A model generated the notes under the pieces. It was not told the DNA's origin. It saw only the letters and a program-made list of their open reading frames with translations, and did not search any database. This document shows positions 1-58,574 of a stretch of 58,574 nt of DNA, piece after piece; position 1 is the first letter of the stretch, and each line of letters opens with the position of its first letter. Source of the stretch: Chloroflexota bacterium (GTDB taxonomy: Bacteria > Chloroflexota > Anaerolineae > Anaerolineales > UBA4823); NCBI GenBank assembly GCA_029265355.1, contig JAJUJL010000025.1, positions 1 through 58,574 on the forward strand, in the 5' to 3' direction. Position numbers and translations under genes: made by a program.

Positions 1-403
1 AGTTGGCGATGTCGGTCTCGCCGGTGACGCAGAAGCGCTCCAGGCCAGCGCCCGAGCCGATCGAGTCGATGGTGATCTGGTCGCTGTAGCCCTCATCCTT
101 GAAACGGGTGGCCATGGCCTCGGTCAGGGGATACACGGTGGAAGAACCAGCGGTCACAATGGCGCCCTTGACCTCCAGCGGGTTCACCTCGGGCAGCATC
201 ACTTTGCTTTCTTCCATTGGAGCTTCGGTGGCCATTGCCTCTTCGGTTTTCTGCGGGGCGGTGGTTGCCGCAGGCGGCTGGGTGGGTTGCGTCGCCTGGG
301 TGGCTGCTGGAGCCTGCGTTTGCTGGGCAGCCGGCGCGGCGCATGCTCCAACCAGGATACTCAGGACGAGCATAATCAGGATCACTACAGGTGTTTTCTT
401 CAT
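1..403 (-). CDS. pstS: Phosphate ABC transporter substrate-binding lipoprotein, N-terminal part (PstS-like)
   Basis: This is the first 134 codons of a gene that runs off the left edge of the window. The start is the ATG at 403-401, preceded on the minus strand by an AGGAGA Shine-Dalgarno. Residues 1-21 form a lipoprotein signal (MKKTPVVILIMLVLSILVGAC) ending in the lipobox VGAC. A long Ala/Pro/Thr/Gln linker follows. The mature domain then starts with the typical phosphate-binding pattern: GSSTVYPLTEAMATRF, IDSIGSGAGLERFC and GETDIAN. This matches the PstS family, which captures phosphate outside the membrane for PstCAB. A related anion-binding protein such as a tungstate binder is less likely because the GSSTV and GSGAG motifs are PstS-like. 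The rest of the operon lies outside the window. Confidence 0.85.
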   Translation of the reverse strand, partial: MKKTPVVILIMLVLSILVGACAAPAAQQTQAPAATQATQPTQPPAATTAPQKTEEAMATEAPMEESKVMLPEVNPLEVKGAIVTAGSSTVYPLTEAMATRFKDEGYSDQITIDSIGSGAGLERFCVTGETDIAN

Positions 404-678
404 AACTCTTTTCTTCTCCTTAAACAAACTCTTCTACGGATGTTCGTTATTAGCAGGGGAAGTATACAGAGCGAGGATTAACACCCTGAGAAGGCAGATT
501 TAACAGGCGGTCAATGTTTTGTAAACATATCTTTAACGAGAGACAGGGTGTTTCGCCGGAAGTGTTTTTCCAAAATTGTGAACGAGCGCCGGCGAAACGC
601 TGGAGTAAACCGCCGTCGCGATGGCCGATTTACTCTGAACACTTTCGGCAGTTTACTCAGATATGCCCCCAAAAGCTG
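404..678. other. Non-coding region upstream of pstS with inverted repeats
   Basis: No convincing gene is seen here; the short open frames lack ribosome binding sites and family features. The stretch holds several palindromes. ATGTTT-TGT-AAACAT at 514-528 is a possible operator upstream of pstS. GTTTCGCCGG (550-559) pairs with CCGGCGAAAC (589-598). GAGTAAAC (603-610) pairs with GTTTACTC (651-658). The last two look like repeat debris rather than regulatory sites. A TATACT at 466-461 on the minus strand could be a -10 box, but no good -35 was found. Confidence 0.4.
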
Positions 679-871
679 CTCGCACGATGTGGGCCACGCA
701 AAATGACCAGGTAGGAGATTGCCACGACCAGGGCTGAGGAAAGCGCCTCAGCATCAGGCGGGTAAAAAAAACACCCGACGCTGGTCTACTCATGACATAT
801 CTGTCATTCCCAGACCGGATGACGCTTCCAGCGTCATGGAAACATCTCGCAATGACAGCTAAGGTCAAATA
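679..871. repeat. Dispersed structured repeat, copy 1
   Basis: This stretch is closely similar to 47767-47955. It can fold as a three-way junction. The outer stem is GACCAG (726-731) with CTGGTC (781-786). Inside are GCTGAGG (733-739) with CCTCAGC (746-752), and CGGGT (759-763) with ACCCG (773-777) around an A-rich loop. Two further hairpins follow: ATGACA/TGTCAT (792-807) and ATGACGCT/AGCGTCAT (819-837). The outer sequences GGAGATTGCCACG and TCTCGCAATGACA recall a repeat family that is widespread in bacterial genomes (from memory). No protein is supported in it. The other copy differs by a compensatory change in the second stem, which points to selection on structure. Confidence 0.75.
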
Positions 872-925
872 AGGATTGAGAATCCTGCGGCGCTGGCCGT
901 CGCAGGCTCTGGATGAGCATCTTCC

Positions 926-2359
926 TCAGGGTTTGATTCCCTCGGGAACCACTTCTGGGAAGACCGCCTGGGGTTCTGACAGAACGGACGCGCCTTGCAC
1001 CCGGTATTCAGGTTCCCCCAGCAGGTGCTGCTTCAGAAAAGCCAGCTCCATCGTATCGAGGATCGGCACCACCCGGCTGGCAGGCAGGGGGCCTTTCAAA
1101 CCGATCGCGGACGCCAGCGGAGTGAGCAGTGGCAGGTCGGAGAAGTCGTAGTGATCAGTGCCCAGGATGGTGTATGCATAGGCCGGGCCACGGCTGGCGC
1201 TAAAGAGCTGCGCAAACAATTCCTGGTTGCGCGCGGACGGCCACGCTTCGCTGTACAGGTACAGGAAGGGCTGCTGCAGCCCTTCCTGGAGCACCGCTTT
1301 GGATACCGGCCCCAGGTAGGCATCCAGGCCAATGCCTGCCTTGCAGCGCGCGTCGCGAGCGCAAAACTCGATCGTCGCCCCGCCGCCGGTGGAGTGTCCC
1401 ATCACCGCCACCCGCTCGAGGTTCAATTTTCCGGTGAAACGCCCCTGCGGATCAGACTGGTGCCAGGCTGACAGCGTCTCCAGGACGAGCGCCATGTCTC
1501 CCGCCCACTGGTCAACCAGGATATTGCCAGCGCTCTCGGCAATGTCGGTAGCCGCCCCGGTGGGCAGCGCCTGCGGGTTTTTGGGCGCCTGGCTGCCATC
1601 CGGGAAAATGGTCAAGATGGCGCCATAGGGATGCTGCAAGGCGGCCACCAGGAAGCCCTGGCTGGCAAGCTCTTCGAGCTGGTGCGTGCTCTGGCCGCGG
1701 AAGCTCGACCAGCCGTGGGAGAACAGCACCACCGGCATTTGGGTGGCGCCGGTTGCGGGCGGCGCTCCCTGCACGGCGTGGGTGCGCGCCAGGCGCGTGT
1801 GATCCAAAAAGAACGCTGGCAGCCCCAGGTACCTGGCAATGGCGCGCGGCATATCGGGCTCTTCGATCCAGGCGGCTGGCTGCGCGTCAGGGCCTGGCTC
1901 CGCCGGGTACCAGAGTTGCACCAGGATGCGGCGCGGCTCGCCCGGCCTGCCGGAATATATTTCCGGGCGCGCTGCATCGGTCAGCTCGAAGGTCAGCGTG
2001 CCCACGGTGAACGGCCCGCTGGGAGCAGGCGGGGTGGGCACCGGCAGCAAAACTGGCAGGGCGCTGGCAAGGGCGGTCAACACCAGGCCGAGCAGGCTGC
2101 CGGCGGACTGCCAGCGCCCTGGGCGCTGGCTGCTGGACTCGCGCACACCGGCCGCCCATCCCACCAGCGCTGCCAGGCTCAGCGCGTAGAGCGGCAGCAT
2201 CTGCCAGCGATAGCCTTCCACGGTCAGGTGCAGAAGACACGCCCCCGCGGCTGCCAGCGGCAGGTGCCGCATCCAGCGCGGGCGCAGTGTTGGCGGCGAA
2301 AAAGGCCAGGCGAAAGCCAGAGCAATGAGAATGGCGCTGGTGATCTCCAAAGCTCGCAT
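926..2359 (-). CDS. Membrane-anchored alpha/beta hydrolase, PAF-acetylhydrolase-like
   Basis: A 477-residue protein. The first ~110 residues hold several hydrophobic segments, so it is probably anchored with the catalytic domain outside the membrane. The hydrolase domain has an oxyanion-hole region (VVLFSHGWSSFRGQ), a nucleophile elbow (VAVMGHSTGGG, Ser in GHSTG), a likely Asp in GIGLDAYLGP and a His in GTDHYDFSD. This order and spacing fit the plasma/isoform-II PAF-acetylhydrolase group of serine esterases, which release short or oxidised acyl chains. The true substrate is unknown. It starts 3 bp after the Gfo/Idh/MocA gene and is the last gene of a minus-strand operon. Confidence 0.75.
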   Translation of the reverse strand: MRALEITSAILIALAFAWPFSPPTLRPRWMRHLPLAAAGACLLHLTVEGYRWQMLPLYALSLAALVGWAAGVRESSSQRPGRWQSAGSLLGLVLTALASALPVLLPVPTPPAPSGPFTVGTLTFELTDAARPEIYSGRPGEPRRILVQLWYPAEPGPDAQPAAWIEEPDMPRAIARYLGLPAFFLDHTRLARTHAVQGAPPATGATQMPVVLFSHGWSSFRGQSTHQLEELASQGFLVAALQHPYGAILTIFPDGSQAPKNPQALPTGAATDIAESAGNILVDQWAGDMALVLETLSAWHQSDPQGRFTGKLNLERVAVMGHSTGGGATIEFCARDARCKAGIGLDAYLGPVSKAVLQEGLQQPFLYLYSEAWPSARNQELFAQLFSASRGPAYAYTILGTDHYDFSDLPLLTPLASAIGLKGPLPASRVVPILDTMELAFLKQHLLGEPEYRVQGASVLSEPQAVFPEVVPEGIKP

Positions 2360-2362
2360 GCT

Positions 2363-3355
2363 CTACCTCAAATACACCACCTGTTGAGAGGCAGCCGATT
2401 CGTACAGCGCCAGGGCAGTGCGCACGTGTTGGCGGGTCTCTTCCAGGCTGAGATACGGCGCTGCGCCGTCCAGTATGGCGGCGTGCATGTCTTCGATCTC
2501 ACCGGAGTACAGCTCCGCTTCCGGCACAGGCACTTCTTGCGGTTCGCCCTGGGCGGGGGTGAACAACATCCGGCGCTGGCCTTCGTTCTGCCCGGTGAAG
2601 GGCCGGTTCAGCTCCAGGCGCCCTTCCTCGCCAACCACGGTCGCCTGGGTGTAGAAAGGCGAGCGCAGCGAAGAAGCGATTTGCGCCACGCCGCCGCCCT
2701 GGTAACCCATCAGCCCGGCAAAGCTTTCATCCACGCCGCTTTCGCCCAGCCGTTGGCTGCCCAGCACCCACTGCGGCGCAGCGCCGTACACGTACTGGGC
2801 AAAGCTCAATGGGTACACGCCCACGTCCCACAGCGATCCGCCGGCGTATTCCTTGACCAGGCGCACGTTGCTCTGCCGGTTCATGATCTTGAAGTTGAAC
2901 ACACCGCTCACCAGCTCGATGCGCCCCAACCGCCCGGCGCGCACCCACTCGCCCACGATCTTGGTCTGTGGATGGTGGCGGTACATGAAAGCCTCCGCCA
3001 GCACTCTGCCAGTTTCACGGCTGGCGGCGATCATCGCATCCACTGCCTCCAGGCTGGGGGCAAAGGGCTTCTCGCACAGCACGTGCACGCCGGCGCGCAG
3101 GGCCTTGATCGTCCATTCGGCGTGCAGGTGGTTGGGCAGGCTGATGTAGACGGCGTCCACCCGCCCCGAGTCGAGCATTTCCTGGTAGCTGCCGAAGCTC
3201 AAGGGGATTTCCCACTGCGCGGCGTAGGCGCGGGCAGTCTCCAGGCTGCGGCTGGCGACTGCCGCCAGCTCGCCGCGCTGGCTGGCGCGTATCGCCGGAA
3301 TGACGCGGCGGTTGATGTTGGCGGTGGATACCAGGCCCCAGCGAACTTTGTTCAT
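2363..3355 (-). CDS. Gfo/Idh/MocA family NAD(P)-dependent oxidoreductase
   Basis: A 330-residue, normal-length member of the glucose-fructose/inositol dehydrogenase family. The N-terminal Rossmann part begins MNKVRWGLVSTANINRRVIPAI. The family signature lysine sits in VLCEKPFAPS. The C-terminal beta-sheet domain includes GSLWDVGVYPLSFAQYVYG, which carries the usual conserved Asp and Gly residues. Such enzymes oxidise or reduce sugars, inositols or their derivatives, and the substrate cannot be read from sequence. The start codon overlaps the stop of the upstream beta-propeller gene (ATGA), so the two are translationally coupled. Confidence 0.85.
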   Translation of the reverse strand: MNKVRWGLVSTANINRRVIPAIRASQRGELAAVASRSLETARAYAAQWEIPLSFGSYQEMLDSGRVDAVYISLPNHLHAEWTIKALRAGVHVLCEKPFAPSLEAVDAMIAASRETGRVLAEAFMYRHHPQTKIVGEWVRAGRLGRIELVSGVFNFKIMNRQSNVRLVKEYAGGSLWDVGVYPLSFAQYVYGAAPQWVLGSQRLGESGVDESFAGLMGYQGGGVAQIASSLRSPFYTQATVVGEEGRLELNRPFTGQNEGQRRMLFTPAQGEPQEVPVPEAELYSGEIEDMHAAILDGAAPYLSLEETRQHVRTALALYESAASQQVVYLR

Positions 3356-6246
3356 GGCGATTCCTCCCAGGTCAGCGCCTGGCTGTGCAGCGGGTACACA
3401 TCCAGGATCACGATAGCGTGCAATCTCTCCGGCAGGTGTGTGCCGCGCGGCAGGCGCAGGGTCAGCCTGGAGAGGTTGCCGGAAGCGTCTTGCTCGACCG
3501 TGTGCAGGTGAGCGTAATCCAGGCTGAGCGCTCTCTCGTGAACCGTATCCACCAGCGCGATGCAGGCGCGGCGCTCTCCAACCGGAAGCGAGGCGCCCGG
3601 ATCGAGTGAAAATTGCGCCTGCACGCGGCCGTCTTTGCGGCTGGAGGGGGGTTGAAAGAGCACTTCGCTCACCGACACGCCCTCCGGTCGCTGGTTACTG
3701 GGGCTATGCTCAGGGTAAGGCCGTGTGATAAACGTGCCGCACACGACCAGTTTTTCCGCCAGGTTATTGGCCAAACCCGCCAGGGCGATCTTCCAGCCAA
3801 AGTTGGGTATGTCCAGCACGCGCGTTTCAGCGTAGGTGCTGGCGCCAGGCAGGACGATGCCATCCATCCCCAGCCGGCCGCGCAGCTCGAACAGGCGGAA
3901 GGGGATCTCGATGCCTGTGATCGGCAAGTGGAAGTCTTCGTTCGAGATGATGAAAGCCTCTCCCAGGCACTCGCCGCTCAGCGGTAGCAGCAGCTCACTG
4001 TGCGGGTCGGCGCGCAGCACACCCTGGGCGTCGCGCCGCGCCCCAACCGCCCAAAGCACCAGGCGGCTGCGGCCTCCAGCGCGCTCTGGCCCATGATACA
4101 CCGGCGCGATGATCCAATCCAGGTAATCGAAGCCGATCTGGTTGAGGCTGGGCAGCATGGTGGGCAGCGCCGCCGCCAGGCGCGTCCACTCGATCGCCCC
4201 GCTGCGCTGCGGGCCAATGATCAATGGGAAGTACTGCGCCGTGGGTTCTTCCACATAAAAATGGAATTTCTCGGAAAGCTCTCCTTCCAACTGCCCGCTC
4301 AAGGTCAGGTTACCCAGGCGCAGCCCGCTGGTGTAGTACCTGGCCTTCACCGAGAGTGAATATTGGCTGCCTGGCGTGAGGAAATCCAGCGGGCGAATGT
4401 GCAAATAACTGCCATCGGCTGAGACTTCCACCTGCGCCTTGATCGGCGGTTCGAAGCTCACCTGCACATTCCTGCGCCCGGCCACACCGGCTTGCAGGCG
4501 GGCAGGGAGATGCTCGCCGTATCGTTGGACGGAGAGGCGCAGGGTGATCAGCGCTTCTGGTCCCAAGGCGGCGGGGAACTCTGGCAGTGTGCTGCCGCCG
4601 GGCGTCACATAGCATAACCTGGTCTGCGCGCCATTTTGCACGCTGCGCGGCGATGGTTTGACCTGGGATGGCGATCCCGCCAGGCCGCGCCCATCCTCCG
4701 GGCAGTGCAGCGGGTAATCGTAGGGGATGTAGCACACCAGGCCGTGCTCGCCGCCAATCACGATACCGCGCCCGCCCAGCGCTGGAGAGCCGTTGAGGTC
4801 GTTGCGGTCGCGCAGCTCAGGCTCATCGGGCGTGGTGTCGTAGCGCCAGCGCAGGCTGCCATCGATGCCGTTGATCGCATACAGGCAGCCATCCCCGCAA
4901 CCGAAGTAGACGATCTCGCCGCCCTCCGGCGCTAGCCCAACCGCCGGCGAGGAGCGAATCGGGTCGCCGGCATAGAACTTCCAGCGCAGCGCCCCATCGG
5001 CTGGCTCCAGGGCGTACAGGTAGCCGTCGGTCGAAGCCAGGTAGATGGTGCGGGTCTCACCGCGGTTATCTGCACCCAGGGCTACCGAAGCGTAGATGTG
5101 GTCCAGCGTGGCGAAACGCCACTTCACCCGCCCCCGGCGCGGTTCCAGGCAGTACAGGTTGCTGTCGAAAGAGCCAATGTAGATGCTGCCATCAGATCCG
5201 ATGGCTGCCGAAGCGGCGATGAAACCCAGCGTGCGCCGCTTCCAGCGCGGCTTTCCCTGCGGCGTCACGGCATGTACGTGCGTGTCGCACGAGCCCCAAT
5301 AAATGCTGCCGTCGTCGCCGAACGCGGCCTGCGACCAGGCATTGCTGCCCGTGGGATACGACCATTTCAGGCTGCCGTCGGGGTTCACCGCATAGTAATG
5401 AAAGTTGGTGTTGCCGGCGTACAGGGTGCCATCGAAGCCCACTGCCACGTTGCCTTCGAACCAGCGGTTGAAGCTGACACCGGGCTGCAGCGGCGCTTCG
5501 AACTTCCACAGGATTTCGCCGTCCTCGCGGCGCGCCTGGTACATGAAGCCATCCCCTGAGATGAAGGTGACCGTCTCCTCGCCCAGCGCCGCGGCCGAAT
5601 CGATCACCTCGCCGGTTTCATATTTCCATTTCACTCTGCCATCCGGGTGCAGGGCATAGAAGGTGTGGTCGGCTGAGCCGATATAGATGCAGCCCTGGGC
5701 GTCGATCACCGGCGTCGAGAAGATGCCTTTGGCGGTGGCGAAGGTCCAGGGGTGATCGCCGTGGTACTGCGCCTGGATTGGGCTGCGCCCGCTGTTGCGG
5801 TGATCGCGGCGAAAAGTGGGCCAGGGCGAGCTGGCTTGCACAGGCGCCTGGTAGCCATAGGGCAACGAGGGAAGCTGCGCTCCCAGGGTGGTGTAGCCGT
5901 GCGGTTCGGACAGGCGAAAGCCGGGCAGCGCCGCACGGCGCACACGCACCACACCGCTGGCTGGCGTTCCTGCCTCGGGCAGGCGGGCGATGATGCGCGC
6001 CTCGCTCCAGGAGAGAATTTCCAACGGCGACCAGCTTCCATCTGCATTTCGCCTCTCCAGGCGGCTGGCCCCCTGGCGGCTGCCAAAGCGCTCGCCCTGC
6101 ACCAACAGGAGTTGCCCGGCTTGCGCCTCATCGCGCGGCGCCACCGGTATGCGCAAGATGCGCGGCTGCTGGCGCCGCCACCAGCCGGCAAACAGCGCGC
6201 TGGTTGCCAGCGCGATCAGAACATTCAGCCAGCCTCGCTTCTTCAT
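3352..6246 (-). CDS. PQQ-repeat beta-propeller protein with IPT/TIG-like and Ig-like domains
   Basis: A 964-residue exported or membrane-anchored protein. Residues 1-24 form a signal anchor with no lipobox. Residues ~30-125 look like an IPT/TIG domain. Residues ~140-500 contain repeated PQQ-propeller blades: IYIGSADHTFYALHPDGRVKW, LYAGNTNFHYYAVNPDGSLKW, IYIGSFDSNLYCLEPRRGRVKW and others. This type occurs in BamB-like and quinoprotein-like folds, but PQQ-binding residues cannot be claimed. The C-terminal half resembles bacterial Ig-like modules and then an unrecognised beta-rich region. A ribosome binding site AAAGGA lies 8 bp before the ATG. It is the first gene of a three-gene operon with an oxidoreductase and an esterase. 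No enzymatic role is assigned. Confidence 0.7.
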   Translation of the reverse strand: MKKRGWLNVLIALATSALFAGWWRRQQPRILRIPVAPRDEAQAGQLLLVQGERFGSRQGASRLERRNADGSWSPLEILSWSEARIIARLPEAGTPASGVVRVRRAALPGFRLSEPHGYTTLGAQLPSLPYGYQAPVQASSPWPTFRRDHRNSGRSPIQAQYHGDHPWTFATAKGIFSTPVIDAQGCIYIGSADHTFYALHPDGRVKWKYETGEVIDSAAALGEETVTFISGDGFMYQARREDGEILWKFEAPLQPGVSFNRWFEGNVAVGFDGTLYAGNTNFHYYAVNPDGSLKWSYPTGSNAWSQAAFGDDGSIYWGSCDTHVHAVTPQGKPRWKRRTLGFIAASAAIGSDGSIYIGSFDSNLYCLEPRRGRVKWRFATLDHIYASVALGADNRGETRTIYLASTDGYLYALEPADGALRWKFYAGDPIRSSPAVGLAPEGGEIVYFGCGDGCLYAINGIDGSLRWRYDTTPDEPELRDRNDLNGSPALGGRGIVIGGEHGLVCYIPYDYPLHCPEDGRGLAGSPSQVKPSPRSVQNGAQTRLCYVTPGGSTLPEFPAALGPEALITLRLSVQRYGEHLPARLQAGVAGRRNVQVSFEPPIKAQVEVSADGSYLHIRPLDFLTPGSQYSLSVKARYYTSGLRLGNLTLSGQLEGELSEKFHFYVEEPTAQYFPLIIGPQRSGAIEWTRLAAALPTMLPSLNQIGFDYLDWIIAPVYHGPERAGGRSRLVLWAVGARRDAQGVLRADPHSELLLPLSGECLGEAFIISNEDFHLPITGIEIPFRLFELRGRLGMDGIVLPGASTYAETRVLDIPNFGWKIALAGLANNLAEKLVVCGTFITRPYPEHSPSNQRPEGVSVSEVLFQPPSSRKDGRVQAQFSLDPGASLPVGERRACIALVDTVHERALSLDYAHLHTVEQDASGNLSRLTLRLPRGTHLPERLHAIVILDVYPLHSQALTWEESP

Positions 6247-6354
6247 CGCGCCAATCCTTTCGAACTTTCTTCTCCTGCGATCATAGCTGCAACGCGGTAC
6301 TTGCTCTCAGCCTGCCTCGTCTGCCTGGGAAATCGCATCAGCGAAACCGGTGGC

Positions 6355-8196
6355 TCAGCTCTCACTCTCCGGGAAGAAGAGCGCATTGGAAAACTTGTTT
6401 ATAAAACCGGGATACGCTGATAACTCCACGTATTCCACCTGTCGGGCAAAATTTTGTGCAAACTGGCGGCGCGGCAGCGAAACCAGCATCTCCCGCGCGC
6501 CAGCGCCGGCGGCGTTGCCTACCTGCTGGAAACGCTGGCGCGGCAGGCCGGGAAACATGCCCACCTGCACGGCGCTCTCGATCGAGATATAGGTGCCAAA
6601 CGCACCGGCAACGATAAAATCCTGGATCTCTTCGGCGGATATGCCCGAAACTTGCAGCAGGATGTCTATGCCGGCGCGGATAGCGCCTTTGGCGAGCTGG
6701 ATCTCATTGATATCGTTGCGCGTGATCAACACGTCGCGACCGTGCCCGCTGTGCTCTGCGGGTACGAGCACCAGTTGGCTGCGCCCATTTTCCTGGCTGA
6801 CCAGGGCGTGCTCTTTGCTGAAAGCGCCGCGCCGGTCGATGATCCCGGCGTGCAACATCTCTGCCACCGCATCCAGTATGCCCGAGCCGCAGATGCCCAC
6901 GGCTGGCTGTTCGCCAATCGTCTGGGTGCGCACCTGGCTGCCGGCGATCTGCACACGCTCGATGGCGCCCGGCGCGGCGCGCATCCCGTCGCGGATGTGC
7001 GCCCCCTCGAAAGCTGGTCCCGAGGCGCACGAGCAGGCCACCATGCGCCCGCCCACGGTCAGCGTGATCTCGGTGTTGGTGCCGATATCCACCGCCAGCG
7101 CGGTGCGCTGCGTTTCGGGTATACCGGTCGCCAACAGCATGGCAACGTGGTCAGCGCCCACGTAGCCGGCGATATTGGCCGGCAGGTGCACGTAGGCGCC
7201 GGGGGCAGTCTTCAATCCCAGGCTCGTCGCCCACAGCTCGAGCGGATCGCTGACTGCCGGCACATAGGGCGCCGCGCCGAGCTGCGCCACCGGCAGGCCA
7301 GCAAACAGGTGGTGCATGGCGGTGTTGCCAACGATCACGGCATCCACGATTTGCCAATGCGCCGCGCCAGCTTCGGCGCACATGGTTTCGATCAGGTCGT
7401 TCAGAGCCTGCACCATGCGCTCTTGCAACACCCGGCGACCGTTTTCTTTGTTTTCGGCGTACGAGATGCGGCTGATCACGTCTTCGCCGAAAGCGATTTG
7501 CGGATTCATCGCCCCGGCTTTGGAGAGCGTGCGCCCGGAGGCCAGGTCGACCAGGTAGCCCGCCAGCTTGGTGGTGCCCATGTCCACCGCCAGTCCCAGC
7601 AGCGGCGTGCCCGCCGGCAGCACGGCGACGATCTCCTCGCCGCGCAGCGCCAGGCGCGGCGCCCAATTCTCGCGCCGCAGCACGTAGGAGATATCGCTCA
7701 ACAGCGCCGGGTGGAGGGTGGGACGCCTGGCCTCGCCCGCGGCGCGCAAGGCGTCGAAGGTGCGCGTCACATCCGAGCGCAGATCGTGGATGTGCGGCGC
7801 AGGGATAGTCACCTCCACAGCGCGCACCGCCGGTTGGGCGACCACCTCGGCTTCCTGCCCCTCCAATTGCAAGCGCTGCGGTGTGGTCAGCGAGTCGGGC
7901 GGGATGTCGATTTTGACATCGCTGAGCGGCCTGGCCTGGCAGGCCAGGCGGTAGCCGGCCTGCAGTTCGTCCTGGCTGAACAGCGCCTCTTCTTCCAGGG
8001 TGGGTTGGCTGAGCGCGCCGGATTCCAGGCGCACCCGGCAGGAATCGCAGGCGCCGATGCCGCCGCACAGCGAAGCCAGCTCGACGCCAGCGGATTGGGC
8101 TGCCTCCAGCAGGTTCATGCCTTCCTGGATGATCGCCCTGCGCCCGATGGGCTGCAGGATGACGGTGTAGGTCTTTGGGTTTTGGTTTGTGGGCAT
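6355..8196 (-). CDS. RACo-like ASKHA-domain ferredoxin protein (reductive activator of corrinoid proteins)
   Basis: A 613-residue protein. The N-terminal plant-type [2Fe-2S] domain has cysteines C44, C50, C53 and C86 (CGGIGACDSC, then LACQ). A middle linker and a large ASKHA ATPase-fold domain (DUF4445) follow, including AVDMGTTKLAGYLVDL, AVDIGTNTEIT, GPAFEGAHIRDGMRA and VGICGSGILDAVAEML. This is the architecture of RACo, which uses ATP to return inactive Co(II) corrinoid to Co(I). It is transcribed away from the CODH/ACS cluster, which carries its own paralogue at 16690-18645. This one may serve another corrinoid protein. No clear Shine-Dalgarno is seen before the ATG. Confidence 0.85.
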   Translation of the reverse strand: MPTNQNPKTYTVILQPIGRRAIIQEGMNLLEAAQSAGVELASLCGGIGACDSCRVRLESGALSQPTLEEEALFSQDELQAGYRLACQARPLSDVKIDIPPDSLTTPQRLQLEGQEAEVVAQPAVRAVEVTIPAPHIHDLRSDVTRTFDALRAAGEARRPTLHPALLSDISYVLRRENWAPRLALRGEEIVAVLPAGTPLLGLAVDMGTTKLAGYLVDLASGRTLSKAGAMNPQIAFGEDVISRISYAENKENGRRVLQERMVQALNDLIETMCAEAGAAHWQIVDAVIVGNTAMHHLFAGLPVAQLGAAPYVPAVSDPLELWATSLGLKTAPGAYVHLPANIAGYVGADHVAMLLATGIPETQRTALAVDIGTNTEITLTVGGRMVACSCASGPAFEGAHIRDGMRAAPGAIERVQIAGSQVRTQTIGEQPAVGICGSGILDAVAEMLHAGIIDRRGAFSKEHALVSQENGRSQLVLVPAEHSGHGRDVLITRNDINEIQLAKGAIRAGIDILLQVSGISAEEIQDFIVAGAFGTYISIESAVQVGMFPGLPRQRFQQVGNAAGAGAREMLVSLPRRQFAQNFARQVEYVELSAYPGFINKFSNALFFPESES

Positions 8197-8322
8197 GCTG
8201 ATGTTTGAATGTCGGTTATGGGATGAATTGTGGTCATTCTACTACACGTTGCCGAATTTTCATCCCCCGGATGGCGCAATTTTTATTCTCCTGGGCTGCA
8301 GGGCGCTCCCCGCCGAGATGCA

Positions 8323-8363
8323 CCCCCTCCCCCATTTTCGTTCTGTGAAAATGGGGGAGGGGG
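8323..8363. repeat. 17-bp perfect hairpin with GTTCTGT loop
   Basis: The arms CCCCCTCCCCCATTTTC (8323-8339) and GAAAATGGGGGAGGGGG (8347-8363) are perfectly complementary around the loop GTTCTGT. A second hairpin with the same loop and a similar C/G-run stem lies at 50377-50413. The hairpin sits in the 603-bp gap between the divergent RACo-like gene and the CODH cluster. It has no U-tract, so a repeat element is more likely than a simple terminator. Confidence 0.75.
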
Positions 8364-8451
8364 TTGGCGGCGAACGCAACCCCGCAGACAGGCGCCAGTA
8401 TGCCAGGCAAACAAACAAATTTTCATTTATAATGAACCGTAATATGTGATA

Positions 8452-8558
8452 TTCTTCACAATAGCATACTTAATAGAGAAAAATAATCCCGAATCTCAGT
8501 ATGAATGTCACTTGTGTGATATGGCACACTTTGCTATAGTGGTATCAATTGTGAAGAA
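8452..8558 (+). promoter_or_regulatory. Candidate promoter and operator region of the CODH/ACS cluster
   Basis: A good sigma-70-like pair is visible: TTGTGT (8512-8517), 17 bp, TATAGT (8535-8540). GTGTG-N6-CACAC (8514-8529) overlaps the -35 box and spacer, so it could bind a dimeric regulator of the CRP/FNR type or another class. An 11-bp inverted repeat, TTCTTCACAAT (8452-8462) and ATTGTGAAGAA (8548-8558), brackets the promoter. The region is clearly more AT-rich than its surroundings. The leader to the first gene would be about 250 nt. The regulator is not known. Confidence 0.5.
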
Positions 8559-8799
8559 ATGGCGCATGAGCGATCTATGCTGAGACAGGTGTTTATCATT
8601 CAACCTGGCGCATTCAGCCAAACCGGTCTTGCTGCATCGCCTTGGAAGGTGATCTCGCAGCAGAGTGGTTTGGCCTGTTCTGACATCGATGCCCAGCATT
8701 GCGGCATTCGGCGGTGTATCTCCGCCTCGCTCGCAAGCTGGGCATTTTGCTTCAACCAGCATGCTTGAGCGTACATCAATTGCCAGAAGGAAGGAGAGT

Positions 8800-9198
8800 A
8801 TGGAGCAAATCACTTTAGACTTACCAGCAATGTATGCAGACCATCATGTTGCCGAGGTGCGGCGCGTTCTCCTGCAAATGCCAGGGGTGGCGGATGTCTA
8901 TGCCAGCAGCGCCTTCCACACCGTGGAGATCACCTACGACCCGCAAAAGACCACCCCGCAAGCCATCCACCAGGCTTTGGAAGAGGCCGGCTACTTGGGC
9001 GAGCTGCCCATCCCGGTGGAGTCCGACCAGCCGGTGGGCGGCGGCAATGGCAAGAAGGTGTACTACCGTCACACTGCGGTTTATGAGAATACTCGCTCAA
9101 CGATCAGTTTTTCGCAGCAGGTAGCTTATTCAGGCCGGCCGTTGTGGCCTTGCCCCGGTATGGGACCGGTAAAGACGAAATCGCACGAGGAGGAATAA
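8800..9198 (+). CDS. HMA-fold (heavy-metal-associated-like) protein leading the CODH/ACS cluster
   Basis: A 132-residue protein. The ATG at 8800 follows AAGGAGAG. An open frame extends upstream, but that part has no family features. Residues 1-70 have the pattern of an HMA domain (VRRVLLQMPGVADVYASSAFHTVEITYDP, then IHQALEEAGY). The usual metal motif CxxC is missing: the loop reads LPAMYADHHV. The last ~60 residues are not recognised and contain CPGMGP. The gene ends 3 bp before the CODH start, so co-expression with CODH is likely. A part in handling metal for CODH/ACS is a reasonable guess, not shown. Confidence 0.65.
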   Translation: MEQITLDLPAMYADHHVAEVRRVLLQMPGVADVYASSAFHTVEITYDPQKTTPQAIHQALEEAGYLGELPIPVESDQPVGGGNGKKVYYRHTAVYENTRSTISFSQQVAYSGRPLWPCPGMGPVKTKSHEEE

Positions 9199-9201
9199 CA
9201 G

Positions 9202-11205
9202 ATGGCGAAAGGTAAGCGTTCTTACGAAGAAAAAACCGCCGATCCCGCAGCGCAGGAGATGCTCATCCGCGCTGACGAGCTGGGGATTGGCACCGCGTTC
9301 AGCCGCGCCGACGACATGGTGCCCTGCAATATCGGCGGCGCCGGCATGTGCTGCAAGCTGTGCGGCATGGGTCCCTGCCGCTTGACCAAAGACGGGCAAA
9401 CCGGCGTGTGCGGCGCCACCATCGACACCATCCAGGCGCGCAACTTCATTCGCGCCGTAGCGGCTGGCTCCGCCGCCCACTCCGACCACGGCCGCGATAT
9501 GGCTTTCACCCTCAAGGCAGTCGCCAACGGCGAGGCGGAAGGCTACGTGATCCGCGATGTCGCCAAGCTGCGCACGGTGGCCTCTTACTACGGCATTCCC
9601 GTTGAGAAGCGCTCACCCCAGGAAATCGCCAACGACCTGGCCGATCTGTACATCGCCCAATTCGGGCAGCAGCGCGGCGAGATCGTTCCGCTGCGCCGGG
9701 CGCCCAAGAAGCGCCAGGAACTCTGGAAGCAGACTGGCGTCGTGCCGCGTGGCATCGATCGTGAGGTGGTTGAAGCGCTGCACCGCACGCACATCGGCGA
9801 CGACCAGGACCACCGCCACATCCTGCAGCACGCCATCCGCACCGCGCTGGCTGACGGTTGGGGCGGCAGCATGATCGCCACGGATGTTTCGGATATCCTG
9901 TTCGGCACGCCAGCGCCGATCCTGGGCATGGCCAACCTGGGCGTGTTGAAAGACGATATGGTGAACGTGATTGTGCACGGCCACGAGCCCACGCTGAGCC
10001 AGATGATCGTCGCCGCCTCGCAAGATCCCGAAATCATCGAATATGCCCGCGCTGCCGGAGCGCAGGGCGTGAATCTGTCCGGCATTTGCTGCACCGCCAA
10101 CGAAATCTTGCTGCGCCAGGGCATACCAGCGGCGGGCAATTTCCTGCACCAGGAGCTGGCCATCCTGACCGGCGCAGTGGAAGCCATGGTGGTGGATGTG
10201 CAGTGCATTATGCAGGCTCTGGTGGACCTGTCGAGCAACTTCCACACCCACATCATCACCACCTCGCCCAAGGTGCGCATCAAGGGCGCTTTGCACATCG
10301 AGTTCGATGAGCACAAGGCGCTGACCATTGCCAAGCAGATTCTCAAGACTGCCATCGATAATTACAAGAACCGCGGCAAAACCCACATCCCACAGGTGCG
10401 CGAAAACCTGATTCCGGGCTTCTCTCACGAGTACATCAACTACATGCTGGGTGGCACTTACCGGGCTTCCTTCCGCCCGCTGAATGACGCCATTATGGCC
10501 GGGCGCATCCGCGGCGTGGCGGCCATCGTCGGCTGCAATAATCCCCGCTCCAAGCAGGACTATTTGCACACCTATGTCACCCAGGAGCTGCTCAAGCAGG
10601 ATGTGCTGATCGTCGAGACTGGCTGCGGAGCCATCGCTGCCGCCAAGCAGGGCTTGCTCCTGGGCGAGGCTGGGCTGGACAAAGTCGGGCCAGGCCTGCG
10701 CGAAGTGTGCGAGACGGTGGGTATACCGCCCGTGCTGCACATGGGCTCGTGCGTGGACAACACCCGCATCCTGACCGTGCTGACCCAGATGGTGGAAGAG
10801 GGCGGCCTGGGCGACGACATCGACCAGATCCCGGCAGTTGGCCTGGCGCCGGAATGGATGAGCGAGAAAGCGCTGTCCATTGGCACTTACTGCGTGGCCT
10901 CCGGGGCGTATGTCATCTTTGGCGGTTCGTCACCGGTGAGCGGCATGCCCGACCGGGTAGCCGACAGCGACCTGGTGCTGAATTATCTGAGCCAGGGCTG
11001 GGAGGAGCTCTACGGCGGCAAGATGGAGTTCATCGCCGATCCAGACGAGATGATCCGGCGCACGCTGGCGCACATCGACGCCAAGCGCGCCGCCCTGGGT
11101 CTGCCAGCCTGGGATCCGCAGCGCTTTGGACGCAGCGGCGACGCCCGCATGCTGGAGCTGGAAGCTTTGCCGGTGGCGCAGCGCCGCGCGGCGATCTACG
11201 GATGA
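9202..11205 (+). CDS. acsA: Anaerobic carbon-monoxide dehydrogenase catalytic subunit
   Basis: A 667-residue protein of normal length for Ni-Fe CODH (CooS/AcsA). It interconverts CO2 and CO, feeding CO to acetyl-CoA synthase. Cysteines for the D- and B-clusters are seen at C42, C50, C51, C54, C59 and C70 (CNIGGAGMCCKLCGMGPC). The proton-relay region AAHSDHGRDM holds H93 and H96. C-cluster regions are present: SGICCTANEILLRQG, IVGCNNPRSKQD, ETGCGAIAAAKQG and HMGSCVDNTR. The ATG follows GAGGAGG located inside the end of the preceding gene. Its position directly before acsB makes it the ACS-partner CODH rather than a stand-alone CooS. Confidence 0.97.
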   Translation: MAKGKRSYEEKTADPAAQEMLIRADELGIGTAFSRADDMVPCNIGGAGMCCKLCGMGPCRLTKDGQTGVCGATIDTIQARNFIRAVAAGSAAHSDHGRDMAFTLKAVANGEAEGYVIRDVAKLRTVASYYGIPVEKRSPQEIANDLADLYIAQFGQQRGEIVPLRRAPKKRQELWKQTGVVPRGIDREVVEALHRTHIGDDQDHRHILQHAIRTALADGWGGSMIATDVSDILFGTPAPILGMANLGVLKDDMVNVIVHGHEPTLSQMIVAASQDPEIIEYARAAGAQGVNLSGICCTANEILLRQGIPAAGNFLHQELAILTGAVEAMVVDVQCIMQALVDLSSNFHTHIITTSPKVRIKGALHIEFDEHKALTIAKQILKTAIDNYKNRGKTHIPQVRENLIPGFSHEYINYMLGGTYRASFRPLNDAIMAGRIRGVAAIVGCNNPRSKQDYLHTYVTQELLKQDVLIVETGCGAIAAAKQGLLLGEAGLDKVGPGLREVCETVGIPPVLHMGSCVDNTRILTVLTQMVEEGGLGDDIDQIPAVGLAPEWMSEKALSIGTYCVASGAYVIFGGSSPVSGMPDRVADSDLVLNYLSQGWEELYGGKMEFIADPDEMIRRTLAHIDAKRAALGLPAWDPQRFGRSGDARMLELEALPVAQRRAAIYG

Positions 11206-11209
11206 GATG

Positions 11210-11369
11210 TTTACCGCAAAGGCGCGAAGGTGGCAAAGGTTTTATGCTGCTTCAGCGAAGGCTTCATCCGGCGCTGTGCATCGCCGGGGCTGATATGTTG
11301 ATTATGAGCGCCCTGCTAAAACCTTTGGCTAAGCGTTTTCTTCGCGCCTTAGCGCCTTCGCGGTTAAAT
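11210..11369. repeat. Imperfect long inverted repeat between acsA and acsB
   Basis: The 183-bp gap between the two genes contains a left arm around 11210-11243 (TTTACCGCAAAGGCGCGAAGG, then GGCAAAGGTTTT). The right arm at ~11316-11369 reads, on the other strand, TTTAACCGCGAAGGCGCTAAGG and later CCAAAGGTTTTA. The arms match imperfectly. This resembles the ACCGCNAAGGCGC repeats scattered in many environmental bacterial genomes. A Shine-Dalgarno (TAGGGAG) and the acsB start follow it. It may fold in the mRNA, but a function is not evident. Confidence 0.55.
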
Positions 11370-11388
11370 TCTTAGGGAGAATAAACTT

Positions 11389-13656
11389 ATGTCGAGATAC
11401 ATTGCAACCCGAGCCATTCGCGGATCGAACGCCCTGGTGATGGAGGCCGAGGTGATGCTCGACCGGGCGATTGCCGAGAAGGGCGCCGAGACACCGGTTT
11501 CTTTCCCCAACACGGCTTACTACCTGCCGCTGATCTACGCCATGACCGGCCAGGCGGTGGAGACGTTGGGCGGGCTGCGACCGGTGCTGGAACACGCCCG
11601 CAGTTTGCTGCACCCCATTCCTTCTGGCAAATACTGGTCGCCTTACCTGGGCGAGACCCTGGATAGCGGCATGGCGACGCTGCTGGCAGCCGAAACCATC
11701 GAGGCGATCCGCTTTGTTTATGGCTTGCAGCCTGAACCGATGCCGGGCTTCAACCTGGCTGGCGGCACTTCCTACGGTCCGAACGACCCAGGCGGGCACC
11801 TCAACGGTCCCATCGATGACATCCAGTTGCGCTCGTGGGGCATCCAGCTCGTCGACGGGCGTATGCCAGGCTTCGCTGCCATCGTCGGCGCAGCCAAATC
11901 GAACGAGGTGGCGGTCAAGATCGTGCGCGAGCTGCAGCGGCGCAACATCCTGACCTTCCTGAGCGGCAATGTCAATGGGCGCTCCATCATCCACCAGCTT
12001 CAGGAGGAGGGCGTGGAGCTGGGCTACGATACCTACACCGTGCCTTTCGGCACCGATACCCTCAGCGCCATCTACGCCCTGGGCTTCGCCGCCCGCTCAG
12101 CGCTCACCTTTGGCGGCTTGAAAGCCGGCCAGGCGCGCGAGATCCTGCTCTACAACCGCGAGCGCGTCTTCGCCTTTGTGCTGGCGCTGGGCGAAGTGGA
12201 CGATTTGAAATACGCTGCCGCAGCCGGGGCGATCAACTTCGGCTTCCCGGTCATCGCCGACACGCTTATCCCAGAGATACTGCCCACCGGCGTCACCCGC
12301 TACGAGCACGTGGTGAGCATGCCCTTCAACCAGATCGAGGGCAAAGACGACATGGAGCGGGCCGAAGCGTTGGTGCAGAAGTGCATCGAGGTGCGCGGCG
12401 TCAAAGTCAAGGTCGCCAATGTGCCCGTGCCCGTGCCGTACGGTTCGGCGTTCGAGGGCGAAGTGGTGCGCAAGACTGACATGCGCGTCGAGTTCGGCGG
12501 CAAGCATTCGCGCTGCTTCGAGTACCTGCACATGGCGCCCCTGGATCAGGTCACCGATGGCAAGGTGGAGGTGGTCGGCCCGGATTTCTCCCAGGTGCCG
12601 CCCCAGGGTTCCATGGATATGGGCATCGTGGTCAAGGTCGCCGGGCGGCAGATGCAAGAAGACTTCGAGCCGGTGCTGGAGCGCCAGATCCACTACTTCA
12701 TCAACGGCGCATCGGGCATCCAGCACATCGGTCAGCGCGATATCGCCTGGATCCGCATCTCCAACGCCGCCGCAGAAAAGGGCTTCAGCCTGGAGCACTT
12801 CGGCAAGATCTTGCACGCCCGCTTCCACGCCGATTTTGGCGCTATCGTGGACAAGGTGCAGGTGACGATTTACACCGAGCCGGCCCTGCTCGCCGAATGG
12901 CTGGCGAAAGCCCGCGCCGCTTACGACTACCGCAACAAGCGCCTGGCAGACCTGACCGACGACAAGGTAGACGAGTTCTACTCGTGCACATTGTGCCAGT
13001 CGTTCGCACCCAACCACGTCTGCGTGGTCAGCCCGGAGCGCCTGGGCCTGTGCGGCGCTTACAACTGGCTGGACTGCAAGGCCTCCTACAATATCAACCC
13101 GACCGGACCCAACCAGCCGATCAAGCTGGGCAAACCCATTGACCTGGTCAAGGGCTACTGGACCGGCACCAACGATTACGCCAAGGTCGGCTCGCACGGG
13201 CAGGTGCAGGAAGTCTCGATGTACTCCATCATGGAGAACCCGATGACTGCCTGCGGCTGCTTCGAGTGCATCGTGATGCTCATCCCTGAAGCCAACGGCG
13301 TGATGGTGGTCAGCCGTGAAGACACCAGCATGACGCCTGCCGGTATGACCTTCAGCACGCTGGCGGGCATTGCCGGCGGCGGTCTGCAAACCCCGGGTGT
13401 GATGGGCGTGGGCAAGTTCTACCTGATCAGCCCCAAGTTCATCTCGGCGGATGGCGGCTTCAAGCGCGTGGTGTGGATGAGCAGCGTGCTCAAGGAGACC
13501 ATGGCCGAGGAGTTGAAAGCCGTGGCGGAGCGCGAAGGCGATCCAGACTTGATCGAGAAGATCGCCGACGAGCGCCATGTCTCCACCGTGGAAGAGCTGC
13601 TGGCCTGGATGGAAGAGCACAACCACCCGGCGCTGGTGCTGGACCCCATGTTCTAA
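11389..13656 (+). CDS. acsB: CO dehydrogenase/acetyl-CoA synthase subunit (ACS, bacterial type)
   Basis: A 755-residue acetyl-CoA synthase, which joins CO, a methyl group from the corrinoid protein and CoA at the Ni-Ni-[4Fe-4S] A-cluster. The cubane ligands are seen as C533, C536, C545 and C555 (CTLCQSFAPNHVC, then ERLGLCGAYNW). The distal-nickel C-G-C motif is C622-G-C624 (TACGCFEC). The N-terminal part, which forms the CO tunnel with CODH in the bacterial enzyme, is complete, so this is the long bacterial form and not the short archaeal CdhC. Length is slightly above that of Moorella AcsB. It is followed 18 bp later by a CBS-domain gene. Confidence 0.97.
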   Translation: MSRYIATRAIRGSNALVMEAEVMLDRAIAEKGAETPVSFPNTAYYLPLIYAMTGQAVETLGGLRPVLEHARSLLHPIPSGKYWSPYLGETLDSGMATLLAAETIEAIRFVYGLQPEPMPGFNLAGGTSYGPNDPGGHLNGPIDDIQLRSWGIQLVDGRMPGFAAIVGAAKSNEVAVKIVRELQRRNILTFLSGNVNGRSIIHQLQEEGVELGYDTYTVPFGTDTLSAIYALGFAARSALTFGGLKAGQAREILLYNRERVFAFVLALGEVDDLKYAAAAGAINFGFPVIADTLIPEILPTGVTRYEHVVSMPFNQIEGKDDMERAEALVQKCIEVRGVKVKVANVPVPVPYGSAFEGEVVRKTDMRVEFGGKHSRCFEYLHMAPLDQVTDGKVEVVGPDFSQVPPQGSMDMGIVVKVAGRQMQEDFEPVLERQIHYFINGASGIQHIGQRDIAWIRISNAAAEKGFSLEHFGKILHARFHADFGAIVDKVQVTIYTEPALLAEWLAKARAAYDYRNKRLADLTDDKVDEFYSCTLCQSFAPNHVCVVSPERLGLCGAYNWLDCKASYNINPTGPNQPIKLGKPIDLVKGYWTGTNDYAKVGSHGQVQEVSMYSIMENPMTACGCFECIVMLIPEANGVMVVSREDTSMTPAGMTFSTLAGIAGGGLQTPGVMGVGKFYLISPKFISADGGFKRVVWMSSVLKETMAEELKAVAEREGDPDLIEKIADERHVSTVEELLAWMEEHNHPALVLDPMF

Positions 13657-13674
13657 ATTGGATCGGCGGAGGGT

Positions 13675-14280
13675 TTGAGCGTTACGACGCCCAACCCCTC
13701 CGCCGCCTCACCATCAATGAACCAGGCGACACCCCCCCAACCGGGAGCAGATGACCGCTCGCCACGCTTGGTGCGCGACCTGATGACCGTGGGTGTGCAA
13801 ACCTGCACTACCACCACCAGCCTGGCGGAGTTGGCCCAGTTGCTGCTGGAAGGCGGCATGGGCGAAGTGGTCGTGCTGGATGAAGGGCACGGCGTCGGCG
13901 TGGTTGGGCCGGAGCAGCTTTTGCAGGCTTTCGCCCGCGGCGGAAGCCTCGCCACGTTGACTGCCGAGGATATGATGCGCGCCGGCGTGCCCACCACCCC
14001 GCCGGATATCCCCCTGGAAGCCGCAGTGCAGCTCATGCTCGACCAGGGCGTGCGCACCCTGTTCCTGACGCACCACGTGGGCGGTGTGGAATACCCGGCG
14101 GCCTCCATTTCAGCCCGCCACATCCTGCGCCTGCTGGCGGCGCAGTCACCAGACGAGCTGCGCGACCTGGGGATACTGGCAGAGCGGGAGTCGCCCATCC
14201 AGACCTTTCTCAAGCGCCGCGATGCGGCGCGGGAAAAAAACGCGAACCAAAGCAAGGCAATCTCGAATCGAGGAGGATGA
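13675..14280 (+). CDS. CBS-domain protein within the CODH/ACS operon
   Basis: A 201-residue protein. The likely start is TTG at 13675 with GGAGGG just upstream; no ATG gives the full domain. Two CBS modules are visible: LVRDLMTVGVQTCTTTTSLAELAQLLLEGGMGEVVVLD and TAEDMMRAGVPTTPPDIPLEAAVQLMLDQGVRTLFLTHH. CBS pairs bind adenine nucleotides and act as energy sensors. No enzyme domain is attached. It sits between acsB and acsD, and its 3' end carries the Shine-Dalgarno of acsD, so it is made with the pathway. A regulatory role tied to ATP or NADH level is an inference. Confidence 0.8.
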   Translation: MSVTTPNPSAASPSMNQATPPQPGADDRSPRLVRDLMTVGVQTCTTTTSLAELAQLLLEGGMGEVVVLDEGHGVGVVGPEQLLQAFARGGSLATLTAEDMMRAGVPTTPPDIPLEAAVQLMLDQGVRTLFLTHHVGGVEYPAASISARHILRLLAAQSPDELRDLGILAERESPIQTFLKRRDAAREKNANQSKAISNRGG

Positions 14281-14283
14281 TTT

Positions 14284-15249
14284 ATGCCCGTAGAAATCGT
14301 AAAAGACAAATGGCCCGGAAGCGTGCGCCAGGTGACACTGGGCGCAACTGCCGCGGAGGGTGGCACGCGCTCCCACACAGTGACCGTGGGCGGCGAGGCC
14401 AGCCTGCCGTTCATGCATTTCGAGGCGCCCATGCCCAACCGGCCGCGCGTGGCGATCGAGATCAAAGACCGCCGGCCAGACGACTGGTCGCCCCTGCTGT
14501 TGGAGGTGTGGGGCGCGGCAGCAGACAATCCGGCTGAGTGGGCCAAAGCCGCTGAGCAGGCTGGCGCCGACCTGATCGTGCTGGCGCTGTCCCTGACCAA
14601 AGCCGATGGCAGCCCCACCCAAGCCGCCGACGCGGCCGCTTCGGTCAAGGCTGTGCTGGGCGCTACCGGTCTGCCGTTGATCGTCTTTGGACCTGGACAG
14701 GCCGAAGCCGACAATGAACTGCTGGTGGCGGTCGCCGAAGCCGCCAAGGGCGAACGCATCGCGCTGGGCATCTGCGAGGATAAAAACTACCGCACGATTG
14801 TCGCCACGGCCATGGCCAATGGCCACCTGGTGACGGCGCGCACGCCCATGGATGTCAACCTGGCCAAGCAGCTCAATATCTTGATCTCGGATATGGGACT
14901 GCCCCTGGATCGCATCCTGATGGATCCCACCACCGGCGCGCTGGGTTACGGCATCGAGTATGGTTTCTCGGTCATGGAGCGTCTGCGCCTGGCAGCCCTG
15001 CAGGGCGATAACATGACGCAACTGCCCATGCTGGTCACCCCCGGCTTCGAGGCCTGGAAGACCAAAGAATCCAAGGTCGGTGAAGGCGTACCGGCGGATT
15101 GGGGCAACTGGCTGCAACGCGCCATCAACTGGGAAGTGATGACCGCCGTCACGCTGCTCGAATCGGGCGCCGATATCGTCGTGCTGCGCCACCCCGAGTC
15201 AGTCGCCCGCGTCAAGGCTGTCATTGACGGGCTGATGCAGCCGGCCTAG
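14284..15249 (+). CDS. acsD: Corrinoid/iron-sulfur protein small subunit
   Basis: A 321-residue protein of the AcsD/CdhD family, the TIM-barrel beta subunit of the corrinoid iron-sulfur protein (CoFeSP). With AcsC it carries methyl-cobalamin from the AcsE methyltransferase to ACS. Recognisable segments are PMPNRPRVAIEIKDRRPDDW near the start, the barrel strands LIVLALSLTKADGS and LPLIVFGPGQAEADNELL, and a C-terminal part with MLVTPGFEAWKTKESK. Length matches the family. It overlaps neither neighbour but lies 3 bp after the CBS gene and 46 bp before acsC. Confidence 0.93.
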   Translation: MPVEIVKDKWPGSVRQVTLGATAAEGGTRSHTVTVGGEASLPFMHFEAPMPNRPRVAIEIKDRRPDDWSPLLLEVWGAAADNPAEWAKAAEQAGADLIVLALSLTKADGSPTQAADAAASVKAVLGATGLPLIVFGPGQAEADNELLVAVAEAAKGERIALGICEDKNYRTIVATAMANGHLVTARTPMDVNLAKQLNILISDMGLPLDRILMDPTTGALGYGIEYGFSVMERLRLAALQGDNMTQLPMLVTPGFEAWKTKESKVGEGVPADWGNWLQRAINWEVMTAVTLLESGADIVVLRHPESVARVKAVIDGLMQPA

Positions 15250-15295
15250 CGGCAAACCCAAACTTGCCTCACACAAACGCATTGGAGTAGAACCT

Positions 15296-16612
15296 ATGGC
15301 GCTTTCTGGAATTCAAATCTACAAACTGCTACCGCAGACCAACTGCAAGGAATGCGGTTTCCCCACCTGCCTGGCCTTCGCCATGAAGCTGGCTGCCAAG
15401 CAAGTCGAGCTGGCCTCCTGCCCATACGTCAGCGAGGCATCCAAGGCGCAGTTGGCTGAGTCGTCCGCTCCGCCTATCCGCCTGGTCAGCCTGAAAGCCG
15501 ATGGACGCGAGGTGAAAGCTGGCAACGAGGTGGTGCTCTTCCGGCATGAGAAAACCTTCTACAACAAGCCTGGCGTGTTCGTCAAGCTGGCCGATTCGCT
15601 TTCCGAAGCCGAGCTGCAGGCGGCGCTGAAAGCTGTGGAAGCCTTTCACGTCAACTACGTCGGCATCGATCTCTCGCTGGATGGCTTTGCCGTCGAAAAT
15701 GTCTCTGGCGATGGCGCCAGGTTTGCCGCGGCGGTCAAGACCGTGCGGGCTCACTCCAAGCGCCCGCTGATCCTGCTGGCTGGCGAGGCCGGGTTAGCCG
15801 CCGCTTTGCCGCTGCTGGCGGGCGAAACGCCGCTGGTTGGCCCGGCGACGGATGGCAACTGGCAGGCGCTGGCAGCCCTGGCAAAAGAGCACAAAGCCGC
15901 CCTGCTCGTCCAGGGAGAGTCGCTGGACGCCCTGGCGGAGCTGAGCGAGAAGATCAAGGGCGCCGGGCTGGAAGACCTGGTGCTGCAGCCGGTCGCTGCC
16001 ACGTTGGCGGGCAAGCTGGCGCTCAATACCCACATCCGCCGCCTGGCGCTGAAGAAAAATTTCCGCCCCTTGGGCTTCCCCACCCTGGCGGTGGCGGGCA
16101 GCGCTGAAGAAGCTGTGCAGGCGGTGACCAAATACGCCGGCTTCATTATCCTGGAGCGCTTCGCGCCTGAACTGGCTTACCCGCTGCTGGTGCTGCGTGA
16201 GAACATCTACACCGACCCGCAGAAACCGATCCAGGTGCAACCCGGCGTGTACGAGATCAACAATCCCAAGCCCACCGATCCGGTGCTCGTCACCACCAAC
16301 TTCTCGATCACCTATTTCAGCGTGGCCAACGAAGTCGAGTCTTCCGGCCTACCGGCCTGGCTGGTGGTGGTGGACGCCGAGGGCATGAGCGTGCTCACCG
16401 CCTGGGCAGCGGGCAAGTTCGACGCCGAGCGCATCGCCAAATCGTTCCGAACCTTCAACATGGCCGACAAGGTCAGCCACAAGCGCCTTGTGCTACCCGG
16501 GCATGTCGCGGTGCTCTCTGGCGAGCTGGAGGCTGAGCTGCCCGATTGGGAGATCCGCGTCGGTCCGCGCGAGGCGGTCGACCTGCCCAAGTTCATGAAG
16601 CAGGCGTTGTAG
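15296..16612 (+). CDS. acsC: Corrinoid/iron-sulfur protein large subunit
   Basis: A 438-residue AcsC/CdhE. The N-terminal [4Fe-4S] domain has C17, C20, C25 and C42 (NCKECGFPTC, then ELASCPY), the cluster that passes the activating electron to cobalt. The middle is a TIM barrel and the C-terminal ~130 residues form the cobamide-binding domain (GLPAWLVVVDAEGMSVLTAW, LVLPGHVAVLSGELE). It is the partner of AcsD at 14284. A RACo-type activator follows 77 bp later, which fits the need to rescue oxidised cobalt. The start ATG at 15297 in the annotated frame follows a GGAG-type site. Confidence 0.94.
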   Translation: MALSGIQIYKLLPQTNCKECGFPTCLAFAMKLAAKQVELASCPYVSEASKAQLAESSAPPIRLVSLKADGREVKAGNEVVLFRHEKTFYNKPGVFVKLADSLSEAELQAALKAVEAFHVNYVGIDLSLDGFAVENVSGDGARFAAAVKTVRAHSKRPLILLAGEAGLAAALPLLAGETPLVGPATDGNWQALAALAKEHKAALLVQGESLDALAELSEKIKGAGLEDLVLQPVAATLAGKLALNTHIRRLALKKNFRPLGFPTLAVAGSAEEAVQAVTKYAGFIILERFAPELAYPLLVLRENIYTDPQKPIQVQPGVYEINNPKPTDPVLVTTNFSITYFSVANEVESSGLPAWLVVVDAEGMSVLTAWAAGKFDAERIAKSFRTFNMADKVSHKRLVLPGHVAVLSGELEAELPDWEIRVGPREAVDLPKFMKQAL

Positions 16613-16689
16613 AGGCCGCATGAGGCGTGTTGAGGCACGGCAGCCTCACCGCCGTGCCCGCCTCGGTGGACCTCTCTTGAGACGATTGC

Positions 16690-18645
16690 ATGGCTCACAC
16701 CTTTACCGTAACCTTTGATGGCTTTCCAGAGCCGGTGCGCGTGCCCAGCGGTTCGCTGCTTTCGGACGCCGTGCGCCTGGCCGGCATCGAACTGCAGCAA
16801 CCCTGCGGGGGGCAAGGGCGCTGCGGGCGCTGCGCGGTGCTGGTGCAATCCGGAGCGGTGCGGCGGCGCTCTTCGCTGCGCCTGTCCGCTGAGGACGTGG
16901 CGGCTGGCTATGCCCTGGCCTGCCAGACGGTGATCGAGGGCGACCTGCAGGTGCATGTGCCGCCGCAGGAGAAGATCGAGCGCCGCCTGACCACCGACCG
17001 CACCGCCGTGGAGGTCTCCCCGCCAGCCGATTACGACCCTGCCACGGTGCAGCCATTGCGCCGCTACACGCTGACCCTCTCCCCGCCCAGCATGGACGAC
17101 CAGACCGATGATTGGGCGCGCTTGCAAACCGCCCTGCGCCAACAAGCCGGGCTCAGCGAGGTGAAAGTCTCTTTACCGGTTTTGCGGCGCATCGGGCAGG
17201 CGCTGCGCGATGGCGACTGGACTGTGACCGTCACCCTGGACATGAAGACCTGGGACTGCCCGGGCTGCCCGGCGGCGCTGATCGACATACAGCCCGGCGT
17301 GATCCCGGCTGGCGATCCGCTGTGGGGCGTGGCGATCGATATCGGCACCACCACCGTCACCCTGTGGTTGGTCGATCTGATCACCGGCAAAGTGCAGGCC
17401 CAGGCTTCGGAGTACAACCAGCAGATCAACCGCGGCGAGGATGTCATCTCGCGCATCATCTACGCCTCTAAGTCGCCGGAGAACGGCGAAGAGATGCAAC
17501 GCCTGGTGTTGGACACCATCCACGATGTGCTCAAGCGCGCCTGCGGACGGGTTGGCATCCAACCGGAGCAAGTGATGAAGGCGGTGATCGCCGGCAACAG
17601 CACCATGATGCACCTGTTGCTGGGCATACCCGCTGCCAGCATCCGCCTGTCGCCGTTCGTCACCGCTGTCAATCATGTTCCCACCCTGTCGGCCAGCGAG
17701 GTGGGCCTGGGCATTCATCCCAACGCCACCGTGGACTGCCTGCCGGGCGTGGCGTCTTACGTCGGCGCGGATATCACCGCTGGCGTTTACGCCTCCGGCA
17801 TGGAAACTGCCCAGGGCATCACCCTGTTCCTGGATGTGGGCACCAACGGCGAGACGGTGCTGGGTACTCGCGATTGGCTGGTGACCTGCGCCTGCTCGGC
17901 GGGGCCGGCTTTCGAAGGGGCTGGCGTGCGCTACGGTATGCGCGCCACCCGGGGCGCCATTGAAGAAGTGTGGATCAACGCTGAGACCGCCGAGCCCACT
18001 TACCGGGTGATTGGTGGCGTCAAGCCCTCCGGCATCTGCGGCTCGGGGCTGATCTCGCTGTTGGCAGAGATGTTCATGACTGGCGTGATCGATAAAGCCG
18101 GGCATTACAACACCCACCTGAACACGCCGCGCATCCGCGAAGGCGAGCACGGGCTGGAGTATGTCGTCGCCTGGGCGGATGAAACCTACTGCGGGCGAGA
18201 CATCGCCATCACCCACGTGGATGTGGACAACCTGCTGCGCGCCAAGGCCGCCATCTACGCCGGTTTCACCGTGATGAGCGAGTCGGTTGGCGTGCCGCTG
18301 GACGCTGTCGAACAGGTGTTGATCGGCGGCTCGTTTGGCAAATACATCAATGTCGAGAAAGCCGTGCAGATTGGCCTGCTGCCCGATATGCCCTGGGAGC
18401 GCTTCCAGTTCCTGGGCAACACCTCGGTCAAAGGGGCATACTTCGCCTTGCTCGACCAGCGCGCTCGCCAGCGCATCCACGAGATCGCGGCGCGCATGAC
18501 CTACATCGAGCTTTCCGCCGACAACAGCTTTTACGACGCCTTCATGTCGGCCATGTTCCTGCCGCACACCGATTACCGGCGCTTTCCCACGATTGCCGCC
18601 GCGCTCGAGGAAACCACCAAAAACCTGAGCCGCCCTGGCTCATGA
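16690..18645 (+). CDS. RACo: reductive activator of the corrinoid/iron-sulfur protein
   Basis: A 651-residue protein with an N-terminal [2Fe-2S] domain (C39, C45, C48, C78; CGGQGRCGRC, then LACQ), a linker, and a C-terminal ASKHA ATPase-fold domain (AIDIGTTTVTLWLVDL, VIAGNSTMMHLLLG, FLDVGTNGETVLG, GPAFEGAGVRYGMRA, GICGSGLISLLAEMF). It reduces inactive Co(II) CoFeSP to Co(I) at the cost of ATP. Its place between acsC and acsE makes it the dedicated activator of this cluster. It shares the whole architecture with 6355-8196 but is clearly diverged in sequence. Confidence 0.92.
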   Translation: MAHTFTVTFDGFPEPVRVPSGSLLSDAVRLAGIELQQPCGGQGRCGRCAVLVQSGAVRRRSSLRLSAEDVAAGYALACQTVIEGDLQVHVPPQEKIERRLTTDRTAVEVSPPADYDPATVQPLRRYTLTLSPPSMDDQTDDWARLQTALRQQAGLSEVKVSLPVLRRIGQALRDGDWTVTVTLDMKTWDCPGCPAALIDIQPGVIPAGDPLWGVAIDIGTTTVTLWLVDLITGKVQAQASEYNQQINRGEDVISRIIYASKSPENGEEMQRLVLDTIHDVLKRACGRVGIQPEQVMKAVIAGNSTMMHLLLGIPAASIRLSPFVTAVNHVPTLSASEVGLGIHPNATVDCLPGVASYVGADITAGVYASGMETAQGITLFLDVGTNGETVLGTRDWLVTCACSAGPAFEGAGVRYGMRATRGAIEEVWINAETAEPTYRVIGGVKPSGICGSGLISLLAEMFMTGVIDKAGHYNTHLNTPRIREGEHGLEYVVAWADETYCGRDIAITHVDVDNLLRAKAAIYAGFTVMSESVGVPLDAVEQVLIGGSFGKYINVEKAVQIGLLPDMPWERFQFLGNTSVKGAYFALLDQRARQRIHEIAARMTYIELSADNSFYDAFMSAMFLPHTDYRRFPTIAAALEETTKNLSRPGS

Positions 18646-18663
18646 GGAGGAAAGGATCTATTT

Positions 18664-19587
18664 ATGTACATCATTGGAGAAAATATCCATATCATTTCGG
18701 ATAAAGTCAAGGCCGCCCTGAAAGAACGCGACGCGAAGTTCTTCCAGGACCTGGCAGTGCGCCAGGTGGAAGCCGGAGCCCAGGCGCTGGACCTGAACCT
18801 GGGGCCGCGCAAAGCCGACTGGCAGGAAGTCTTCCCCTGGATCGTGGACACCGTCCAGGCTGTGGTTGACGTGCCGCTCTCCTTCGACAGCACCAACATC
18901 CTGGGCATCGAGGCCGGCCTGCAGCGCGTCACCAAAGCCCAGCCGATCATCAACTCCACCTCCGCCGAGCCGGAGCGCCTGGAGAAAGTGCCCTTGCTGG
19001 CCAAGAAGTACAACACCCGCCTGATCGCCCTGACCATGGGCTCTTCCGGCATTCCCGTGGCAGCCGATGAGCGCGTCAATATCGCCCTGGAAAAGATCAT
19101 CCCGCGCATGCTGGAGATCGACTTCCCGATCAGTGACCTGATCATTGACCCGCTGGTGCTGACCGTCTCGGGTTGCCAGGAGTATTGCCCGCACCTCATT
19201 GAAGCGGTGCGCACGCTGCAGTACGCCTGGGATCCGCCGCCAGCCATCTCGGTCGGGCTGTCGAACGTTTCCAACGCGGTGCCCAACGAGAACCGCCCGT
19301 TGATCAACCGCGTCTACTGCGCCATGCTGATGGGCGTAGGCTTGAAGATGATGATCGCCAACCCGCTCGAGCGTGAGCTGATGGAAGTGGTGCGCATCAT
19401 CGAGCAGCGCGACGCCTCCACGCCGGTGGGCGCCCTGTACCTGAAGATCGCCGATCGCATCGCCAACATGGAAGAGCCGAGCATCGAAGACGTAGATATG
19501 AGCGATCCCGAACAGGCTGCCATCTGGAAGACGGTGCAGATCCTGCTCAACAAGGTCATCTACGCCGAAAGCTACCTGAGCCAATAA
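18664..19587 (+). CDS. acsE: Methyltetrahydrofolate:corrinoid/iron-sulfur protein methyltransferase
   Basis: A 307-residue TIM-barrel protein of the pterin-binding family. It moves the methyl group of CH3-THF to Co(I) of CoFeSP. Pterin-site motifs are seen: GENIHIISDKV, ALDLNLGP, VPLSFDSTN, PIINSTSAE, LIIDPLVLTVSG and ISVGLSNVSNAVP. It is ~45 residues longer than the Moorella enzyme, mostly at the C-terminus. The ATG lies after GGAGGAAAGG. It is the last gene before a strong hairpin, so the fused MetVF gene downstream may be partly uncoupled. Confidence 0.92.
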   Translation: MYIIGENIHIISDKVKAALKERDAKFFQDLAVRQVEAGAQALDLNLGPRKADWQEVFPWIVDTVQAVVDVPLSFDSTNILGIEAGLQRVTKAQPIINSTSAEPERLEKVPLLAKKYNTRLIALTMGSSGIPVAADERVNIALEKIIPRMLEIDFPISDLIIDPLVLTVSGCQEYCPHLIEAVRTLQYAWDPPPAISVGLSNVSNAVPNENRPLINRVYCAMLMGVGLKMMIANPLERELMEVVRIIEQRDASTPVGALYLKIADRIANMEEPSIEDVDMSDPEQAAIWKTVQILLNKVIYAESYLSQ

Positions 19588-19596
19588 TCAAGTTGT

Positions 19597-19633
19597 GGTG
19601 ACCATGCCATGGCGCAGCCATGGCATGGTCACC
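19597..19633 (+). terminator. 17-bp hairpin after acsE
   Basis: The arms are GGTGACCATGCCATGGC (19597-19613) and GCCATGGCATGGTCACC (19617-19633), perfectly paired with loop GCA. It is followed by CGCCTTATTATG, so the U-tract is weak. It may be a terminator, an attenuator or an mRNA-stabilising stem between acsE and metVF. Confidence 0.6.
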
Positions 19634-19671
19634 GCCTTATTATGTGAAGAATGTGACAAATGACATTCAAG

Positions 19672-19702
19672 GCGGGGTGACATATGACCATTGTCACCCC
19701 GC
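19672..19702 (+). promoter_or_regulatory. Second hairpin in the metVF leader
   Basis: GCGGGGTGACA (19672-19682) and TGTCACCCCGC (19692-19702) pair perfectly over a 9-nt loop. It lies 65 bp before the metVF start. Together with the stem at 19597-19633 it gives a leader with two strong hairpins. No anti-terminator pairing was established. Confidence 0.45.
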
Positions 19703-19766
19703 TTCTCGCGTATTAAAATTGGGACATAGCGTGTCAGGTTTCTTTGCACATTGCAGGAGGTCGTTT

Positions 19767-21260
19767 ATGCCGGTCTTCACCCCAGGTCGCCGTTGGCAGC
19801 CCCCCTTTATGCCCTTCAAAAGAGAACCCTTTGGACGGCGTGTGCTGGCAGCCGTCGAGAAAGCCATCAAGGGGCCTTTGTTCGGTTGCCGAATGTGCGG
19901 CAATTGCCTGTTGCAGGAGACAGCTTTTATCTGCCCGATGGAATGCCCCAAGGGCATTCGCAACGGCCCGTGCGGCGGCTCCACGCCGGAGAAGTGCTAC
20001 GTCGACGAGACGCGCCCCTGCATGTGGTACCAGATTTACGACCGCGCCTTCAAGATGGGGCGCGAAGAGATGCTGCTGGAAGTGCTGCCGCCGTTGGATT
20101 GGAACAAGGTGGGCACCGAAACCTGGGGCGATGTGGTGCGCCAGGTGCGCAAGGTGGGCGCTGGCAAAGTGGTCTCCGGCCTGGTTTCGCGCGACCCGAT
20201 GAGGCGCGCCCAGACCTGGGACTCTATCTTCCAGCCGGTGCGCCAGCCAGAGTGGTGGCAGGGCGACGCCGAGTACCACGCCCCTGCCTACTCCGAGCCG
20301 GTCTCTGAGCTGGAGCGACGCTTGAAAGCCGGGCAGTTCGTGGTCACCGGCGAGGTGGCTCCGCCCATGACGGTGGCGACCAAGAAGCTGGTGCAAAACA
20401 TCGAGCTGATCAAGCCCTACGTGGCGGCGGTCAACTTCACCGATTCGCCCTCCGCCACGCCGCGCATGTCCTCCTGGGCCTGCTCAGCTATGGCCATCCA
20501 GGCCGGCGCCGAGCCAGTGATGCAGATCGCCGCCCGCGACCGCACCCGCACCGGCCTGCAAGCCGAAGTGTTGGGCGCGGCTGCCTTGGGTGTGCGCAAC
20601 ATCCTGTGCCTGTCCGGCGACAGCATGCGCATGGCGCCCGAGCCGCGCGGCCGCATGGACATCGTGGATATCGACTCCATCCAGATGCTGTGGATACTGC
20701 GCCGCATGCGCGACGAGGGCAGGTACCTGGACGGGCGCGAGATCAAGTTCCCACCCAAGTACTTCCTGGGCGCGGCGGCTGCGCCGTTCGCCTCTGACCC
20801 GCGCTTCCAGGCCATCCGCGAGCACAAGAAAGTCAATGCCGGAGCGCAGTTCTTCCAGACCAACCTGGTTTATGACATCGGCGGCCTGGAGACCTGGCTG
20901 AACGCCATCGCCAGGCGGGACATCCTGGACAAGGTCTACATCCTGGTAGGCATCACCCCGTTGAAGAGCCTGAAGATCGCCCAGTACATGCACAACGAAG
21001 TGCCGGGCGTGTTCATCCCCGAGAAGCTGCTCAAGCGCATGGAAGCCGCCGGCGACGGCGCTGCCGAGGAAGGCGTGCAGATCGCCCTGGAGCTGATCGA
21101 GCAGGTCAAAGGTCTGCAGGGCATCCACGGCATCCACCTGATGGCGGTCGGCTGGGAAGAGATCGTGCCGCGCATTGTCACTGAGGCCGGGCTGCTGCCG
21201 GAGGGCTTCACGCCGCCGCAAGCGAAGGAAAAGCCCGCCAAAGTGGGCGTGATGAATTAG
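19767..21260 (+). CDS. metF: Fused MetV-MetF methylenetetrahydrofolate reductase
   Basis: A 497-residue protein. The open frame extends to 19620, but the ATG at 19767 has a strong GCAGGAGGT 6-7 bp upstream. Residues ~1-190 form a MetV-like zinc/iron-sulfur domain rich in cysteine (GCRMCGNCLLQ, FICPMECPKGI, NGPCGGS, EKCYVDETRPC). Residues ~195-497 form a MetF barrel (FVVTGEVAPPMTVATKK, MQIAARDRTRTGLQAEVLGA, ILCLSGDS, FFQTNLVYD). In many acetogens metV and metF are separate genes. The product makes methyl-THF, the substrate of AcsE. A strong terminator follows. Confidence 0.9.
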   Translation: MPVFTPGRRWQPPFMPFKREPFGRRVLAAVEKAIKGPLFGCRMCGNCLLQETAFICPMECPKGIRNGPCGGSTPEKCYVDETRPCMWYQIYDRAFKMGREEMLLEVLPPLDWNKVGTETWGDVVRQVRKVGAGKVVSGLVSRDPMRRAQTWDSIFQPVRQPEWWQGDAEYHAPAYSEPVSELERRLKAGQFVVTGEVAPPMTVATKKLVQNIELIKPYVAAVNFTDSPSATPRMSSWACSAMAIQAGAEPVMQIAARDRTRTGLQAEVLGAAALGVRNILCLSGDSMRMAPEPRGRMDIVDIDSIQMLWILRRMRDEGRYLDGREIKFPPKYFLGAAAAPFASDPRFQAIREHKKVNAGAQFFQTNLVYDIGGLETWLNAIARRDILDKVYILVGITPLKSLKIAQYMHNEVPGVFIPEKLLKRMEAAGDGAAEEGVQIALELIEQVKGLQGIHGIHLMAVGWEEIVPRIVTEAGLLPEGFTPPQAKEKPAKVGVMN

Positions 21261-21268
21261 AGAAATAA

Positions 21269-21294
21269 CCCCGCCTGGTGAAGGCGGGGTTTTT
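21269..21294 (+). terminator. Rho-independent terminator of the CODH/ACS cluster
   Basis: The stem CCCCGCC (21269-21275) pairs with GGCGGGG (21283-21289) over a 7-nt loop and is followed directly by TTTTT. It lies 8 bp after the metVF stop, a textbook intrinsic terminator and the end of the Wood-Ljungdahl operon. Confidence 0.92.
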
Positions 21295-21460
21295 GTTTGG
21301 CGCACGACACGGATTTCTACACGGATTGCACGGAGTCTTCCCTCCGGCAGGCGATCTTGTCGGGGCGACCCATGCGAGTTGAACCAGGCGCCAGCAGGTA
21401 AGGCAGGTATGCAGGCTGGCGCACTGCCTGGCGAAAAACGGGTCGCTCAGAAAGCACGCC

Positions 21461-21709
21461 TTATCTTCTCATCATCCTCAGCAAGTACAGCAGCACGATC
21501 GCCCCGACCAGCGCCGTGACCAGCGAGCCGAGCAGGCCGCCAATTGAAATTCCCAGCAGGTCGAACAGCCAGCCGCCCAGAAAGGCGCCGATCACACCCA
21601 CGATCATGTCCCCCACCACGCCGTAGCTGCCGCTCTTCATGATGCGCCCGGCCAACCAGCCTGCCGCAAGGCCAATCAACAAAAACCAAACCAATGATTG
21701 CAGTCCCAT
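21461..21709 (-). CDS. GlsB/YeaQ/YmgE-type small membrane protein
   Basis: An 82-residue protein with three hydrophobic segments (LVWFLLIGLAAGWLAG, VVGDMIVGVIGAFLGGWLF, LVTALVGAIVLLYLL) and the glycine-rich pattern of the transglycosylase-associated/YeaQ family. These are small inner-membrane proteins linked to stress in other bacteria; the biochemical role is unknown. The ATG at 21709 has AAGGAG upstream on the minus strand. It stands alone, convergent with the CODH/ACS cluster. Confidence 0.85.
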   Translation of the reverse strand: MGLQSLVWFLLIGLAAGWLAGRIMKSGSYGVVGDMIVGVIGAFLGGWLFDLLGISIGGLLGSLVTALVGAIVLLYLLRMMRR

Positions 21710-21915
21710 GGTGTTTTCTCCTTGACATTGGTTATACCATCAAACTCGGTCGAAGAATCACTTAACTTGCCAGGCCAGTGATATTTTGCTACATTCTTGA
21801 GGTGAGCGCGCGATAACCACTCTCCTGGTTATCGTCGAACCTGCCTTAATTCAGTGTCTGGAGTGGATTGTCCATGGACAGAACCGATCGGTGTCCGCTG
21901 AAGGGGTCTGTTGGC

Positions 21916-23904
21916 ATGTTCACCAGGATGCCTGGCTTGTTCACCGTCATTGCCCTGTGCTGGCTGGTCGCCTGCCAATCGATTGCCGCCCCCGCCCCAA
22001 CCGCTACGCTCCCCGCGCCAACCGCTTTGCCCCCACCTGTTCGCACTGCCGCCAGCCCCAGCCCCACCGCCACACCTGCCATACCCCCTGCCTCGCCCAC
22101 GCCGGAGTTTGCCCCTCACCCGATTCTGGGCGACCAGCGCGTGCGCCAGGCGTTGGCCTTGTGCACCGACCGCGCCGCGCTGGTGCGCTCGGTCTACCCA
22201 TGGCTGGATGAATCGGAGACGCTGGTCGCCGATTCAATTGTTCCGCCCCGCCATCCCGCCTACGCCGGCGATGCGGCGGATTTCACCCGCTACCCCTTCG
22301 ATGCGCAGCAAGGCATGACGCTGCTGGAACAGGCCGGTTGGAAGCTGGCGAGCGGCGCTGCCTACCGAACCAATGCCAGCGGCGATGAGCTGGCGCTCAC
22401 CCTGACCACGACCGAATCCAGCTTCCGCAGAGCCTGGAGCGAAGCCTGGGTCGAGCAGATGGCAGCCTGCGGCGTCCACATCTTGCTCGACCCGCAGTCG
22501 GCGGAGTGGCTGTTCGGCGCGGAGAGTGGCCTGAGCCGCCGCGACTTCGAGCTGGCCGCCTTCGCCTGGCAGGCTGGATTCGATTTTGGCACCCTGGATG
22601 CGTTTGCGCGCTACGCCTGCGAGCAGGTTCCGTCGTTGGACAATGGCTGGCAGGGGCAGAATTTCTCAGGCTGGTGCAACCCGACCGTGGACGCCGCGCT
22701 GCAGGAAGCTGCCGCCAGCCTGGAGCAGCCTGTGCAGCTCCGCGCCCTGCAGCGCTTGCAGGTGGAGCACACGCGTGAGCTGCCCGAGCTGCCGCTCTTC
22801 TACCGCCTGGACCTGTTCGCCGCCAACCCGGGCCTGGAGAACTTCGACCCTCCGGAAGATGGCATGCACACCTGGAACGCTGCACAATGGCGCATCCCTG
22901 GCAGGGATACGATCATCATCGGCGAGGATGGTGAGCCGGCTGCGCCGCTGTGGTTCGAGCCAGCCTATGTCGCCGGTGTGATTCGCACGCTGATCATGGG
23001 CAGCGACGTCGTGCCGCGCGCTGGCGCTTATCAGCCAGTGATGCTCAAAGAGCTTCCTTCTCTTGACAACGGCGGTGTGACGCTTGAGCTGGCGACTGTG
23101 AGAGAAGGCGACCGGGTGGTGGATTGGCGCGGCGAGGTGGTCGAGTTGCAGCCAGGCGCGCTGGTTGCGGACGCTGACGGGCTCAGGCATGCCTATGCTG
23201 GCGGCGAGATTGCCATGCGCCAGCTCATCGTCACCTATCAATTCGTGGACGGCCTGGCCTGGTCGGATGGCGAGCCCGTCTCCGCCGCCGATTACGAGCT
23301 GGGCTACCGCGCCCTGTGCGACCCCGCCGTGCGCGGCGAGGGGCCGTTCAGCGTGAATATGCCCGATCCAGCTCCCGCCTGTGATCGCATCGCTGCGGTG
23401 GAGTTTCTGAACGATGCCGCCTACCGCGTCGCCTGGCTGCCCGGTTTCACCGGGGCGCGCCTGGGCTACGCCGACCTGCCCTATTTCCTGCCGCCTTTCA
23501 GCCGCCTGCCTGCCCACCAGGCAGTTTCTGACGGGCGCAAGCTGGCGGAGACGCCCTTCCGTGAGTGGTTTGGCCTGGACGAGGTGTTGAAGAGCCCGTT
23601 GGGAGCCGGCCCGTATGTGCTCAAGAATTGGACCTACGGGCAGGGCATGCTCCTGGAAGCTAACCCGCATTATTTTGCCGGTCCGCCAGCCACACCGCGC
23701 ATCGAGATCCGCTTCCTGGAGCACGAACAGGCGCTGCGCGCCCTCGCCGCCGGCCAGGTGGATCTGCTGGATTGGGAGACGATTGGGCCGCAGGATGTCG
23801 AAGCCTTCCAGCTTGTTCAGGCTCAGCAAGAAGGCCGTGTGCGCCTGGTGAGGCGGCCCGCCAACACCTGGGAGCTGCTCAGTTTCAAGCTGCGGCTGCC
23901 CTGA
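21916..23904 (+). CDS. Family-5-type solute-binding lipoprotein with apparently permuted halves
   Basis: A 662-residue protein from the ATG at 21916; TTG 21868 and ATG 21874 in the same frame are alternatives. The signal ends in the lipobox LVAC, then comes a Pro/Ala/Thr linker. Residues ~70-310 resemble the C-terminal half of SBP_bac_5 peptide-binding proteins (LGDQRVRQALALCTDRAALV, then a PLFYRLDLFAANPGLENF-like end). Residues ~318-662 resemble the N-terminal half (PLWFEPAYVAGVIRTLIMG, GLAWSDGEPVSAADYELGY, GAGPYVLKNW) and end at LLSFKLRLP, where normal family members continue into the VRQAL segment. So the halves are in reverse order. No permease or ATPase genes are adjacent. The ligand is unknown. 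Confidence 0.7.
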   Translation: MFTRMPGLFTVIALCWLVACQSIAAPAPTATLPAPTALPPPVRTAASPSPTATPAIPPASPTPEFAPHPILGDQRVRQALALCTDRAALVRSVYPWLDESETLVADSIVPPRHPAYAGDAADFTRYPFDAQQGMTLLEQAGWKLASGAAYRTNASGDELALTLTTTESSFRRAWSEAWVEQMAACGVHILLDPQSAEWLFGAESGLSRRDFELAAFAWQAGFDFGTLDAFARYACEQVPSLDNGWQGQNFSGWCNPTVDAALQEAAASLEQPVQLRALQRLQVEHTRELPELPLFYRLDLFAANPGLENFDPPEDGMHTWNAAQWRIPGRDTIIIGEDGEPAAPLWFEPAYVAGVIRTLIMGSDVVPRAGAYQPVMLKELPSLDNGGVTLELATVREGDRVVDWRGEVVELQPGALVADADGLRHAYAGGEIAMRQLIVTYQFVDGLAWSDGEPVSAADYELGYRALCDPAVRGEGPFSVNMPDPAPACDRIAAVEFLNDAAYRVAWLPGFTGARLGYADLPYFLPPFSRLPAHQAVSDGRKLAETPFREWFGLDEVLKSPLGAGPYVLKNWTYGQGMLLEANPHYFAGPPATPRIEIRFLEHEQALRALAAGQVDLLDWETIGPQDVEAFQLVQAQQEGRVRLVRRPANTWELLSFKLRLP

Positions 23905-23966
23905 ACGACTGGGCGTCTTTTCGGCAATCTGATTATCAATTTTCGCCAGGCATTACCGTTGGCGAC

Positions 23967-24134
23967 GTAGGGGCAACAGCATCCGGCAGAACCGCCCTGC
24001 CGCCATCGCGCCGCGCTCCAGCCGGATGCTTTGCCCGCTGTGGGCGCGTCTCGAGAGGCCGGGGACGGGTCAAGCATTTGCCCGCTGGAGAGGCCTCCCT
24101 GCCAGGTGGGCTTTGGCAAATGCTTGACCCCTAC
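23967..24134. repeat. 168-bp palindromic dispersed repeat, copy A
   Basis: The element is bounded by GTAGGGG and CCCCTAC. It holds two hairpin modules. One is built on CATCCGGC/GCCGGATG with GGGCAA/TTGCCC flanks. The other is GGGTCAAGCATTTGCC (24067-24082) paired with GGCAAATGCTTGACCC (24115-24130). A closely similar 169-bp copy lies at 27014-27182 in the same orientation. It carries no gene and looks like a MITE- or REP-type element. Confidence 0.8.
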
Positions 24135-24183
24135 GAATACGAATGACCGGCGATCACACAGCCCGCTGCCGCGCGCTCGCCGC

Positions 24184-25161
24184 TCAGGGCTGTGTGGTCA
24201 AATACGTGTACAGCGCCGCCAGATCGTCATCGGTCATCTTGGAAGCGTTCTGCCAGGGCATGGTGACCGGGAAGGGATCGCCGCTGGGTTTCACGCCGCT
24301 GCGCATGGTGCTCACGAATTGTTCGAGGGTCATGCTGCTGACCAATGGGCGCGGGTTGGGCACTGCGGCGGAAACTGAAGACGCCGGCGCGCCCGTCATA
24401 TCCGAGCCGTGGCAGCCGCGGCAGTCGCCGAAAGTCGCCACGTATTTGCCATACGCTGCGCTCACGCCTTGCGGCGGCGCGTCGATCGAGGCCACGTACT
24501 TGGCGGGTGTACCGAACATGCCAGCGCCGTTCATCAATAACCCCACAAAGTTCATATAATCACCCGTGCGAGCGCTGTTTTCCACTGGCGGCAGGCTGCG
24601 CAGGTAGGCAATGATCGCCTGGGTGTCCTCGTCGCTCAGCTCGGTTGACGCCATCAATCCCATGATGCCGAGTCGCCGCCCGTCTTTGCTGATGCCAGCG
24701 CGGATCACGCGGAAAAGCTCGCCGTCGCTGTACGTCGCCAGTTTGCCGCCAGGGGTCAGGTTTTCGGCGATCATAGCGCCGATGAAACCAAACCCTTCAC
24801 CCTCGGCCATATTCCAACCGCCGGAGAGGGGGTGCTCGCCGCTCGGATTGCCATCCTGCCCAACGGCGCTGTGGCAGCCGATGCAGCTCAGGTTGACCAG
24901 GTAATCGCCGCGGGCGATTTGCTCGGGCGTGCCCGCCACGCGCAGGTCCGGGGCCGCTTGCTCGCCCGGAAAATACGCCAGGACGAATCCCTTGCCGCCC
25001 AGGAAGGCGACTCCTGCCAGCGCCAGGGTCAGCAGACCAGCCCCCAGGCCGCCAGCGATCTTGACCCACAGCCGTTTGGCGCGCAGCGCTCTCAGCGCCA
25101 GCCAGCCAGCCCCTATCGTCAAGACCAGTAAGATAACCAGTATCAGAAAATTGACCAACAT
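24184..25161 (-). CDS. Membrane-anchored di-heme cytochrome c
   Basis: A 325-residue protein with two N-terminal hydrophobic segments (LVNFLILVILLVLTIGAGWLA and a second around residues 35-58). Two class-I cytochrome c domains follow, with heme motifs CIGCH (followed by SAVGQ) and CRGCH (followed by GSDM). Methionine-rich segments near each could give the sixth iron ligand. The heme domains would face outside the membrane and pass electrons there. It is divergent from msrP, with a 182-bp shared upstream region. A link to the MsrPQ system is possible but not required. Confidence 0.85.
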   Translation of the reverse strand: MLVNFLILVILLVLTIGAGWLALRALRAKRLWVKIAGGLGAGLLTLALAGVAFLGGKGFVLAYFPGEQAAPDLRVAGTPEQIARGDYLVNLSCIGCHSAVGQDGNPSGEHPLSGGWNMAEGEGFGFIGAMIAENLTPGGKLATYSDGELFRVIRAGISKDGRRLGIMGLMASTELSDEDTQAIIAYLRSLPPVENSARTGDYMNFVGLLMNGAGMFGTPAKYVASIDAPPQGVSAAYGKYVATFGDCRGCHGSDMTGAPASSVSAAVPNPRPLVSSMTLEQFVSTMRSGVKPSGDPFPVTMPWQNASKMTDDDLAALYTYLTTQP

Positions 25162-25343
25162 TGCATTCCTCCGTATTGGTATGATCAGGATATGTTAGAT
25201 GAACCTATTGTACGATTTAAGCGTTCGCGATTCGTTACGATGAGCGTTACGAGGCGGCAAAATATTAACCAATACTTATCTTCTTTATAATCATTTTGTA
25301 ATCTTTGCCTGGTAAACTCGTTGAAAGCCAAGGAGTTTTCACC
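25162..25343. promoter_or_regulatory. Divergent promoter region between cytochrome c and msrP
   Basis: AT-rich spacer. A TATAAT at 25286-25291 is a likely -10 box for msrP; the -35 is weak (TTAACC at 25265-25270). A direct repeat of CGTTACGA occurs at 25233-25240 and 25245-25252, a 12-bp period that could be a regulator site. The same octamer occurs near 50511, upstream of the fructokinase gene. The msrP Shine-Dalgarno AAGGAG lies at 25330-25335. Confidence 0.4.
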
Positions 25344-26297
25344 ATGCACAAAATACCTTCCTCCGAAATCACCCCTGAACACGTCTATTTGAGCCGGCGA
25401 CAGTTCATGAAAGCCGGCGCGCTGGCTGCCGGCGCGGCGCTGCTGGCGGCCTGCGCTCCGGATCTGACAGACTCCACGCCGCAAGACAGCGCCGGACAGG
25501 GTGGACCTGCTCCCTCCGCCTCCGCCCAGGCCGACGAGCTGGGCGACCCGCTGAACACGTTCGAGGCCATCACCAACTACAATAACTACTACGAATTCAG
25601 CACCGACAAGCAGGCCGTGGCCCGGCTGGCGAAGGACTTCAGCGTGCGCCCCTGGACGGTGGAAGTGGGCGGGCTGGTCCATAAGCCCACCACCTTTGGC
25701 ATCGAAGATCTCCTGGCGCAGTTCCCTTCCGAAGAGCGCATCTACCGCTTGCGCTGCGTGGAAGCCTGGTCGATGGTCATTCCCTGGCTGGGTTTCCCAC
25801 TCAAGAAGTTGCTGGAGGCGGTCGAGCCGACCAGCGACGCTCGCTATGTGCGCTTCGAGAGCATCTACCGGCCAGAAGAGATGCCCGGACAGAATTCCCC
25901 CTGGTACAACTGGCCCTATGTGGAGGGTTTGCGCCTGGATGAGGCGCTGAACGACCTGACCATCCTCTCCACCGGGCTGTACGGCAAAGAGCTGCTGCCG
26001 CAGTCTGGCGCTCCACTGCGCCTGGTGGTGCCCTGGAAATACGGTTTCAAGTCGATCAAAGGCATCGTCAAGGTCGAGCTGGTCGCCGAGCAGCCCACCT
26101 CGCTGTGGATGGCAGCCGCGCCCAACGAGTACGGCTTCTATGCCAACGTCAACCCGCAGGTCGATCACCCGCGCTGGTCGCAGGCCTCCGAGCGGCGCAT
26201 CGGCGAGAGCGGGCGGCGCCCGACGCTGATGTTCAACGGTTACGAAGAGCAGGTCGCCGGGCTGTACGCCGGCATGGACCTGGCGAAGTTTTATTGA
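25344..26297 (+). CDS. msrP: Protein-methionine-sulfoxide reductase, molybdopterin catalytic subunit
   Basis: A 317-residue MsrP (YedY). The ATG at 25344 follows AAGGAG; an open frame reaches 25305 without a good site. The N-terminus carries a twin-arginine signal (LSRRQFMKA) and then a lipobox-like LLAACAP, so it may be a Tat-exported lipoprotein. The sulfite-oxidase-fold domain has the molybdenum-ligand cysteine C138 in [11 protein letters not shown], and [19 protein letters not shown], typical of the family. It repairs oxidised methionine in exported proteins with electrons from MsrQ. Its stop overlaps the msrQ start by 1 bp. MoeA for its cofactor is encoded at 56786. Confidence 0.93.
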
Positions 26298-26962
26298 TGA
26301 GGACGAAGCGCTATCCCTGGTCTGGGTTGACGCCCTTCCAATGGCTGGTGCACCTGGCCTGCTGGGTTCCATTGGGGTGGTTGGTCTTCGACGCCCTCAC
26401 TGGCCGGCTGTCGGTCAACCCCATCCAGGACCTGACCCTGCGCACCGGCAAAACCGCCCTGTGGTTGCTGGTGCTCTCGCTGGCAGCCACGCCTGCCAAC
26501 ACGCTGCTCGGCTTTCGCCCGGCGCTCAAAGTGCGTCGCGCCCTGGGGCTGTATGCCTTTAGCTACGCCTTGCTGCACTTCCTGGTTTTCATCTGGCTGG
26601 ATTACGGGTTGGATATCGCTCTGATCTTGCAAGACGTGGGTAGCAAGCGTTACGTGCTGGTCGGATTCTCGGCCTTCCTGATCCTGCTGCCGTTGGCGAT
26701 TACTTCTACACAAGGTTGGATGAAGCGCCTGGGCAAGAACTGGAAGCGCTTGCACCGCGGGGTGTACCTGGCGGGTGTGCTGGCGGTGGTGCACTATGTC
26801 TGGCTGGTCAAATCGGACATCCGCCAGCCGCTGGCTTTCGGCGCAGCGGTTTTGCTGCTGCTGGCAGCGCGCCTCCCGCCGGTGCGCAGTGCGCTCAGCC
26901 GTTTGCGCTCACATCTGCAGGGCAGGGTGGCGAGCGCCAGGGCAGGCAAAGCGTCGTTCTAG
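26297..26962 (+). CDS. msrQ: MsrQ heme-binding membrane subunit
   Basis: A 221-residue integral membrane protein with about six hydrophobic segments and the ferric-reductase-like pattern of MsrQ (YedZ). Histidines for heme b are seen in LYAFSYALLHFLVFIW, LHRGVYLAGVLAVVHYVW and near the N-terminus (WLVHLACW). It takes electrons from the quinone pool or a flavin reductase and passes them to MsrP. The start ATG overlaps the msrP stop (TGATG), so the real gene begins here although the frame is open further upstream. Confidence 0.93.
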   Translation: MRTKRYPWSGLTPFQWLVHLACWVPLGWLVFDALTGRLSVNPIQDLTLRTGKTALWLLVLSLAATPANTLLGFRPALKVRRALGLYAFSYALLHFLVFIWLDYGLDIALILQDVGSKRYVLVGFSAFLILLPLAITSTQGWMKRLGKNWKRLHRGVYLAGVLAVVHYVWLVKSDIRQPLAFGAAVLLLLAARLPPVRSALSRLRSHLQGRVASARAGKASF

Positions 26963-26980
26963 AAATCTTCCACATCCCAA

Positions 26981-27182
26981 TCCATCCGGATGCTTTGCCC
27001 GCCCCCCATAATCGTAGGGGCAACAGCATCCGGCAAGACCGCCCCGCCGTCATCGCGCTATCCTCGAGCCGGATGCTTTGCCCGCCGCGCGCGCCCTGAA
27101 GGGGGTCGGGTGCGGGTCAAGCATTTGCCTGGTCGAGATGCATCCGTGTCAGGTGGGGCTTTGGCAAATGCTTGACCCCTAC
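26981..27182. repeat. Palindromic dispersed repeat, copy B (169 bp) plus partial arm
   Basis: 27014-27182 repeats the 23967-24134 element, again bounded by GTAGGGG and CCCCTAC and with the same two hairpin modules. A partial extra arm (ATCCGGATGCTTTGCCCG) sits just before it at 26985-27002. The rest of the 311-bp gap up to 27273 is short spacer; a TTGACG at 27214-27219 has no matching -10 at normal distance. Confidence 0.8.
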
Positions 27183-27273
27183 GAATGTGGAACGTGGAAC
27201 GATGTGGCATGTATTGACGTTAACTAAATAATCGCTTGAAGGATTTGCCTCCGGCCTGCGTTTATAGATTGAC

Positions 27274-27828
27274 ATGACCCACCCAACTCATGACTTCGAT
27301 CTGCTGCTGCGCACGGCGCAGCCTGGCGACCCGGCAACCGCCGATGCGCTGGTTTCTGGCTTCTACCGCGAACTGTACCGCCTGGCCTATTCGATCCTCG
27401 GAGACGCCTACGACGCCGACGACGCCGCCCAGGAAACCCTGCTGCATGCTCTGGAGAACCTGCACCGCTATCGACCGGGCAGCAGCCTGAAAAACTGGCT
27501 CTACACCATCTGCATCAACCTGTGCCGGGATGGTCTGCGCCGCCGGGCCTCCCGCCAGAGACTGAGCCAGGCTTTGCAAATCCTCGGAATGTCGCACCCG
27601 CCTGGTCCATCTCCCGAAGCGATCTACTTGCAAGACGAGAATGAGGGCGAGCTGCGCCGCGCGGTGCAGTCCCTGGACGAGGATCACCGCTTGCCGCTCA
27701 TCCTGCGTTACGCGCACGGCATGACCGCGGCGGAGATCGCCGGCGCGCTGGGCCTGCGGGAAGGCACGGTGCACTCGCGCCTGCACTACGCCGTGCGCAA
27801 ATTGCAGGCGCTTTTGGCTCGCGGCTAA
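27274..27828 (+). CDS. ECF-type RNA polymerase sigma factor
   Basis: A 184-residue sigma factor with region 2 (ALVSGFYRELYRLAYSILGDAYDADDAAQETLLHAL) and region 4 (LDEDHRLPLILRYAHGMTAAEIAGALGLREGTVHSRLHYAVRKL), the normal ECF layout. No Shine-Dalgarno precedes the ATG. A TATAGA six bases upstream (27263-27268) raises the chance of a leaderless message. It is followed by a gene with an anti-sigma zinc-finger start and membrane segment, so the two probably form a sigma/anti-sigma pair. The signal sensed is unknown. Confidence 0.9.
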   Translation: MTHPTHDFDLLLRTAQPGDPATADALVSGFYRELYRLAYSILGDAYDADDAAQETLLHALENLHRYRPGSSLKNWLYTICINLCRDGLRRRASRQRLSQALQILGMSHPPGPSPEAIYLQDENEGELRRAVQSLDEDHRLPLILRYAHGMTAAEIAGALGLREGTVHSRLHYAVRKLQALLARG

Positions 27829-27857
27829 TTCATTATTGGGTCGTGCCTGGAGCGAAG

Positions 27858-30053
27858 ATGATGGATAACCTGTCACACCAACAAGTTCAGCGCTGGCTGA
27901 TGAATCGCACACCGCTGGAGGCGAGCCGCCAGGCGGCCGTGCAGCGCCACCTGCAAGAGTGCGCTGATTGCCGCGCCTTTGCCTCAACCCTCACCCGGCT
28001 GGAAAGCGACTTGCCCGCCGCCCTCCTGCCGGAGGCGCAGCGTATCCCCTCCGAGCAGCACGCAGCCCAGGGAGTGCGCCGCAAGCTGCAGGCGCGCCAG
28101 GCGCGGCGGCGCTTGTTTTCCGGGCTGCGCGAGCTTTCCTACGTGGCTGCTGCCTTGCTGCTCGTGCTGGGCCTGGGCTACCTGCTGCGCACGCTGCTGG
28201 TGCGCCCACCCTCCACTGCCGGAGAGACAGCCGCGCTCCGCTTGGAAGTCACCCCGACCGACAGGCCCTTCCAGCCTTTGAGCCTGGCCTCCACGCCGGC
28301 TGAAGTGCGCCAGCGCCTGTTCGCCCCGCACTGGCAGACACTCTCCGCCCTGGGCGTGGTGACGCTCGCCCCGCCTGGCGGGCTGCCCACCTCGCGCTAC
28401 GTGCAGGTGTGGCTGGATCGCAGCGGCGCGGGGCGGGCGTTGATCTCCGATTGGATGAACTACGCCGTCCACTTCAGCCCCGACTTGACGCCCATCGACC
28501 GCTTTGCCAGCGATGGCGTCCAGGTGGCGCGCTACGATCTCTCTCTACAGGGCTACGATCCCACCATGCAGCACCACACCTGGTACCAGCACCCGCTGGA
28601 GAACGTCTCGCCAGTTACGTTGCTGCTGTTTCCCGGTGTGGTTGACTTTGGCAGCGTCGAGCTGCAGGTGGAGAGCGAGGAACTGTGGGGCGACCGGCCT
28701 GTGCTGGTGGTGGCCTGGAGCATTAATCGCCTGTGGCTGGATGCCCGCTCGGGTATGCTGCTGCAGTGGCAGCAAACCCTGCTGGATGGTAGCACCCAAA
28801 CGGCGCGACTCATTTCGTATGACATCAATCCAACCCTGCCGGGGGATACCGCCCGCCTGGATGATCTTGAGCAGGCGGGCTTCCAGGCGCTGGAAAGCCC
28901 GCTGTCTTTAGACGCGATCACCCCAATGCCACAGCCCACGCCTGGAATAGAGACTGCCGCGTCGCCGGAAACGTTCAACCCGGACCAGGTGGTGCTGAGC
29001 ATGGTGGACAGCAACCTGGCGCCGCTGGTGGGCAACGAAGTGTCAATCATGGGCGAAGTGTACCCCCTGCTGCGCCAGCTTCAAGCGCCTTTCCGCCGTT
29101 CCCTGGGGCACGTGCAAACCGCCTGCCTGGCGCTGCTCAACGACTGCCCGGTGGAGATTATCCCCGGTTATCCCGAGGCCAGCGATGACCCGCTCACCTG
29201 GTCGCCGGATGGGCGCTATGGCGCGCTGCCGGTGAACGCCTTCAACGAAGTTCGCCTGTACGACAGCGTGGAACGCTCCTGGAAGGCGCTGCTCAGCAAT
29301 GTCTTTGTGCCGCTCAACCTCATGCGCTGGTCGCCGGATGGCGCCTGGGTTGCTGTGATGCTGAGCGTCCCCGGCAGCGAGGACAGCTTGCTCACCGTGG
29401 TCAGCGCAGAGACATCCCAAGCGCGCCCCGTGGCACCTGACCTGAGCGGTATGCAGATTCCCATCGGTTGGGCCAGCCCAAACCAGGTGATCTTCCTGCA
29501 CCAGGTGCTGGTGCGCAAGGGCGATGTGTTCACTTCCGATCCACCGTCGATTTACCTGGCGAACATCGAAGATGGCTCCTACAGCTTGCTGCCCTTCCAG
29601 GGCATCTACGATTGGCTGAAAAGCCACCCGGCGCTCTCGCCGGATGGAACGCGCCTGGCGCTGCCGCTCGCGGCTGGTATGCAGATGCAGGTGGTTGCCC
29701 TGGATGGCACCGTGTTGGCTTCGTTGGGGACAACGGGCTTCCAGCAGTCCTGGTCGCCGGATGGGCAATGGCTGGCGCTGGTTGAAAGCCAGAACAATAT
29801 TAACCGCCTGGTGATCATTCCCTCCGGCGGCGGCGAGATGCGGACGATCTATGAATACGCTGGCCCGATGGATTACCAGTGGACTGCGGATAGCCGATTC
29901 CTGCTGGTGCAAACCTGGCCTGCCGGAGAGGCGGGGCTGGAGGATGCCGGCGCCCTGCGCCTGGTCTCGCTGGAGCAGGGCTGGGTGCGCCGTTTGCAGC
30001 TCAACGCGCCAGATGGGGCGTATGAGTTGGTGTACCCATCGTTGAGCAAATAA
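27858..30053 (+). CDS. Putative anti-sigma factor with extracytoplasmic beta-propeller
   Basis: A 731-residue protein from the ATG at 27858 (GGAG 5 bp upstream); GTG 27843 in frame is an alternative without a ribosome site. The N-terminus has an anti-sigma zinc-binding pattern HxxxCxxC (RHLQECADCRAF). A single membrane segment (LSYVAAALLLVLGLGYLLRTLL) follows near residue 80-100. Outside lie a beta-rich region and then TolB/WD40-like repeats (LTWSPDGRYGALP, RWSPDGAWVAVML, ALSPDGTRLALPLA, SWSPDGQWLALVES). The order zinc finger, membrane, sensor fits a transmembrane anti-sigma factor for the preceding ECF gene. A terminator follows. Confidence 0.8.
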   Translation: MMDNLSHQQVQRWLMNRTPLEASRQAAVQRHLQECADCRAFASTLTRLESDLPAALLPEAQRIPSEQHAAQGVRRKLQARQARRRLFSGLRELSYVAAALLLVLGLGYLLRTLLVRPPSTAGETAALRLEVTPTDRPFQPLSLASTPAEVRQRLFAPHWQTLSALGVVTLAPPGGLPTSRYVQVWLDRSGAGRALISDWMNYAVHFSPDLTPIDRFASDGVQVARYDLSLQGYDPTMQHHTWYQHPLENVSPVTLLLFPGVVDFGSVELQVESEELWGDRPVLVVAWSINRLWLDARSGMLLQWQQTLLDGSTQTARLISYDINPTLPGDTARLDDLEQAGFQALESPLSLDAITPMPQPTPGIETAASPETFNPDQVVLSMVDSNLAPLVGNEVSIMGEVYPLLRQLQAPFRRSLGHVQTACLALLNDCPVEIIPGYPEASDDPLTWSPDGRYGALPVNAFNEVRLYDSVERSWKALLSNVFVPLNLMRWSPDGAWVAVMLSVPGSEDSLLTVVSAETSQARPVAPDLSGMQIPIGWASPNQVIFLHQVLVRKGDVFTSDPPSIYLANIEDGSYSLLPFQGIYDWLKSHPALSPDGTRLALPLAAGMQMQVVALDGTVLASLGTTGFQQSWSPDGQWLALVESQNNINRLVIIPSGGGEMRTIYEYAGPMDYQWTADSRFLLVQTWPAGEAGLEDAGALRLVSLEQGWVRRLQLNAPDGAYELVYPSLSK

Positions 30054-30059
30054 TCGAGC

Positions 30060-30114
30060 CGCGGGGGAGGCCAGAGGCGGTTTCCAGCGCCTGCTGGCCT
30101 CCCCCGCGTGTTTT
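30060..30114 (+). terminator. Strong hairpin after the anti-sigma gene
   Basis: CGCGGGGGAGGCCAG (30060-30074) pairs perfectly with CTGGCCTCCCCCGCG (30094-30108) over a 19-nt loop, followed by TGTTTT. It lies 6 bp after the stop of the anti-sigma gene, consistent with an intrinsic terminator. Confidence 0.8.
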
Positions 30115-30273
30115 CACCTCTTCTCACAGGCTGCCTTTACCGATAAAATAAATAAGATAGGATTTGTACAATTTTGGGAGACTTGGTACCCCAACATCCT
30201 CCCAGGTATGTCAGTCCTATCCGATCAAATTGTCCAAAACTCATGTGCGAGCGTTATGGGAAGGAGCGCAGCC

Positions 30274-32355
30274 ATGTCTTCCCGCCTATCGCAGCGTTTG
30301 AGCGCAGCCTGGCGCAGCAATTTTATTGGCAGGACCGCCGAGCAGGAGCTCTTCCTTTCCGAAATTCGGCAGGATGTTCCCAGCCATAACATTTTGTACC
30401 TGTATGGACCTGGCGGGGTGGGCAAGACCACCTTGCTGAAACAGTACTATGAGCTGGCGCAGCAGGCTGGCGCCCGGGTGGTGTACCTGGACGCACGCAA
30501 CATGGAACCTTCGCCGTTGGCTTTTCTCACCTCCCTGGCCAGGTTGTTGGAGCTGAGCGACGCCAGCCAGATCTTCGATCACCTGGCCCAGTTTCCTGGC
30601 ACAACCGTCATCTTGCTCGACACTTTCGAAACCCTCGTTTCGTTGGATGACTGGCTGCGGGTGGCTTTTCTGCCCTATCTCCCGGAGAAATCCCTGGTCG
30701 TTCTCGCCACCCGCTTTCCACCTTCTGCTGCCTGGCGCACCGACCCAGGCTGGTCTGAACTGATGCAGGTGATGCCGCTGCGCAACTTCGCGCCCGATGA
30801 GACGCGCGCCTACCTTTCTCATCGCGCCATCCCCGAGGAGCAGCAAGCGGTGGCCATCAACTTTACCCACGGGCATCCCCTGGCGTTGTGCCTGGTGGCG
30901 GAGGCCTTTGCCCAGCGCCCGGCAACGGATTTCATCCCCGAAGCAGCGCCGGATATCGTTCGCGCCCTGGTGGAAAAGTTCGTCCAGGAGGTGCCCGGAC
31001 CGCAGTTCCGCGTTGCCCTGGAGGCCTGCGCCCTGGTGCGCGTCACCACCGAAGCTGTGTTGGCGCGCATGTTGGACATCCCCGACGCCCACGAATTGTT
31101 CGACTGGCTGCGCGCCTTGTCTTTCATGGAAACCCGTCGCGGCGGCCTGTTTCCCCATGACCTGGCGCGCGAAGCCATCGTTTCCGACCTGCGCTGGCGC
31201 AACCCCGACCAGTACATCGAGTTGCACCGCCGCGCCCGGGAATATTACTTTTCGCGCCTGGACCAGGTGGGCAGCGTGGATCAGCAGCGCTTGCTTTTCG
31301 ACCTGATTTATCTGCATCGCGACAACCCGGCGGTGCGCCCGTATTTCGAGTGGCAGGCAGCCGCTTTGCTGCTCACCGATCAACTGCGCCTGGCAGACCT
31401 GGCCGTGCTGCGTGGGCTGGTGGAGAAGTTCGAAGGTTCGGCTTCGGCGGAACTGGCCGTGCGCTGGCTGCAGCGCTTCCCGCAATGGGTGGTGGTGCTG
31501 CGCGCCAGCCAATCCGAAGTGGCTGGATTCTATTCCTGGCTGGAGCTCAATCAACTCTCGGCAGAAGAGATTGACTCGGATCCGGCGCTGGCAGCCTGCC
31601 ATCGCTATTTGCAAACGCACGCCCCGCTGCGCGCCGGCGAGCGGGCGTGCGTGTTTCGCTTCTGGATGGCCAGCGACACTTACCAGGATGTCTCCCAGGT
31701 GCAGAGCATCTTGTTTATCAATATCGTGCGCTATTACCTGACCACGCCCGGCCTGGCGCACACCTTCGTCACCTGCGCTGACCCGCTTTTCTGGTCACCG
31801 GCTTTCGCCTATGGCGATATCCATCGCCTGGAGGCCGCCAATTACCAGGTGGGGGGACGCTCCTACGGCGTTTTTGGTCACGACTGGCGCGCCCGCCCAC
31901 CGCTGGCCTGGCTGGACCTGCTGGCAGAGCGCGAGCTGGGCGGCTCTGCGCCGCTTGACCCGGCAACACCCAAAGAAGAGACGTTGCTGGTCTTGTCGCG
32001 CGCCGAGTTCGAGGGCGCGGTGCGCGAGCTGCTGCGCAGTTTTGCCCAGCCCTTGCAATGGCAGGATAATCCCCTTCTGCGGTCCCGCCTGGTTGCAGAC
32101 GCGGCCGGCCCGGGACAGGCCGCCCGGGTGGAGGCCCTTCGCCGGGCTGTGTTCCAGGCTGCCGAGGCGCTCAAAAGCTCACCGCGCAGCGAGAAGTTGC
32201 ACCGCGCCCTCGACCGCGCCTATTTGCACCCGGCGCCCACCCAGGAAATTGCCGCGGAATTGCTCGATTTGCCCTTCAGCACCTACCGCCGCCACCTGAA
32301 AGCGGGCATTGAGATGCTCACCGAGGCGCTCTGGCAGCGCGAAATCTCGGCTTGA
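30274..32355 (+). CDS. P-loop NTPase regulator (STAND/LuxR-like architecture)
   Basis: A 693-residue protein from the ATG at 30274 (AAGGAG 8 bp upstream). ATGs at 30208 and 30256 in the same frame are alternatives. Walker A is GPGGVGKTT in ILYLYGPGGVGKTTLLKQY, Walker B is TTVILLDTFETL, and an FIGRTAEQELFL segment precedes it as in AAA_16/STAND ATPases. The C-terminal ~50 residues (PTQEIAAELLDLPFSTYRRHLKAGIEMLTEALW) look like a helix-turn-helix. The middle is an unrecognised helical region. A signal-dependent transcription regulator is likely. The target may be the SnoaL-like gene downstream, but this is a guess. Confidence 0.7.
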   Translation: MSSRLSQRLSAAWRSNFIGRTAEQELFLSEIRQDVPSHNILYLYGPGGVGKTTLLKQYYELAQQAGARVVYLDARNMEPSPLAFLTSLARLLELSDASQIFDHLAQFPGTTVILLDTFETLVSLDDWLRVAFLPYLPEKSLVVLATRFPPSAAWRTDPGWSELMQVMPLRNFAPDETRAYLSHRAIPEEQQAVAINFTHGHPLALCLVAEAFAQRPATDFIPEAAPDIVRALVEKFVQEVPGPQFRVALEACALVRVTTEAVLARMLDIPDAHELFDWLRALSFMETRRGGLFPHDLAREAIVSDLRWRNPDQYIELHRRAREYYFSRLDQVGSVDQQRLLFDLIYLHRDNPAVRPYFEWQAAALLLTDQLRLADLAVLRGLVEKFEGSASAELAVRWLQRFPQWVVVLRASQSEVAGFYSWLELNQLSAEEIDSDPALAACHRYLQTHAPLRAGERACVFRFWMASDTYQDVSQVQSILFINIVRYYLTTPGLAHTFVTCADPLFWSPAFAYGDIHRLEAANYQVGGRSYGVFGHDWRARPPLAWLDLLAERELGGSAPLDPATPKEETLLVLSRAEFEGAVRELLRSFAQPLQWQDNPLLRSRLVADAAGPGQAARVEALRRAVFQAAEALKSSPRSEKLHRALDRAYLHPAPTQEIAAELLDLPFSTYRRHLKAGIEMLTEALWQREISA

Positions 32356-32776
32356 GGCCCTTTTTCCCAAAATTTGATCATAAACTGAATACTTTTTGAG
32401 CTGGAAGTTGAGCTCCTGGCGGATGTATAACTGCATCAACCTGTTCGCTTGAGGAGAGAACGATCACCAAATTTTTGCCTGGTGTGCTTCGGCCTGATCG
32501 AGGTTTCACCCCACCTGCACCCGCACCGCCTCTTGCATGTGCATCTGGGCGATCCGGGCAGCGATCAGCGCAAGCCAATCCGGGCAGCCAATGGGGAACT
32601 GTTGGCGAGGGCTCCACGCTGGACCTTGGAAGCCCTGCAGCGCTCGCGCCAGGTTCCCAAAGGACAGGTTTGAAACCTGCCCAGCGGCAGGCAGAACCAG
32701 GGATGAACCCGGAAAGTCCTCTTTCCGGATCAGAGTGAGCAAACCGATTTCAGTCAGCACACAGGAGAGATTCATC
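32356..32776. other. 421-bp spacer with two palindromes
   Basis: No gene is supported. CAGGTTT-G-AAACCTG (32665-32679) is a perfect palindrome and CCGGAAAG/CTTTCCGG (32709-32728) a hairpin with a 4-nt loop. These could be operator or repeat remnants. The region before them is plain sequence with stops in all useful frames. Confidence 0.4.
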
Positions 32777-33334
32777 ATGAACCCAGACGACATCCGCTTC
32801 TTGCACAGCAACATCCGACCGCAAAAAACCAATGGAAAAGGAGATTCCGACATGCTTCCCACGCTGCAGCGCTACATCCCGGTGGATTTTCAGTCCAAGA
32901 AAAATGATCCCGAGTTGAACAAGTACATCGTGCGCAACTATTACGCCGCCATCGACCGCTACGGCAAGGCCAGCCTGGTCTACTTCCTGCGTGAAGATTT
33001 CTCCGCCAGCATGACCGGTTTCGAGGAGCGCCTCGATGGGCAGAGCTTTGGCGCGGTGCTGAGCATGCTGTACGGCGCTATCCGCGGTTTCCACCATGAA
33101 CTCATAGAAGTCACCGCTCAGGGCGACCAGGTGAACGTGCGCATGCAGGCCTCAGGTGTGCATACTGGCGAGCTGTTCGGTGTTCCCGCCACGGGCAACG
33201 CCATCGCCGTTCCCGGCCAGGTGGTGTTCACCTTGCAAGACAACCGCATCATCGCGGCTGAGATCGAGTTCGACCTGTCGCTGCTGATGCAGCAGTTGGG
33301 CGTGCTGAAAGTGACCGAGGCGCAGTACGCCTGA
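32777..33334 (+). CDS. SnoaL-like / NTF2-fold protein
   Basis: A 185-residue protein from ATG 32777 (AGGAG 9 bp upstream). ATG 32852 has a better site (AAAAGGAG, 8 bp) and would give 160 residues beginning MLPTLQRYIP, which includes the whole recognisable domain; either may be real. The NTF2-like part runs LNKYIVRNYYAAIDRYGKASLVYFL, then GVHTGELFGVPATGNAIAVPGQVVF and NRIIAAEIEFDLSLLMQQLG. This is the pattern of SnoaL/ester-cyclase proteins, which have varied functions. No catalytic residues can be claimed. It may be controlled by the upstream P-loop regulator. Confidence 0.7.
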   Translation: MNPDDIRFLHSNIRPQKTNGKGDSDMLPTLQRYIPVDFQSKKNDPELNKYIVRNYYAAIDRYGKASLVYFLREDFSASMTGFEERLDGQSFGAVLSMLYGAIRGFHHELIEVTAQGDQVNVRMQASGVHTGELFGVPATGNAIAVPGQVVFTLQDNRIIAAEIEFDLSLLMQQLGVLKVTEAQYA

Positions 33335-33364
33335 GCGGTAGAAATGCCCTGAGAACGCGAGAAC

Positions 33365-33398
33365 GCTGGCCGCGCCTGGACAGGCGCGGCCAGCCTTT
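33365..33398 (+). terminator. Hairpin after the SnoaL-like gene
   Basis: GCTGGCCGCGCCTG (33365-33378) pairs with CAGGCGCGGCCAGC (33381-33394) and is followed by CTTTGC. The stem is strong but the T-tract short. It separates the SnoaL gene from the next operon. Confidence 0.7.
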
Positions 33399-33453
33399 GC
33401 ATTTACAAGCCGCCTTATTTATACAATTTTTATTATTCACCCCGCCGGGCATC

Positions 33454-33530
33454 TTGACTGTGGGGCAAAGATCGCTATAATTTGATCAATTCTATCTTAC
33501 ATCATACCATCATACCACTATACCTTTACC
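33454..33530 (+). promoter_or_regulatory. Promoter and putative operator of the FadR-type catabolic operon
   Basis: A consensus-like promoter, TTGACT (33454-33459), 16 bp, TATAAT (33476-33481), lies 77 bp before the GTG of the regulator gene. Downstream of the -10 is a run of period-8 repeats: CATACCAT (33503-33510), CATACCAC (33511-33518), TATACCTT (33519-33526), then TACC. This could be the site bound by the FadR/GntR product for autoregulation. Confidence 0.65.
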
Positions 33531-33557
33531 CATTTTCCCTCCACTCAAATATCAACC

Positions 33558-34301
33558 GTGAATTACACGCCAATCCAGCCCGCCCGCCTATACGAGCAGA
33601 TCGTGCAACAGATCGAAAGCCGGATATTGCGCGGCGATTTGAAGCCTGGGGATAAACTGCCTGCCGAGCGCGAGCTGGCTGAGCAGTTTGGCGTCTCCCG
33701 CACCGCGGTGCGCGAAGCGGTCAAGGCGTTGATCCAGCTCGGGCTGGTGGATGCCCAACCCGGGCGCGGCACCTTCGTGATCCAGCGCAGCCCCTCGGGG
33801 GTGCGCGATGTGATGACCCAGATTCTCAAGAGCGACCTGGAAAGAGGCACCCGCGACCTGGTGGAGGTGCGCGAGATTTTGGAGCCCGAGATCGCTTTCC
33901 TGGCGGCTCAACGCGCCAGCGAGGAGCATCGTTCTGCGATGCGGGCTGCCATTGCTCAGATGGAGCAGAGTCTCACGGACATCGATGCGTTCATCGAAGC
34001 CGACCTGGACTTTCACCTGGCGCTGGCAGAAGCCTCACGCAATTCGCTGATCCTGGCATTGATCGACAACCTGGTGGACATCTTGCGCTCTGCCCGCCGG
34101 CGCATCGCCCTGGTGCCAGGCGGCATCACCCGCGCCCAGGAACATCACAAGCGCATCTATGCCGCCATAGAGCGCGGCGATGGCAACGCCGCGCGGCAGG
34201 CGATGAGCAACCACCTCGGCCAGGTGCGCAGCGACAGCGAAAGATCCTTGAGACAGGCGCCACCGATCATTTCCGAACAAGAGACTGAGGAGGCAGGATG
34301 A
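33558..34301 (+). CDS. FadR-subfamily GntR transcriptional regulator
   Basis: A 247-residue protein with a GTG start. The N-terminal winged helix (ILRGDLKPGDKLPAERELAEQFGVSRTAVREAVKALIQLGLVDAQPGRGTFV region, residues ~18-72) is a clear GntR signature. The C-terminal all-helical FCD domain (LVEVREILEPEIAFLAAQRA, DADLDFHLALAEASRN-like ADLDFHLALAEAS, EHHKRIYAAIERGD) carries the usual Asp and His ligands of a metal and effector site. FCD regulators mostly sense small organic acids. It overlaps the next gene by 4 bp and probably controls the whole locus to 45350. Confidence 0.92.
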   Translation: MNYTPIQPARLYEQIVQQIESRILRGDLKPGDKLPAERELAEQFGVSRTAVREAVKALIQLGLVDAQPGRGTFVIQRSPSGVRDVMTQILKSDLERGTRDLVEVREILEPEIAFLAAQRASEEHRSAMRAAIAQMEQSLTDIDAFIEADLDFHLALAEASRNSLILALIDNLVDILRSARRRIALVPGGITRAQEHHKRIYAAIERGDGNAARQAMSNHLGQVRSDSERSLRQAPPIISEQETEEAG

Positions 34302-35182
34302 CCAAGATAGGATTCGTTGGCCTGGGGGTGATGGGCAGCCGGGTGGTTAAACGGCTGCTGGACGCCGGCTACCCGGTGACTGGCTACAACCGCACCCGCG
34401 CCAAGGCTGCCTGGTTGTTGGATGCCGGCATGCAGTGGGCGGATTCACCGCGGGAAGCTGCCCAACAGGCCGATATTGTTTTCTCCATGGTGACCAACAC
34501 CAAGGCCCTGCAGGCGATCACCCAGGGAGCCGATGGCATCCTGGCAGGTCTGCGCCCTGGCAGCATCTACATTGACATGAGCACCGCCAGCCCGGCTGCC
34601 AGCCGCGCCCTGGCGCAGCAGGTGGCTGCCCTGGGGGCGGCGATGCTGGATGCCCCGGTCTCTGGCAGCGTCATCACCCTGGAGGAGGGCAAGCTCTCCA
34701 TCATGGTTGGCGGAGACGCTGCCGCCTTCGAACGGGTCAAGCCGGTCTTGCTGGCGATTGGCCCCAAGGTCAACCATGTCGGCTCGAACGGGTTGGCGGT
34801 GACCATGAAAATTGCAGTCAATCTCAGCCTGGCGGTGCAGATGCTGGCGTTCAGCGAAGGTGTGCTCCTGGCGGAGAAAAGCGGCATCCCGCGCAGCGTG
34901 GCGGTGGAGGTGATGCTGAACAGCGTCATCGCCTCGCCCATGGTCAAATACCGAGGGCCGTTTGTCCTGGGGCTGCCCGAAGAAGCCTGGTTCGACGTCA
35001 ACATGATGCAAAAGGATCTGAACCTGGCGCTGGAGTTGGGCCAGCAGCTCGATGTGCCCCTGCCCACCACGGCAATTACCAACGAATATTTGACGGCAGC
35101 GCGCGGCATGGGCCTGGCCAAGGAGGATTTCGCCGTCATCTTCCAGGTGTTGGCTCAGCTTGCCGGCTTGCGCCAGGCATGA
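34298..35182 (+). CDS. 3-hydroxyisobutyrate dehydrogenase-like NAD(P)-dependent oxidoreductase
   Basis: A 294-residue beta-hydroxyacid dehydrogenase. The N-terminal Rossmann motif is IGFVGLGVMGSRVVKRLLDAG. The substrate signature is LDAPVSGSVITLEEGKLSIMVGG. The catalytic lysine is in GLAVTMKIAVNLSLAVQ. Family members oxidise 3-hydroxyisobutyrate, tartronate semialdehyde, gamma-hydroxybutyrate or sulfolactaldehyde-type compounds. It overlaps the regulator gene (ATGA) and leads the catabolic operon, so its substrate or product is probably linked to the compound imported by the Liv-type transporter. Confidence 0.88.
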   Translation: MTKIGFVGLGVMGSRVVKRLLDAGYPVTGYNRTRAKAAWLLDAGMQWADSPREAAQQADIVFSMVTNTKALQAITQGADGILAGLRPGSIYIDMSTASPAASRALAQQVAALGAAMLDAPVSGSVITLEEGKLSIMVGGDAAAFERVKPVLLAIGPKVNHVGSNGLAVTMKIAVNLSLAVQMLAFSEGVLLAEKSGIPRSVAVEVMLNSVIASPMVKYRGPFVLGLPEEAWFDVNMMQKDLNLALELGQQLDVPLPTTAITNEYLTAARGMGLAKEDFAVIFQVLAQLAGLRQA

Positions 35183-35272
35183 CAAAGGAGGTTGAACGAG
35201 ACGCCAATTCAACGCCCCATCTGATGTGCACCTTTTCGACCATATCCATTCATAACCAGAGGAGAGATAGTG

Positions 35273-36619
35273 ATGAAACGTACTGTGTGGTTTGTCTTGA
35301 GCAGCCTGATGATCCTGGCAGTTGTGCTGAGCGCCTGCGCTGCGCCAGCGCAGCCCGAAGCCCCGGCTCAGACTGCCGCCCCTGCCCAAACTGAAGCGCC
35401 GGCTGCCTCCCAGCCGCCGATCCGCATCGGCGCATCGCTGCCCATGACCGGCGGCTTTGCCATCAACGGGCAGCTTCACAAAGAAGGCTACGAGCTGTGC
35501 GTCAAGTTGATCAATGACAAGGGCGGGCTGTTGGGACGCCAGGTCGAGATGGTGATCAGCGACAACCAGTCCGATACCGAAACCGCCATCGCGCAGACGG
35601 AGCGCCTGATCAACCAGGATAAAGTCGATTTTATCTTCGGCACGTTCTCCAGCCGCCTGACCTTCCCGATGACGCCCATCACCGAGCAGGCCAAGATGGT
35701 GCACCCCATCCCGGCGGGCGCCGCTCTGCGCATCTATGAGCGCGGCCAGAAATACATCTTCTACTTCCAGCCCAACGCCGCCGAGTACGTGGGCAAGTCG
35801 CCGGTCGAGATGATCCAAAACCTGGTTCCCGAAGCCGATCGCCCCAAGACAGTGGCCATTGTGCATGCCGATGACTTCTTCGCCAATTCGATCGTCATCG
35901 GGCTGACCGGCGGCAAGGTCGAGATCGAAGGCAGCGACCGCGTGGTGGACCTGGCTCCCGGTGTGCTGGCTGAGGCTGGTTGGGAAGTGGTCTTCCAGCA
36001 GCAGTGGCCTGAAGAGGGTTTCTCGGACTGGATCTCTCTGGCCAACTCCATCAAAGCCAGCAACGCCGACATGGTCTTCGGTCTGACCGCTTCCCCGGAC
36101 GAAACGATCCAACTGGTGCGCGCCATGCAGACCGTCGATTACAACCCCAAGGGCGTGTACCTGAGCCAGGGCACTCAGGAAGAGTTCCGCGAAGGCGTGG
36201 GCGATGCCGCCAACGGCATCTTCATCCACTCCTCCTGGCACCCCGCAGTGCAATGGGAAGGTCTGCTGGCAGGTGAGCCGTTCACCAACCAGGATTTCAT
36301 CGCCGCCTACCAGGCTGAATATGGCAAGGATCCAGACGAAGACGTGGCCATCCCCTTTGCCATCTGCCAGGGCATCGACCAGGCTGTGCGCGCCGTTGGC
36401 TCCACCGATAACACCGCTGTCCGCGACTGGCTGGCTGCCCGCACCGAGGCCGAACCGGTCAAGACCATCCTGGGCGATTTCCACTGGGATGAGCGCGGAC
36501 TGCCGCTGAACAAGCCCTTCTTGATGACCCAGTGGCAGAACGGCGAACTCAAGTTCGTCTATCCGCTGGGCGAATTCCCCGGCACGGTGGACCTGATCTG
36601 GCCCAAGCCAGAGTGGTAA
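35273..36619 (+). CDS. Branched-chain-amino-acid-type ABC transporter substrate-binding lipoprotein
   Basis: A 448-residue LivJ-type protein. The ATG at 35273 follows GAGGAGAG; the GTG just before it is less likely. The signal ends in VVLSAC. A Pro/Ala/Gln linker and then the periplasmic-binding fold follow: IRIGASLPMTGGFAINGQ, LINDKGGLLGRQVEMVISDNQSD, DKVDFIFGTFSS. It binds the imported solute for the permease and ATPases encoded downstream. The family takes branched-chain amino acids but also many aromatic and small amide or carboxylate compounds, so the ligand is open. Confidence 0.9.
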   Translation: MKRTVWFVLSSLMILAVVLSACAAPAQPEAPAQTAAPAQTEAPAASQPPIRIGASLPMTGGFAINGQLHKEGYELCVKLINDKGGLLGRQVEMVISDNQSDTETAIAQTERLINQDKVDFIFGTFSSRLTFPMTPITEQAKMVHPIPAGAALRIYERGQKYIFYFQPNAAEYVGKSPVEMIQNLVPEADRPKTVAIVHADDFFANSIVIGLTGGKVEIEGSDRVVDLAPGVLAEAGWEVVFQQQWPEEGFSDWISLANSIKASNADMVFGLTASPDETIQLVRAMQTVDYNPKGVYLSQGTQEEFREGVGDAANGIFIHSSWHPAVQWEGLLAGEPFTNQDFIAAYQAEYGKDPDEDVAIPFAICQGIDQAVRAVGSTDNTAVRDWLAARTEAEPVKTILGDFHWDERGLPLNKPFLMTQWQNGELKFVYPLGEFPGTVDLIWPKPEW

Positions 36620-36635
36620 ACCCTTCACCCGCTTT

Positions 36636-36665
36636 GCTCCAGGCCGGAAGGGGCCGGCCTGGAGC
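36636..36665 (+). terminator. Intercistronic stem-loop between binding-protein and ATPase genes
   Basis: GCTCCAGGCCGG (36636-36647) pairs perfectly with CCGGCCTGGAGC (36654-36665) over AAGGGG. There is no U-tract. Such stems after binding-protein genes often raise the level of that part of the message relative to downstream genes, or cause partial termination. Confidence 0.6.
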
Positions 36666-36741
36666 GCTTCGCTTTGCCTGCGTCGCACAGCGAATCCCCT
36701 GGATTTGATCGAACGACACAGAAAAAATCGGACAACCTGGC

Positions 36742-37476
36742 ATGGCATTCCTGGAAATACAAGACTTGACCAAAAGCTTCGGCGGCATTCAAGCGGTGGA
36801 TCACTGCACCTTTTCCGTGGAGCAAGGTTCGATCACCGCCCTGATTGGCCCCAATGGCGCCGGCAAGACCACCGTTTTCAATCTGATCACGGGTTTGATC
36901 AAGCCCGACTCGGGCAAGGTGCTTTTCGAGGGCCGCGAGATCACCGCCAAAAAGCCGAACCAGATCACCCGCGCCGGCATCAGCCGCACCTTCCAGATCA
37001 GTCGCGACCTGGGCGAAATGACCGTGCTCGAAAACCTGGTCGTGCAGTCTCCCACGCGTGGCTTCCTGGACCTGTTCCAGGGCAGCATCTTGAACCATGA
37101 ATACGAAAAAGCGATGGAGTTGTTGGACTTCGTCGGCATCACCCGCCTGGCGCACGAAAAGGCCAAGAAGCTCTCCTATGGGCAAAAGAAGCTGATGGAG
37201 TTCGCCGCGGTGTTGATGACCGAGCCCAAGCTGGTGATGCTCGATGAGCCTGCCGGCGGCGTCAACCCGGCCTTGCTCGAAGACATCGTGGCGCGCATCG
37301 AGTTGCTCAACTCGCGAGGCTTGACCTTCCTGATCGTCGAGCACAACATGGACGTGGTGATGAACCTGTGCTCACCGGTGGTGGTGATGGCTTACGGCAA
37401 GGTGATCGCCCAGGGCAAACCGCAAGAGATCCAGGCCAATCCGATCGTGCTGGAAGCCTACCTGGGGGAGGGATAG
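36742..37476 (+). CDS. livG: LivG-type ABC transporter ATP-binding protein
   Basis: A 244-residue ATPase with Walker A GPNGAGKTT, the signature KLSYGQKKLMEFA (variant of LSGGQ), Walker B LVMLDEPAGG and the LivG-typical VNPALLED and NLVVQ regions. It pairs with the LivF-type ATPase that follows 2 bp later and energises the LivHM permease. The assignment to the Liv family is firm; branched-chain amino acids as substrate are not proven. Confidence 0.92.
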   Translation: MAFLEIQDLTKSFGGIQAVDHCTFSVEQGSITALIGPNGAGKTTVFNLITGLIKPDSGKVLFEGREITAKKPNQITRAGISRTFQISRDLGEMTVLENLVVQSPTRGFLDLFQGSILNHEYEKAMELLDFVGITRLAHEKAKKLSYGQKKLMEFAAVLMTEPKLVMLDEPAGGVNPALLEDIVARIELLNSRGLTFLIVEHNMDVVMNLCSPVVVMAYGKVIAQGKPQEIQANPIVLEAYLGEG

Positions 37477-37478
37477 CC

Positions 37479-38219
37479 ATGCTCCTGGAAGTGCAAAATG
37501 TGCATGCCGGTTATGGCGCGGGTCCGAGCATTCTGCAGGGCCTGAGCATGGCGGTGGAGAAAGGCCAGTCCTACTGCATCATTGGCCCGAATGGGGCTGG
37601 TAAATCCACTTTGCTGAAGGTGATTTGCGGTTTGCTGCACCCTCGCCAGGGGCAGGTGCTGTTCAAGGGCAACCCGATTCACACCCTGCGCACCGACCAG
37701 ATCTTGATGCAAGGCATCAGCTTTGTGCCGCAGGACCGTTCCCTGTTTCCGGATATGACCGTGCGCGAGAACCTGCGCATGGGCGGCTATATCCTCAAAG
37801 ACCGCAAAGAAGTCGAGCGCCGCATCGATGCCGTCTACGAGCTCTTCCCACTGCTCAAAGAGCGCGGCAACCAGCTTGCCAAAACGCTCTCCGGTGGTCA
37901 GCAGCAGATGCTGGCGATCGGTCGCTCAATGGTGCTGCGCCCGGAAATCATTATGTTGGATGAACCTTCCCTGGGATTGGCGCCCAAGATCGCCCGCCAA
38001 ATCTTCGACAGCATCCAATTCTTGAAGCAGGGCGGCATGACTGTCCTGTTAGTGGAACAGAATGCTCGCCTGGGCCTGAAATCGGCCGATTGGGGGTTCG
38101 TCCTCGACCTGGGCAAGATGTCTTTCGATGGCCCGGCGGATTCCATCCTGGCGGATGAGCGCATCCAGGAGCTGTACCTGGGCCGCCAGAAACCGCCCCG
38201 CGGAGGAGAAACAGCGTGA
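37479..38219 (+). CDS. livF: LivF-type ABC transporter ATP-binding protein
   Basis: A 246-residue ATPase. The ATG at 37479, with GGGGAGGG upstream, is the true start; the open frame reaches back into livG. It has Walker A GPNGAGKST, the signature TLSGGQQQMLAIGRSM and Walker B IIMLDEPSLGLAP, typical of LivF. Its stop overlaps the GTG of the permease gene. It is the second ATPase of the importer. Confidence 0.93.
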   Translation: MLLEVQNVHAGYGAGPSILQGLSMAVEKGQSYCIIGPNGAGKSTLLKVICGLLHPRQGQVLFKGNPIHTLRTDQILMQGISFVPQDRSLFPDMTVRENLRMGGYILKDRKEVERRIDAVYELFPLLKERGNQLAKTLSGGQQQMLAIGRSMVLRPEIIMLDEPSLGLAPKIARQIFDSIQFLKQGGMTVLLVEQNARLGLKSADWGFVLDLGKMSFDGPADSILADERIQELYLGRQKPPRGGETA

Positions 38220-39091
38220 CGCAAATGGTGCAAATCTTCTTACTGGGCATGTCGCTGGGGGGCGTGTACGCCTTGATGGCTGCTGGCCTGACCATCGTCT
38301 TTGGCGTGATGCGCATTGTCAATATCGCCCACGCCGCTTTCATGTTCATCGCCGCGTATATCACCTACTTCCTGTTCCAGTCGTTTGGCGTCGATCCCAT
38401 CCTGTCGATCCTGGTGACCATGCCGGTCATGTACCTGCTGGGCGTGGTGGTGTACCGCCTGGTGTTTGCGCGCATTGCCGATAGCAGCCGGTTTGCGGAG
38501 CTGACTGTGCTGCTCACCTTTTCGCTGGCGCTGGTCATCGAAGGCCTGTTGGGCGCCATGTTCACCAACATCTACCGCTCCACCAACCCACGCTATGCCA
38601 CGGATGCCATCCTGTTTGGCAATTTCTACCTGCCAGAAGGCCAGTTCTACGCCACGCTGATCAGCCTGGCGCTATTGGGCGGGTTGTGGCTTTTCTTGCG
38701 CACCACGCGCACCGGCTACGCCATCCGCGCCGCTATGCAGAACCGCACCGCCGCCCAGGTGGTGGGGGTGGATGTCTCCCGCATCTCGACCATCGCCTTC
38801 GGTTTGGGTATGGCGATGGCAGGGGCCTCCGGTTCGCTGAGCAGTTTCCTGTTCACCTTCTTCCCCGGTAAGCATTGGGAGTGGGTGGCGATCTTGCTCT
38901 CGCTGATTGTGCTGGGCGGCATGGGCAGCCTGTTGGGCTCGCTGGTTGGCGCCTTTGCCCTGGCGGTCAGCGCTGCCTATGTCAGCTATTTCTATGGCCC
39001 AACCTGGTCGCCAATCACCTTTTTCCTGGCCTTGTTCCTGATCCTGATGTTCCGCCCGCGCGGCTTGTTCGGCAAACCGATGGAGGCTTAG
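38216..39091 (+). CDS. livH: LivH-type ABC transporter permease
   Basis: A 291-residue membrane protein with a GTG start that overlaps the livF stop; GGAGGAG lies just upstream. It has about eight hydrophobic segments and LivH patterns such as GGVYALMAAGLTIVFGVMRIVNIAHA near the N-terminus and VVGVDVSRISTIAFGLGMAMAG with LGGMGSLLGSLVGAF later. It forms the membrane channel with the LivM-type protein that begins next to its stop codon. Confidence 0.93.
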   Translation: MTQMVQIFLLGMSLGGVYALMAAGLTIVFGVMRIVNIAHAAFMFIAAYITYFLFQSFGVDPILSILVTMPVMYLLGVVVYRLVFARIADSSRFAELTVLLTFSLALVIEGLLGAMFTNIYRSTNPRYATDAILFGNFYLPEGQFYATLISLALLGGLWLFLRTTRTGYAIRAAMQNRTAAQVVGVDVSRISTIAFGLGMAMAGASGSLSSFLFTFFPGKHWEWVAILLSLIVLGGMGSLLGSLVGAFALAVSAAYVSYFYGPTWSPITFFLALFLILMFRPRGLFGKPMEA

Positions 39092-40114
39092 ATGAGCGCT
39101 GCAGCCAACGCTAAAACCGAGCTCCAATCACCGGGACTGCCCGGCAGCGCCAGCAAGCCTGCCCGCAAGTGGTTCTTAGCAGCCTTGCTGATCGCCTTGC
39201 TGCTTTTCCCATTGACCAACCTGGTCAGCGGTTCGATGAATTACGTCCTTTTCATGATGCTGTACATCTTCATGTACATCGCCATGGCCTCGAGCTGGAA
39301 CATCATCGGCGGCTACACCGGCTACACCTCGCTGGGGCACAATGTTTTCTTTGCCATCGGCGCCTATTTCTCCGGGGTGATGTTGGTGTATTTCAAGATC
39401 TCGCCGTACCTGACCGCCCCCCTGGCGGGTCTGCTGGCGATGGGGGTGGGCTTGCTGGTGGGTGTGATCAGCCTGCGCACGCGCGGCCCGGCCTTCATCA
39501 TTTCTACCGTGGCGATGATCCTGTTGGTGAAAATCACTTTCGATAACTGGGATTACATCGGCGGCTCGAACGGCTTGAGCCTGCCCATTCCCGACCTGGA
39601 TGTGACCATCTCCAAATTCCCGCCATACTACGCCATGCTGCTGCTGGCGGTGGGAGCGGTGTACCTTTCCTACCGCATCCGCCACTCCAAGTTTGGACTG
39701 GGCCTGCGCGCCATTTCTCAGGACGAAACCAAAGCCGAAGTGGCGGGCATCAACACCAACTACTATAAAATCCTGGCTTTCGCCATCAGCGCCCTGTTCG
39801 TGGGTATGGCGGGCTCGATTTGGGGCTATTACCTGACCTACCTGCGCCCCAATATCTTCTTGACCGTGCTTATGGCAGCCCAGTTGGTGCTGATGACCTT
39901 GCTGGGAGGCAAAGGCACGGTGGCTGGCCCGGTGGTCGGCGCGGTGGTTTTCATCCTTGCCAACGAGTTCTTTGTCAGCCAGCTCGGGTTCACCGAGCTG
40001 AACATCGTCGCCACGGGTGTGTTGATGATCGTGGTGCTGTTATTCTTCCCTGAAGGAATTGTCGGCACGCTCAAAGAGCGCGGCAAACTGCCGCAGTTCC
40101 TGGATTGGGAGTGA
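39092..40114 (+). CDS. livM: LivM-type ABC transporter permease
   Basis: A 340-residue membrane protein with about ten hydrophobic segments. The LivM signatures ASSWNIIGGYTGYTSLGHNVFFAIGAY, SLRTRGPAFIISTVAM and GLGLRAISQDETKAEVAGIN are present. It starts directly after the livH stop. With LivH, two ATPases and the binding protein it completes the importer. The 2-oxoacid dehydrogenase genes follow 14 bp later, so transport and breakdown are co-transcribed. Confidence 0.93.
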   Translation: MSAAANAKTELQSPGLPGSASKPARKWFLAALLIALLLFPLTNLVSGSMNYVLFMMLYIFMYIAMASSWNIIGGYTGYTSLGHNVFFAIGAYFSGVMLVYFKISPYLTAPLAGLLAMGVGLLVGVISLRTRGPAFIISTVAMILLVKITFDNWDYIGGSNGLSLPIPDLDVTISKFPPYYAMLLLAVGAVYLSYRIRHSKFGLGLRAISQDETKAEVAGINTNYYKILAFAISALFVGMAGSIWGYYLTYLRPNIFLTVLMAAQLVLMTLLGGKGTVAGPVVGAVVFILANEFFVSQLGFTELNIVATGVLMIVVLLFFPEGIVGTLKERGKLPQFLDWE

Positions 40115-40128
40115 CCAGGAGTGCATTT

Positions 40129-41154
40129 ATGACTGATGCAATGGATAAGCGCGCCGCGGGCAACCCGCCGGCGCCCGGGATGGACGTCGAGCTGTACCTG
40201 GGTATGTATGAACAGATGGCGAAGATTCGCGCCTTTGAGAATAAAGTCAATGAGCTGTACACCAGCGCCAAAATGCCAGGCCTTTCACACCTGTACATTG
40301 GCGAAGAGGCGGTGGCAGTGGGTGTGTGCTCGGCGCTGACCCGGGAAGACTATATCACCAGCACGCACCGCGGCCACGGTCACTGCCTGGCAAAGGGGGC
40401 GCAGGTGGATCGCATGTTCGCCGAGCTGCTGGGTAAGAAAGCCGGCTACTGCGCCGGTAAGGGCGGCTCGATGCACATCGCCGATCCGCAGAGCGGCAAC
40501 CTGGGCGCCAACGCCATCGTTGGCGGCAGCGCCGCCATCGCCACCGGCGCCGCCCTGGCAGCCAAGAAACTGGGCAACGGGCGCGTGGTGGTGTGCTTCT
40601 TCGGTGAAGGCGCCCTGGGACAGGGGCTGCTTTACGAGGCGATGAACATGGCGCAGTTGTGGAAACTGCCCATCCTCTACGTCTGCGAGAACAACCAGTA
40701 CAACGAATACACTCATTTCCGCGAAACCGCTGCCGGTGAACTGGCAGATCGCCCCAAGGCCTTCGGCATCCACACCGAAACGGTCGATGGGCAAGACGTG
40801 CGCCTCGTCTATGAGACCGCCCAACGCCTGGTCGAGCGCGCCCGGCGCGGCGAGGGACCCGCCTTCCTGCTGTGCGAAACCTACCGTTACCACGGGCATC
40901 ACGTGGGCGACATCGACCGCAGTTACTACCGCAGCAAGGAAGAAGAGCGCTATTGGCAGGAGCAGCGCGATCCCTTGAAAACGCTGGCAGACTGGTTGAG
41001 CGGCGCTTTTCAGGTGCATCGCTCGGCCTTTGAACAGATCGAAAACAGCGTGCGCGCAGAGGTCGAGGCCGGCGCAGAGTTTGCCATCCAGGCCCCTTTC
41101 CCAGACTTGAGCGAGGTGACCGAGCATGTCTATGCAGAATCGCCCGATGCGTGA
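40129..41154 (+). CDS. 2-oxoacid/acetoin dehydrogenase E1 component, alpha subunit
   Basis: A 341-residue thiamine-diphosphate enzyme subunit. The ATG at 40129 follows AGGAG by 7 bp; the open frame begins 24 bp earlier. Motifs include the phosphoribosyl-like SHLYIGEEAVAVGV, the ITSTHRGHGHCLAKG loop and the ThDP site GEGALGQGLLYEAMNMAQLWKLPILYVCENNQY. Sequence and length fit AcoA/PdhA-type E1 alpha. Together with E1 beta it decarboxylates the substrate and passes the acyl group to E2. Acetoin, pyruvate or a branched 2-oxoacid are all possible. Confidence 0.9.
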   Translation: MTDAMDKRAAGNPPAPGMDVELYLGMYEQMAKIRAFENKVNELYTSAKMPGLSHLYIGEEAVAVGVCSALTREDYITSTHRGHGHCLAKGAQVDRMFAELLGKKAGYCAGKGGSMHIADPQSGNLGANAIVGGSAAIATGAALAAKKLGNGRVVVCFFGEGALGQGLLYEAMNMAQLWKLPILYVCENNQYNEYTHFRETAAGELADRPKAFGIHTETVDGQDVRLVYETAQRLVERARRGEGPAFLLCETYRYHGHHVGDIDRSYYRSKEEERYWQEQRDPLKTLADWLSGAFQVHRSAFEQIENSVRAEVEAGAEFAIQAPFPDLSEVTEHVYAESPDA

Positions 41155-42127
41155 AATCACTTTTGGCGAGGCGATCCGCGAAGCCCTGGCGGAAGAGCTG
41201 CGCCGCGACCCGCGCGTGTTTATCATCGGCGAGGATGTCGCCGAAGCCGGTACGCCTTTCAAGGTGCTCAGCGGCCTGGTGCAGGAGTTCGGCCCAGAGC
41301 GCATCATGGATTCGCCCATCTCTGAAGCTGCCATCACCGGCATGGGCGTGGGCGCCGCCATGACCGGTATGCGCCCGGTGGTGGATATCATGTTCGGCGA
41401 TTTTGTCACCCTGGTCATGGATCAGATGGTCAACCAGGCTGCCAAGATGCACTATATGTCGGGCGGAAGCTGGAAAGTGCCGATGGTGCTGCGCACCACG
41501 ATGGGCGCTACGCGCCGCTCGGCAGCTCAGCACTCGCAGTCGCTGCACGCTTTGCTCTCTCATATCCCGGGATTGAAAGTCGCCATCCCCTCCACGCCCT
41601 ACGACGCCAAGGGCTTGCTCAAGACGGCCATTCGCGACGAGAATCCGGTGGTCTTTTTCGAAGACAAGATGATGTACCGCAACAAAGGCCTGGTGCCGGA
41701 GGGTGAGTACACCATCCCATTCGGCGTGGCGGATGTCAAGCGCCCGGGCAGCGATATCACCATCGTTGCCACCAGCAGCATGGTGGCCGTGGCGCTGGGC
41801 GCAGCCGATAAGCTGGCAGAAATCGGCCTCAGCGCCGAGGTGATCGATCCGCGCACGACGTTGCCCCTGGACAAAGAGGCGCTGATCCAGTCGGCAAAGA
41901 AGACCTCTCGGGCGATCGTGGTGGACGAAGGTTACGAGCAGTATGGCGTGACCGCCGAGATCGCCTCGGTGATTGCCGACGGGGCTTTTTACTACCTGGA
42001 TGCGCCGGTCAAGCGCATGGGCGCGATGAATGTGCCGATTCCATTTTCGCCGGTGCTGGAAGACCTGACCGTGCCCACCGAGCAGGCCGTCTTCGACATG
42101 GCGAAGACCCTGTGCGGGCGGGTGTGA
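41126..42127 (+). CDS. 2-oxoacid/acetoin dehydrogenase E1 component, beta subunit
   Basis: A 333-residue transketolase-fold subunit (ITFGEAIREALAEELRRDPRVFIIGEDVAE, RIMDSPISEAAITGMGVGAAMTG, VVFFEDKMMYRNKG, EVIDPRTTLPLDKEAL). Its start overlaps the end of the alpha gene by 29 bp, a sign of tight coupling. It forms the alpha2beta2 E1 with the preceding gene. The E2 gene is separated from it by a 512-bp repeat nest and an M24-family gene. Confidence 0.92.
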   Translation: MSMQNRPMREITFGEAIREALAEELRRDPRVFIIGEDVAEAGTPFKVLSGLVQEFGPERIMDSPISEAAITGMGVGAAMTGMRPVVDIMFGDFVTLVMDQMVNQAAKMHYMSGGSWKVPMVLRTTMGATRRSAAQHSQSLHALLSHIPGLKVAIPSTPYDAKGLLKTAIRDENPVVFFEDKMMYRNKGLVPEGEYTIPFGVADVKRPGSDITIVATSSMVAVALGAADKLAEIGLSAEVIDPRTTLPLDKEALIQSAKKTSRAIVVDEGYEQYGVTAEIASVIADGAFYYLDAPVKRMGAMNVPIPFSPVLEDLTVPTEQAVFDMAKTLCGRV

Positions 42128-42277
42128 GCGTGGTGGGTGTGCCGAACCTTTCACAAGCGTACCGTGGGGGTGGGTTTGTGCGGGCAAGGCGCTGCGGGTG
42201 AGAGCGTGGTGGGCATGCCGAACCTTTCACAAGCATACCGTAGGGGTGGGTTTGTGCGGGCAAGGGGCTGCGGGTGA
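42126..42277. repeat. Two tandem 76-bp repeat units
   Basis: Units at 42126-42201 and 42202-42277 differ at only a few bases. Each begins GAGCGTGGTGGG, contains CGAACCTTTCACAAGC and ends with GTGGGTTTGTGCGGGC...GGGT. A third unit starts at 42278 but stops after about 5 bases. No protein is supported. The units carry the GTAGGGGTGGGTTTGTGC family sequence seen elsewhere. Confidence 0.85.
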
Positions 42278-42320
42278 GAGCGCCTATGCTCTGGCCCCGC
42301 CGCGATGCAGAGAGGCGCCT

Positions 42321-42573
42321 AAACCCACCCCATCCCACCCGAGGCGGGCGGGTTTGGGCCTGGAGAAGGCGCATCGAATGGCCTGACCGGCGCATGGTGC
42401 GACGCGCGAACCTGGCTGGCGCAAACCCGCCCCTACGCGATGGCGGGGGATGCGCCCAAACCCACCCCATCCCACCCGAGGCGGGTGGGTTTGGGCCTGG
42501 AGAAGGCGCATCGAATGGCCTGACCAGCGCATGGCGCGACGCGCGAGCCTGGCTGGCGCAAACCCGCCCCTAC
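42321..42573. repeat. Two tandem copies of a 116-bp palindromic element (137-bp period)
   Basis: 42321-42436 and 42458-42573 match at about 112 of 116 positions. Each starts with AAACCCACCCCATCCCACC, followed by an inverted GGGTGGGTTTGGG, and ends GCGCAAACCCGCCCCTAC. The ends are complementary to the GTAGGGGTGGGTTTGTGCG part of the 76-bp units just upstream, so the whole stretch is a nest of related repeats lying inside the catabolic operon. Confidence 0.85.
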
Positions 42574-42639
42574 AGGAGGGCGCGGGTCGAATCGACAAGG
42601 TGTTGTCCGCCCAACGGACAAAGCAAAAGGAGGTAGATC

Positions 42640-43998
42640 ATGGCAATCAAAACCTACGGCTTGATGGGGGCTGATTGGGAAGAAAGAGTCAACTTTGAGC
42701 GCCTGCGCCGCGAAAGGTTGGCGCGCATCAAGGCTCTGCTCAAAGAATCCGAGATGGGCGCGCTGCTGTGTTTCGACATGAACAACGTGCGCTACATCAC
42801 CGCCACGCACATCGGCACCTGGGCGATGGACAAGCTGGCGCGCTTCTGCCTGTTGCCCCAGGATGACGATCCGATCAACTGGGATTTCGGCTCGGCGGCT
42901 CGCCATCACGATTTGTACTGTCCCTGGCTGGGCGATGGGCGCTCGCGCGCCGGCATCTCCACACTGCGCGGCGCCATGCTCCCCGAAGCCGGGCGCGCCG
43001 AGGATGTGGCGCACAAAATCAAGGTCGAGCTCGAAATGCGCGGCCTGGAGAATGAACCGCTCGGCGTGGACGCTATCGAACTGCCGGTGCTGTTCGCTTT
43101 GCAGAAAGAAGGCATCAAGGTAGTGGATGGCCAGCAACTCATGCAGGCCGCGCGGGTGATCAAGACTCAGGATGAAATCACCCTGCTGGCGACCGCCTGC
43201 ATGATGGTGGATGCCGCCTACGAAGAGCTGTACCAGGCAATGAAGCCTGGCATGCGCGAGAATGAGTGCGTCGGGTTGGTTTCCAAAGTGCTCTACGACC
43301 TGGGATCCGAGCATGTGGAGGGCGTCAACGCCATCTCCGGTGAGCGCTGCAACCCGCACCCGCACGTCTACACCGACCGCGCCTTGCGCCCCGGCGATCC
43401 GGTGTACTTCGATATCCTGCACTCTTACATGGGCTACCGCACCTGCTACTACCGCACCTTTGTCATCGGCAGCGCCTCGCAAGCGCAGGTGGATGCCTAT
43501 AAACGCTGCCGCGATTACCTGGATCATGCCATCAGCTTGATCAGGCCTGGCGTGACCACCGCCGATGTGGTCAGCATCTGGCCCAAGGCGCAGGAATTCG
43601 GCTTCCCCAACGAGGAAGCGGCCTTTGCCCTGCAGTACGGGCATGGCGTGGGCTTATCCATCTGGGAGAAGCCAGTCTTCAGCCGCCTGGTCTCGCTGGA
43701 TCACCCCGAAGAGATCAAGGAGGGCATGGTTTTCGCCCTGGAGACCTTCTGGCCTGCCGCGGATGGCTGGTCGGCAGCGCGCATCGAAGAGCAGCTCGTG
43801 GTCACCAAGGACGGCTGTGAGGTGATCACCCGCTTTCCGGCAGAAGAGCTGTTGGTGGCGGGTTCGCGCTACTACACCGCCACCGGCCCGCTGCCGGCCA
43901 CGCGCGAAACGCAGTCCAACCGCAACAACGCCCGTTTCAATGGGCGCAATCTCGAAAAAGTGGTCGCCAGCGCCCGCGGCGAAGGCGTCAAAGGCTGA
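42640..43998 (+). CDS. M24 (creatinase/aminopeptidase P fold) family protein with altered metal site
   Basis: A 452-residue protein. The ATG follows AGGAGGT. It has a creatinase-type N-terminal domain (MGALLCFDMNNVRYITATH) and a pita-bread catalytic domain. Metal-ligand positions are D258, H335 (YGHGVGLSIWE), E368 (FALETFW) and E383 (RIEEQ). The second Asp of the canonical D-x10-D pair is C269 (DILHSYMGYRTC). The N-terminal pattern and acidic-substrate style resemble DddP-like lyases and ectoine/creatine hydrolases as much as peptidases. It probably acts on the compound handled by this operon. The exact reaction is unknown. Confidence 0.8.
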   Translation: MAIKTYGLMGADWEERVNFERLRRERLARIKALLKESEMGALLCFDMNNVRYITATHIGTWAMDKLARFCLLPQDDDPINWDFGSAARHHDLYCPWLGDGRSRAGISTLRGAMLPEAGRAEDVAHKIKVELEMRGLENEPLGVDAIELPVLFALQKEGIKVVDGQQLMQAARVIKTQDEITLLATACMMVDAAYEELYQAMKPGMRENECVGLVSKVLYDLGSEHVEGVNAISGERCNPHPHVYTDRALRPGDPVYFDILHSYMGYRTCYYRTFVIGSASQAQVDAYKRCRDYLDHAISLIRPGVTTADVVSIWPKAQEFGFPNEEAAFALQYGHGVGLSIWEKPVFSRLVSLDHPEEIKEGMVFALETFWPAADGWSAARIEEQLVVTKDGCEVITRFPAEELLVAGSRYYTATGPLPATRETQSNRNNARFNGRNLEKVVASARGEGVKG

Positions 43999-44021
43999 TC
44001 CTGGCACCCAGGAGGCGTTCT

Positions 44022-45350
44022 CTGGCTACTCCCATCATTATGCCCGCCCTGGGCATGTTTCAAGATACGGGTAAACTGGTCTCCTGGCTCAAGAAAGAGG
44101 GAGACCCGGTCGCCAAAGGTGAGGCGATCATGGAGATCGAGACCGACAAGGCGACCGTGGAGGTGGAGGCGCAGGCGGATGGCGTGCTGCGCGGGGTGCG
44201 CGCCCAACCCGGGCAAGATGTGCCGGTGGGTGAAACCATTGCCTGGCTCCTGGCGCCTGGCGAATCGCTCCCTGGGGAAGCTGCCGCAACCCAGCCGCTG
44301 GCAGCCGCTCCGCTCACGCCTGCGCCTGCCGCGATCGCCGAGCCGCACGCTGGTGAGGCTTCGCCGCTGGCGCGGCGCATTGCCGAGCAGCACGGTGTGG
44401 ACCTGGCGCAGGTGAAGGCCGACGGTGGTCGCGTGCAAAAGAAAGACGTGCTGGCTTACCTGCAGGCGCAGCAAGCCGCGCTGCAGGCGGCGCGGCTCCT
44501 GCCGGCATCCCCCAAAGCGCGTCGACTGGCGCAGGAGCTGGGTGTGGAGCTCGCCGCCCTGCGGGGCAGCGGTCCCCAGGGGGCGGTCTTGGCTGCTGAC
44601 GTGCAGGCTGCTGCGTCGGTTCCGCAACCAGGCGCTGCCCCGGTCAGCCGTGCGCTCGCCGCCGCGTCCGAAGACACCGCCGCCCTGCCTGTGAGCGGCG
44701 TCTGGCGCGTGATGGTCGAGCGCATTTCTCAGGAGTGGCGCGAGGCGCCGCACTTCTACCTGGCGCGGGAAGCCAACGCTGCACGTCTGCTCGCCTGGCG
44801 CGAGTTGGCGCAGAAGCGCGCTGGCGTCAAGATCACCATCACCGACCTGTTGATCAGGCTGGCGGCCTCTGCCCTGGTGCAGCACCCACGCCTGGCAGCG
44901 CGCTGGGAAAATGGGAAGATCCTCGCCACGGGCGGGGTCAACATCGGCCTGGCGATCGCCATAGAAGAGGGACTGACCGTGCCGGTGGTGCATCGCGCCG
45001 ATACCCTTTCTTTGCGCCAGATCAGCCAGCGCCGCCAGGAGCTGGTCGAGCGCGCCCAGGCCGGACGGTTGAAGCCGGAAGACCTGCAGGGCGGCGTCTT
45101 CACCATCAGCAACCTGGGCATGTACGGCATCGACGCCTTCAACGCCATCGTTAACCCACCCCAGGCCGCCATACTGGCAGTGGGACGCATCGCCGACCGG
45201 GTTGTGGCGCTGAATGGGCAGCCTGCCGTGCAGCCGATGATGACGCTGACGCTTTCCTGTGATCACCGCGTGGTGGACGGAGCGCGCGGGGCGCAGTTCT
45301 TGCAAACGCTGGTAGCACTGATCGAGGAGCCGATGGCATTGCTGGATTAA
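44022..45350 (+). CDS. Dihydrolipoamide acyltransferase (E2) with two subunit-binding domains
   Basis: A 442-residue protein if it starts at CTG 44022, which lies 6 bp after AGGAGG and gives MATPIIMPALGM, the usual E2 N-terminus. The first ATG, 44040, is 24 bp from that site and would cut the first lipoyl strand. The lipoyl lysine is K43 (EIETDKATVEV). Two peripheral-subunit-binding domains follow (ASPLARRIAEQHGVDLAQV and SPKARRLAQELGVELAALRG). The catalytic domain ends in the active site SCDHRVVDGA. It transfers the acyl group from E1 to CoA. No E3 gene is nearby. Confidence 0.88.
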   Translation: MATPIIMPALGMFQDTGKLVSWLKKEGDPVAKGEAIMEIETDKATVEVEAQADGVLRGVRAQPGQDVPVGETIAWLLAPGESLPGEAAATQPLAAAPLTPAPAAIAEPHAGEASPLARRIAEQHGVDLAQVKADGGRVQKKDVLAYLQAQQAALQAARLLPASPKARRLAQELGVELAALRGSGPQGAVLAADVQAAASVPQPGAAPVSRALAAASEDTAALPVSGVWRVMVERISQEWREAPHFYLAREANAARLLAWRELAQKRAGVKITITDLLIRLAASALVQHPRLAARWENGKILATGGVNIGLAIAIEEGLTVPVVHRADTLSLRQISQRRQELVERAQAGRLKPEDLQGGVFTISNLGMYGIDAFNAIVNPPQAAILAVGRIADRVVALNGQPAVQPMMTLTLSCDHRVVDGARGAQFLQTLVALIEEPMALLD

Positions 45351-45356
45351 AGCTAA

Positions 45357-45403
45357 GGTGGCTGGGGAGCCCATCCTCTCCAGCCACCCGCCGCCCCCTT
45401 TTT
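45357..45403. terminator. Bidirectional terminator between E2 and the XRE regulator
   Basis: GGTGGCTGGGGAG (45357-45369) pairs with CTCTCCAGCCACC (45376-45388) with one G-T pair. A TTTTT run follows at 45399-45403. It lies between two convergent genes and can serve both. Confidence 0.75.
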
Positions 45404-45407
45404 CAGT

Positions 45408-45998
45408 TCATCTTTCCAGGTGCATCTGTTTGACAAGAGGCTGATCGCGCGAGGCCTGAAAAATGATCAAGATCGTGGCCGATTCACCCGACCGGTTGCA
45501 GTACGCATGCGGTTGGCTGGCGTCGAACAGCAGGCCGTCGCCTGGCTCCAACCGAAACGCCCGTCCATTGATGAAATAATCCAATTTCCCCTGCAAGCAA
45601 TAGACGAATTCTTCTCCCGCATGTGAAACAGGGTCGGCGGTATTCTCCACACCGGGCTCGATGATCATCCGGAAAGGTTCGATCTGCTGCCGGAACAAGC
45701 CAATTCCCAGGCTTTCCATCACCACCCCATCGCTTTGCGAGCGCATTCCCTGGTCGCGCTTGACAAACACGATCGTTTGTCGGGTCTCTCCCCGGAAAAA
45801 ATCCGTGATCGGCACATTCAAAGCGGTTGCCAGGCGTTGTAATGTCGCCACCGTGGGTGAATTTTCGCCGTGTTCGATCAGGCTGATGGCATTGATCGAA
45901 AGGCCGCATTTCTCCGCCAGGGCGCGCAGCGTCAAGCCTTGCCGGTCGCGCAGCGCGCGCAAACGCATGCCGACATTGGGTAACTGGATTTCATCCAT
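45408..45998 (-). CDS. XRE-family transcriptional regulator with cupin sensor domain
   Basis: A 196-residue protein. Residues ~10-65 form a Cro/C1-type helix-turn-helix (LRALRDRQGLTLRALAEKCGLSINAISLIEHGENSPTVATLQRLA). Residues ~105-190 form a cupin with HAGEEFVYCLQGKLDY and LEPGDGLLFDASQPH, containing the usual metal or ligand residues. Such regulators sense small molecules and often control catabolic or polyamine genes. It converges on the E2 gene and diverges from 46148, sharing a palindrome-rich promoter region. It may regulate itself, the divergent gene or the upstream operon. Confidence 0.9.
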   Translation of the reverse strand: MDEIQLPNVGMRLRALRDRQGLTLRALAEKCGLSINAISLIEHGENSPTVATLQRLATALNVPITDFFRGETRQTIVFVKRDQGMRSQSDGVVMESLGIGLFRQQIEPFRMIIEPGVENTADPVSHAGEEFVYCLQGKLDYFINGRAFRLEPGDGLLFDASQPHAYCNRSGESATILIIFQASRDQPLVKQMHLER

Positions 45999-46042
45999 TC
46001 CCGTCTTTCTCCTGCTGACAAATCGTACACCTCACTCTCTTT

Positions 46043-46094
46043 ATTATACACCTTATACTAAAATAATTGACAATGTCAAGTATAGTAGTATAAT
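46043..46094. promoter_or_regulatory. Divergent promoters with overlapping palindromes
   Basis: On the plus strand, TTGACA (46067-46072), 16 bp, TATAAT (46089-46094) is near-consensus. On the minus strand, TATAAT (46048-46043) has TTGTCA (46073-46068) 19 bp upstream. TTGACA-A-TGTCAA (46067-46079) is a perfect palindrome on the shared -35 area, and TTATACTA (46053-46060) pairs with TAGTATAA (46086-46093). The XRE-cupin product is the obvious candidate to bind here. Confidence 0.65.
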
Positions 46095-46147
46095 CAAAAC
46101 AGAGATCGCCATCGTTTACAGGCAAAATGGCGCGGAGATAAAAAAAA

Positions 46148-46648
46148 ATGAAAGCGATCATTGGGCTTTTCGAAGACGAGCAGGCTGCTGCTCTGGCAGC
46201 CCACCGGCTTCAGCTCGCAGGCATTGCCGGTGAGCATGTCCAGATCATATCGAACACGAAACTTGTCGCCAAAATGCTGGGCTGTGATCTCGGCTGTGTC
46301 ATTCAAAACTATACCGCCTGGGGCGCGGCCATCGGCATGACCATCTATGGCATTTTTGGCCTGGCGGCAGCGCTGTGCGAATGCGGCTTGATGCAATTTG
46401 GCAGGGAATACGGCATCGGAGCATTGATCGGCGCGCTGCTCGCCGGCGCATTGGTTGGCGGAGGCATCGGTTTGCTGGTAGGTGCGGGAGAAGCCGAGAA
46501 AGACACCCACTATTACCAGCAGGGCATCCGCATGGGCGGCAAGGTCATCTCTGTGCAGGTTTCAGAGGATGAGATGCAGCGGGTGAGGCGCCTCCTGGAG
46601 CTGGAACACGCCCTGGGCATAAAAGCGACGAGCCTCGAAAGAGCCTGA
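46148..46648 (+). CDS. Small membrane protein, general-stress-like with glycine-zipper segments
   Basis: A 166-residue protein. Residues 1-50 resemble the alpha/beta start of GSP17M/DUF1269-type stress proteins (MKAIIGLFEDEQAAALAAHRLQLAGIAGEHVQII). Two glycine-rich hydrophobic stretches follow (AAIGMTIYGIFGLAAALC, IGALIGALLAGALVGGGIGLLVGAG). The last third is soluble (GGKVISVQVSEDEMQRVRRLLE). A function is not known. It has a strong promoter of its own, overlapped by a palindrome shared with the XRE regulator gene. Confidence 0.7.
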   Translation: MKAIIGLFEDEQAAALAAHRLQLAGIAGEHVQIISNTKLVAKMLGCDLGCVIQNYTAWGAAIGMTIYGIFGLAAALCECGLMQFGREYGIGALIGALLAGALVGGGIGLLVGAGEAEKDTHYYQQGIRMGGKVISVQVSEDEMQRVRRLLELEHALGIKATSLERA

Positions 46649-46665
46649 TAGAAATGTGAGCAACC

Positions 46666-47676
46666 ATGCGGTATGTCTTTGGACCAGTTCCTTCGCGGCG
46701 TTTGCATCAGTCTCTGGGTATCGATACAGTTCCATTGAAGACGTGCAATTGGAACTGCGTCTACTGCCAGCTCGGTCGCACCCGTCGGTTAGTCGCCGAG
46801 CGCAAAGAATATTATCCCTCCGATGAAATTGTGACGGAGGTCACGCAGGCGCTTGCAGCCCACAAGCCGGGAGAGATCGATTGGCTGACCTTTGTTGGCT
46901 CAGGGGAGACCTTACTGCACTCCAGGCTGGGTTGGATGGTGCGCCAGGTCAAAGCGATTACCCAACTGCCGGTGGCGGTCATCACCAATGGATCGCTATT
47001 GTACCTGCCCGAGGTTCGTCAGGAGCTGAGCGCCGCGGATGCGGTCCTTCCCACCCTGGATGCTGGCACGGCAGACCTCTACCGGATCATTAACCGCCCC
47101 CATCCGAGCTCGACCTACGAGCGGCTGGTCGAAGGGTTGGTTGCATTCAGAGAGGTGTATGCAGGCAAAATGTGGGTCGAGGTGATGTTGGTGCGAGGGC
47201 TGAACGATGAGCCGCAGGCATTGTGGGATATCGCCCGGGTGCTAGATCGAATCAAGCCAGACGCGGTGCACATCAATGTGCCTGTGCGCCCTCCCGCGGA
47301 AAAGTGGGTCGAACCTCCACCCGAGGAGAGTCTGCGCCGGGCTGTGGCAATCCTTGGCAACATTGCTGAAGTGGTTCGTCCGGCGCAGCGCCGCTTTGAC
47401 CTGTCAGCTTTCGATGATCCGGTCACCGCCGTGCTCAGTATCATTACCCGCCACCCAATGCGCCAGGAAGAGATCGAAAAGGCGCTCTCGCGGTGGTCGC
47501 CAGTGCATGTCGAACAGATTTTGGCTAAATTGCGCGCCAGCGGCCAGGCCCAGGTGGTTGAGCGCTCCGGAGTGAGATATTGGAGTGCTGCATCTGCATT
47601 TTATTCCAGCGATGCCCTGCCCCGCAGCGTGCAGTCTCAGATGCAGCGCCAAAAAGATGTAAGCTATGCTGAATGA
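46666..47676 (+). CDS. Radical SAM protein with C-terminal winged helix
   Basis: A 336-residue protein. The N-terminus VFGPVPSRRLHQSLGIDTVPLKTCNWNCVYCQLG carries the CxxxCxxC [4Fe-4S]/SAM motif (CNWNCVYC). This belongs to the COG0731-type radical SAM group, with SLGIDTV and a WLTFVGSGETLLH motif for SAM binding. The last ~70 residues (VLSIITRHPMRQEEIEKALSRW, then VEQILAKLRASGQAQVVERSG) look like a winged helix. Homologues have been seen near metal-cofactor genes (from memory), and here NifX-like and DUF364-like genes follow. The reaction is unknown. Confidence 0.85.
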   Translation: MRYVFGPVPSRRLHQSLGIDTVPLKTCNWNCVYCQLGRTRRLVAERKEYYPSDEIVTEVTQALAAHKPGEIDWLTFVGSGETLLHSRLGWMVRQVKAITQLPVAVITNGSLLYLPEVRQELSAADAVLPTLDAGTADLYRIINRPHPSSTYERLVEGLVAFREVYAGKMWVEVMLVRGLNDEPQALWDIARVLDRIKPDAVHINVPVRPPAEKWVEPPPEESLRRAVAILGNIAEVVRPAQRRFDLSAFDDPVTAVLSIITRHPMRQEEIEKALSRWSPVHVEQILAKLRASGQAQVVERSGVRYWSAASAFYSSDALPRSVQSQMQRQKDVSYAE

Positions 47677-47694
47677 CCTGAAGGAGGTTGCTAT

Positions 47695-47955
47695 GACCAG
47701 TGCCGTCGGGTAAAAACCATCCGAGACTGGTTTCAATTGACGGCTAAGATCAAATAAGCTCCTCGCACTTCGTGGGCCACGCAAAATGATCTGATAGGAG
47801 ATTGCCACGACCAGGGCTGAAGAAAGCGCTTCAGCACCAGGCGGGTAAAAAAAAACACCCGACGCTGGTCTACTCATGACATATTTGTCATTTCTTCATT
47901 TGAGTGCCGCCTGGCGGCATAGCCGAATCTCGCAATGACAGCTAAGGTCAAAAAA
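47695..47955. repeat. Dispersed structured repeat, copy 2, with a truncated extra unit
   Basis: 47767-47955 is closely similar to 679-871 and folds alike: GACCAG (47809-47814) with CTGGTC (47865-47870), GCTGAAG (47816-47822) with CTTCAGC (47829-47835), CGGGT (47842-47846) with ACCCG (47857-47861), ATGACA/TGTCAT (47876-47891). The last hairpin differs: TGCCGC/GCGGCA (47905-47919). Before it, 47695-47758 is a shortened unit with GACCAG, CGGGT/ATCCG and CTGGT, ending GCTAAGATCAAATAAG, which resembles the end of the full copies. The element occupies nearly all of a 289-bp gap. Confidence 0.78.
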
Positions 47956-47965
47956 GGAGAAAACC

Positions 47966-48364
47966 ATGAAAATCGCAGTCATCACCGATGATGGCAAAAC
48001 AATCAGCCGGCATTTCGGCCGAGCTCCCTATTACATGGTGATCACCATCGAAAATGGGCAAATTGTGCACCGCGAACTGCGCGACAAGCTCGGTCACGCC
48101 CAGTTTAGAAACCAGCCGCACGAGGCGGATGCCCCCGGGCAGCCGCATGGGATGGGAGCAGCTTCACACAATAAGCACCTGATGATGTCGGATGCAATCG
48201 CCGATTGCGAGGCGCTGCTGTGCGGCGGGATGGGCATGGGCGCATACCAGAGCATGGTCTCGCGCGGGATCAAGCCGGTGGTCACCGACTTGTGGGACAT
48301 TGACCAGGCGGTGAAGGCCTACGCGGCTGGTGAGATCGTTGACCGCGTCGACCTGCTGCACTGA
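47966..48364 (+). CDS. NifX/NafY-like (dinitrogenase iron-molybdenum cofactor) family protein
   Basis: A 132-residue protein with the RNase-H-like NifX fold: MKIAVITDDGKTISRHFGRAPYYMVITIENG, then CEALLCGGMGMGAYQSM and VKAYAAGEIVDRVDLLH. The middle is His-rich. Family members bind iron-molybdenum cofactor precursors or other metal clusters; most family members in organisms without nitrogenase have no known role. No nif structural genes are in the window. The Shine-Dalgarno AAGGAG lies directly at the end of the structured repeat. Confidence 0.88.
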   Translation: MKIAVITDDGKTISRHFGRAPYYMVITIENGQIVHRELRDKLGHAQFRNQPHEADAPGQPHGMGAASHNKHLMMSDAIADCEALLCGGMGMGAYQSMVSRGIKPVVTDLWDIDQAVKAYAAGEIVDRVDLLH

Positions 48365-48378
48365 GCCGGTGCAAGGCT

Positions 48379-49119
48379 ATGCACAGGCCCATACTTGAAG
48401 AACTGCTAGCCAGCCTTCCAGGGGATAATGATCCGGTGCGCGCTCTGCTGGTCGGCGCGCACTGGACGGTGGTTTGCAGCCGGGGCTGCGGGCTGGCTTC
48501 CACGGTGGTGGGCGATCGGCCTCACGCCCACGACAAAGTGCGTGATGTGGGCAGGCTGCACGAGAAAAGCGCTCGAGAGCTGGCGGAATATGCGCTCTCC
48601 GACATCCCCCTGGAAGCCAGCATCGGCCTGGCGGCGCTCAATTCCCTGTTGCCGGTGGATGCAAGTCGCTCTGTCGAGTTGAACGCCGCTGAGGTGCTGG
48701 CGCAGCGCGGCGCTGGCAAGAACGTTGTCCTGGTGGGGCATTTCCCATTCATCGAAAAAGTGCGCCAGTCGGTGGGAAATCTGTGGGTGCTCGAGCAGCG
48801 CCCAACCGGAGATGAATACCCGGCAGAAGCGGCGACAGAGCTCATCCCCCAGGCGGATGTGGTTGCGTTGACCGCCAGCGCCCTGATCAACCACACGCTG
48901 GATGGGCTGCTGGCGTTGCGCCGCCCAGATGCGCTGGTCATGTTGATCGGTCCGAGCACGCCGCTCTCGCCGCTGCTGTTCGAGCGTGGGGTGGATATCC
49001 TGTCCGGCTCGCTGGTGGTGGATGAAACTGCCGTGTTGCGCACGGTTGGGCAAGGCGCCACCTACCAGCAGGTCGAAGGCGCGAAACGGATCACCCTGGT
49101 CAAAACCGACCGCACGTAG
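48379..49119 (+). CDS. DUF364 (putative heavy-metal chelation) protein
   Basis: A 246-residue protein of the DUF4213/DUF364 type, with RALLVGAHWTVVCSRGCGLAST near the N-terminus, then ELAEYALSDIPLEASIGLAALNSLL and NVVLVGHFPFIEKVRQ. The C-terminal part resembles a PLP-like Rossmann fold (ADVVALTASALINHTLDGLLAL, VMLIGPSTPLSPLLFERGVD). It follows the NifX-like gene by 14 bp, so they are probably one transcript. The family is believed to handle metals; the chemistry is not known. Confidence 0.85.
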   Translation: MHRPILEELLASLPGDNDPVRALLVGAHWTVVCSRGCGLASTVVGDRPHAHDKVRDVGRLHEKSARELAEYALSDIPLEASIGLAALNSLLPVDASRSVELNAAEVLAQRGAGKNVVLVGHFPFIEKVRQSVGNLWVLEQRPTGDEYPAEAATELIPQADVVALTASALINHTLDGLLALRRPDALVMLIGPSTPLSPLLFERGVDILSGSLVVDETAVLRTVGQGATYQQVEGAKRITLVKTDRT

Positions 49120-49168
49120 TGGGCTGTAAACAGGCCAGTCAATTTCCTGTGAAAGGCGACTCTCTCTG

Positions 49169-50356
49169 ATGATGAAGATCCTCAACCTTTTGCTCCTTGG
49201 CTGGTTTGCCTGGTTTCCGTTTACGGCAAAAATCGCGGCCCAGGTCCAGCAGAGCGGGCCGGTTGTCCGGGCTGTGCTGTTCTACTCTCCCACCTGCCCG
49301 CACTGCGAAAAGGTGATCACGCAGGATTTGCCGCCCCTCTTCGAGCAATATGGCGATCAGTTGCAGATCGTCGGCGTCGATACTTACACCCCAGGCGGCC
49401 AGGAGCTGTTCCAGGTTGCCATCGAGCGCTTCAAGATTCCCGAGGAGCGGCAGGCAGTGCCCACGTTGATCATCGATGACATTGTGCTGGTTGGCTCGCT
49501 GGAGATACCGCAGCAGTTTCCGGGTCTGATCGAGTCCTACCTGGCGCAAGGCGGCGTTGATTGGCCCGACATACCCGGATTTGTTGAAGCCTTGCGCGCA
49601 GCCGAAGCGCAGCAAACGCAGGTTTCACAATCCAGCAGCCCGCCGCAGGCAACCAAGGCGCCTACGCCAGTCGGCGCGCCACCGCCCACCCCACCTGCGC
49701 CAGAGCCGACCCCCGCTGGTCTGATCATACCCGAACGATCTGGCAACAGCCTGGCAGAGCGCCTGGCACGCGATCCGGTGGGGAACTTCCTGGCGATACT
49801 GGTGTTGGTCGGCATGCTGGTATCCCTGGGGGCTGCGGCGGCGTTCTTGCTCTGGAAGGGCGGAGAGCGCCGCCAGCCAAAAGCATCCATCGCCATACCG
49901 CTGCTCTGCCTGGTCGGGTTGGTCATCGCCGGCTACCTGGCGTATGTCGAGACCGCCCAGGTGAGCGCGGTGTGTGGACCGGTGGGCGACTGCAACACCG
50001 TCAACCAGAGCAAATACGCCCGCCTGTTCGGCGTATTGCCCATCGGTCTTCTGGGCGTGGTCGGCTACCTCGCCATCCTGATGGCCTGGTTTGCCAGCCG
50101 CTCCCGCAACCCGCGCAGCGCCAGCTTGGCCTCTCTGGCGCTGTTTGGCCTGGCGCTGTTCGGCACTCTTTTCTCGGTTTACCTGACCTTCTTGGAGCCA
50201 TTCGTGATCGGTGCCACCTGCGCCTGGTGCTTGAGCTCGGCGGTGATCATGACCGCTCTGCTGTGGTTATCCTTGTTCCCCGGCAAAGCAGCCCTGTTGA
50301 GCGTGTGGACCGGGCGGATCGTGCTGACCGAGCGCCAGGCGCGACACGGATTTTGA
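49169..50356 (+). CDS. Thioredoxin-like/VKOR fusion protein for disulfide formation
   Basis: A 395-residue protein. A signal anchor is followed by a thioredoxin-fold domain with active site CPHC (VRAVLFYSPTCPHCEKVI) and the cis-Pro region AVPTLIIDD. A Pro-rich linker (~residues 160-190) leads to a four-helix VKOR domain with CGPVGDCNTVNQSKYA and the redox pair C-A-W-C in VIGATCAWCLSSAVI. VKOR reoxidises the thioredoxin part with a quinone, as DsbB does for DsbA. The fusion form is known in bacteria. It would make disulfides in exported proteins, possibly including those of this window. Confidence 0.9.
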   Translation: MMKILNLLLLGWFAWFPFTAKIAAQVQQSGPVVRAVLFYSPTCPHCEKVITQDLPPLFEQYGDQLQIVGVDTYTPGGQELFQVAIERFKIPEERQAVPTLIIDDIVLVGSLEIPQQFPGLIESYLAQGGVDWPDIPGFVEALRAAEAQQTQVSQSSSPPQATKAPTPVGAPPPTPPAPEPTPAGLIIPERSGNSLAERLARDPVGNFLAILVLVGMLVSLGAAAAFLLWKGGERRQPKASIAIPLLCLVGLVIAGYLAYVETAQVSAVCGPVGDCNTVNQSKYARLFGVLPIGLLGVVGYLAILMAWFASRSRNPRSASLASLALFGLALFGTLFSVYLTFLEPFVIGATCAWCLSSAVIMTALLWLSLFPGKAALLSVWTGRIVLTERQARHGF

Positions 50357-50376
50357 CACGGGTGGCAAGACATTAT

Positions 50377-50413
50377 CCTCCCCCAAAATCCGTTCTGTGG
50401 ATTTTGGGGGAGG
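50377..50413. repeat. 15-bp perfect hairpin with GTTCTGT loop
   Basis: CCTCCCCCAAAATCC (50377-50391) pairs with GGATTTTGGGGGAGG (50399-50413) around GTTCTGT. Loop and overall shape are the same as at 8323-8363, but the AT part of the stem is different and still fully paired. It lies 21 bp after the VKOR gene. Confidence 0.75.
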
Positions 50414-50532
50414 GCAGGGAGGGGGGTTTCTTCCGCTGCGCGCAAGCAAATCTACCCTTCTGTGTCGCCCCTACCTCAACAAAGAACCTGATAAAATAAC
50501 CCCACCAATCGTTACGATGGGAGGGTGTACCC

Positions 50533-51516
50533 GTGCCAGATGCCATCTGTTTCGGCGAACTGCTGATTGATTTCGTGCCCACCGTCACCGGCGTCAGCCT
50601 GATCGAGGCGCCTGCCTTCCAGAAAGCGCCCGGCGGCGCGCCAGCCAACGTGGCAGTCGGCTTGAGCAAATTGGGCGTCTCCTCTGGCTTCCTGGGCAAG
50701 GTGGGGGAGGACGCTTTTGGTCATTTCCTGGCGCAAACGCTGGAGAAAGAAGGCGTGGATATCTCTGAACTGCGCTACTCGCAGCAGGCGCGCACCATGC
50801 TGGCCTTCGTCTCGCTGCGCGCCGATGGCGAGCGCGATTTCATGTTCTACCGCCACCCCAGCGCCGATATGCTCTACGCGCCCGAGGAGGTGCCAGAGAG
50901 CTACATTCGCCAGGCGAAAGCCTTTCACTTCGGCTCGATCAGCCTGATCAGCGAGCCAAGTCGATCTGCCACGCTGCGCGCCGTCGAGATCGCCGTCCAG
51001 GCCGGCCTGCTGGTTTCTTATGACCCCAATTTGCGCCTCAACCTGTGGGAGAGCGCCGAGGCGGCCCGCCAGGGCCTGCTGCTTGGCTGGCCTTACGCCT
51101 CGCTGATCAAGGTCAGCGCCGAAGAGCTGGCTTTCCTCAGCGGGCATGCGCTGGGCGAACAACCCGCCCTGAGCGAGCTGCGCGCCGCAGCGCACGCCAT
51201 CTGGCATGCCGGCCTGGAGCTGCTGGTGGTCACGCTGGGCGCGCAGGGTTCAGCCTGGATCACCCGCCAGGGCGCCGGGCTGGCGCCGGGTTTCTCGGTG
51301 AAGCCGGTGGACACGACCGGCGCCGGTGATGGCTTCGTCGCCGGCCTGCTGCACGGTGTGCTATCGCAGCCCTCCGCCTGGCATGATCCGCAGGCATTGC
51401 CGGGCATCTGCCGGTTTGCCAACGCCGTCGGCGCGCTGACCACCACCCAGCGCGGCGCCATTCCAGCCCTGCCCGACCGGCGCCAGGTGCAGCACTTTAT
51501 GGAACAGCAGCCATGA
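50533..51516 (+). CDS. PfkB-family carbohydrate kinase, probable fructokinase
   Basis: A 327-residue sugar kinase with GTG start (GGAGGG upstream). It has the PfkB patterns ICFGELLIDFVPTV, GGAPANVAVGLSKLGV and the catalytic-site motif DTTGAGDGFVAGLLHG with the base Asp in GAGD. Its stop overlaps the start of an amylosucrase gene, and amylosucrase releases fructose from sucrose, so fructokinase activity is the natural choice. Other sugar specificities cannot be excluded. Confidence 0.9.
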   Translation: MPDAICFGELLIDFVPTVTGVSLIEAPAFQKAPGGAPANVAVGLSKLGVSSGFLGKVGEDAFGHFLAQTLEKEGVDISELRYSQQARTMLAFVSLRADGERDFMFYRHPSADMLYAPEEVPESYIRQAKAFHFGSISLISEPSRSATLRAVEIAVQAGLLVSYDPNLRLNLWESAEAARQGLLLGWPYASLIKVSAEELAFLSGHALGEQPALSELRAAAHAIWHAGLELLVVTLGAQGSAWITRQGAGLAPGFSVKPVDTTGAGDGFVAGLLHGVLSQPSAWHDPQALPGICRFANAVGALTTTQRGAIPALPDRRQVQHFMEQQP

Positions 51517-53495
51517 ACTCACTCGCGCAAAACCCCGTGAAACTCGACGAAGCTGCCCTTAAGCGGGAGATGGATCGCTCGCTGAAGCGGCTGCTGCCGC
51601 GCCTGGAGCAGGCTTTTTCCCGCCAGATCAAACGCCAACCCCAGGAATGGAAGGCGTTCCGCCGCCGGCTGGAGCTCAATTTCCCGCAGCTTTTCCGCTT
51701 GTACTACCAGTTATATGCCAACCGCTATGACTTCTTCTACTTCTTAGAAGAGCTGCTCACGCTGACGGCGCAGTCCTGGTTCGAGCGCCCAGCAGATCTG
51801 AAAGCCCTGGATGACGAGCGCGAAGCCAACCCGGACTGGTTCCAATCTCAGTCCATGCTGGGCGGCGTGTGCTACGTGGACCTGTTCGCCGGCAACCTGG
51901 CCGGCCTGCGCAGCAAGCTCCCCTATTTCCAGGAGCTCGGCCTGACTTACCTGCACCTGATGCCGCTCTTCCTGGCGCCCGAAGGCGACAACGACGGCGG
52001 CTACGCGGTCAGCGATTACCGCCGCGTCAACCCTTCCCTGGGCAGCATGACAGAGCTGGCGGACCTGGCGCGCGAGCTGCGCCAGGCGGGGATCTCCCTG
52101 GTGCTGGACCTGGTCTTCAACCACACTTCCGACGAGCACCCCTGGGCTCTGCGCGCCCTGGCAGGCGATGCAGAGCACCAGGAATACTACCGCATCTTCC
52201 CCAACCGGGAGATGCCGGACGCTTATGAGCGCACCCTGCGCGAGATCTTCCCCGATGAGCACCCCGGCGCCTTCTCCTACCGCCCGGAGATCGACGCCTG
52301 GGTGTGGACGACCTTTCATTCCTACCAATGGGACCTGAACTACGCCAACCCGCAGGTCTTCAACCGCATGGCGGGCGAGATGCTCTACCTGGCCAACGTG
52401 GGCGTGGAAGTGCTGCGCCTGGATGCGGTGGCTTTCATCTGGAAGCAGATGGGCACCGCCTGCGAAAACCTGCCCGAGGCGCACCTGCTCATCCAGGCTT
52501 TCAACAGCGTGGCGCGCATCGCCGCTCCAGCGCTGCTCTTCAAATCCGAAGCCATCGTGCACCCCGACGACGTGGTGCGCTATATTCACCCCCAGGAGTG
52601 CCAGCTCTCCTACAATCCCCTGCTCATGGCGCTGCTGTGGAACTCGCTGGCCACGCGCGATGTGCGCCTGCTGCGCCAGGCGCTGATGGAGCGTTTCAAG
52701 ATCAACCCGCAGTGCGCCTGGGTCAACTATGTGCGCTGCCACGACGACATCGGTTGGACGTTCTCGGATGAAGACGCCGCCCGCCTGGGAGTCAACGCCA
52801 GCGATCACCGCAAGTTCTTGAACGCCTTTTACACCGGGCGCTTCAATGGCAGCTTTGCGCGCGGCCTGCCTTTCCAGGAAAATCCCAGGACCGGCGATGC
52901 GCGCATCTCCGGCACCTGCGCCTCCCTGGCAGGGCTGGAGAAGGCGCTGATGGAAGAGACCGAGAAAGAAGTCGAGCTGGCCGTGCGCCGCATCTTACTC
53001 ATCCACGGCGTGATCATGACCGTGGGTGGTATTCCCTTGCTCTACCTGGGCGACGAGCTGGCCATGCTCAACGATTATGGCTACCGCGACGACCCGGCCA
53101 AGTCTGAAGACAGCCGCTGGGTGCACCGCCCGGCTTACGATTGGGAGCGACACGCCCAGCGCCTGGATGAAAGCACCGTTGCCGGGCGCGTTTACCTGGG
53201 CCTGCAGCGCCTGATTGCGCTGCGCAAGGAGCACAGCGTATTTTCTGGCGCCAGCCTGGAGGTGGTGGACAGCGGCAGCCCGCATGTGTTGGCCTACCTG
53301 CGCCTGCATGCCGGGCAGCGGGCGCTGGTGCTGGCCAATTTCAGCGAAGCGCCGCAGGTGGTGCCTGCCAATGTGTTGCGTCTCTCCCTGCTCTCCTACC
53401 AGGTGAACGATTTGGCCACTGGCGCGGCCGTGCCGATGCAGGACTTGCGCCTGGAACCTTTCCAGTTTGTGTGCCTGACCAGCGGCGGGGAGTGA
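51513..53495 (+). CDS. Amylosucrase-type GH13 enzyme
   Basis: A 660-residue protein with the long helical N-terminal domain typical of amylosucrase (GH13_4) and the barrel motifs LTYLHLMPLF, VLDLVFNHTSDEH, VEVLRLDAVAFIWKQMG (nucleophile D304), LFKSEAIVHPDD (acid/base E346) and VRCHDDIGW (D411). It converts sucrose to fructose and an alpha-glucan or glucose, and is coupled by a 4-bp overlap to a fructokinase. Length is near the usual ~630-650. Sucrose hydrolase is the nearest alternative. Confidence 0.88.
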   Translation: MNSLAQNPVKLDEAALKREMDRSLKRLLPRLEQAFSRQIKRQPQEWKAFRRRLELNFPQLFRLYYQLYANRYDFFYFLEELLTLTAQSWFERPADLKALDDEREANPDWFQSQSMLGGVCYVDLFAGNLAGLRSKLPYFQELGLTYLHLMPLFLAPEGDNDGGYAVSDYRRVNPSLGSMTELADLARELRQAGISLVLDLVFNHTSDEHPWALRALAGDAEHQEYYRIFPNREMPDAYERTLREIFPDEHPGAFSYRPEIDAWVWTTFHSYQWDLNYANPQVFNRMAGEMLYLANVGVEVLRLDAVAFIWKQMGTACENLPEAHLLIQAFNSVARIAAPALLFKSEAIVHPDDVVRYIHPQECQLSYNPLLMALLWNSLATRDVRLLRQALMERFKINPQCAWVNYVRCHDDIGWTFSDEDAARLGVNASDHRKFLNAFYTGRFNGSFARGLPFQENPRTGDARISGTCASLAGLEKALMEETEKEVELAVRRILLIHGVIMTVGGIPLLYLGDELAMLNDYGYRDDPAKSEDSRWVHRPAYDWERHAQRLDESTVAGRVYLGLQRLIALRKEHSVFSGASLEVVDSGSPHVLAYLRLHAGQRALVLANFSEAPQVVPANVLRLSLLSYQVNDLATGAAVPMQDLRLEPFQFVCLTSGGE

Positions 53496-53556
53496 TAAAA
53501 TAACTGGACAAATGAGCCGATCGATCCGCAGCGACTTATTGGTGAGGGAACACCAC

Positions 53557-54462
53557 ATGGACGAGTTAAAAACCTGGGAACTTATCCGCCACACCCATGC
53601 CCACCTGGTGAAGGGCTTTGAGCCGGCTTTGCAACCGTTAATTCACAAGACGGGCCTCGAGCCGCACATGTGGGGTCTCCTGTTGGCCGTTAAGACCTTC
53701 GAGCCAGAGGCGACCACCCCATCGCACTTGCTGGTGCGCGTGCCTTACTATGCGCCAGAGGTGTACCTCGAGCGGTTGGAAAAATTGAGCGCCCTTGGCA
53801 TGCTGGACAAAGTCGGCGAAGGTCGCTACCGCTTGAATGCCTTTGGCCGCAAGGCGGTGGGCGATTTCATCGAGATTGCCCGCCAGGCCATGGTCAGCCT
53901 GGATCCGCTGCCCGCTGAATCCAGCGCTCGCCTGGCAAGCCTGTTGGGCAGGTTGGTGCAGGCCAGCCTGAATGCTGGCGAGCCGCTGCGCACCTGGAGC
54001 ATCTCGCTCAGCTATAAGCTCATGCCGCCGGCTGAGCCGCCGCTGCCTTACACCGAACAGGCTTTTTCCTGCCTGGCAGCCTACCGCGATGACGCCCACC
54101 TGGCCGCCTGGCGCGATACCGGTTTGAGCGCCATGGCCCTGGAAGAACTCACCCTGCTCTGGCAGGGCGCGGTTTCCAGCTATGACGACATTTGCCGCAA
54201 GCTGGCTTACCGTGGGCATTCGTGTGATATCTACAACATCGTGCTGCGCGAGTTGCGCAACCTGGGTTTTGTGGATGGTCCGGATCACGATCTGCGCCTG
54301 ACCAGCGCCGGGCGCATGTACCGCTCGAACATCGAAGAGCTCACCGACCGCTACTTCTTTGAGTCCTGGCAGGTGTTGCGCAAGCCTGAGAAAGAGGAGC
54401 TTTACAACCTGCTCCAGCAACTCCACGCAGCCATTGCCGAGGGGGTCCTTCGTCAGAATTAA
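53557..54462 (+). CDS. Uncharacterised protein with two winged-helix-like halves
   Basis: A 301-residue protein from ATG 53557 (GAGGGAA upstream); ATG 53512 in frame is an alternative. Residues ~20-110 (WGLLLAVKTFEPEATTPSHLLVRVPYYAPEVYLERLEKLSALGMLDKVGEGRYRLNAFGRKAV region) and ~200-275 (TLLWQGAVSSYDDICRKLAYRGHSCDIYNIVLRELRNLGFVDGPDHDLRLTSAGRMY region) each read like MarR-type winged helices. The rest is helical. DNA binding is likely but not shown. It lies between amylosucrase and Rel, with no sign of a shared function. Confidence 0.65.
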   Translation: MDELKTWELIRHTHAHLVKGFEPALQPLIHKTGLEPHMWGLLLAVKTFEPEATTPSHLLVRVPYYAPEVYLERLEKLSALGMLDKVGEGRYRLNAFGRKAVGDFIEIARQAMVSLDPLPAESSARLASLLGRLVQASLNAGEPLRTWSISLSYKLMPPAEPPLPYTEQAFSCLAAYRDDAHLAAWRDTGLSAMALEELTLLWQGAVSSYDDICRKLAYRGHSCDIYNIVLRELRNLGFVDGPDHDLRLTSAGRMYRSNIEELTDRYFFESWQVLRKPEKEELYNLLQQLHAAIAEGVLRQN

Positions 54463-54481
54463 CGACGGCGAGAGGTAGCCC

Positions 54482-56722
54482 ATGCGCATCGAACAGTTGA
54501 TGGATCTCCTGCCACCAACCTACAGCCTGGCAGATCGGGAGCTGGTGCTGCGCGCCTATCGCCTGGCGGAGAAGGCTCACGAAGGGCAGACGCGCGCCTC
54601 CGGCGAGCCGTATGTCACCCACTGCCTGGCGGTGGCTGCGATACTGGCCGAGATGCGCGTGCCTCCCGAGGTGGTCGCCGCGGCGCTGTTGCACGACACC
54701 GTCGAAGATACCTGGGTTACGCTGGAGGATTTGCGGCGCGATTTCAGCGACAAGATCGCCGCCCTGGTGGATGGCGTCACCAAGCTCACCCAATTGCCGC
54801 GCGTTTCGCGCGGCGACCAGCAAATGGAGCACGTCGATCGGGAAGCTGAACAGCGCCAGATCAACGAACGCCGCGGCCTCCCCGATCCGGACGAAGAAGC
54901 CGCCCAGATCGTGCGCAGCCGGCGCTACGATGTCGTTTCAGAGACGCTGCGCAAGACTTTCCTGGCGATGGGGGAAGATGTCAACGTGGTGTTGATCAAG
55001 CTGGCGGACCGCTTGCACAACATGCAGACCCTGGACGCCATGCCCGAGGCCAAGCGTAAGCGCATCGCCCAGGAGACGCTGGATATTTTCGCCCCGCTCG
55101 CCAACCGCCTGGGCATCTGGCAGATGAAGTGGGAGCTGGAAGACCTGGGCTTCCGCTACTCACAGCCAGAAACCTACCAAGAAATCGAACGCATGTTGAA
55201 TACCCGCCGCACCCAGCGCGAAGAAGAGATGGTTGCGATCCGCAAAAGCCTGGAGCGATTGCTGGCTGAGCACAAGATCCAGGCGGAAGTGTCCGCCCGT
55301 CCCAAGCACATTTTCTCGATCTACAAGAAGATGGTGCGCAAGGGCGTGCCGTTCGAAATGGTGCACGATGTGCGCGGTGTGCGCATTGTCGTTCCGGATA
55401 TCCCTGCCTGCTACGCCACCCTGGGTGTGATTCACACCCACTGGCGCCCGATTCCTGGCGAGTTCGACGACTACATCGCGGTGCCCAAGGATAATTTCTA
55501 CCGCTCGTTGCACACCGCGGTGGTCTACGATGATGGTAAAACGCTGGAGGTGCAGATCCGCACCCCGGAGATGCACCAGAACGCCGAGTACGGCATCGCC
55601 GCCCACTGGCGATACAAGGAAGGTTCCCGGCGGGACGAAGATTATGAAAAGCGCATCCTGTGGCTGCGCTCATTGATGGAATGGCGCCAGGACGTGCAGG
55701 ATGCGCGCGAGTTCCTGGACAGCATGCAGACGGATGTTTTCCAGGATCGAGTGTATGTCTTCACCCCGAAAGGGGATATCATTGACCTGCCCGCCGGCAG
55801 CACACCCATCGATTTTGCCTATCACGTGCACACCGATGTCGGTCATCGCTGCCGGGGCGCCAAGGTCAACGGCAAGTTGGTCGCCTTGGATTACGTCCTC
55901 AAGACCGGCGATAAAGTCGAGGTGCTGACCGCCAAGCGCGGCGGCCCGAGCCGCGACTGGTTGAACCCCAACTTGCGACTGGTCAATACGCAGCGCGCTC
56001 GCTCCAAGATTCGCTACTGGTTCAAACGCCAGGCGCGCGAGCAGAACATCGCCCAGGGCAAAGAACTGTTGGATAAGGAACTGCACCGCCTGGGGATCAG
56101 CGAGCTGAACCTGGATCGCCTGGCGCGCGAATTCGACTTCAAGAACCCGGAAGGCTTGTTCGAAGCGCTGGGCTGCGGCGACATCGCCCTCGGACGGTTG
56201 GTCAATCACCTCACCCTGGGCAAGGAAGACGAAGCAGATTTCTTCCCCACTGCCCGCCCCTCCAGCCGCGCCGCCGAAGAAGAGGACACGGTGACCGTGT
56301 TGGGTTTGCGCGGTTTGCTCACCAACATGGCGCGCTGCTGCAACCCAGCGCCTGGCGATGCCATCGTTGGCTACATCACCCGCGGGCGGGGGGCCACCAT
56401 TCACCGCTCCGACTGCCCCAATATCTTGCGCATCCAGGACCGCGAGCGCCTGGTGCGCGTCACCTGGGGCGAAGTCAAGCGCACTTACCCGGTGCCGATC
56501 CGCATTCGCGCTTATGACCGCAACGGCTTGATGAAAGATGTCTCTTCGCTCATCTCGGATGAGGGCATTAACATGGCGGGTGTGGCTGTCGAGGTGAAGA
56601 GCAACCTGGCAACCTTCGATATCACCCTGGAAGTGCGCGATATCGCCGAGCTGAGCCGGGTGCTGGACCGCCTGGAAAACCTGCCCAACGTGGTCGAAGC
56701 GCAGCGCGTTCGCCCGGGTTAA
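54482..56722 (+). CDS. rel: Bifunctional (p)ppGpp synthase/hydrolase (Rel)
   Basis: A 746-residue Rel/SpoT. The HD hydrolase domain has H47, H71-D72 (ALLHDTVEDTW) and D176 (KLADRLHNM). The synthetase domain includes HDVRGVRIVV and the PKDNFYRSLHTAVV region, then TGS (VYVFTPKGDIIDLPAGSTPIDFAYHVHTDVGHR region), the zinc/CC segment NMARCCNPAPGD and a C-terminal ACT domain. Basic residues before the HDVRG segment (KMVRKGVPFE) fit the bifunctional type. An extra ~40-residue charged stretch lies at residues ~108-152 inside the HD domain. It controls the stringent response. Confidence 0.93.
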   Translation: MRIEQLMDLLPPTYSLADRELVLRAYRLAEKAHEGQTRASGEPYVTHCLAVAAILAEMRVPPEVVAAALLHDTVEDTWVTLEDLRRDFSDKIAALVDGVTKLTQLPRVSRGDQQMEHVDREAEQRQINERRGLPDPDEEAAQIVRSRRYDVVSETLRKTFLAMGEDVNVVLIKLADRLHNMQTLDAMPEAKRKRIAQETLDIFAPLANRLGIWQMKWELEDLGFRYSQPETYQEIERMLNTRRTQREEEMVAIRKSLERLLAEHKIQAEVSARPKHIFSIYKKMVRKGVPFEMVHDVRGVRIVVPDIPACYATLGVIHTHWRPIPGEFDDYIAVPKDNFYRSLHTAVVYDDGKTLEVQIRTPEMHQNAEYGIAAHWRYKEGSRRDEDYEKRILWLRSLMEWRQDVQDAREFLDSMQTDVFQDRVYVFTPKGDIIDLPAGSTPIDFAYHVHTDVGHRCRGAKVNGKLVALDYVLKTGDKVEVLTAKRGGPSRDWLNPNLRLVNTQRARSKIRYWFKRQAREQNIAQGKELLDKELHRLGISELNLDRLAREFDFKNPEGLFEALGCGDIALGRLVNHLTLGKEDEADFFPTARPSSRAAEEEDTVTVLGLRGLLTNMARCCNPAPGDAIVGYITRGRGATIHRSDCPNILRIQDRERLVRVTWGEVKRTYPVPIRIRAYDRNGLMKDVSSLISDEGINMAGVAVEVKSNLATFDITLEVRDIAELSRVLDRLENLPNVVEAQRVRPG

Positions 56723-56750
56723 CCTTCCACCCAATCTCCCCAAATTTATC

Positions 56751-56777
56751 TTGACAGGCATTTTTTATTGGTATAAT
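56751..56777 (+). promoter_or_regulatory. Promoter of moeA, implying a leaderless message
   Basis: TTGACA (56751-56756) and TATAAT (56772-56777) are both consensus, with a 15-bp spacer. The moeA ATG starts only 9 bp after the -10 box, so transcription would begin at or within 2 bp of the ATG. No Shine-Dalgarno is present. Confidence 0.75.
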
Positions 56778-56785
56778 TCCGCGCC

Positions 56786-58027
56786 ATGACAGGCCTGATG
56801 AGTGTTCACGAGGCGCAGAGCCGGCTGCTGGCGCTGTTTCACCCGCTGGAAGAAGAAAGCGTTGCGCTGCAGGCTGCGGCTGGCAGGGTGCTGGCGCGCC
56901 CGATCTACGCAGCGTTTGACCTGCCGCCATTCGCCAATTCCAGCATGGATGGCTTTGCGGTGCGCGCCCAGGATGTGCGCTCAGCCAACGCCGGACAACC
57001 GGTGCGCCTGGCGGTGGCTGGTGATATCCCTGCCGGGCAAACCGCCGCGCTCGAGCTGGAGGCGGGGCAGGCCATCCGCATCATGACCGGCGCGCCGCTG
57101 CCGCATGGCGCCGACGCCGTCGTCCCAGTGGAAGACACCGATTTTCCCTGGCGCCAGCCAGGTTTAGCCGCCCCACAGGTGGTGCAGGTGAAGCGTCCCG
57201 TGCAGCCCGGCGACAATGTGCGCCCCGCCGGGCAAGATGTGCGGCGCGGCGAGCTGGTGCTCGAACCGGGGCAGCGCTTGCGCCCCCAGGATTTGGGCCT
57301 TCTGGCCATGCTGGGCATTTCCCAGGCGCCCGTCTATCGCCAGCCGCGCGTGGCGATCCTCTCCACCGGCGATGAGCTGCTGCCAGCCGGCGCTCCGCTG
57401 GCCCCAGGCAAAATTTACAACGCCAACTCGCCCACTTTGATCGCCCTGGCGCAGCGTTACGGCAGCGAAGCCATCGACCTGGGCATCGCCCGTGACCAGG
57501 AGGACGATGTGCGCCGCTGCCTGAGCGCGGCGGTCGAGCAGGGGGTAGACCTGATCCTCTCCTCCGCCGGGGTGAGCGTGGGCGCTTTCGATTTCGTGCG
57601 CAGCGTGGTGGAGCAGGATGGCAGCCTGGAATTCTGGCGCGTCAACATGCGCCCTGGCAAACCGTTCACCTGTGGACATTATCGCAGCATCCCTTTCATC
57701 GGACTGCCGGGCAACCCGGTTTCGACCTTTGTCGGCTTCGAAGTTTTCGTGCGCCCAGCGCTGCAAAAAATGTCCGGCCTGGCGCCGCGCCCGCTGCATG
57801 TCATTCGCGCTGCCCTGTCCGAGGAGATCCAATCGGATGGCCGCGAGTCCTACCTGCGCGGCGTGGTCACCTGCCAGGCGGGGGGGTGCCTGGCGCGCCT
57901 CACCGGTCACCAGGGATCGGGTAATTTGCGCTCTCTGGTGCAGGCGAATGCTTTGCTTTTGGTGCCATCTGGGGTAAAATCTCTGCCGTCCGGCGCAGAG
58001 ATTGATGCCTGGTTGTTTGAGGATTGA
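56786..58027 (+). CDS. moeA: Molybdopterin molybdotransferase
   Basis: A 413-residue MoeA of normal size. Motifs: FANSSMDGFAVRAQDV near the N-terminus, RIMTGAPLPHGADAVVPVEDT, the MPT-binding STGDELLPAGAPLAPGKIYNANSPTL, SAGVSVGAFDFVRSVVE and PFIGLPGNPVSTFVGFEVF. It inserts molybdate into adenylylated molybdopterin. MsrP encoded at 25344 is one molybdoenzyme that would need it. The second in-frame ATG (56798) also lacks a ribosome site, so the first is used. Confidence 0.95.
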   Translation: MTGLMSVHEAQSRLLALFHPLEEESVALQAAAGRVLARPIYAAFDLPPFANSSMDGFAVRAQDVRSANAGQPVRLAVAGDIPAGQTAALELEAGQAIRIMTGAPLPHGADAVVPVEDTDFPWRQPGLAAPQVVQVKRPVQPGDNVRPAGQDVRRGELVLEPGQRLRPQDLGLLAMLGISQAPVYRQPRVAILSTGDELLPAGAPLAPGKIYNANSPTLIALAQRYGSEAIDLGIARDQEDDVRRCLSAAVEQGVDLILSSAGVSVGAFDFVRSVVEQDGSLEFWRVNMRPGKPFTCGHYRSIPFIGLPGNPVSTFVGFEVFVRPALQKMSGLAPRPLHVIRAALSEEIQSDGRESYLRGVVTCQAGGCLARLTGHQGSGNLRSLVQANALLLVPSGVKSLPSGAEIDAWLFED

Positions 58028-58049
58028 TCATCATTTTCAGGAGGTTGGA

Positions 58050-58283
58050 ATGCCCCGTATTCGTTGTCATTATATCGACTGTATCTTGCTCGATGATGGC
58101 TATTGCAGCGCGGCTGCGGTCGAGATCGACCCGGACACAGGCTGTATGACCTACAAGCGTTCTGATGATATCGATGAAACTGTCGAGTGGGAAGAAGAGG
58201 AAGAAGAGCTGGACGATTGGGAAGACCTGGAAGGGGAAGAAGAAGAAGACGAAGATATATGGCTCGACGATGACGATTATTAA
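58050..58283 (+). CDS. Small acidic protein with DUF1540-like cysteine motif
   Basis: A 77-residue protein. The ATG at 58050 has CAGGAGG upstream; a longer open frame begins at 58002 without such a site. Residues ~4-36 hold cysteines in a C-x4-C-x7-C-x11-C pattern (CHYIDC, then GYCSAAAVEI, then TGCMTY), reminiscent of DUF1540 zinc-binding-like domains. The last ~35 residues are almost all Glu, Asp and Trp. No function is known. It lies 22 bp after moeA and before a terminator, so it may share the moeA transcript. Confidence 0.75.
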   Translation: MPRIRCHYIDCILLDDGYCSAAAVEIDPDTGCMTYKRSDDIDETVEWEEEEEELDDWEDLEGEEEEDEDIWLDDDDY

Positions 58284-58348
58284 TCGCCAGCCGCCGCGCC
58301 GCGGCTAACCGGTTTGCAGTGGACCGGCTCACCTGCAGATAGATTTCG

Positions 58349-58384
58349 TGTTCCCTCTTTCATCTCAAGAGGGAACATTTTATT
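58349..58384 (+). terminator. Rho-independent terminator
   Basis: TGTTCCCTCTT (58349-58359) pairs with AAGAGGGAACA (58367-58377) over a 7-nt loop, followed by TTTTATTT. It ends the moeA/small acidic protein unit. Confidence 0.88.
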
Positions 58385-58412
58385 TCCAACCTCCCAATAA
58401 ACCGACATGCAA

Positions 58413-58574
58413 TCAGGTAGGAGCGGGTCTGCGCCAGCCAGGCAGCCATGCCGAAAGGCAATCTGCTCAGGCTGCATGCCTGCGTCCGGTAAGGCAAAGA
58501 CCCGCCCTGGCACGCCATCACGCAGACCCACCCCTACAGCGAACGTGGGAACAGGTAGGGGCGGGTCTGCACCA
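58413..58574. repeat. GTAGGGGCGGGTCTGC-type palindromic repeat, cut by window edge
   Basis: One arm starts near 58415 (GTAGGAGCGGGTCTGCGCC) and its inverted arm, GCAGACCCACCCCTAC, ends at 58538. A further forward arm (GTAGGGGCGGGTCTGCACC) begins at ~58556 and runs off the window. The ends match the style of the elements at 23967, 27014 and 42126-42573. No gene is seen in it. Confidence 0.7.

Follow-up and report, generated by a model that had tools for sequence, protein, structure and literature searches.

Among the binding proteins of ABC importers, the lipoprotein TpMglB-2 (Tp0684) of Treponema pallidum, designated 'Type Ic / Cluster Bc', carries a natural circular permutation, as described in the sections of PMC4990184 that we drew on. 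For the E. coli peptide-type importer, the portion of PMC12136057 used here places a scoop motif of DppB after TM1, between TM1 and the alpha3 helix, and describes its insertion in the cleft between the lobes of DppA. In the open-licence PMC papers searched, we found no published permuted solute-binding protein (SBP) of family 5; PMC2588589, in the part seen, is unrelated to such proteins.

Here we analyse a gene at 21916..23904 (+) of the window, the whole 58,574-nucleotide stretch of DNA under study, that encodes a 662-aa circularly permuted SBP_bac_5 lipoprotein. As far as the literature searched shows, this is the first recognised natural circular permutation among family-5 (cluster C) SBPs. 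Our overall explanation, which we hold with good confidence, is that the window gene belongs to an old Chloroflexota family of permuted family-5 SBPs, that most members of this family are importer subunits, and that the window copy is a diverged orphan.

Half order and predicted fold of the window protein

The ORF is intact, running from an ATG at 21916 to a stop codon at 23902-23904, and an alternative in-frame TTG is found 48 nt upstream, at 21868. By inspection, a signal peptide with the lipobox LVAC ending at Cys20 (21916..21975, +) precedes a Pro/Thr-rich linker recognised in the sequence (residues 21-65; 21976..22110, +). The C-half stands in first place (residues 66-328; 22111..22899, +) and contains the VRQA segment, the second lobe and the usual C-terminal end. 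According to the alignment, FAWQAGFDFG (22561..22590, +) in this half takes the site of FAWVGxxDPxG in relatives; V219, G220 and P224 are identical in all 73 relatives of alignment A2 and are changed in the window protein. The N-half, with the first lobe, stands in second place (residues 329-662; 22900..23901, +). At the junction defined by the alignment (22888..22911, +), the old C-terminus TWNAAQW..G passes without an added linker into the old first mature strand DTIIIG. The new C-terminal strand TWELLSFKLRLP (23866..23901, +), located by alignment and modelled by AlphaFold2 as a strand at model residues 582-596, occupies the position of the family consensus TWEHIDxNLFxP.

The swapped order is evident from the profile matches. 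SBP_bac_5 (PF00496) was the sole Pfam-A family detected in the window protein; its score of 131.6 bits (cut-off 32.4) comes from two stretches of swapped order and not from one colinear stretch. Searched by itself, the first-half segment (from residue ~70) matched profile positions 211-350 of 368 with 58.6 bits, and the second-half segment (residue 318 on) matched positions 17-208 with 74.8 bits through residues 437-659. In contrast, the normal-order neighbour L031:7563-9512 matches positions 14-356 in one stretch. Separate matching of the halves to complementary parts of SBP_bac_5 thus bears out the original prediction that the halves are swapped: the first half does align to the family, and the two halves do not fall on the same part of the profile. 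Duplication of one half is ruled out, since the halves match different profile parts.

Comparison with the normal-order protein L158 defined the two points of rearrangement. L158 carries TWEHMDFN where the window chain ends at TWELLSFKLRLP, and reaches VRQA after a short loop; the permuted proteins end right after the TWEHxDxN-type strand and begin right before VRQA. L158 has the C-terminal sequence TWNIAEWEKG and its mature part starts with ADTLIIGMSQEP, and in the permuted proteins the old C-terminal part (TWNxxEW..G in L158) continues directly into the old first strand (DTIVLG..QEP-like). When PDB chains were compared with A2, the matches of the best 60 of 84 chains were at normal-order places, with first-half matches at chain position 255 or beyond and second-half matches at 47-312. 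Judged from the sequence, the protein is a natural circular permutation of a family-5 solute-binding lipoprotein.

AlphaFold2, run on residues 62-662 with 73 relatives as the structure prediction suggested as a check, predicted a single confident fold (pLDDT 89.1, pTM 0.87). VIA-align superposed model residues 6-268 on residues 274-520 of AppA (1xoc) with Z 24.1 and rmsd 4.0 (245 aligned); in its best 50 rows the first half of the model is covered, with Z from 20.8 to 24.1, and the second half is matched by sequence. By title, the best 50 Foldseek and the best 50 VIA-align rows are peptide-, nickel- or oligosaccharide-type binding proteins or domains, aligned half at a time, and no permuted family-5 chain is among them. 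On the predicted model, the two-lobed fold and its cleft should be kept despite the permutation. The model is a monomer, compatible also with a domain-swapped dimer. We dropped the idea that a single lobe-to-lobe connection remains, as the strand leading to the second half persists at the C-terminus.

Distribution and origin of the permuted family

In a first sample of 41 genomes (the window's own and 40 relatives), 12 matches in 11 genomes span both halves in the order of the window protein. These include the window gene, and the other 11 show 38-43% identity to its product. The twelve permuted sequences were aligned (A1) and have a single common junction. A contig search with the window protein alone confirmed no relative; the A1 profile did find relatives, 162 in number. 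The 80 loci retained from these all bear Chloroflexota-type titles, including Anaerolineales, Chloroflexus, Roseiflexus, Oscillochloris and Bellilinea, and isolates are among them (Chloroflexus islandicus, Bellilinea caldifistulae). Half-profiles from A1 sorted the ORFs of the loci into 131 C-N and 56 N-C, with 4 having the C-half alone and 3 the N-half alone, counted with repeats. Once repeats were removed, 101 distinct permuted proteins remained, counting that of the window, and this answers the search for homologues of the same order that had been proposed as a check. In all 101 the chain ends at most 5 residues from one point and 1-5 residues separate the half-profile matches, and of the 97 with a start not truncated at the edge of a contig, 94 have a lipobox-like motif ahead of the C-half.

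These proteins also decide whether the order could be an assembly or sequencing artefact, which might be considered given that the window's genome is in 64 contigs. Such an error is ruled out because 101 distinct permuted proteins, including those of the strains of C. islandicus and B. caldifistulae, have a common junction and a common end, leaving this explanation a vanishingly small probability.

Broader sampling gave a similar picture. Among 298 genomes of the class, 44 match A1 at E 1e-60 or better, 36 of them across the junction and the other eight with one half only or, in G112, with a split gene. At phylum level, 43 of 400 genomes have a hit reaching 1e-80, which crosses the junction in 42 and is again split in G112; at order level, 48 of 400 sampled genomes have a hit to the family profile reaching E 1e-90. 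None of the named NCBIfam equivalogs (Opp4A, NikA, SapA, DppA and others) was reached, the best being Opp4A with 85.6 bits versus a curated cut-off of 650.

Several loci carry variants of the permuted gene. In L160 it is present as two adjacent ORFs, C-half and N-half (2048-3031 and 3057-4205, both on the minus strand), which could be either a real split or an assembly frameshift. Proteins with the C-half only are encoded in L155 (1866-4058, +, two copies), L156 (2149-3516, -) and L157 (2852-4198, +); each C-half copy ends with the WEHIDxN strand, the tail ends with [YH]LPxxxR, and the proteins look like permuted SBPs minus the N-half. L230 (8532-10982, -, 816 aa) encodes a full permuted SBP with a tail resembling those of L155, L156 and L157.

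Separate trees were built for the C-half (91 rows) and the N-half (87 rows), with 30 permuted proteins sampled. The N-half tree places all 30 on one side of a branch with 100/100 support. In the C-half tree all 30, together with four half-protein rows, are on one branch side (98/98), and the permuted proteins without the half-proteins are supported only by 67/57; in a wider C-half tree the half-proteins fall inside the permuted group and two changes are needed. Profile order, the confident single-chain model, the 101 proteins of the same order and both half-trees all support the view that this is a circular permutation with a complete set of parts. The other suggestion of the original prediction, a fusion of two partial domains from neighbouring genes, is disfavoured as a private event.

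The normal-order parent is firmly placed by the C-half only, as the N-half trees join L158 and L159 to distant rows (96/61 and 89/63). With normal-order rows added, the C-half tree joins the permuted group to L158, L159 and L179 (98/91 and 100/96). A wider N-half tree has the permuted N-half near L158/L159 with support that is not firm, and an AU test did not reject L158/L159 as the sister of the permuted N-halves (p 0.395). L158 and L159 (genomes G174 and G208) have the C-halves nearest to the permuted clade, and L158 shares the TWEHMDFN strand and lies directly before DppB; they differ in their normal order and, for L158, in a DppB loop of 55 residues. The operon-adjacent normal-order SBP was rejected as the parent, being far from the permuted group in both half-trees.

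We propose that the ancestor was a normal-order SBP whose C-terminus became fused directly to its first mature strand, with new termini opening in the loop that links the TWEHxDxN strand to the VRQA segment. The lipid anchor would have moved in the process, being attached to the half that starts with VRQA rather than to the other half. Since tandem normal-order SBP genes exist (L041, L213), the rearrangement could plausibly have come about by duplication and later loss of the outer halves. The same tandem genes would also suit a mosaic ancestor, with the C-half of one SBP and the N-half of another, neighbouring paralogue. The firm grouping of the C-half with L158/L159/L179 next to the loose grouping of the N-half points in that direction, as does L158 in being without the N-half profile stretch ~65-109 that several other normal-order proteins match. 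Against this, the AU test keeps L158/L159 with the permuted N-halves and the normal SBPs of the operons are distant in both half-trees, and we consider a mosaic ancestor unlikely.

Operons and the DppB scoop loop

Eight of the 101 permuted genes have less than 1.4 kb of downstream sequence, and the next gene was testable in the other 93. DppB is directly next in 89 of these and is missing from that position in four, namely the window, L092, L108 (with 2.4 kb of sequence) and L109. Where at least 4.8 kb was available, 58 of 64 loci have DppB, C, D and F all inside that distance. Of the 34 loci with 8.5 kb on both sides, 14 carry a normal-order SBP on the same strand, no more than 9 kb away. Because DppB follows directly in nearly all testable loci, the permuted proteins most probably serve as binding subunits of an Opp/Dpp-type importer, a role read from gene order. 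We infer that most members act as capture subunits that would hold a ligand between the lobes and dock on DppBC, and the transport function and ligand class are inferred likewise. The DppB scoop, enlarged by a small predicted beta subdomain, would enter the SBP cleft and aid ligand transfer.

The loop between TM1 and TM2 of DppB is long in these operons: in all 90 DppB proteins beside permuted SBPs it spans 88-196 residues, with a median of 100, compared with 13-59 residues for 33 of the 38 others. Four DppB proteins beside normal-order SBPs (L044, L161, L162, L217) have loops of 182-207 residues, above nearly all permuted systems, which indicates that a long loop can arise without the permutation, and the remaining one of the 38, with 97 residues, belongs to the split permuted gene of L160. 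Alignment to PDB chains places the extra loop residues at residues 41-70 of OppB (8z21), and query residue 137 corresponds to residue 72 of DppB (8z1v). The AlphaFold2 model of one long-loop DppB (pLDDT 78.7, pTM 0.73) has small strands at 83-125, and the insert is predicted to be a small beta subdomain. In the insert, Cys98 and Cys120 are invariant in 40 sequences.

We read the enlargement of the permease loop as co-adaptation with the permuted SBP. A tentative extension, to which we give somewhat less than an even chance, is that the permutation and the enlarged scoop of DppB represent a single co-adapted change, making these systems a distinct Chloroflexota sub-type of peptide-type importer with an orphan clade and half-protein descendants. 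With the anchor on the other half, docking and opening of the SBP would change, and the DppB beta subdomain, perhaps with a Cys98-Cys120 disulfide, would hold or open the permuted SBP.

The window copy and its orphan clade

The window copy differs from this general picture in its context. The original prediction that no transporter genes are nearby holds for Opp/Dpp-type genes, none of which occurs within 9 kb of the window gene, so that this SBP does not lie beside its transporter type. It fails for the family as a whole, and also for the window at large, in which an unrelated branched-chain-amino-acid-type ABC system with a Peripla_BP_6 binding protein and neighbours is present from 35270. 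Just upstream, window positions 15296-21300 carry genes of a different pathway (CODH/ACS delta-type subunit, RACo-type activator, pterin-binding and MTHFR-type genes), and after them a terminator-like hairpin near 21270-21300, seen by inspection. Two copies of a perfect 16-bp inverted repeat, with arms 32-33 nt apart, are located at 24067-24130 and 27114-27178. Genome-wide, 11 occurrences of the arm were counted (5 forward, 6 reverse) versus 0 for the reversed control, and the repeat is therefore probably a small REP- or MITE-like element.

The window copy is the most diverged of the 101 proteins, a ranking made before L228 and L229 joined the set: its median identity to the rest is 38.7%, and the next lowest value is 45.4%. 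Of 169 columns with 90% conservation or more among the other 73 A2 proteins, it deviates at 48 (next member, 29 of 163), and the motifs WVGxxDP and WEHID are among those changed. The loss of these conserved columns suggests that it may no longer work with DppBC. The copy is not isolated in the tree: with L228 (G664) and L229 (G640) it forms an orphan clade inside the family (100/100), which a copy in G920 (L235/L265) joins by score. Run against 400 genomes of the order, a profile of the orphans gave 965-1178 bits in G000 (the window's own genome), G664 and G920, and at most 612 among the other matches listed. A profile search of the 7.9 kb downstream from L229 detected no Opp/Dpp-type gene; L229 itself starts at a contig end, and L265 ends 105 bases before one. 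The surroundings of L228 show no Dpp-type permease, with two other ABC-ATPase genes at least ~3 kb upstream on the opposite strand; directly after the orphan permuted SBP of L228 is a 954-aa fusion of Phosphonate-bd and normal-order SBP_bac_5 (10616-13480, +).

All four orphan genomes (G000, G664, G640, G920) also carry a complete permuted-SBP/DppBCDF operon. In G000 the second permuted copy is at C40, between a normal-order SBP and DppBCDF, and the operon DppB loop has 101 residues in each of G664, G640 and G920. MppA is an alternative SBP. By analogy with it, the window copy could be a diverged orphan paralogue that brings another ligand in trans to the permuted-type DppBCDF at G000:C40, a proposal to which we give close to an even chance.

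The original prediction of a stand-alone sensor does not suit the family, which is transporter-linked, and survives for the orphan window copy only as a rival, in which a ligand-binding or sensor lipoprotein would serve no transporter. Both the missing Opp/Dpp-type neighbours of the window copy, L228 and L229 and the WVGxxDP and WEHID changes common to the orphan proteins would fit it. Pfam, however, found SBP_bac_5 alone and no signalling domain in the window protein, L228 and L229, and the presence of an operon with a long-scoop DppB in every orphan genome favours use in trans; we regard the stand-alone role as rather unlikely. The divergence of the window copy could also be that of a decaying, non-functional duplicate, but its 662-aa ORF is intact, its lipobox is present and kindred orphans persist in other families of the phylum (G664 in f12, G640 in f118), which makes decay quite improbable. 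Supply of a ligand in trans thus remains our preferred reading of the window copy.

These data show a permutation that is old, widespread in one phylum and accompanied by a longer permease loop at the site of cleft entry in E. coli. The family offers a natural experiment on which SBP lobe needs tethering and on how SBP and permease co-evolve, and indicates that profile-based annotation can mask permuted members behind an ordinary family name. Compared with known systems, it is closest to the cluster C peptide-type SBPs (Thermus 2d5w, AppA 1xoc, DppA): the profile family is the same, the halves match their counterparts, and most permuted members have a DppBCDF operon, the difference being the swapped half order. 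The Thermus oligopeptide-binding protein 2d5w also has the WEHID.N and GQN.GW.N stretches in common with the permuted family. TpMglB-2, in the sections of PMC4990184 drawn on, resembles the permuted family in that its gene is clustered with its transporter, and differs in having a Type I / cluster B sugar-binding fold, in which the first three N-lobe strands are moved to the end, with a fourth cross-over; the cut in the window family, which belongs to family 5, moves one whole half. A TpMglB-2 type is excluded for the window protein, as its family is SBP_bac_5 and the structure-tested half fits DppA/AppA-type chains. With E. coli DppABCDF, as presented in the part of PMC12136057 used, the permuted systems share the DppBCDF organisation and the scoop region of DppB. 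The E. coli system has a normal-order DppA and a scoop region of ~30 residues, whereas in the permuted systems the DppB loop measures ~100 residues and includes two invariant Cys and a predicted beta subdomain.
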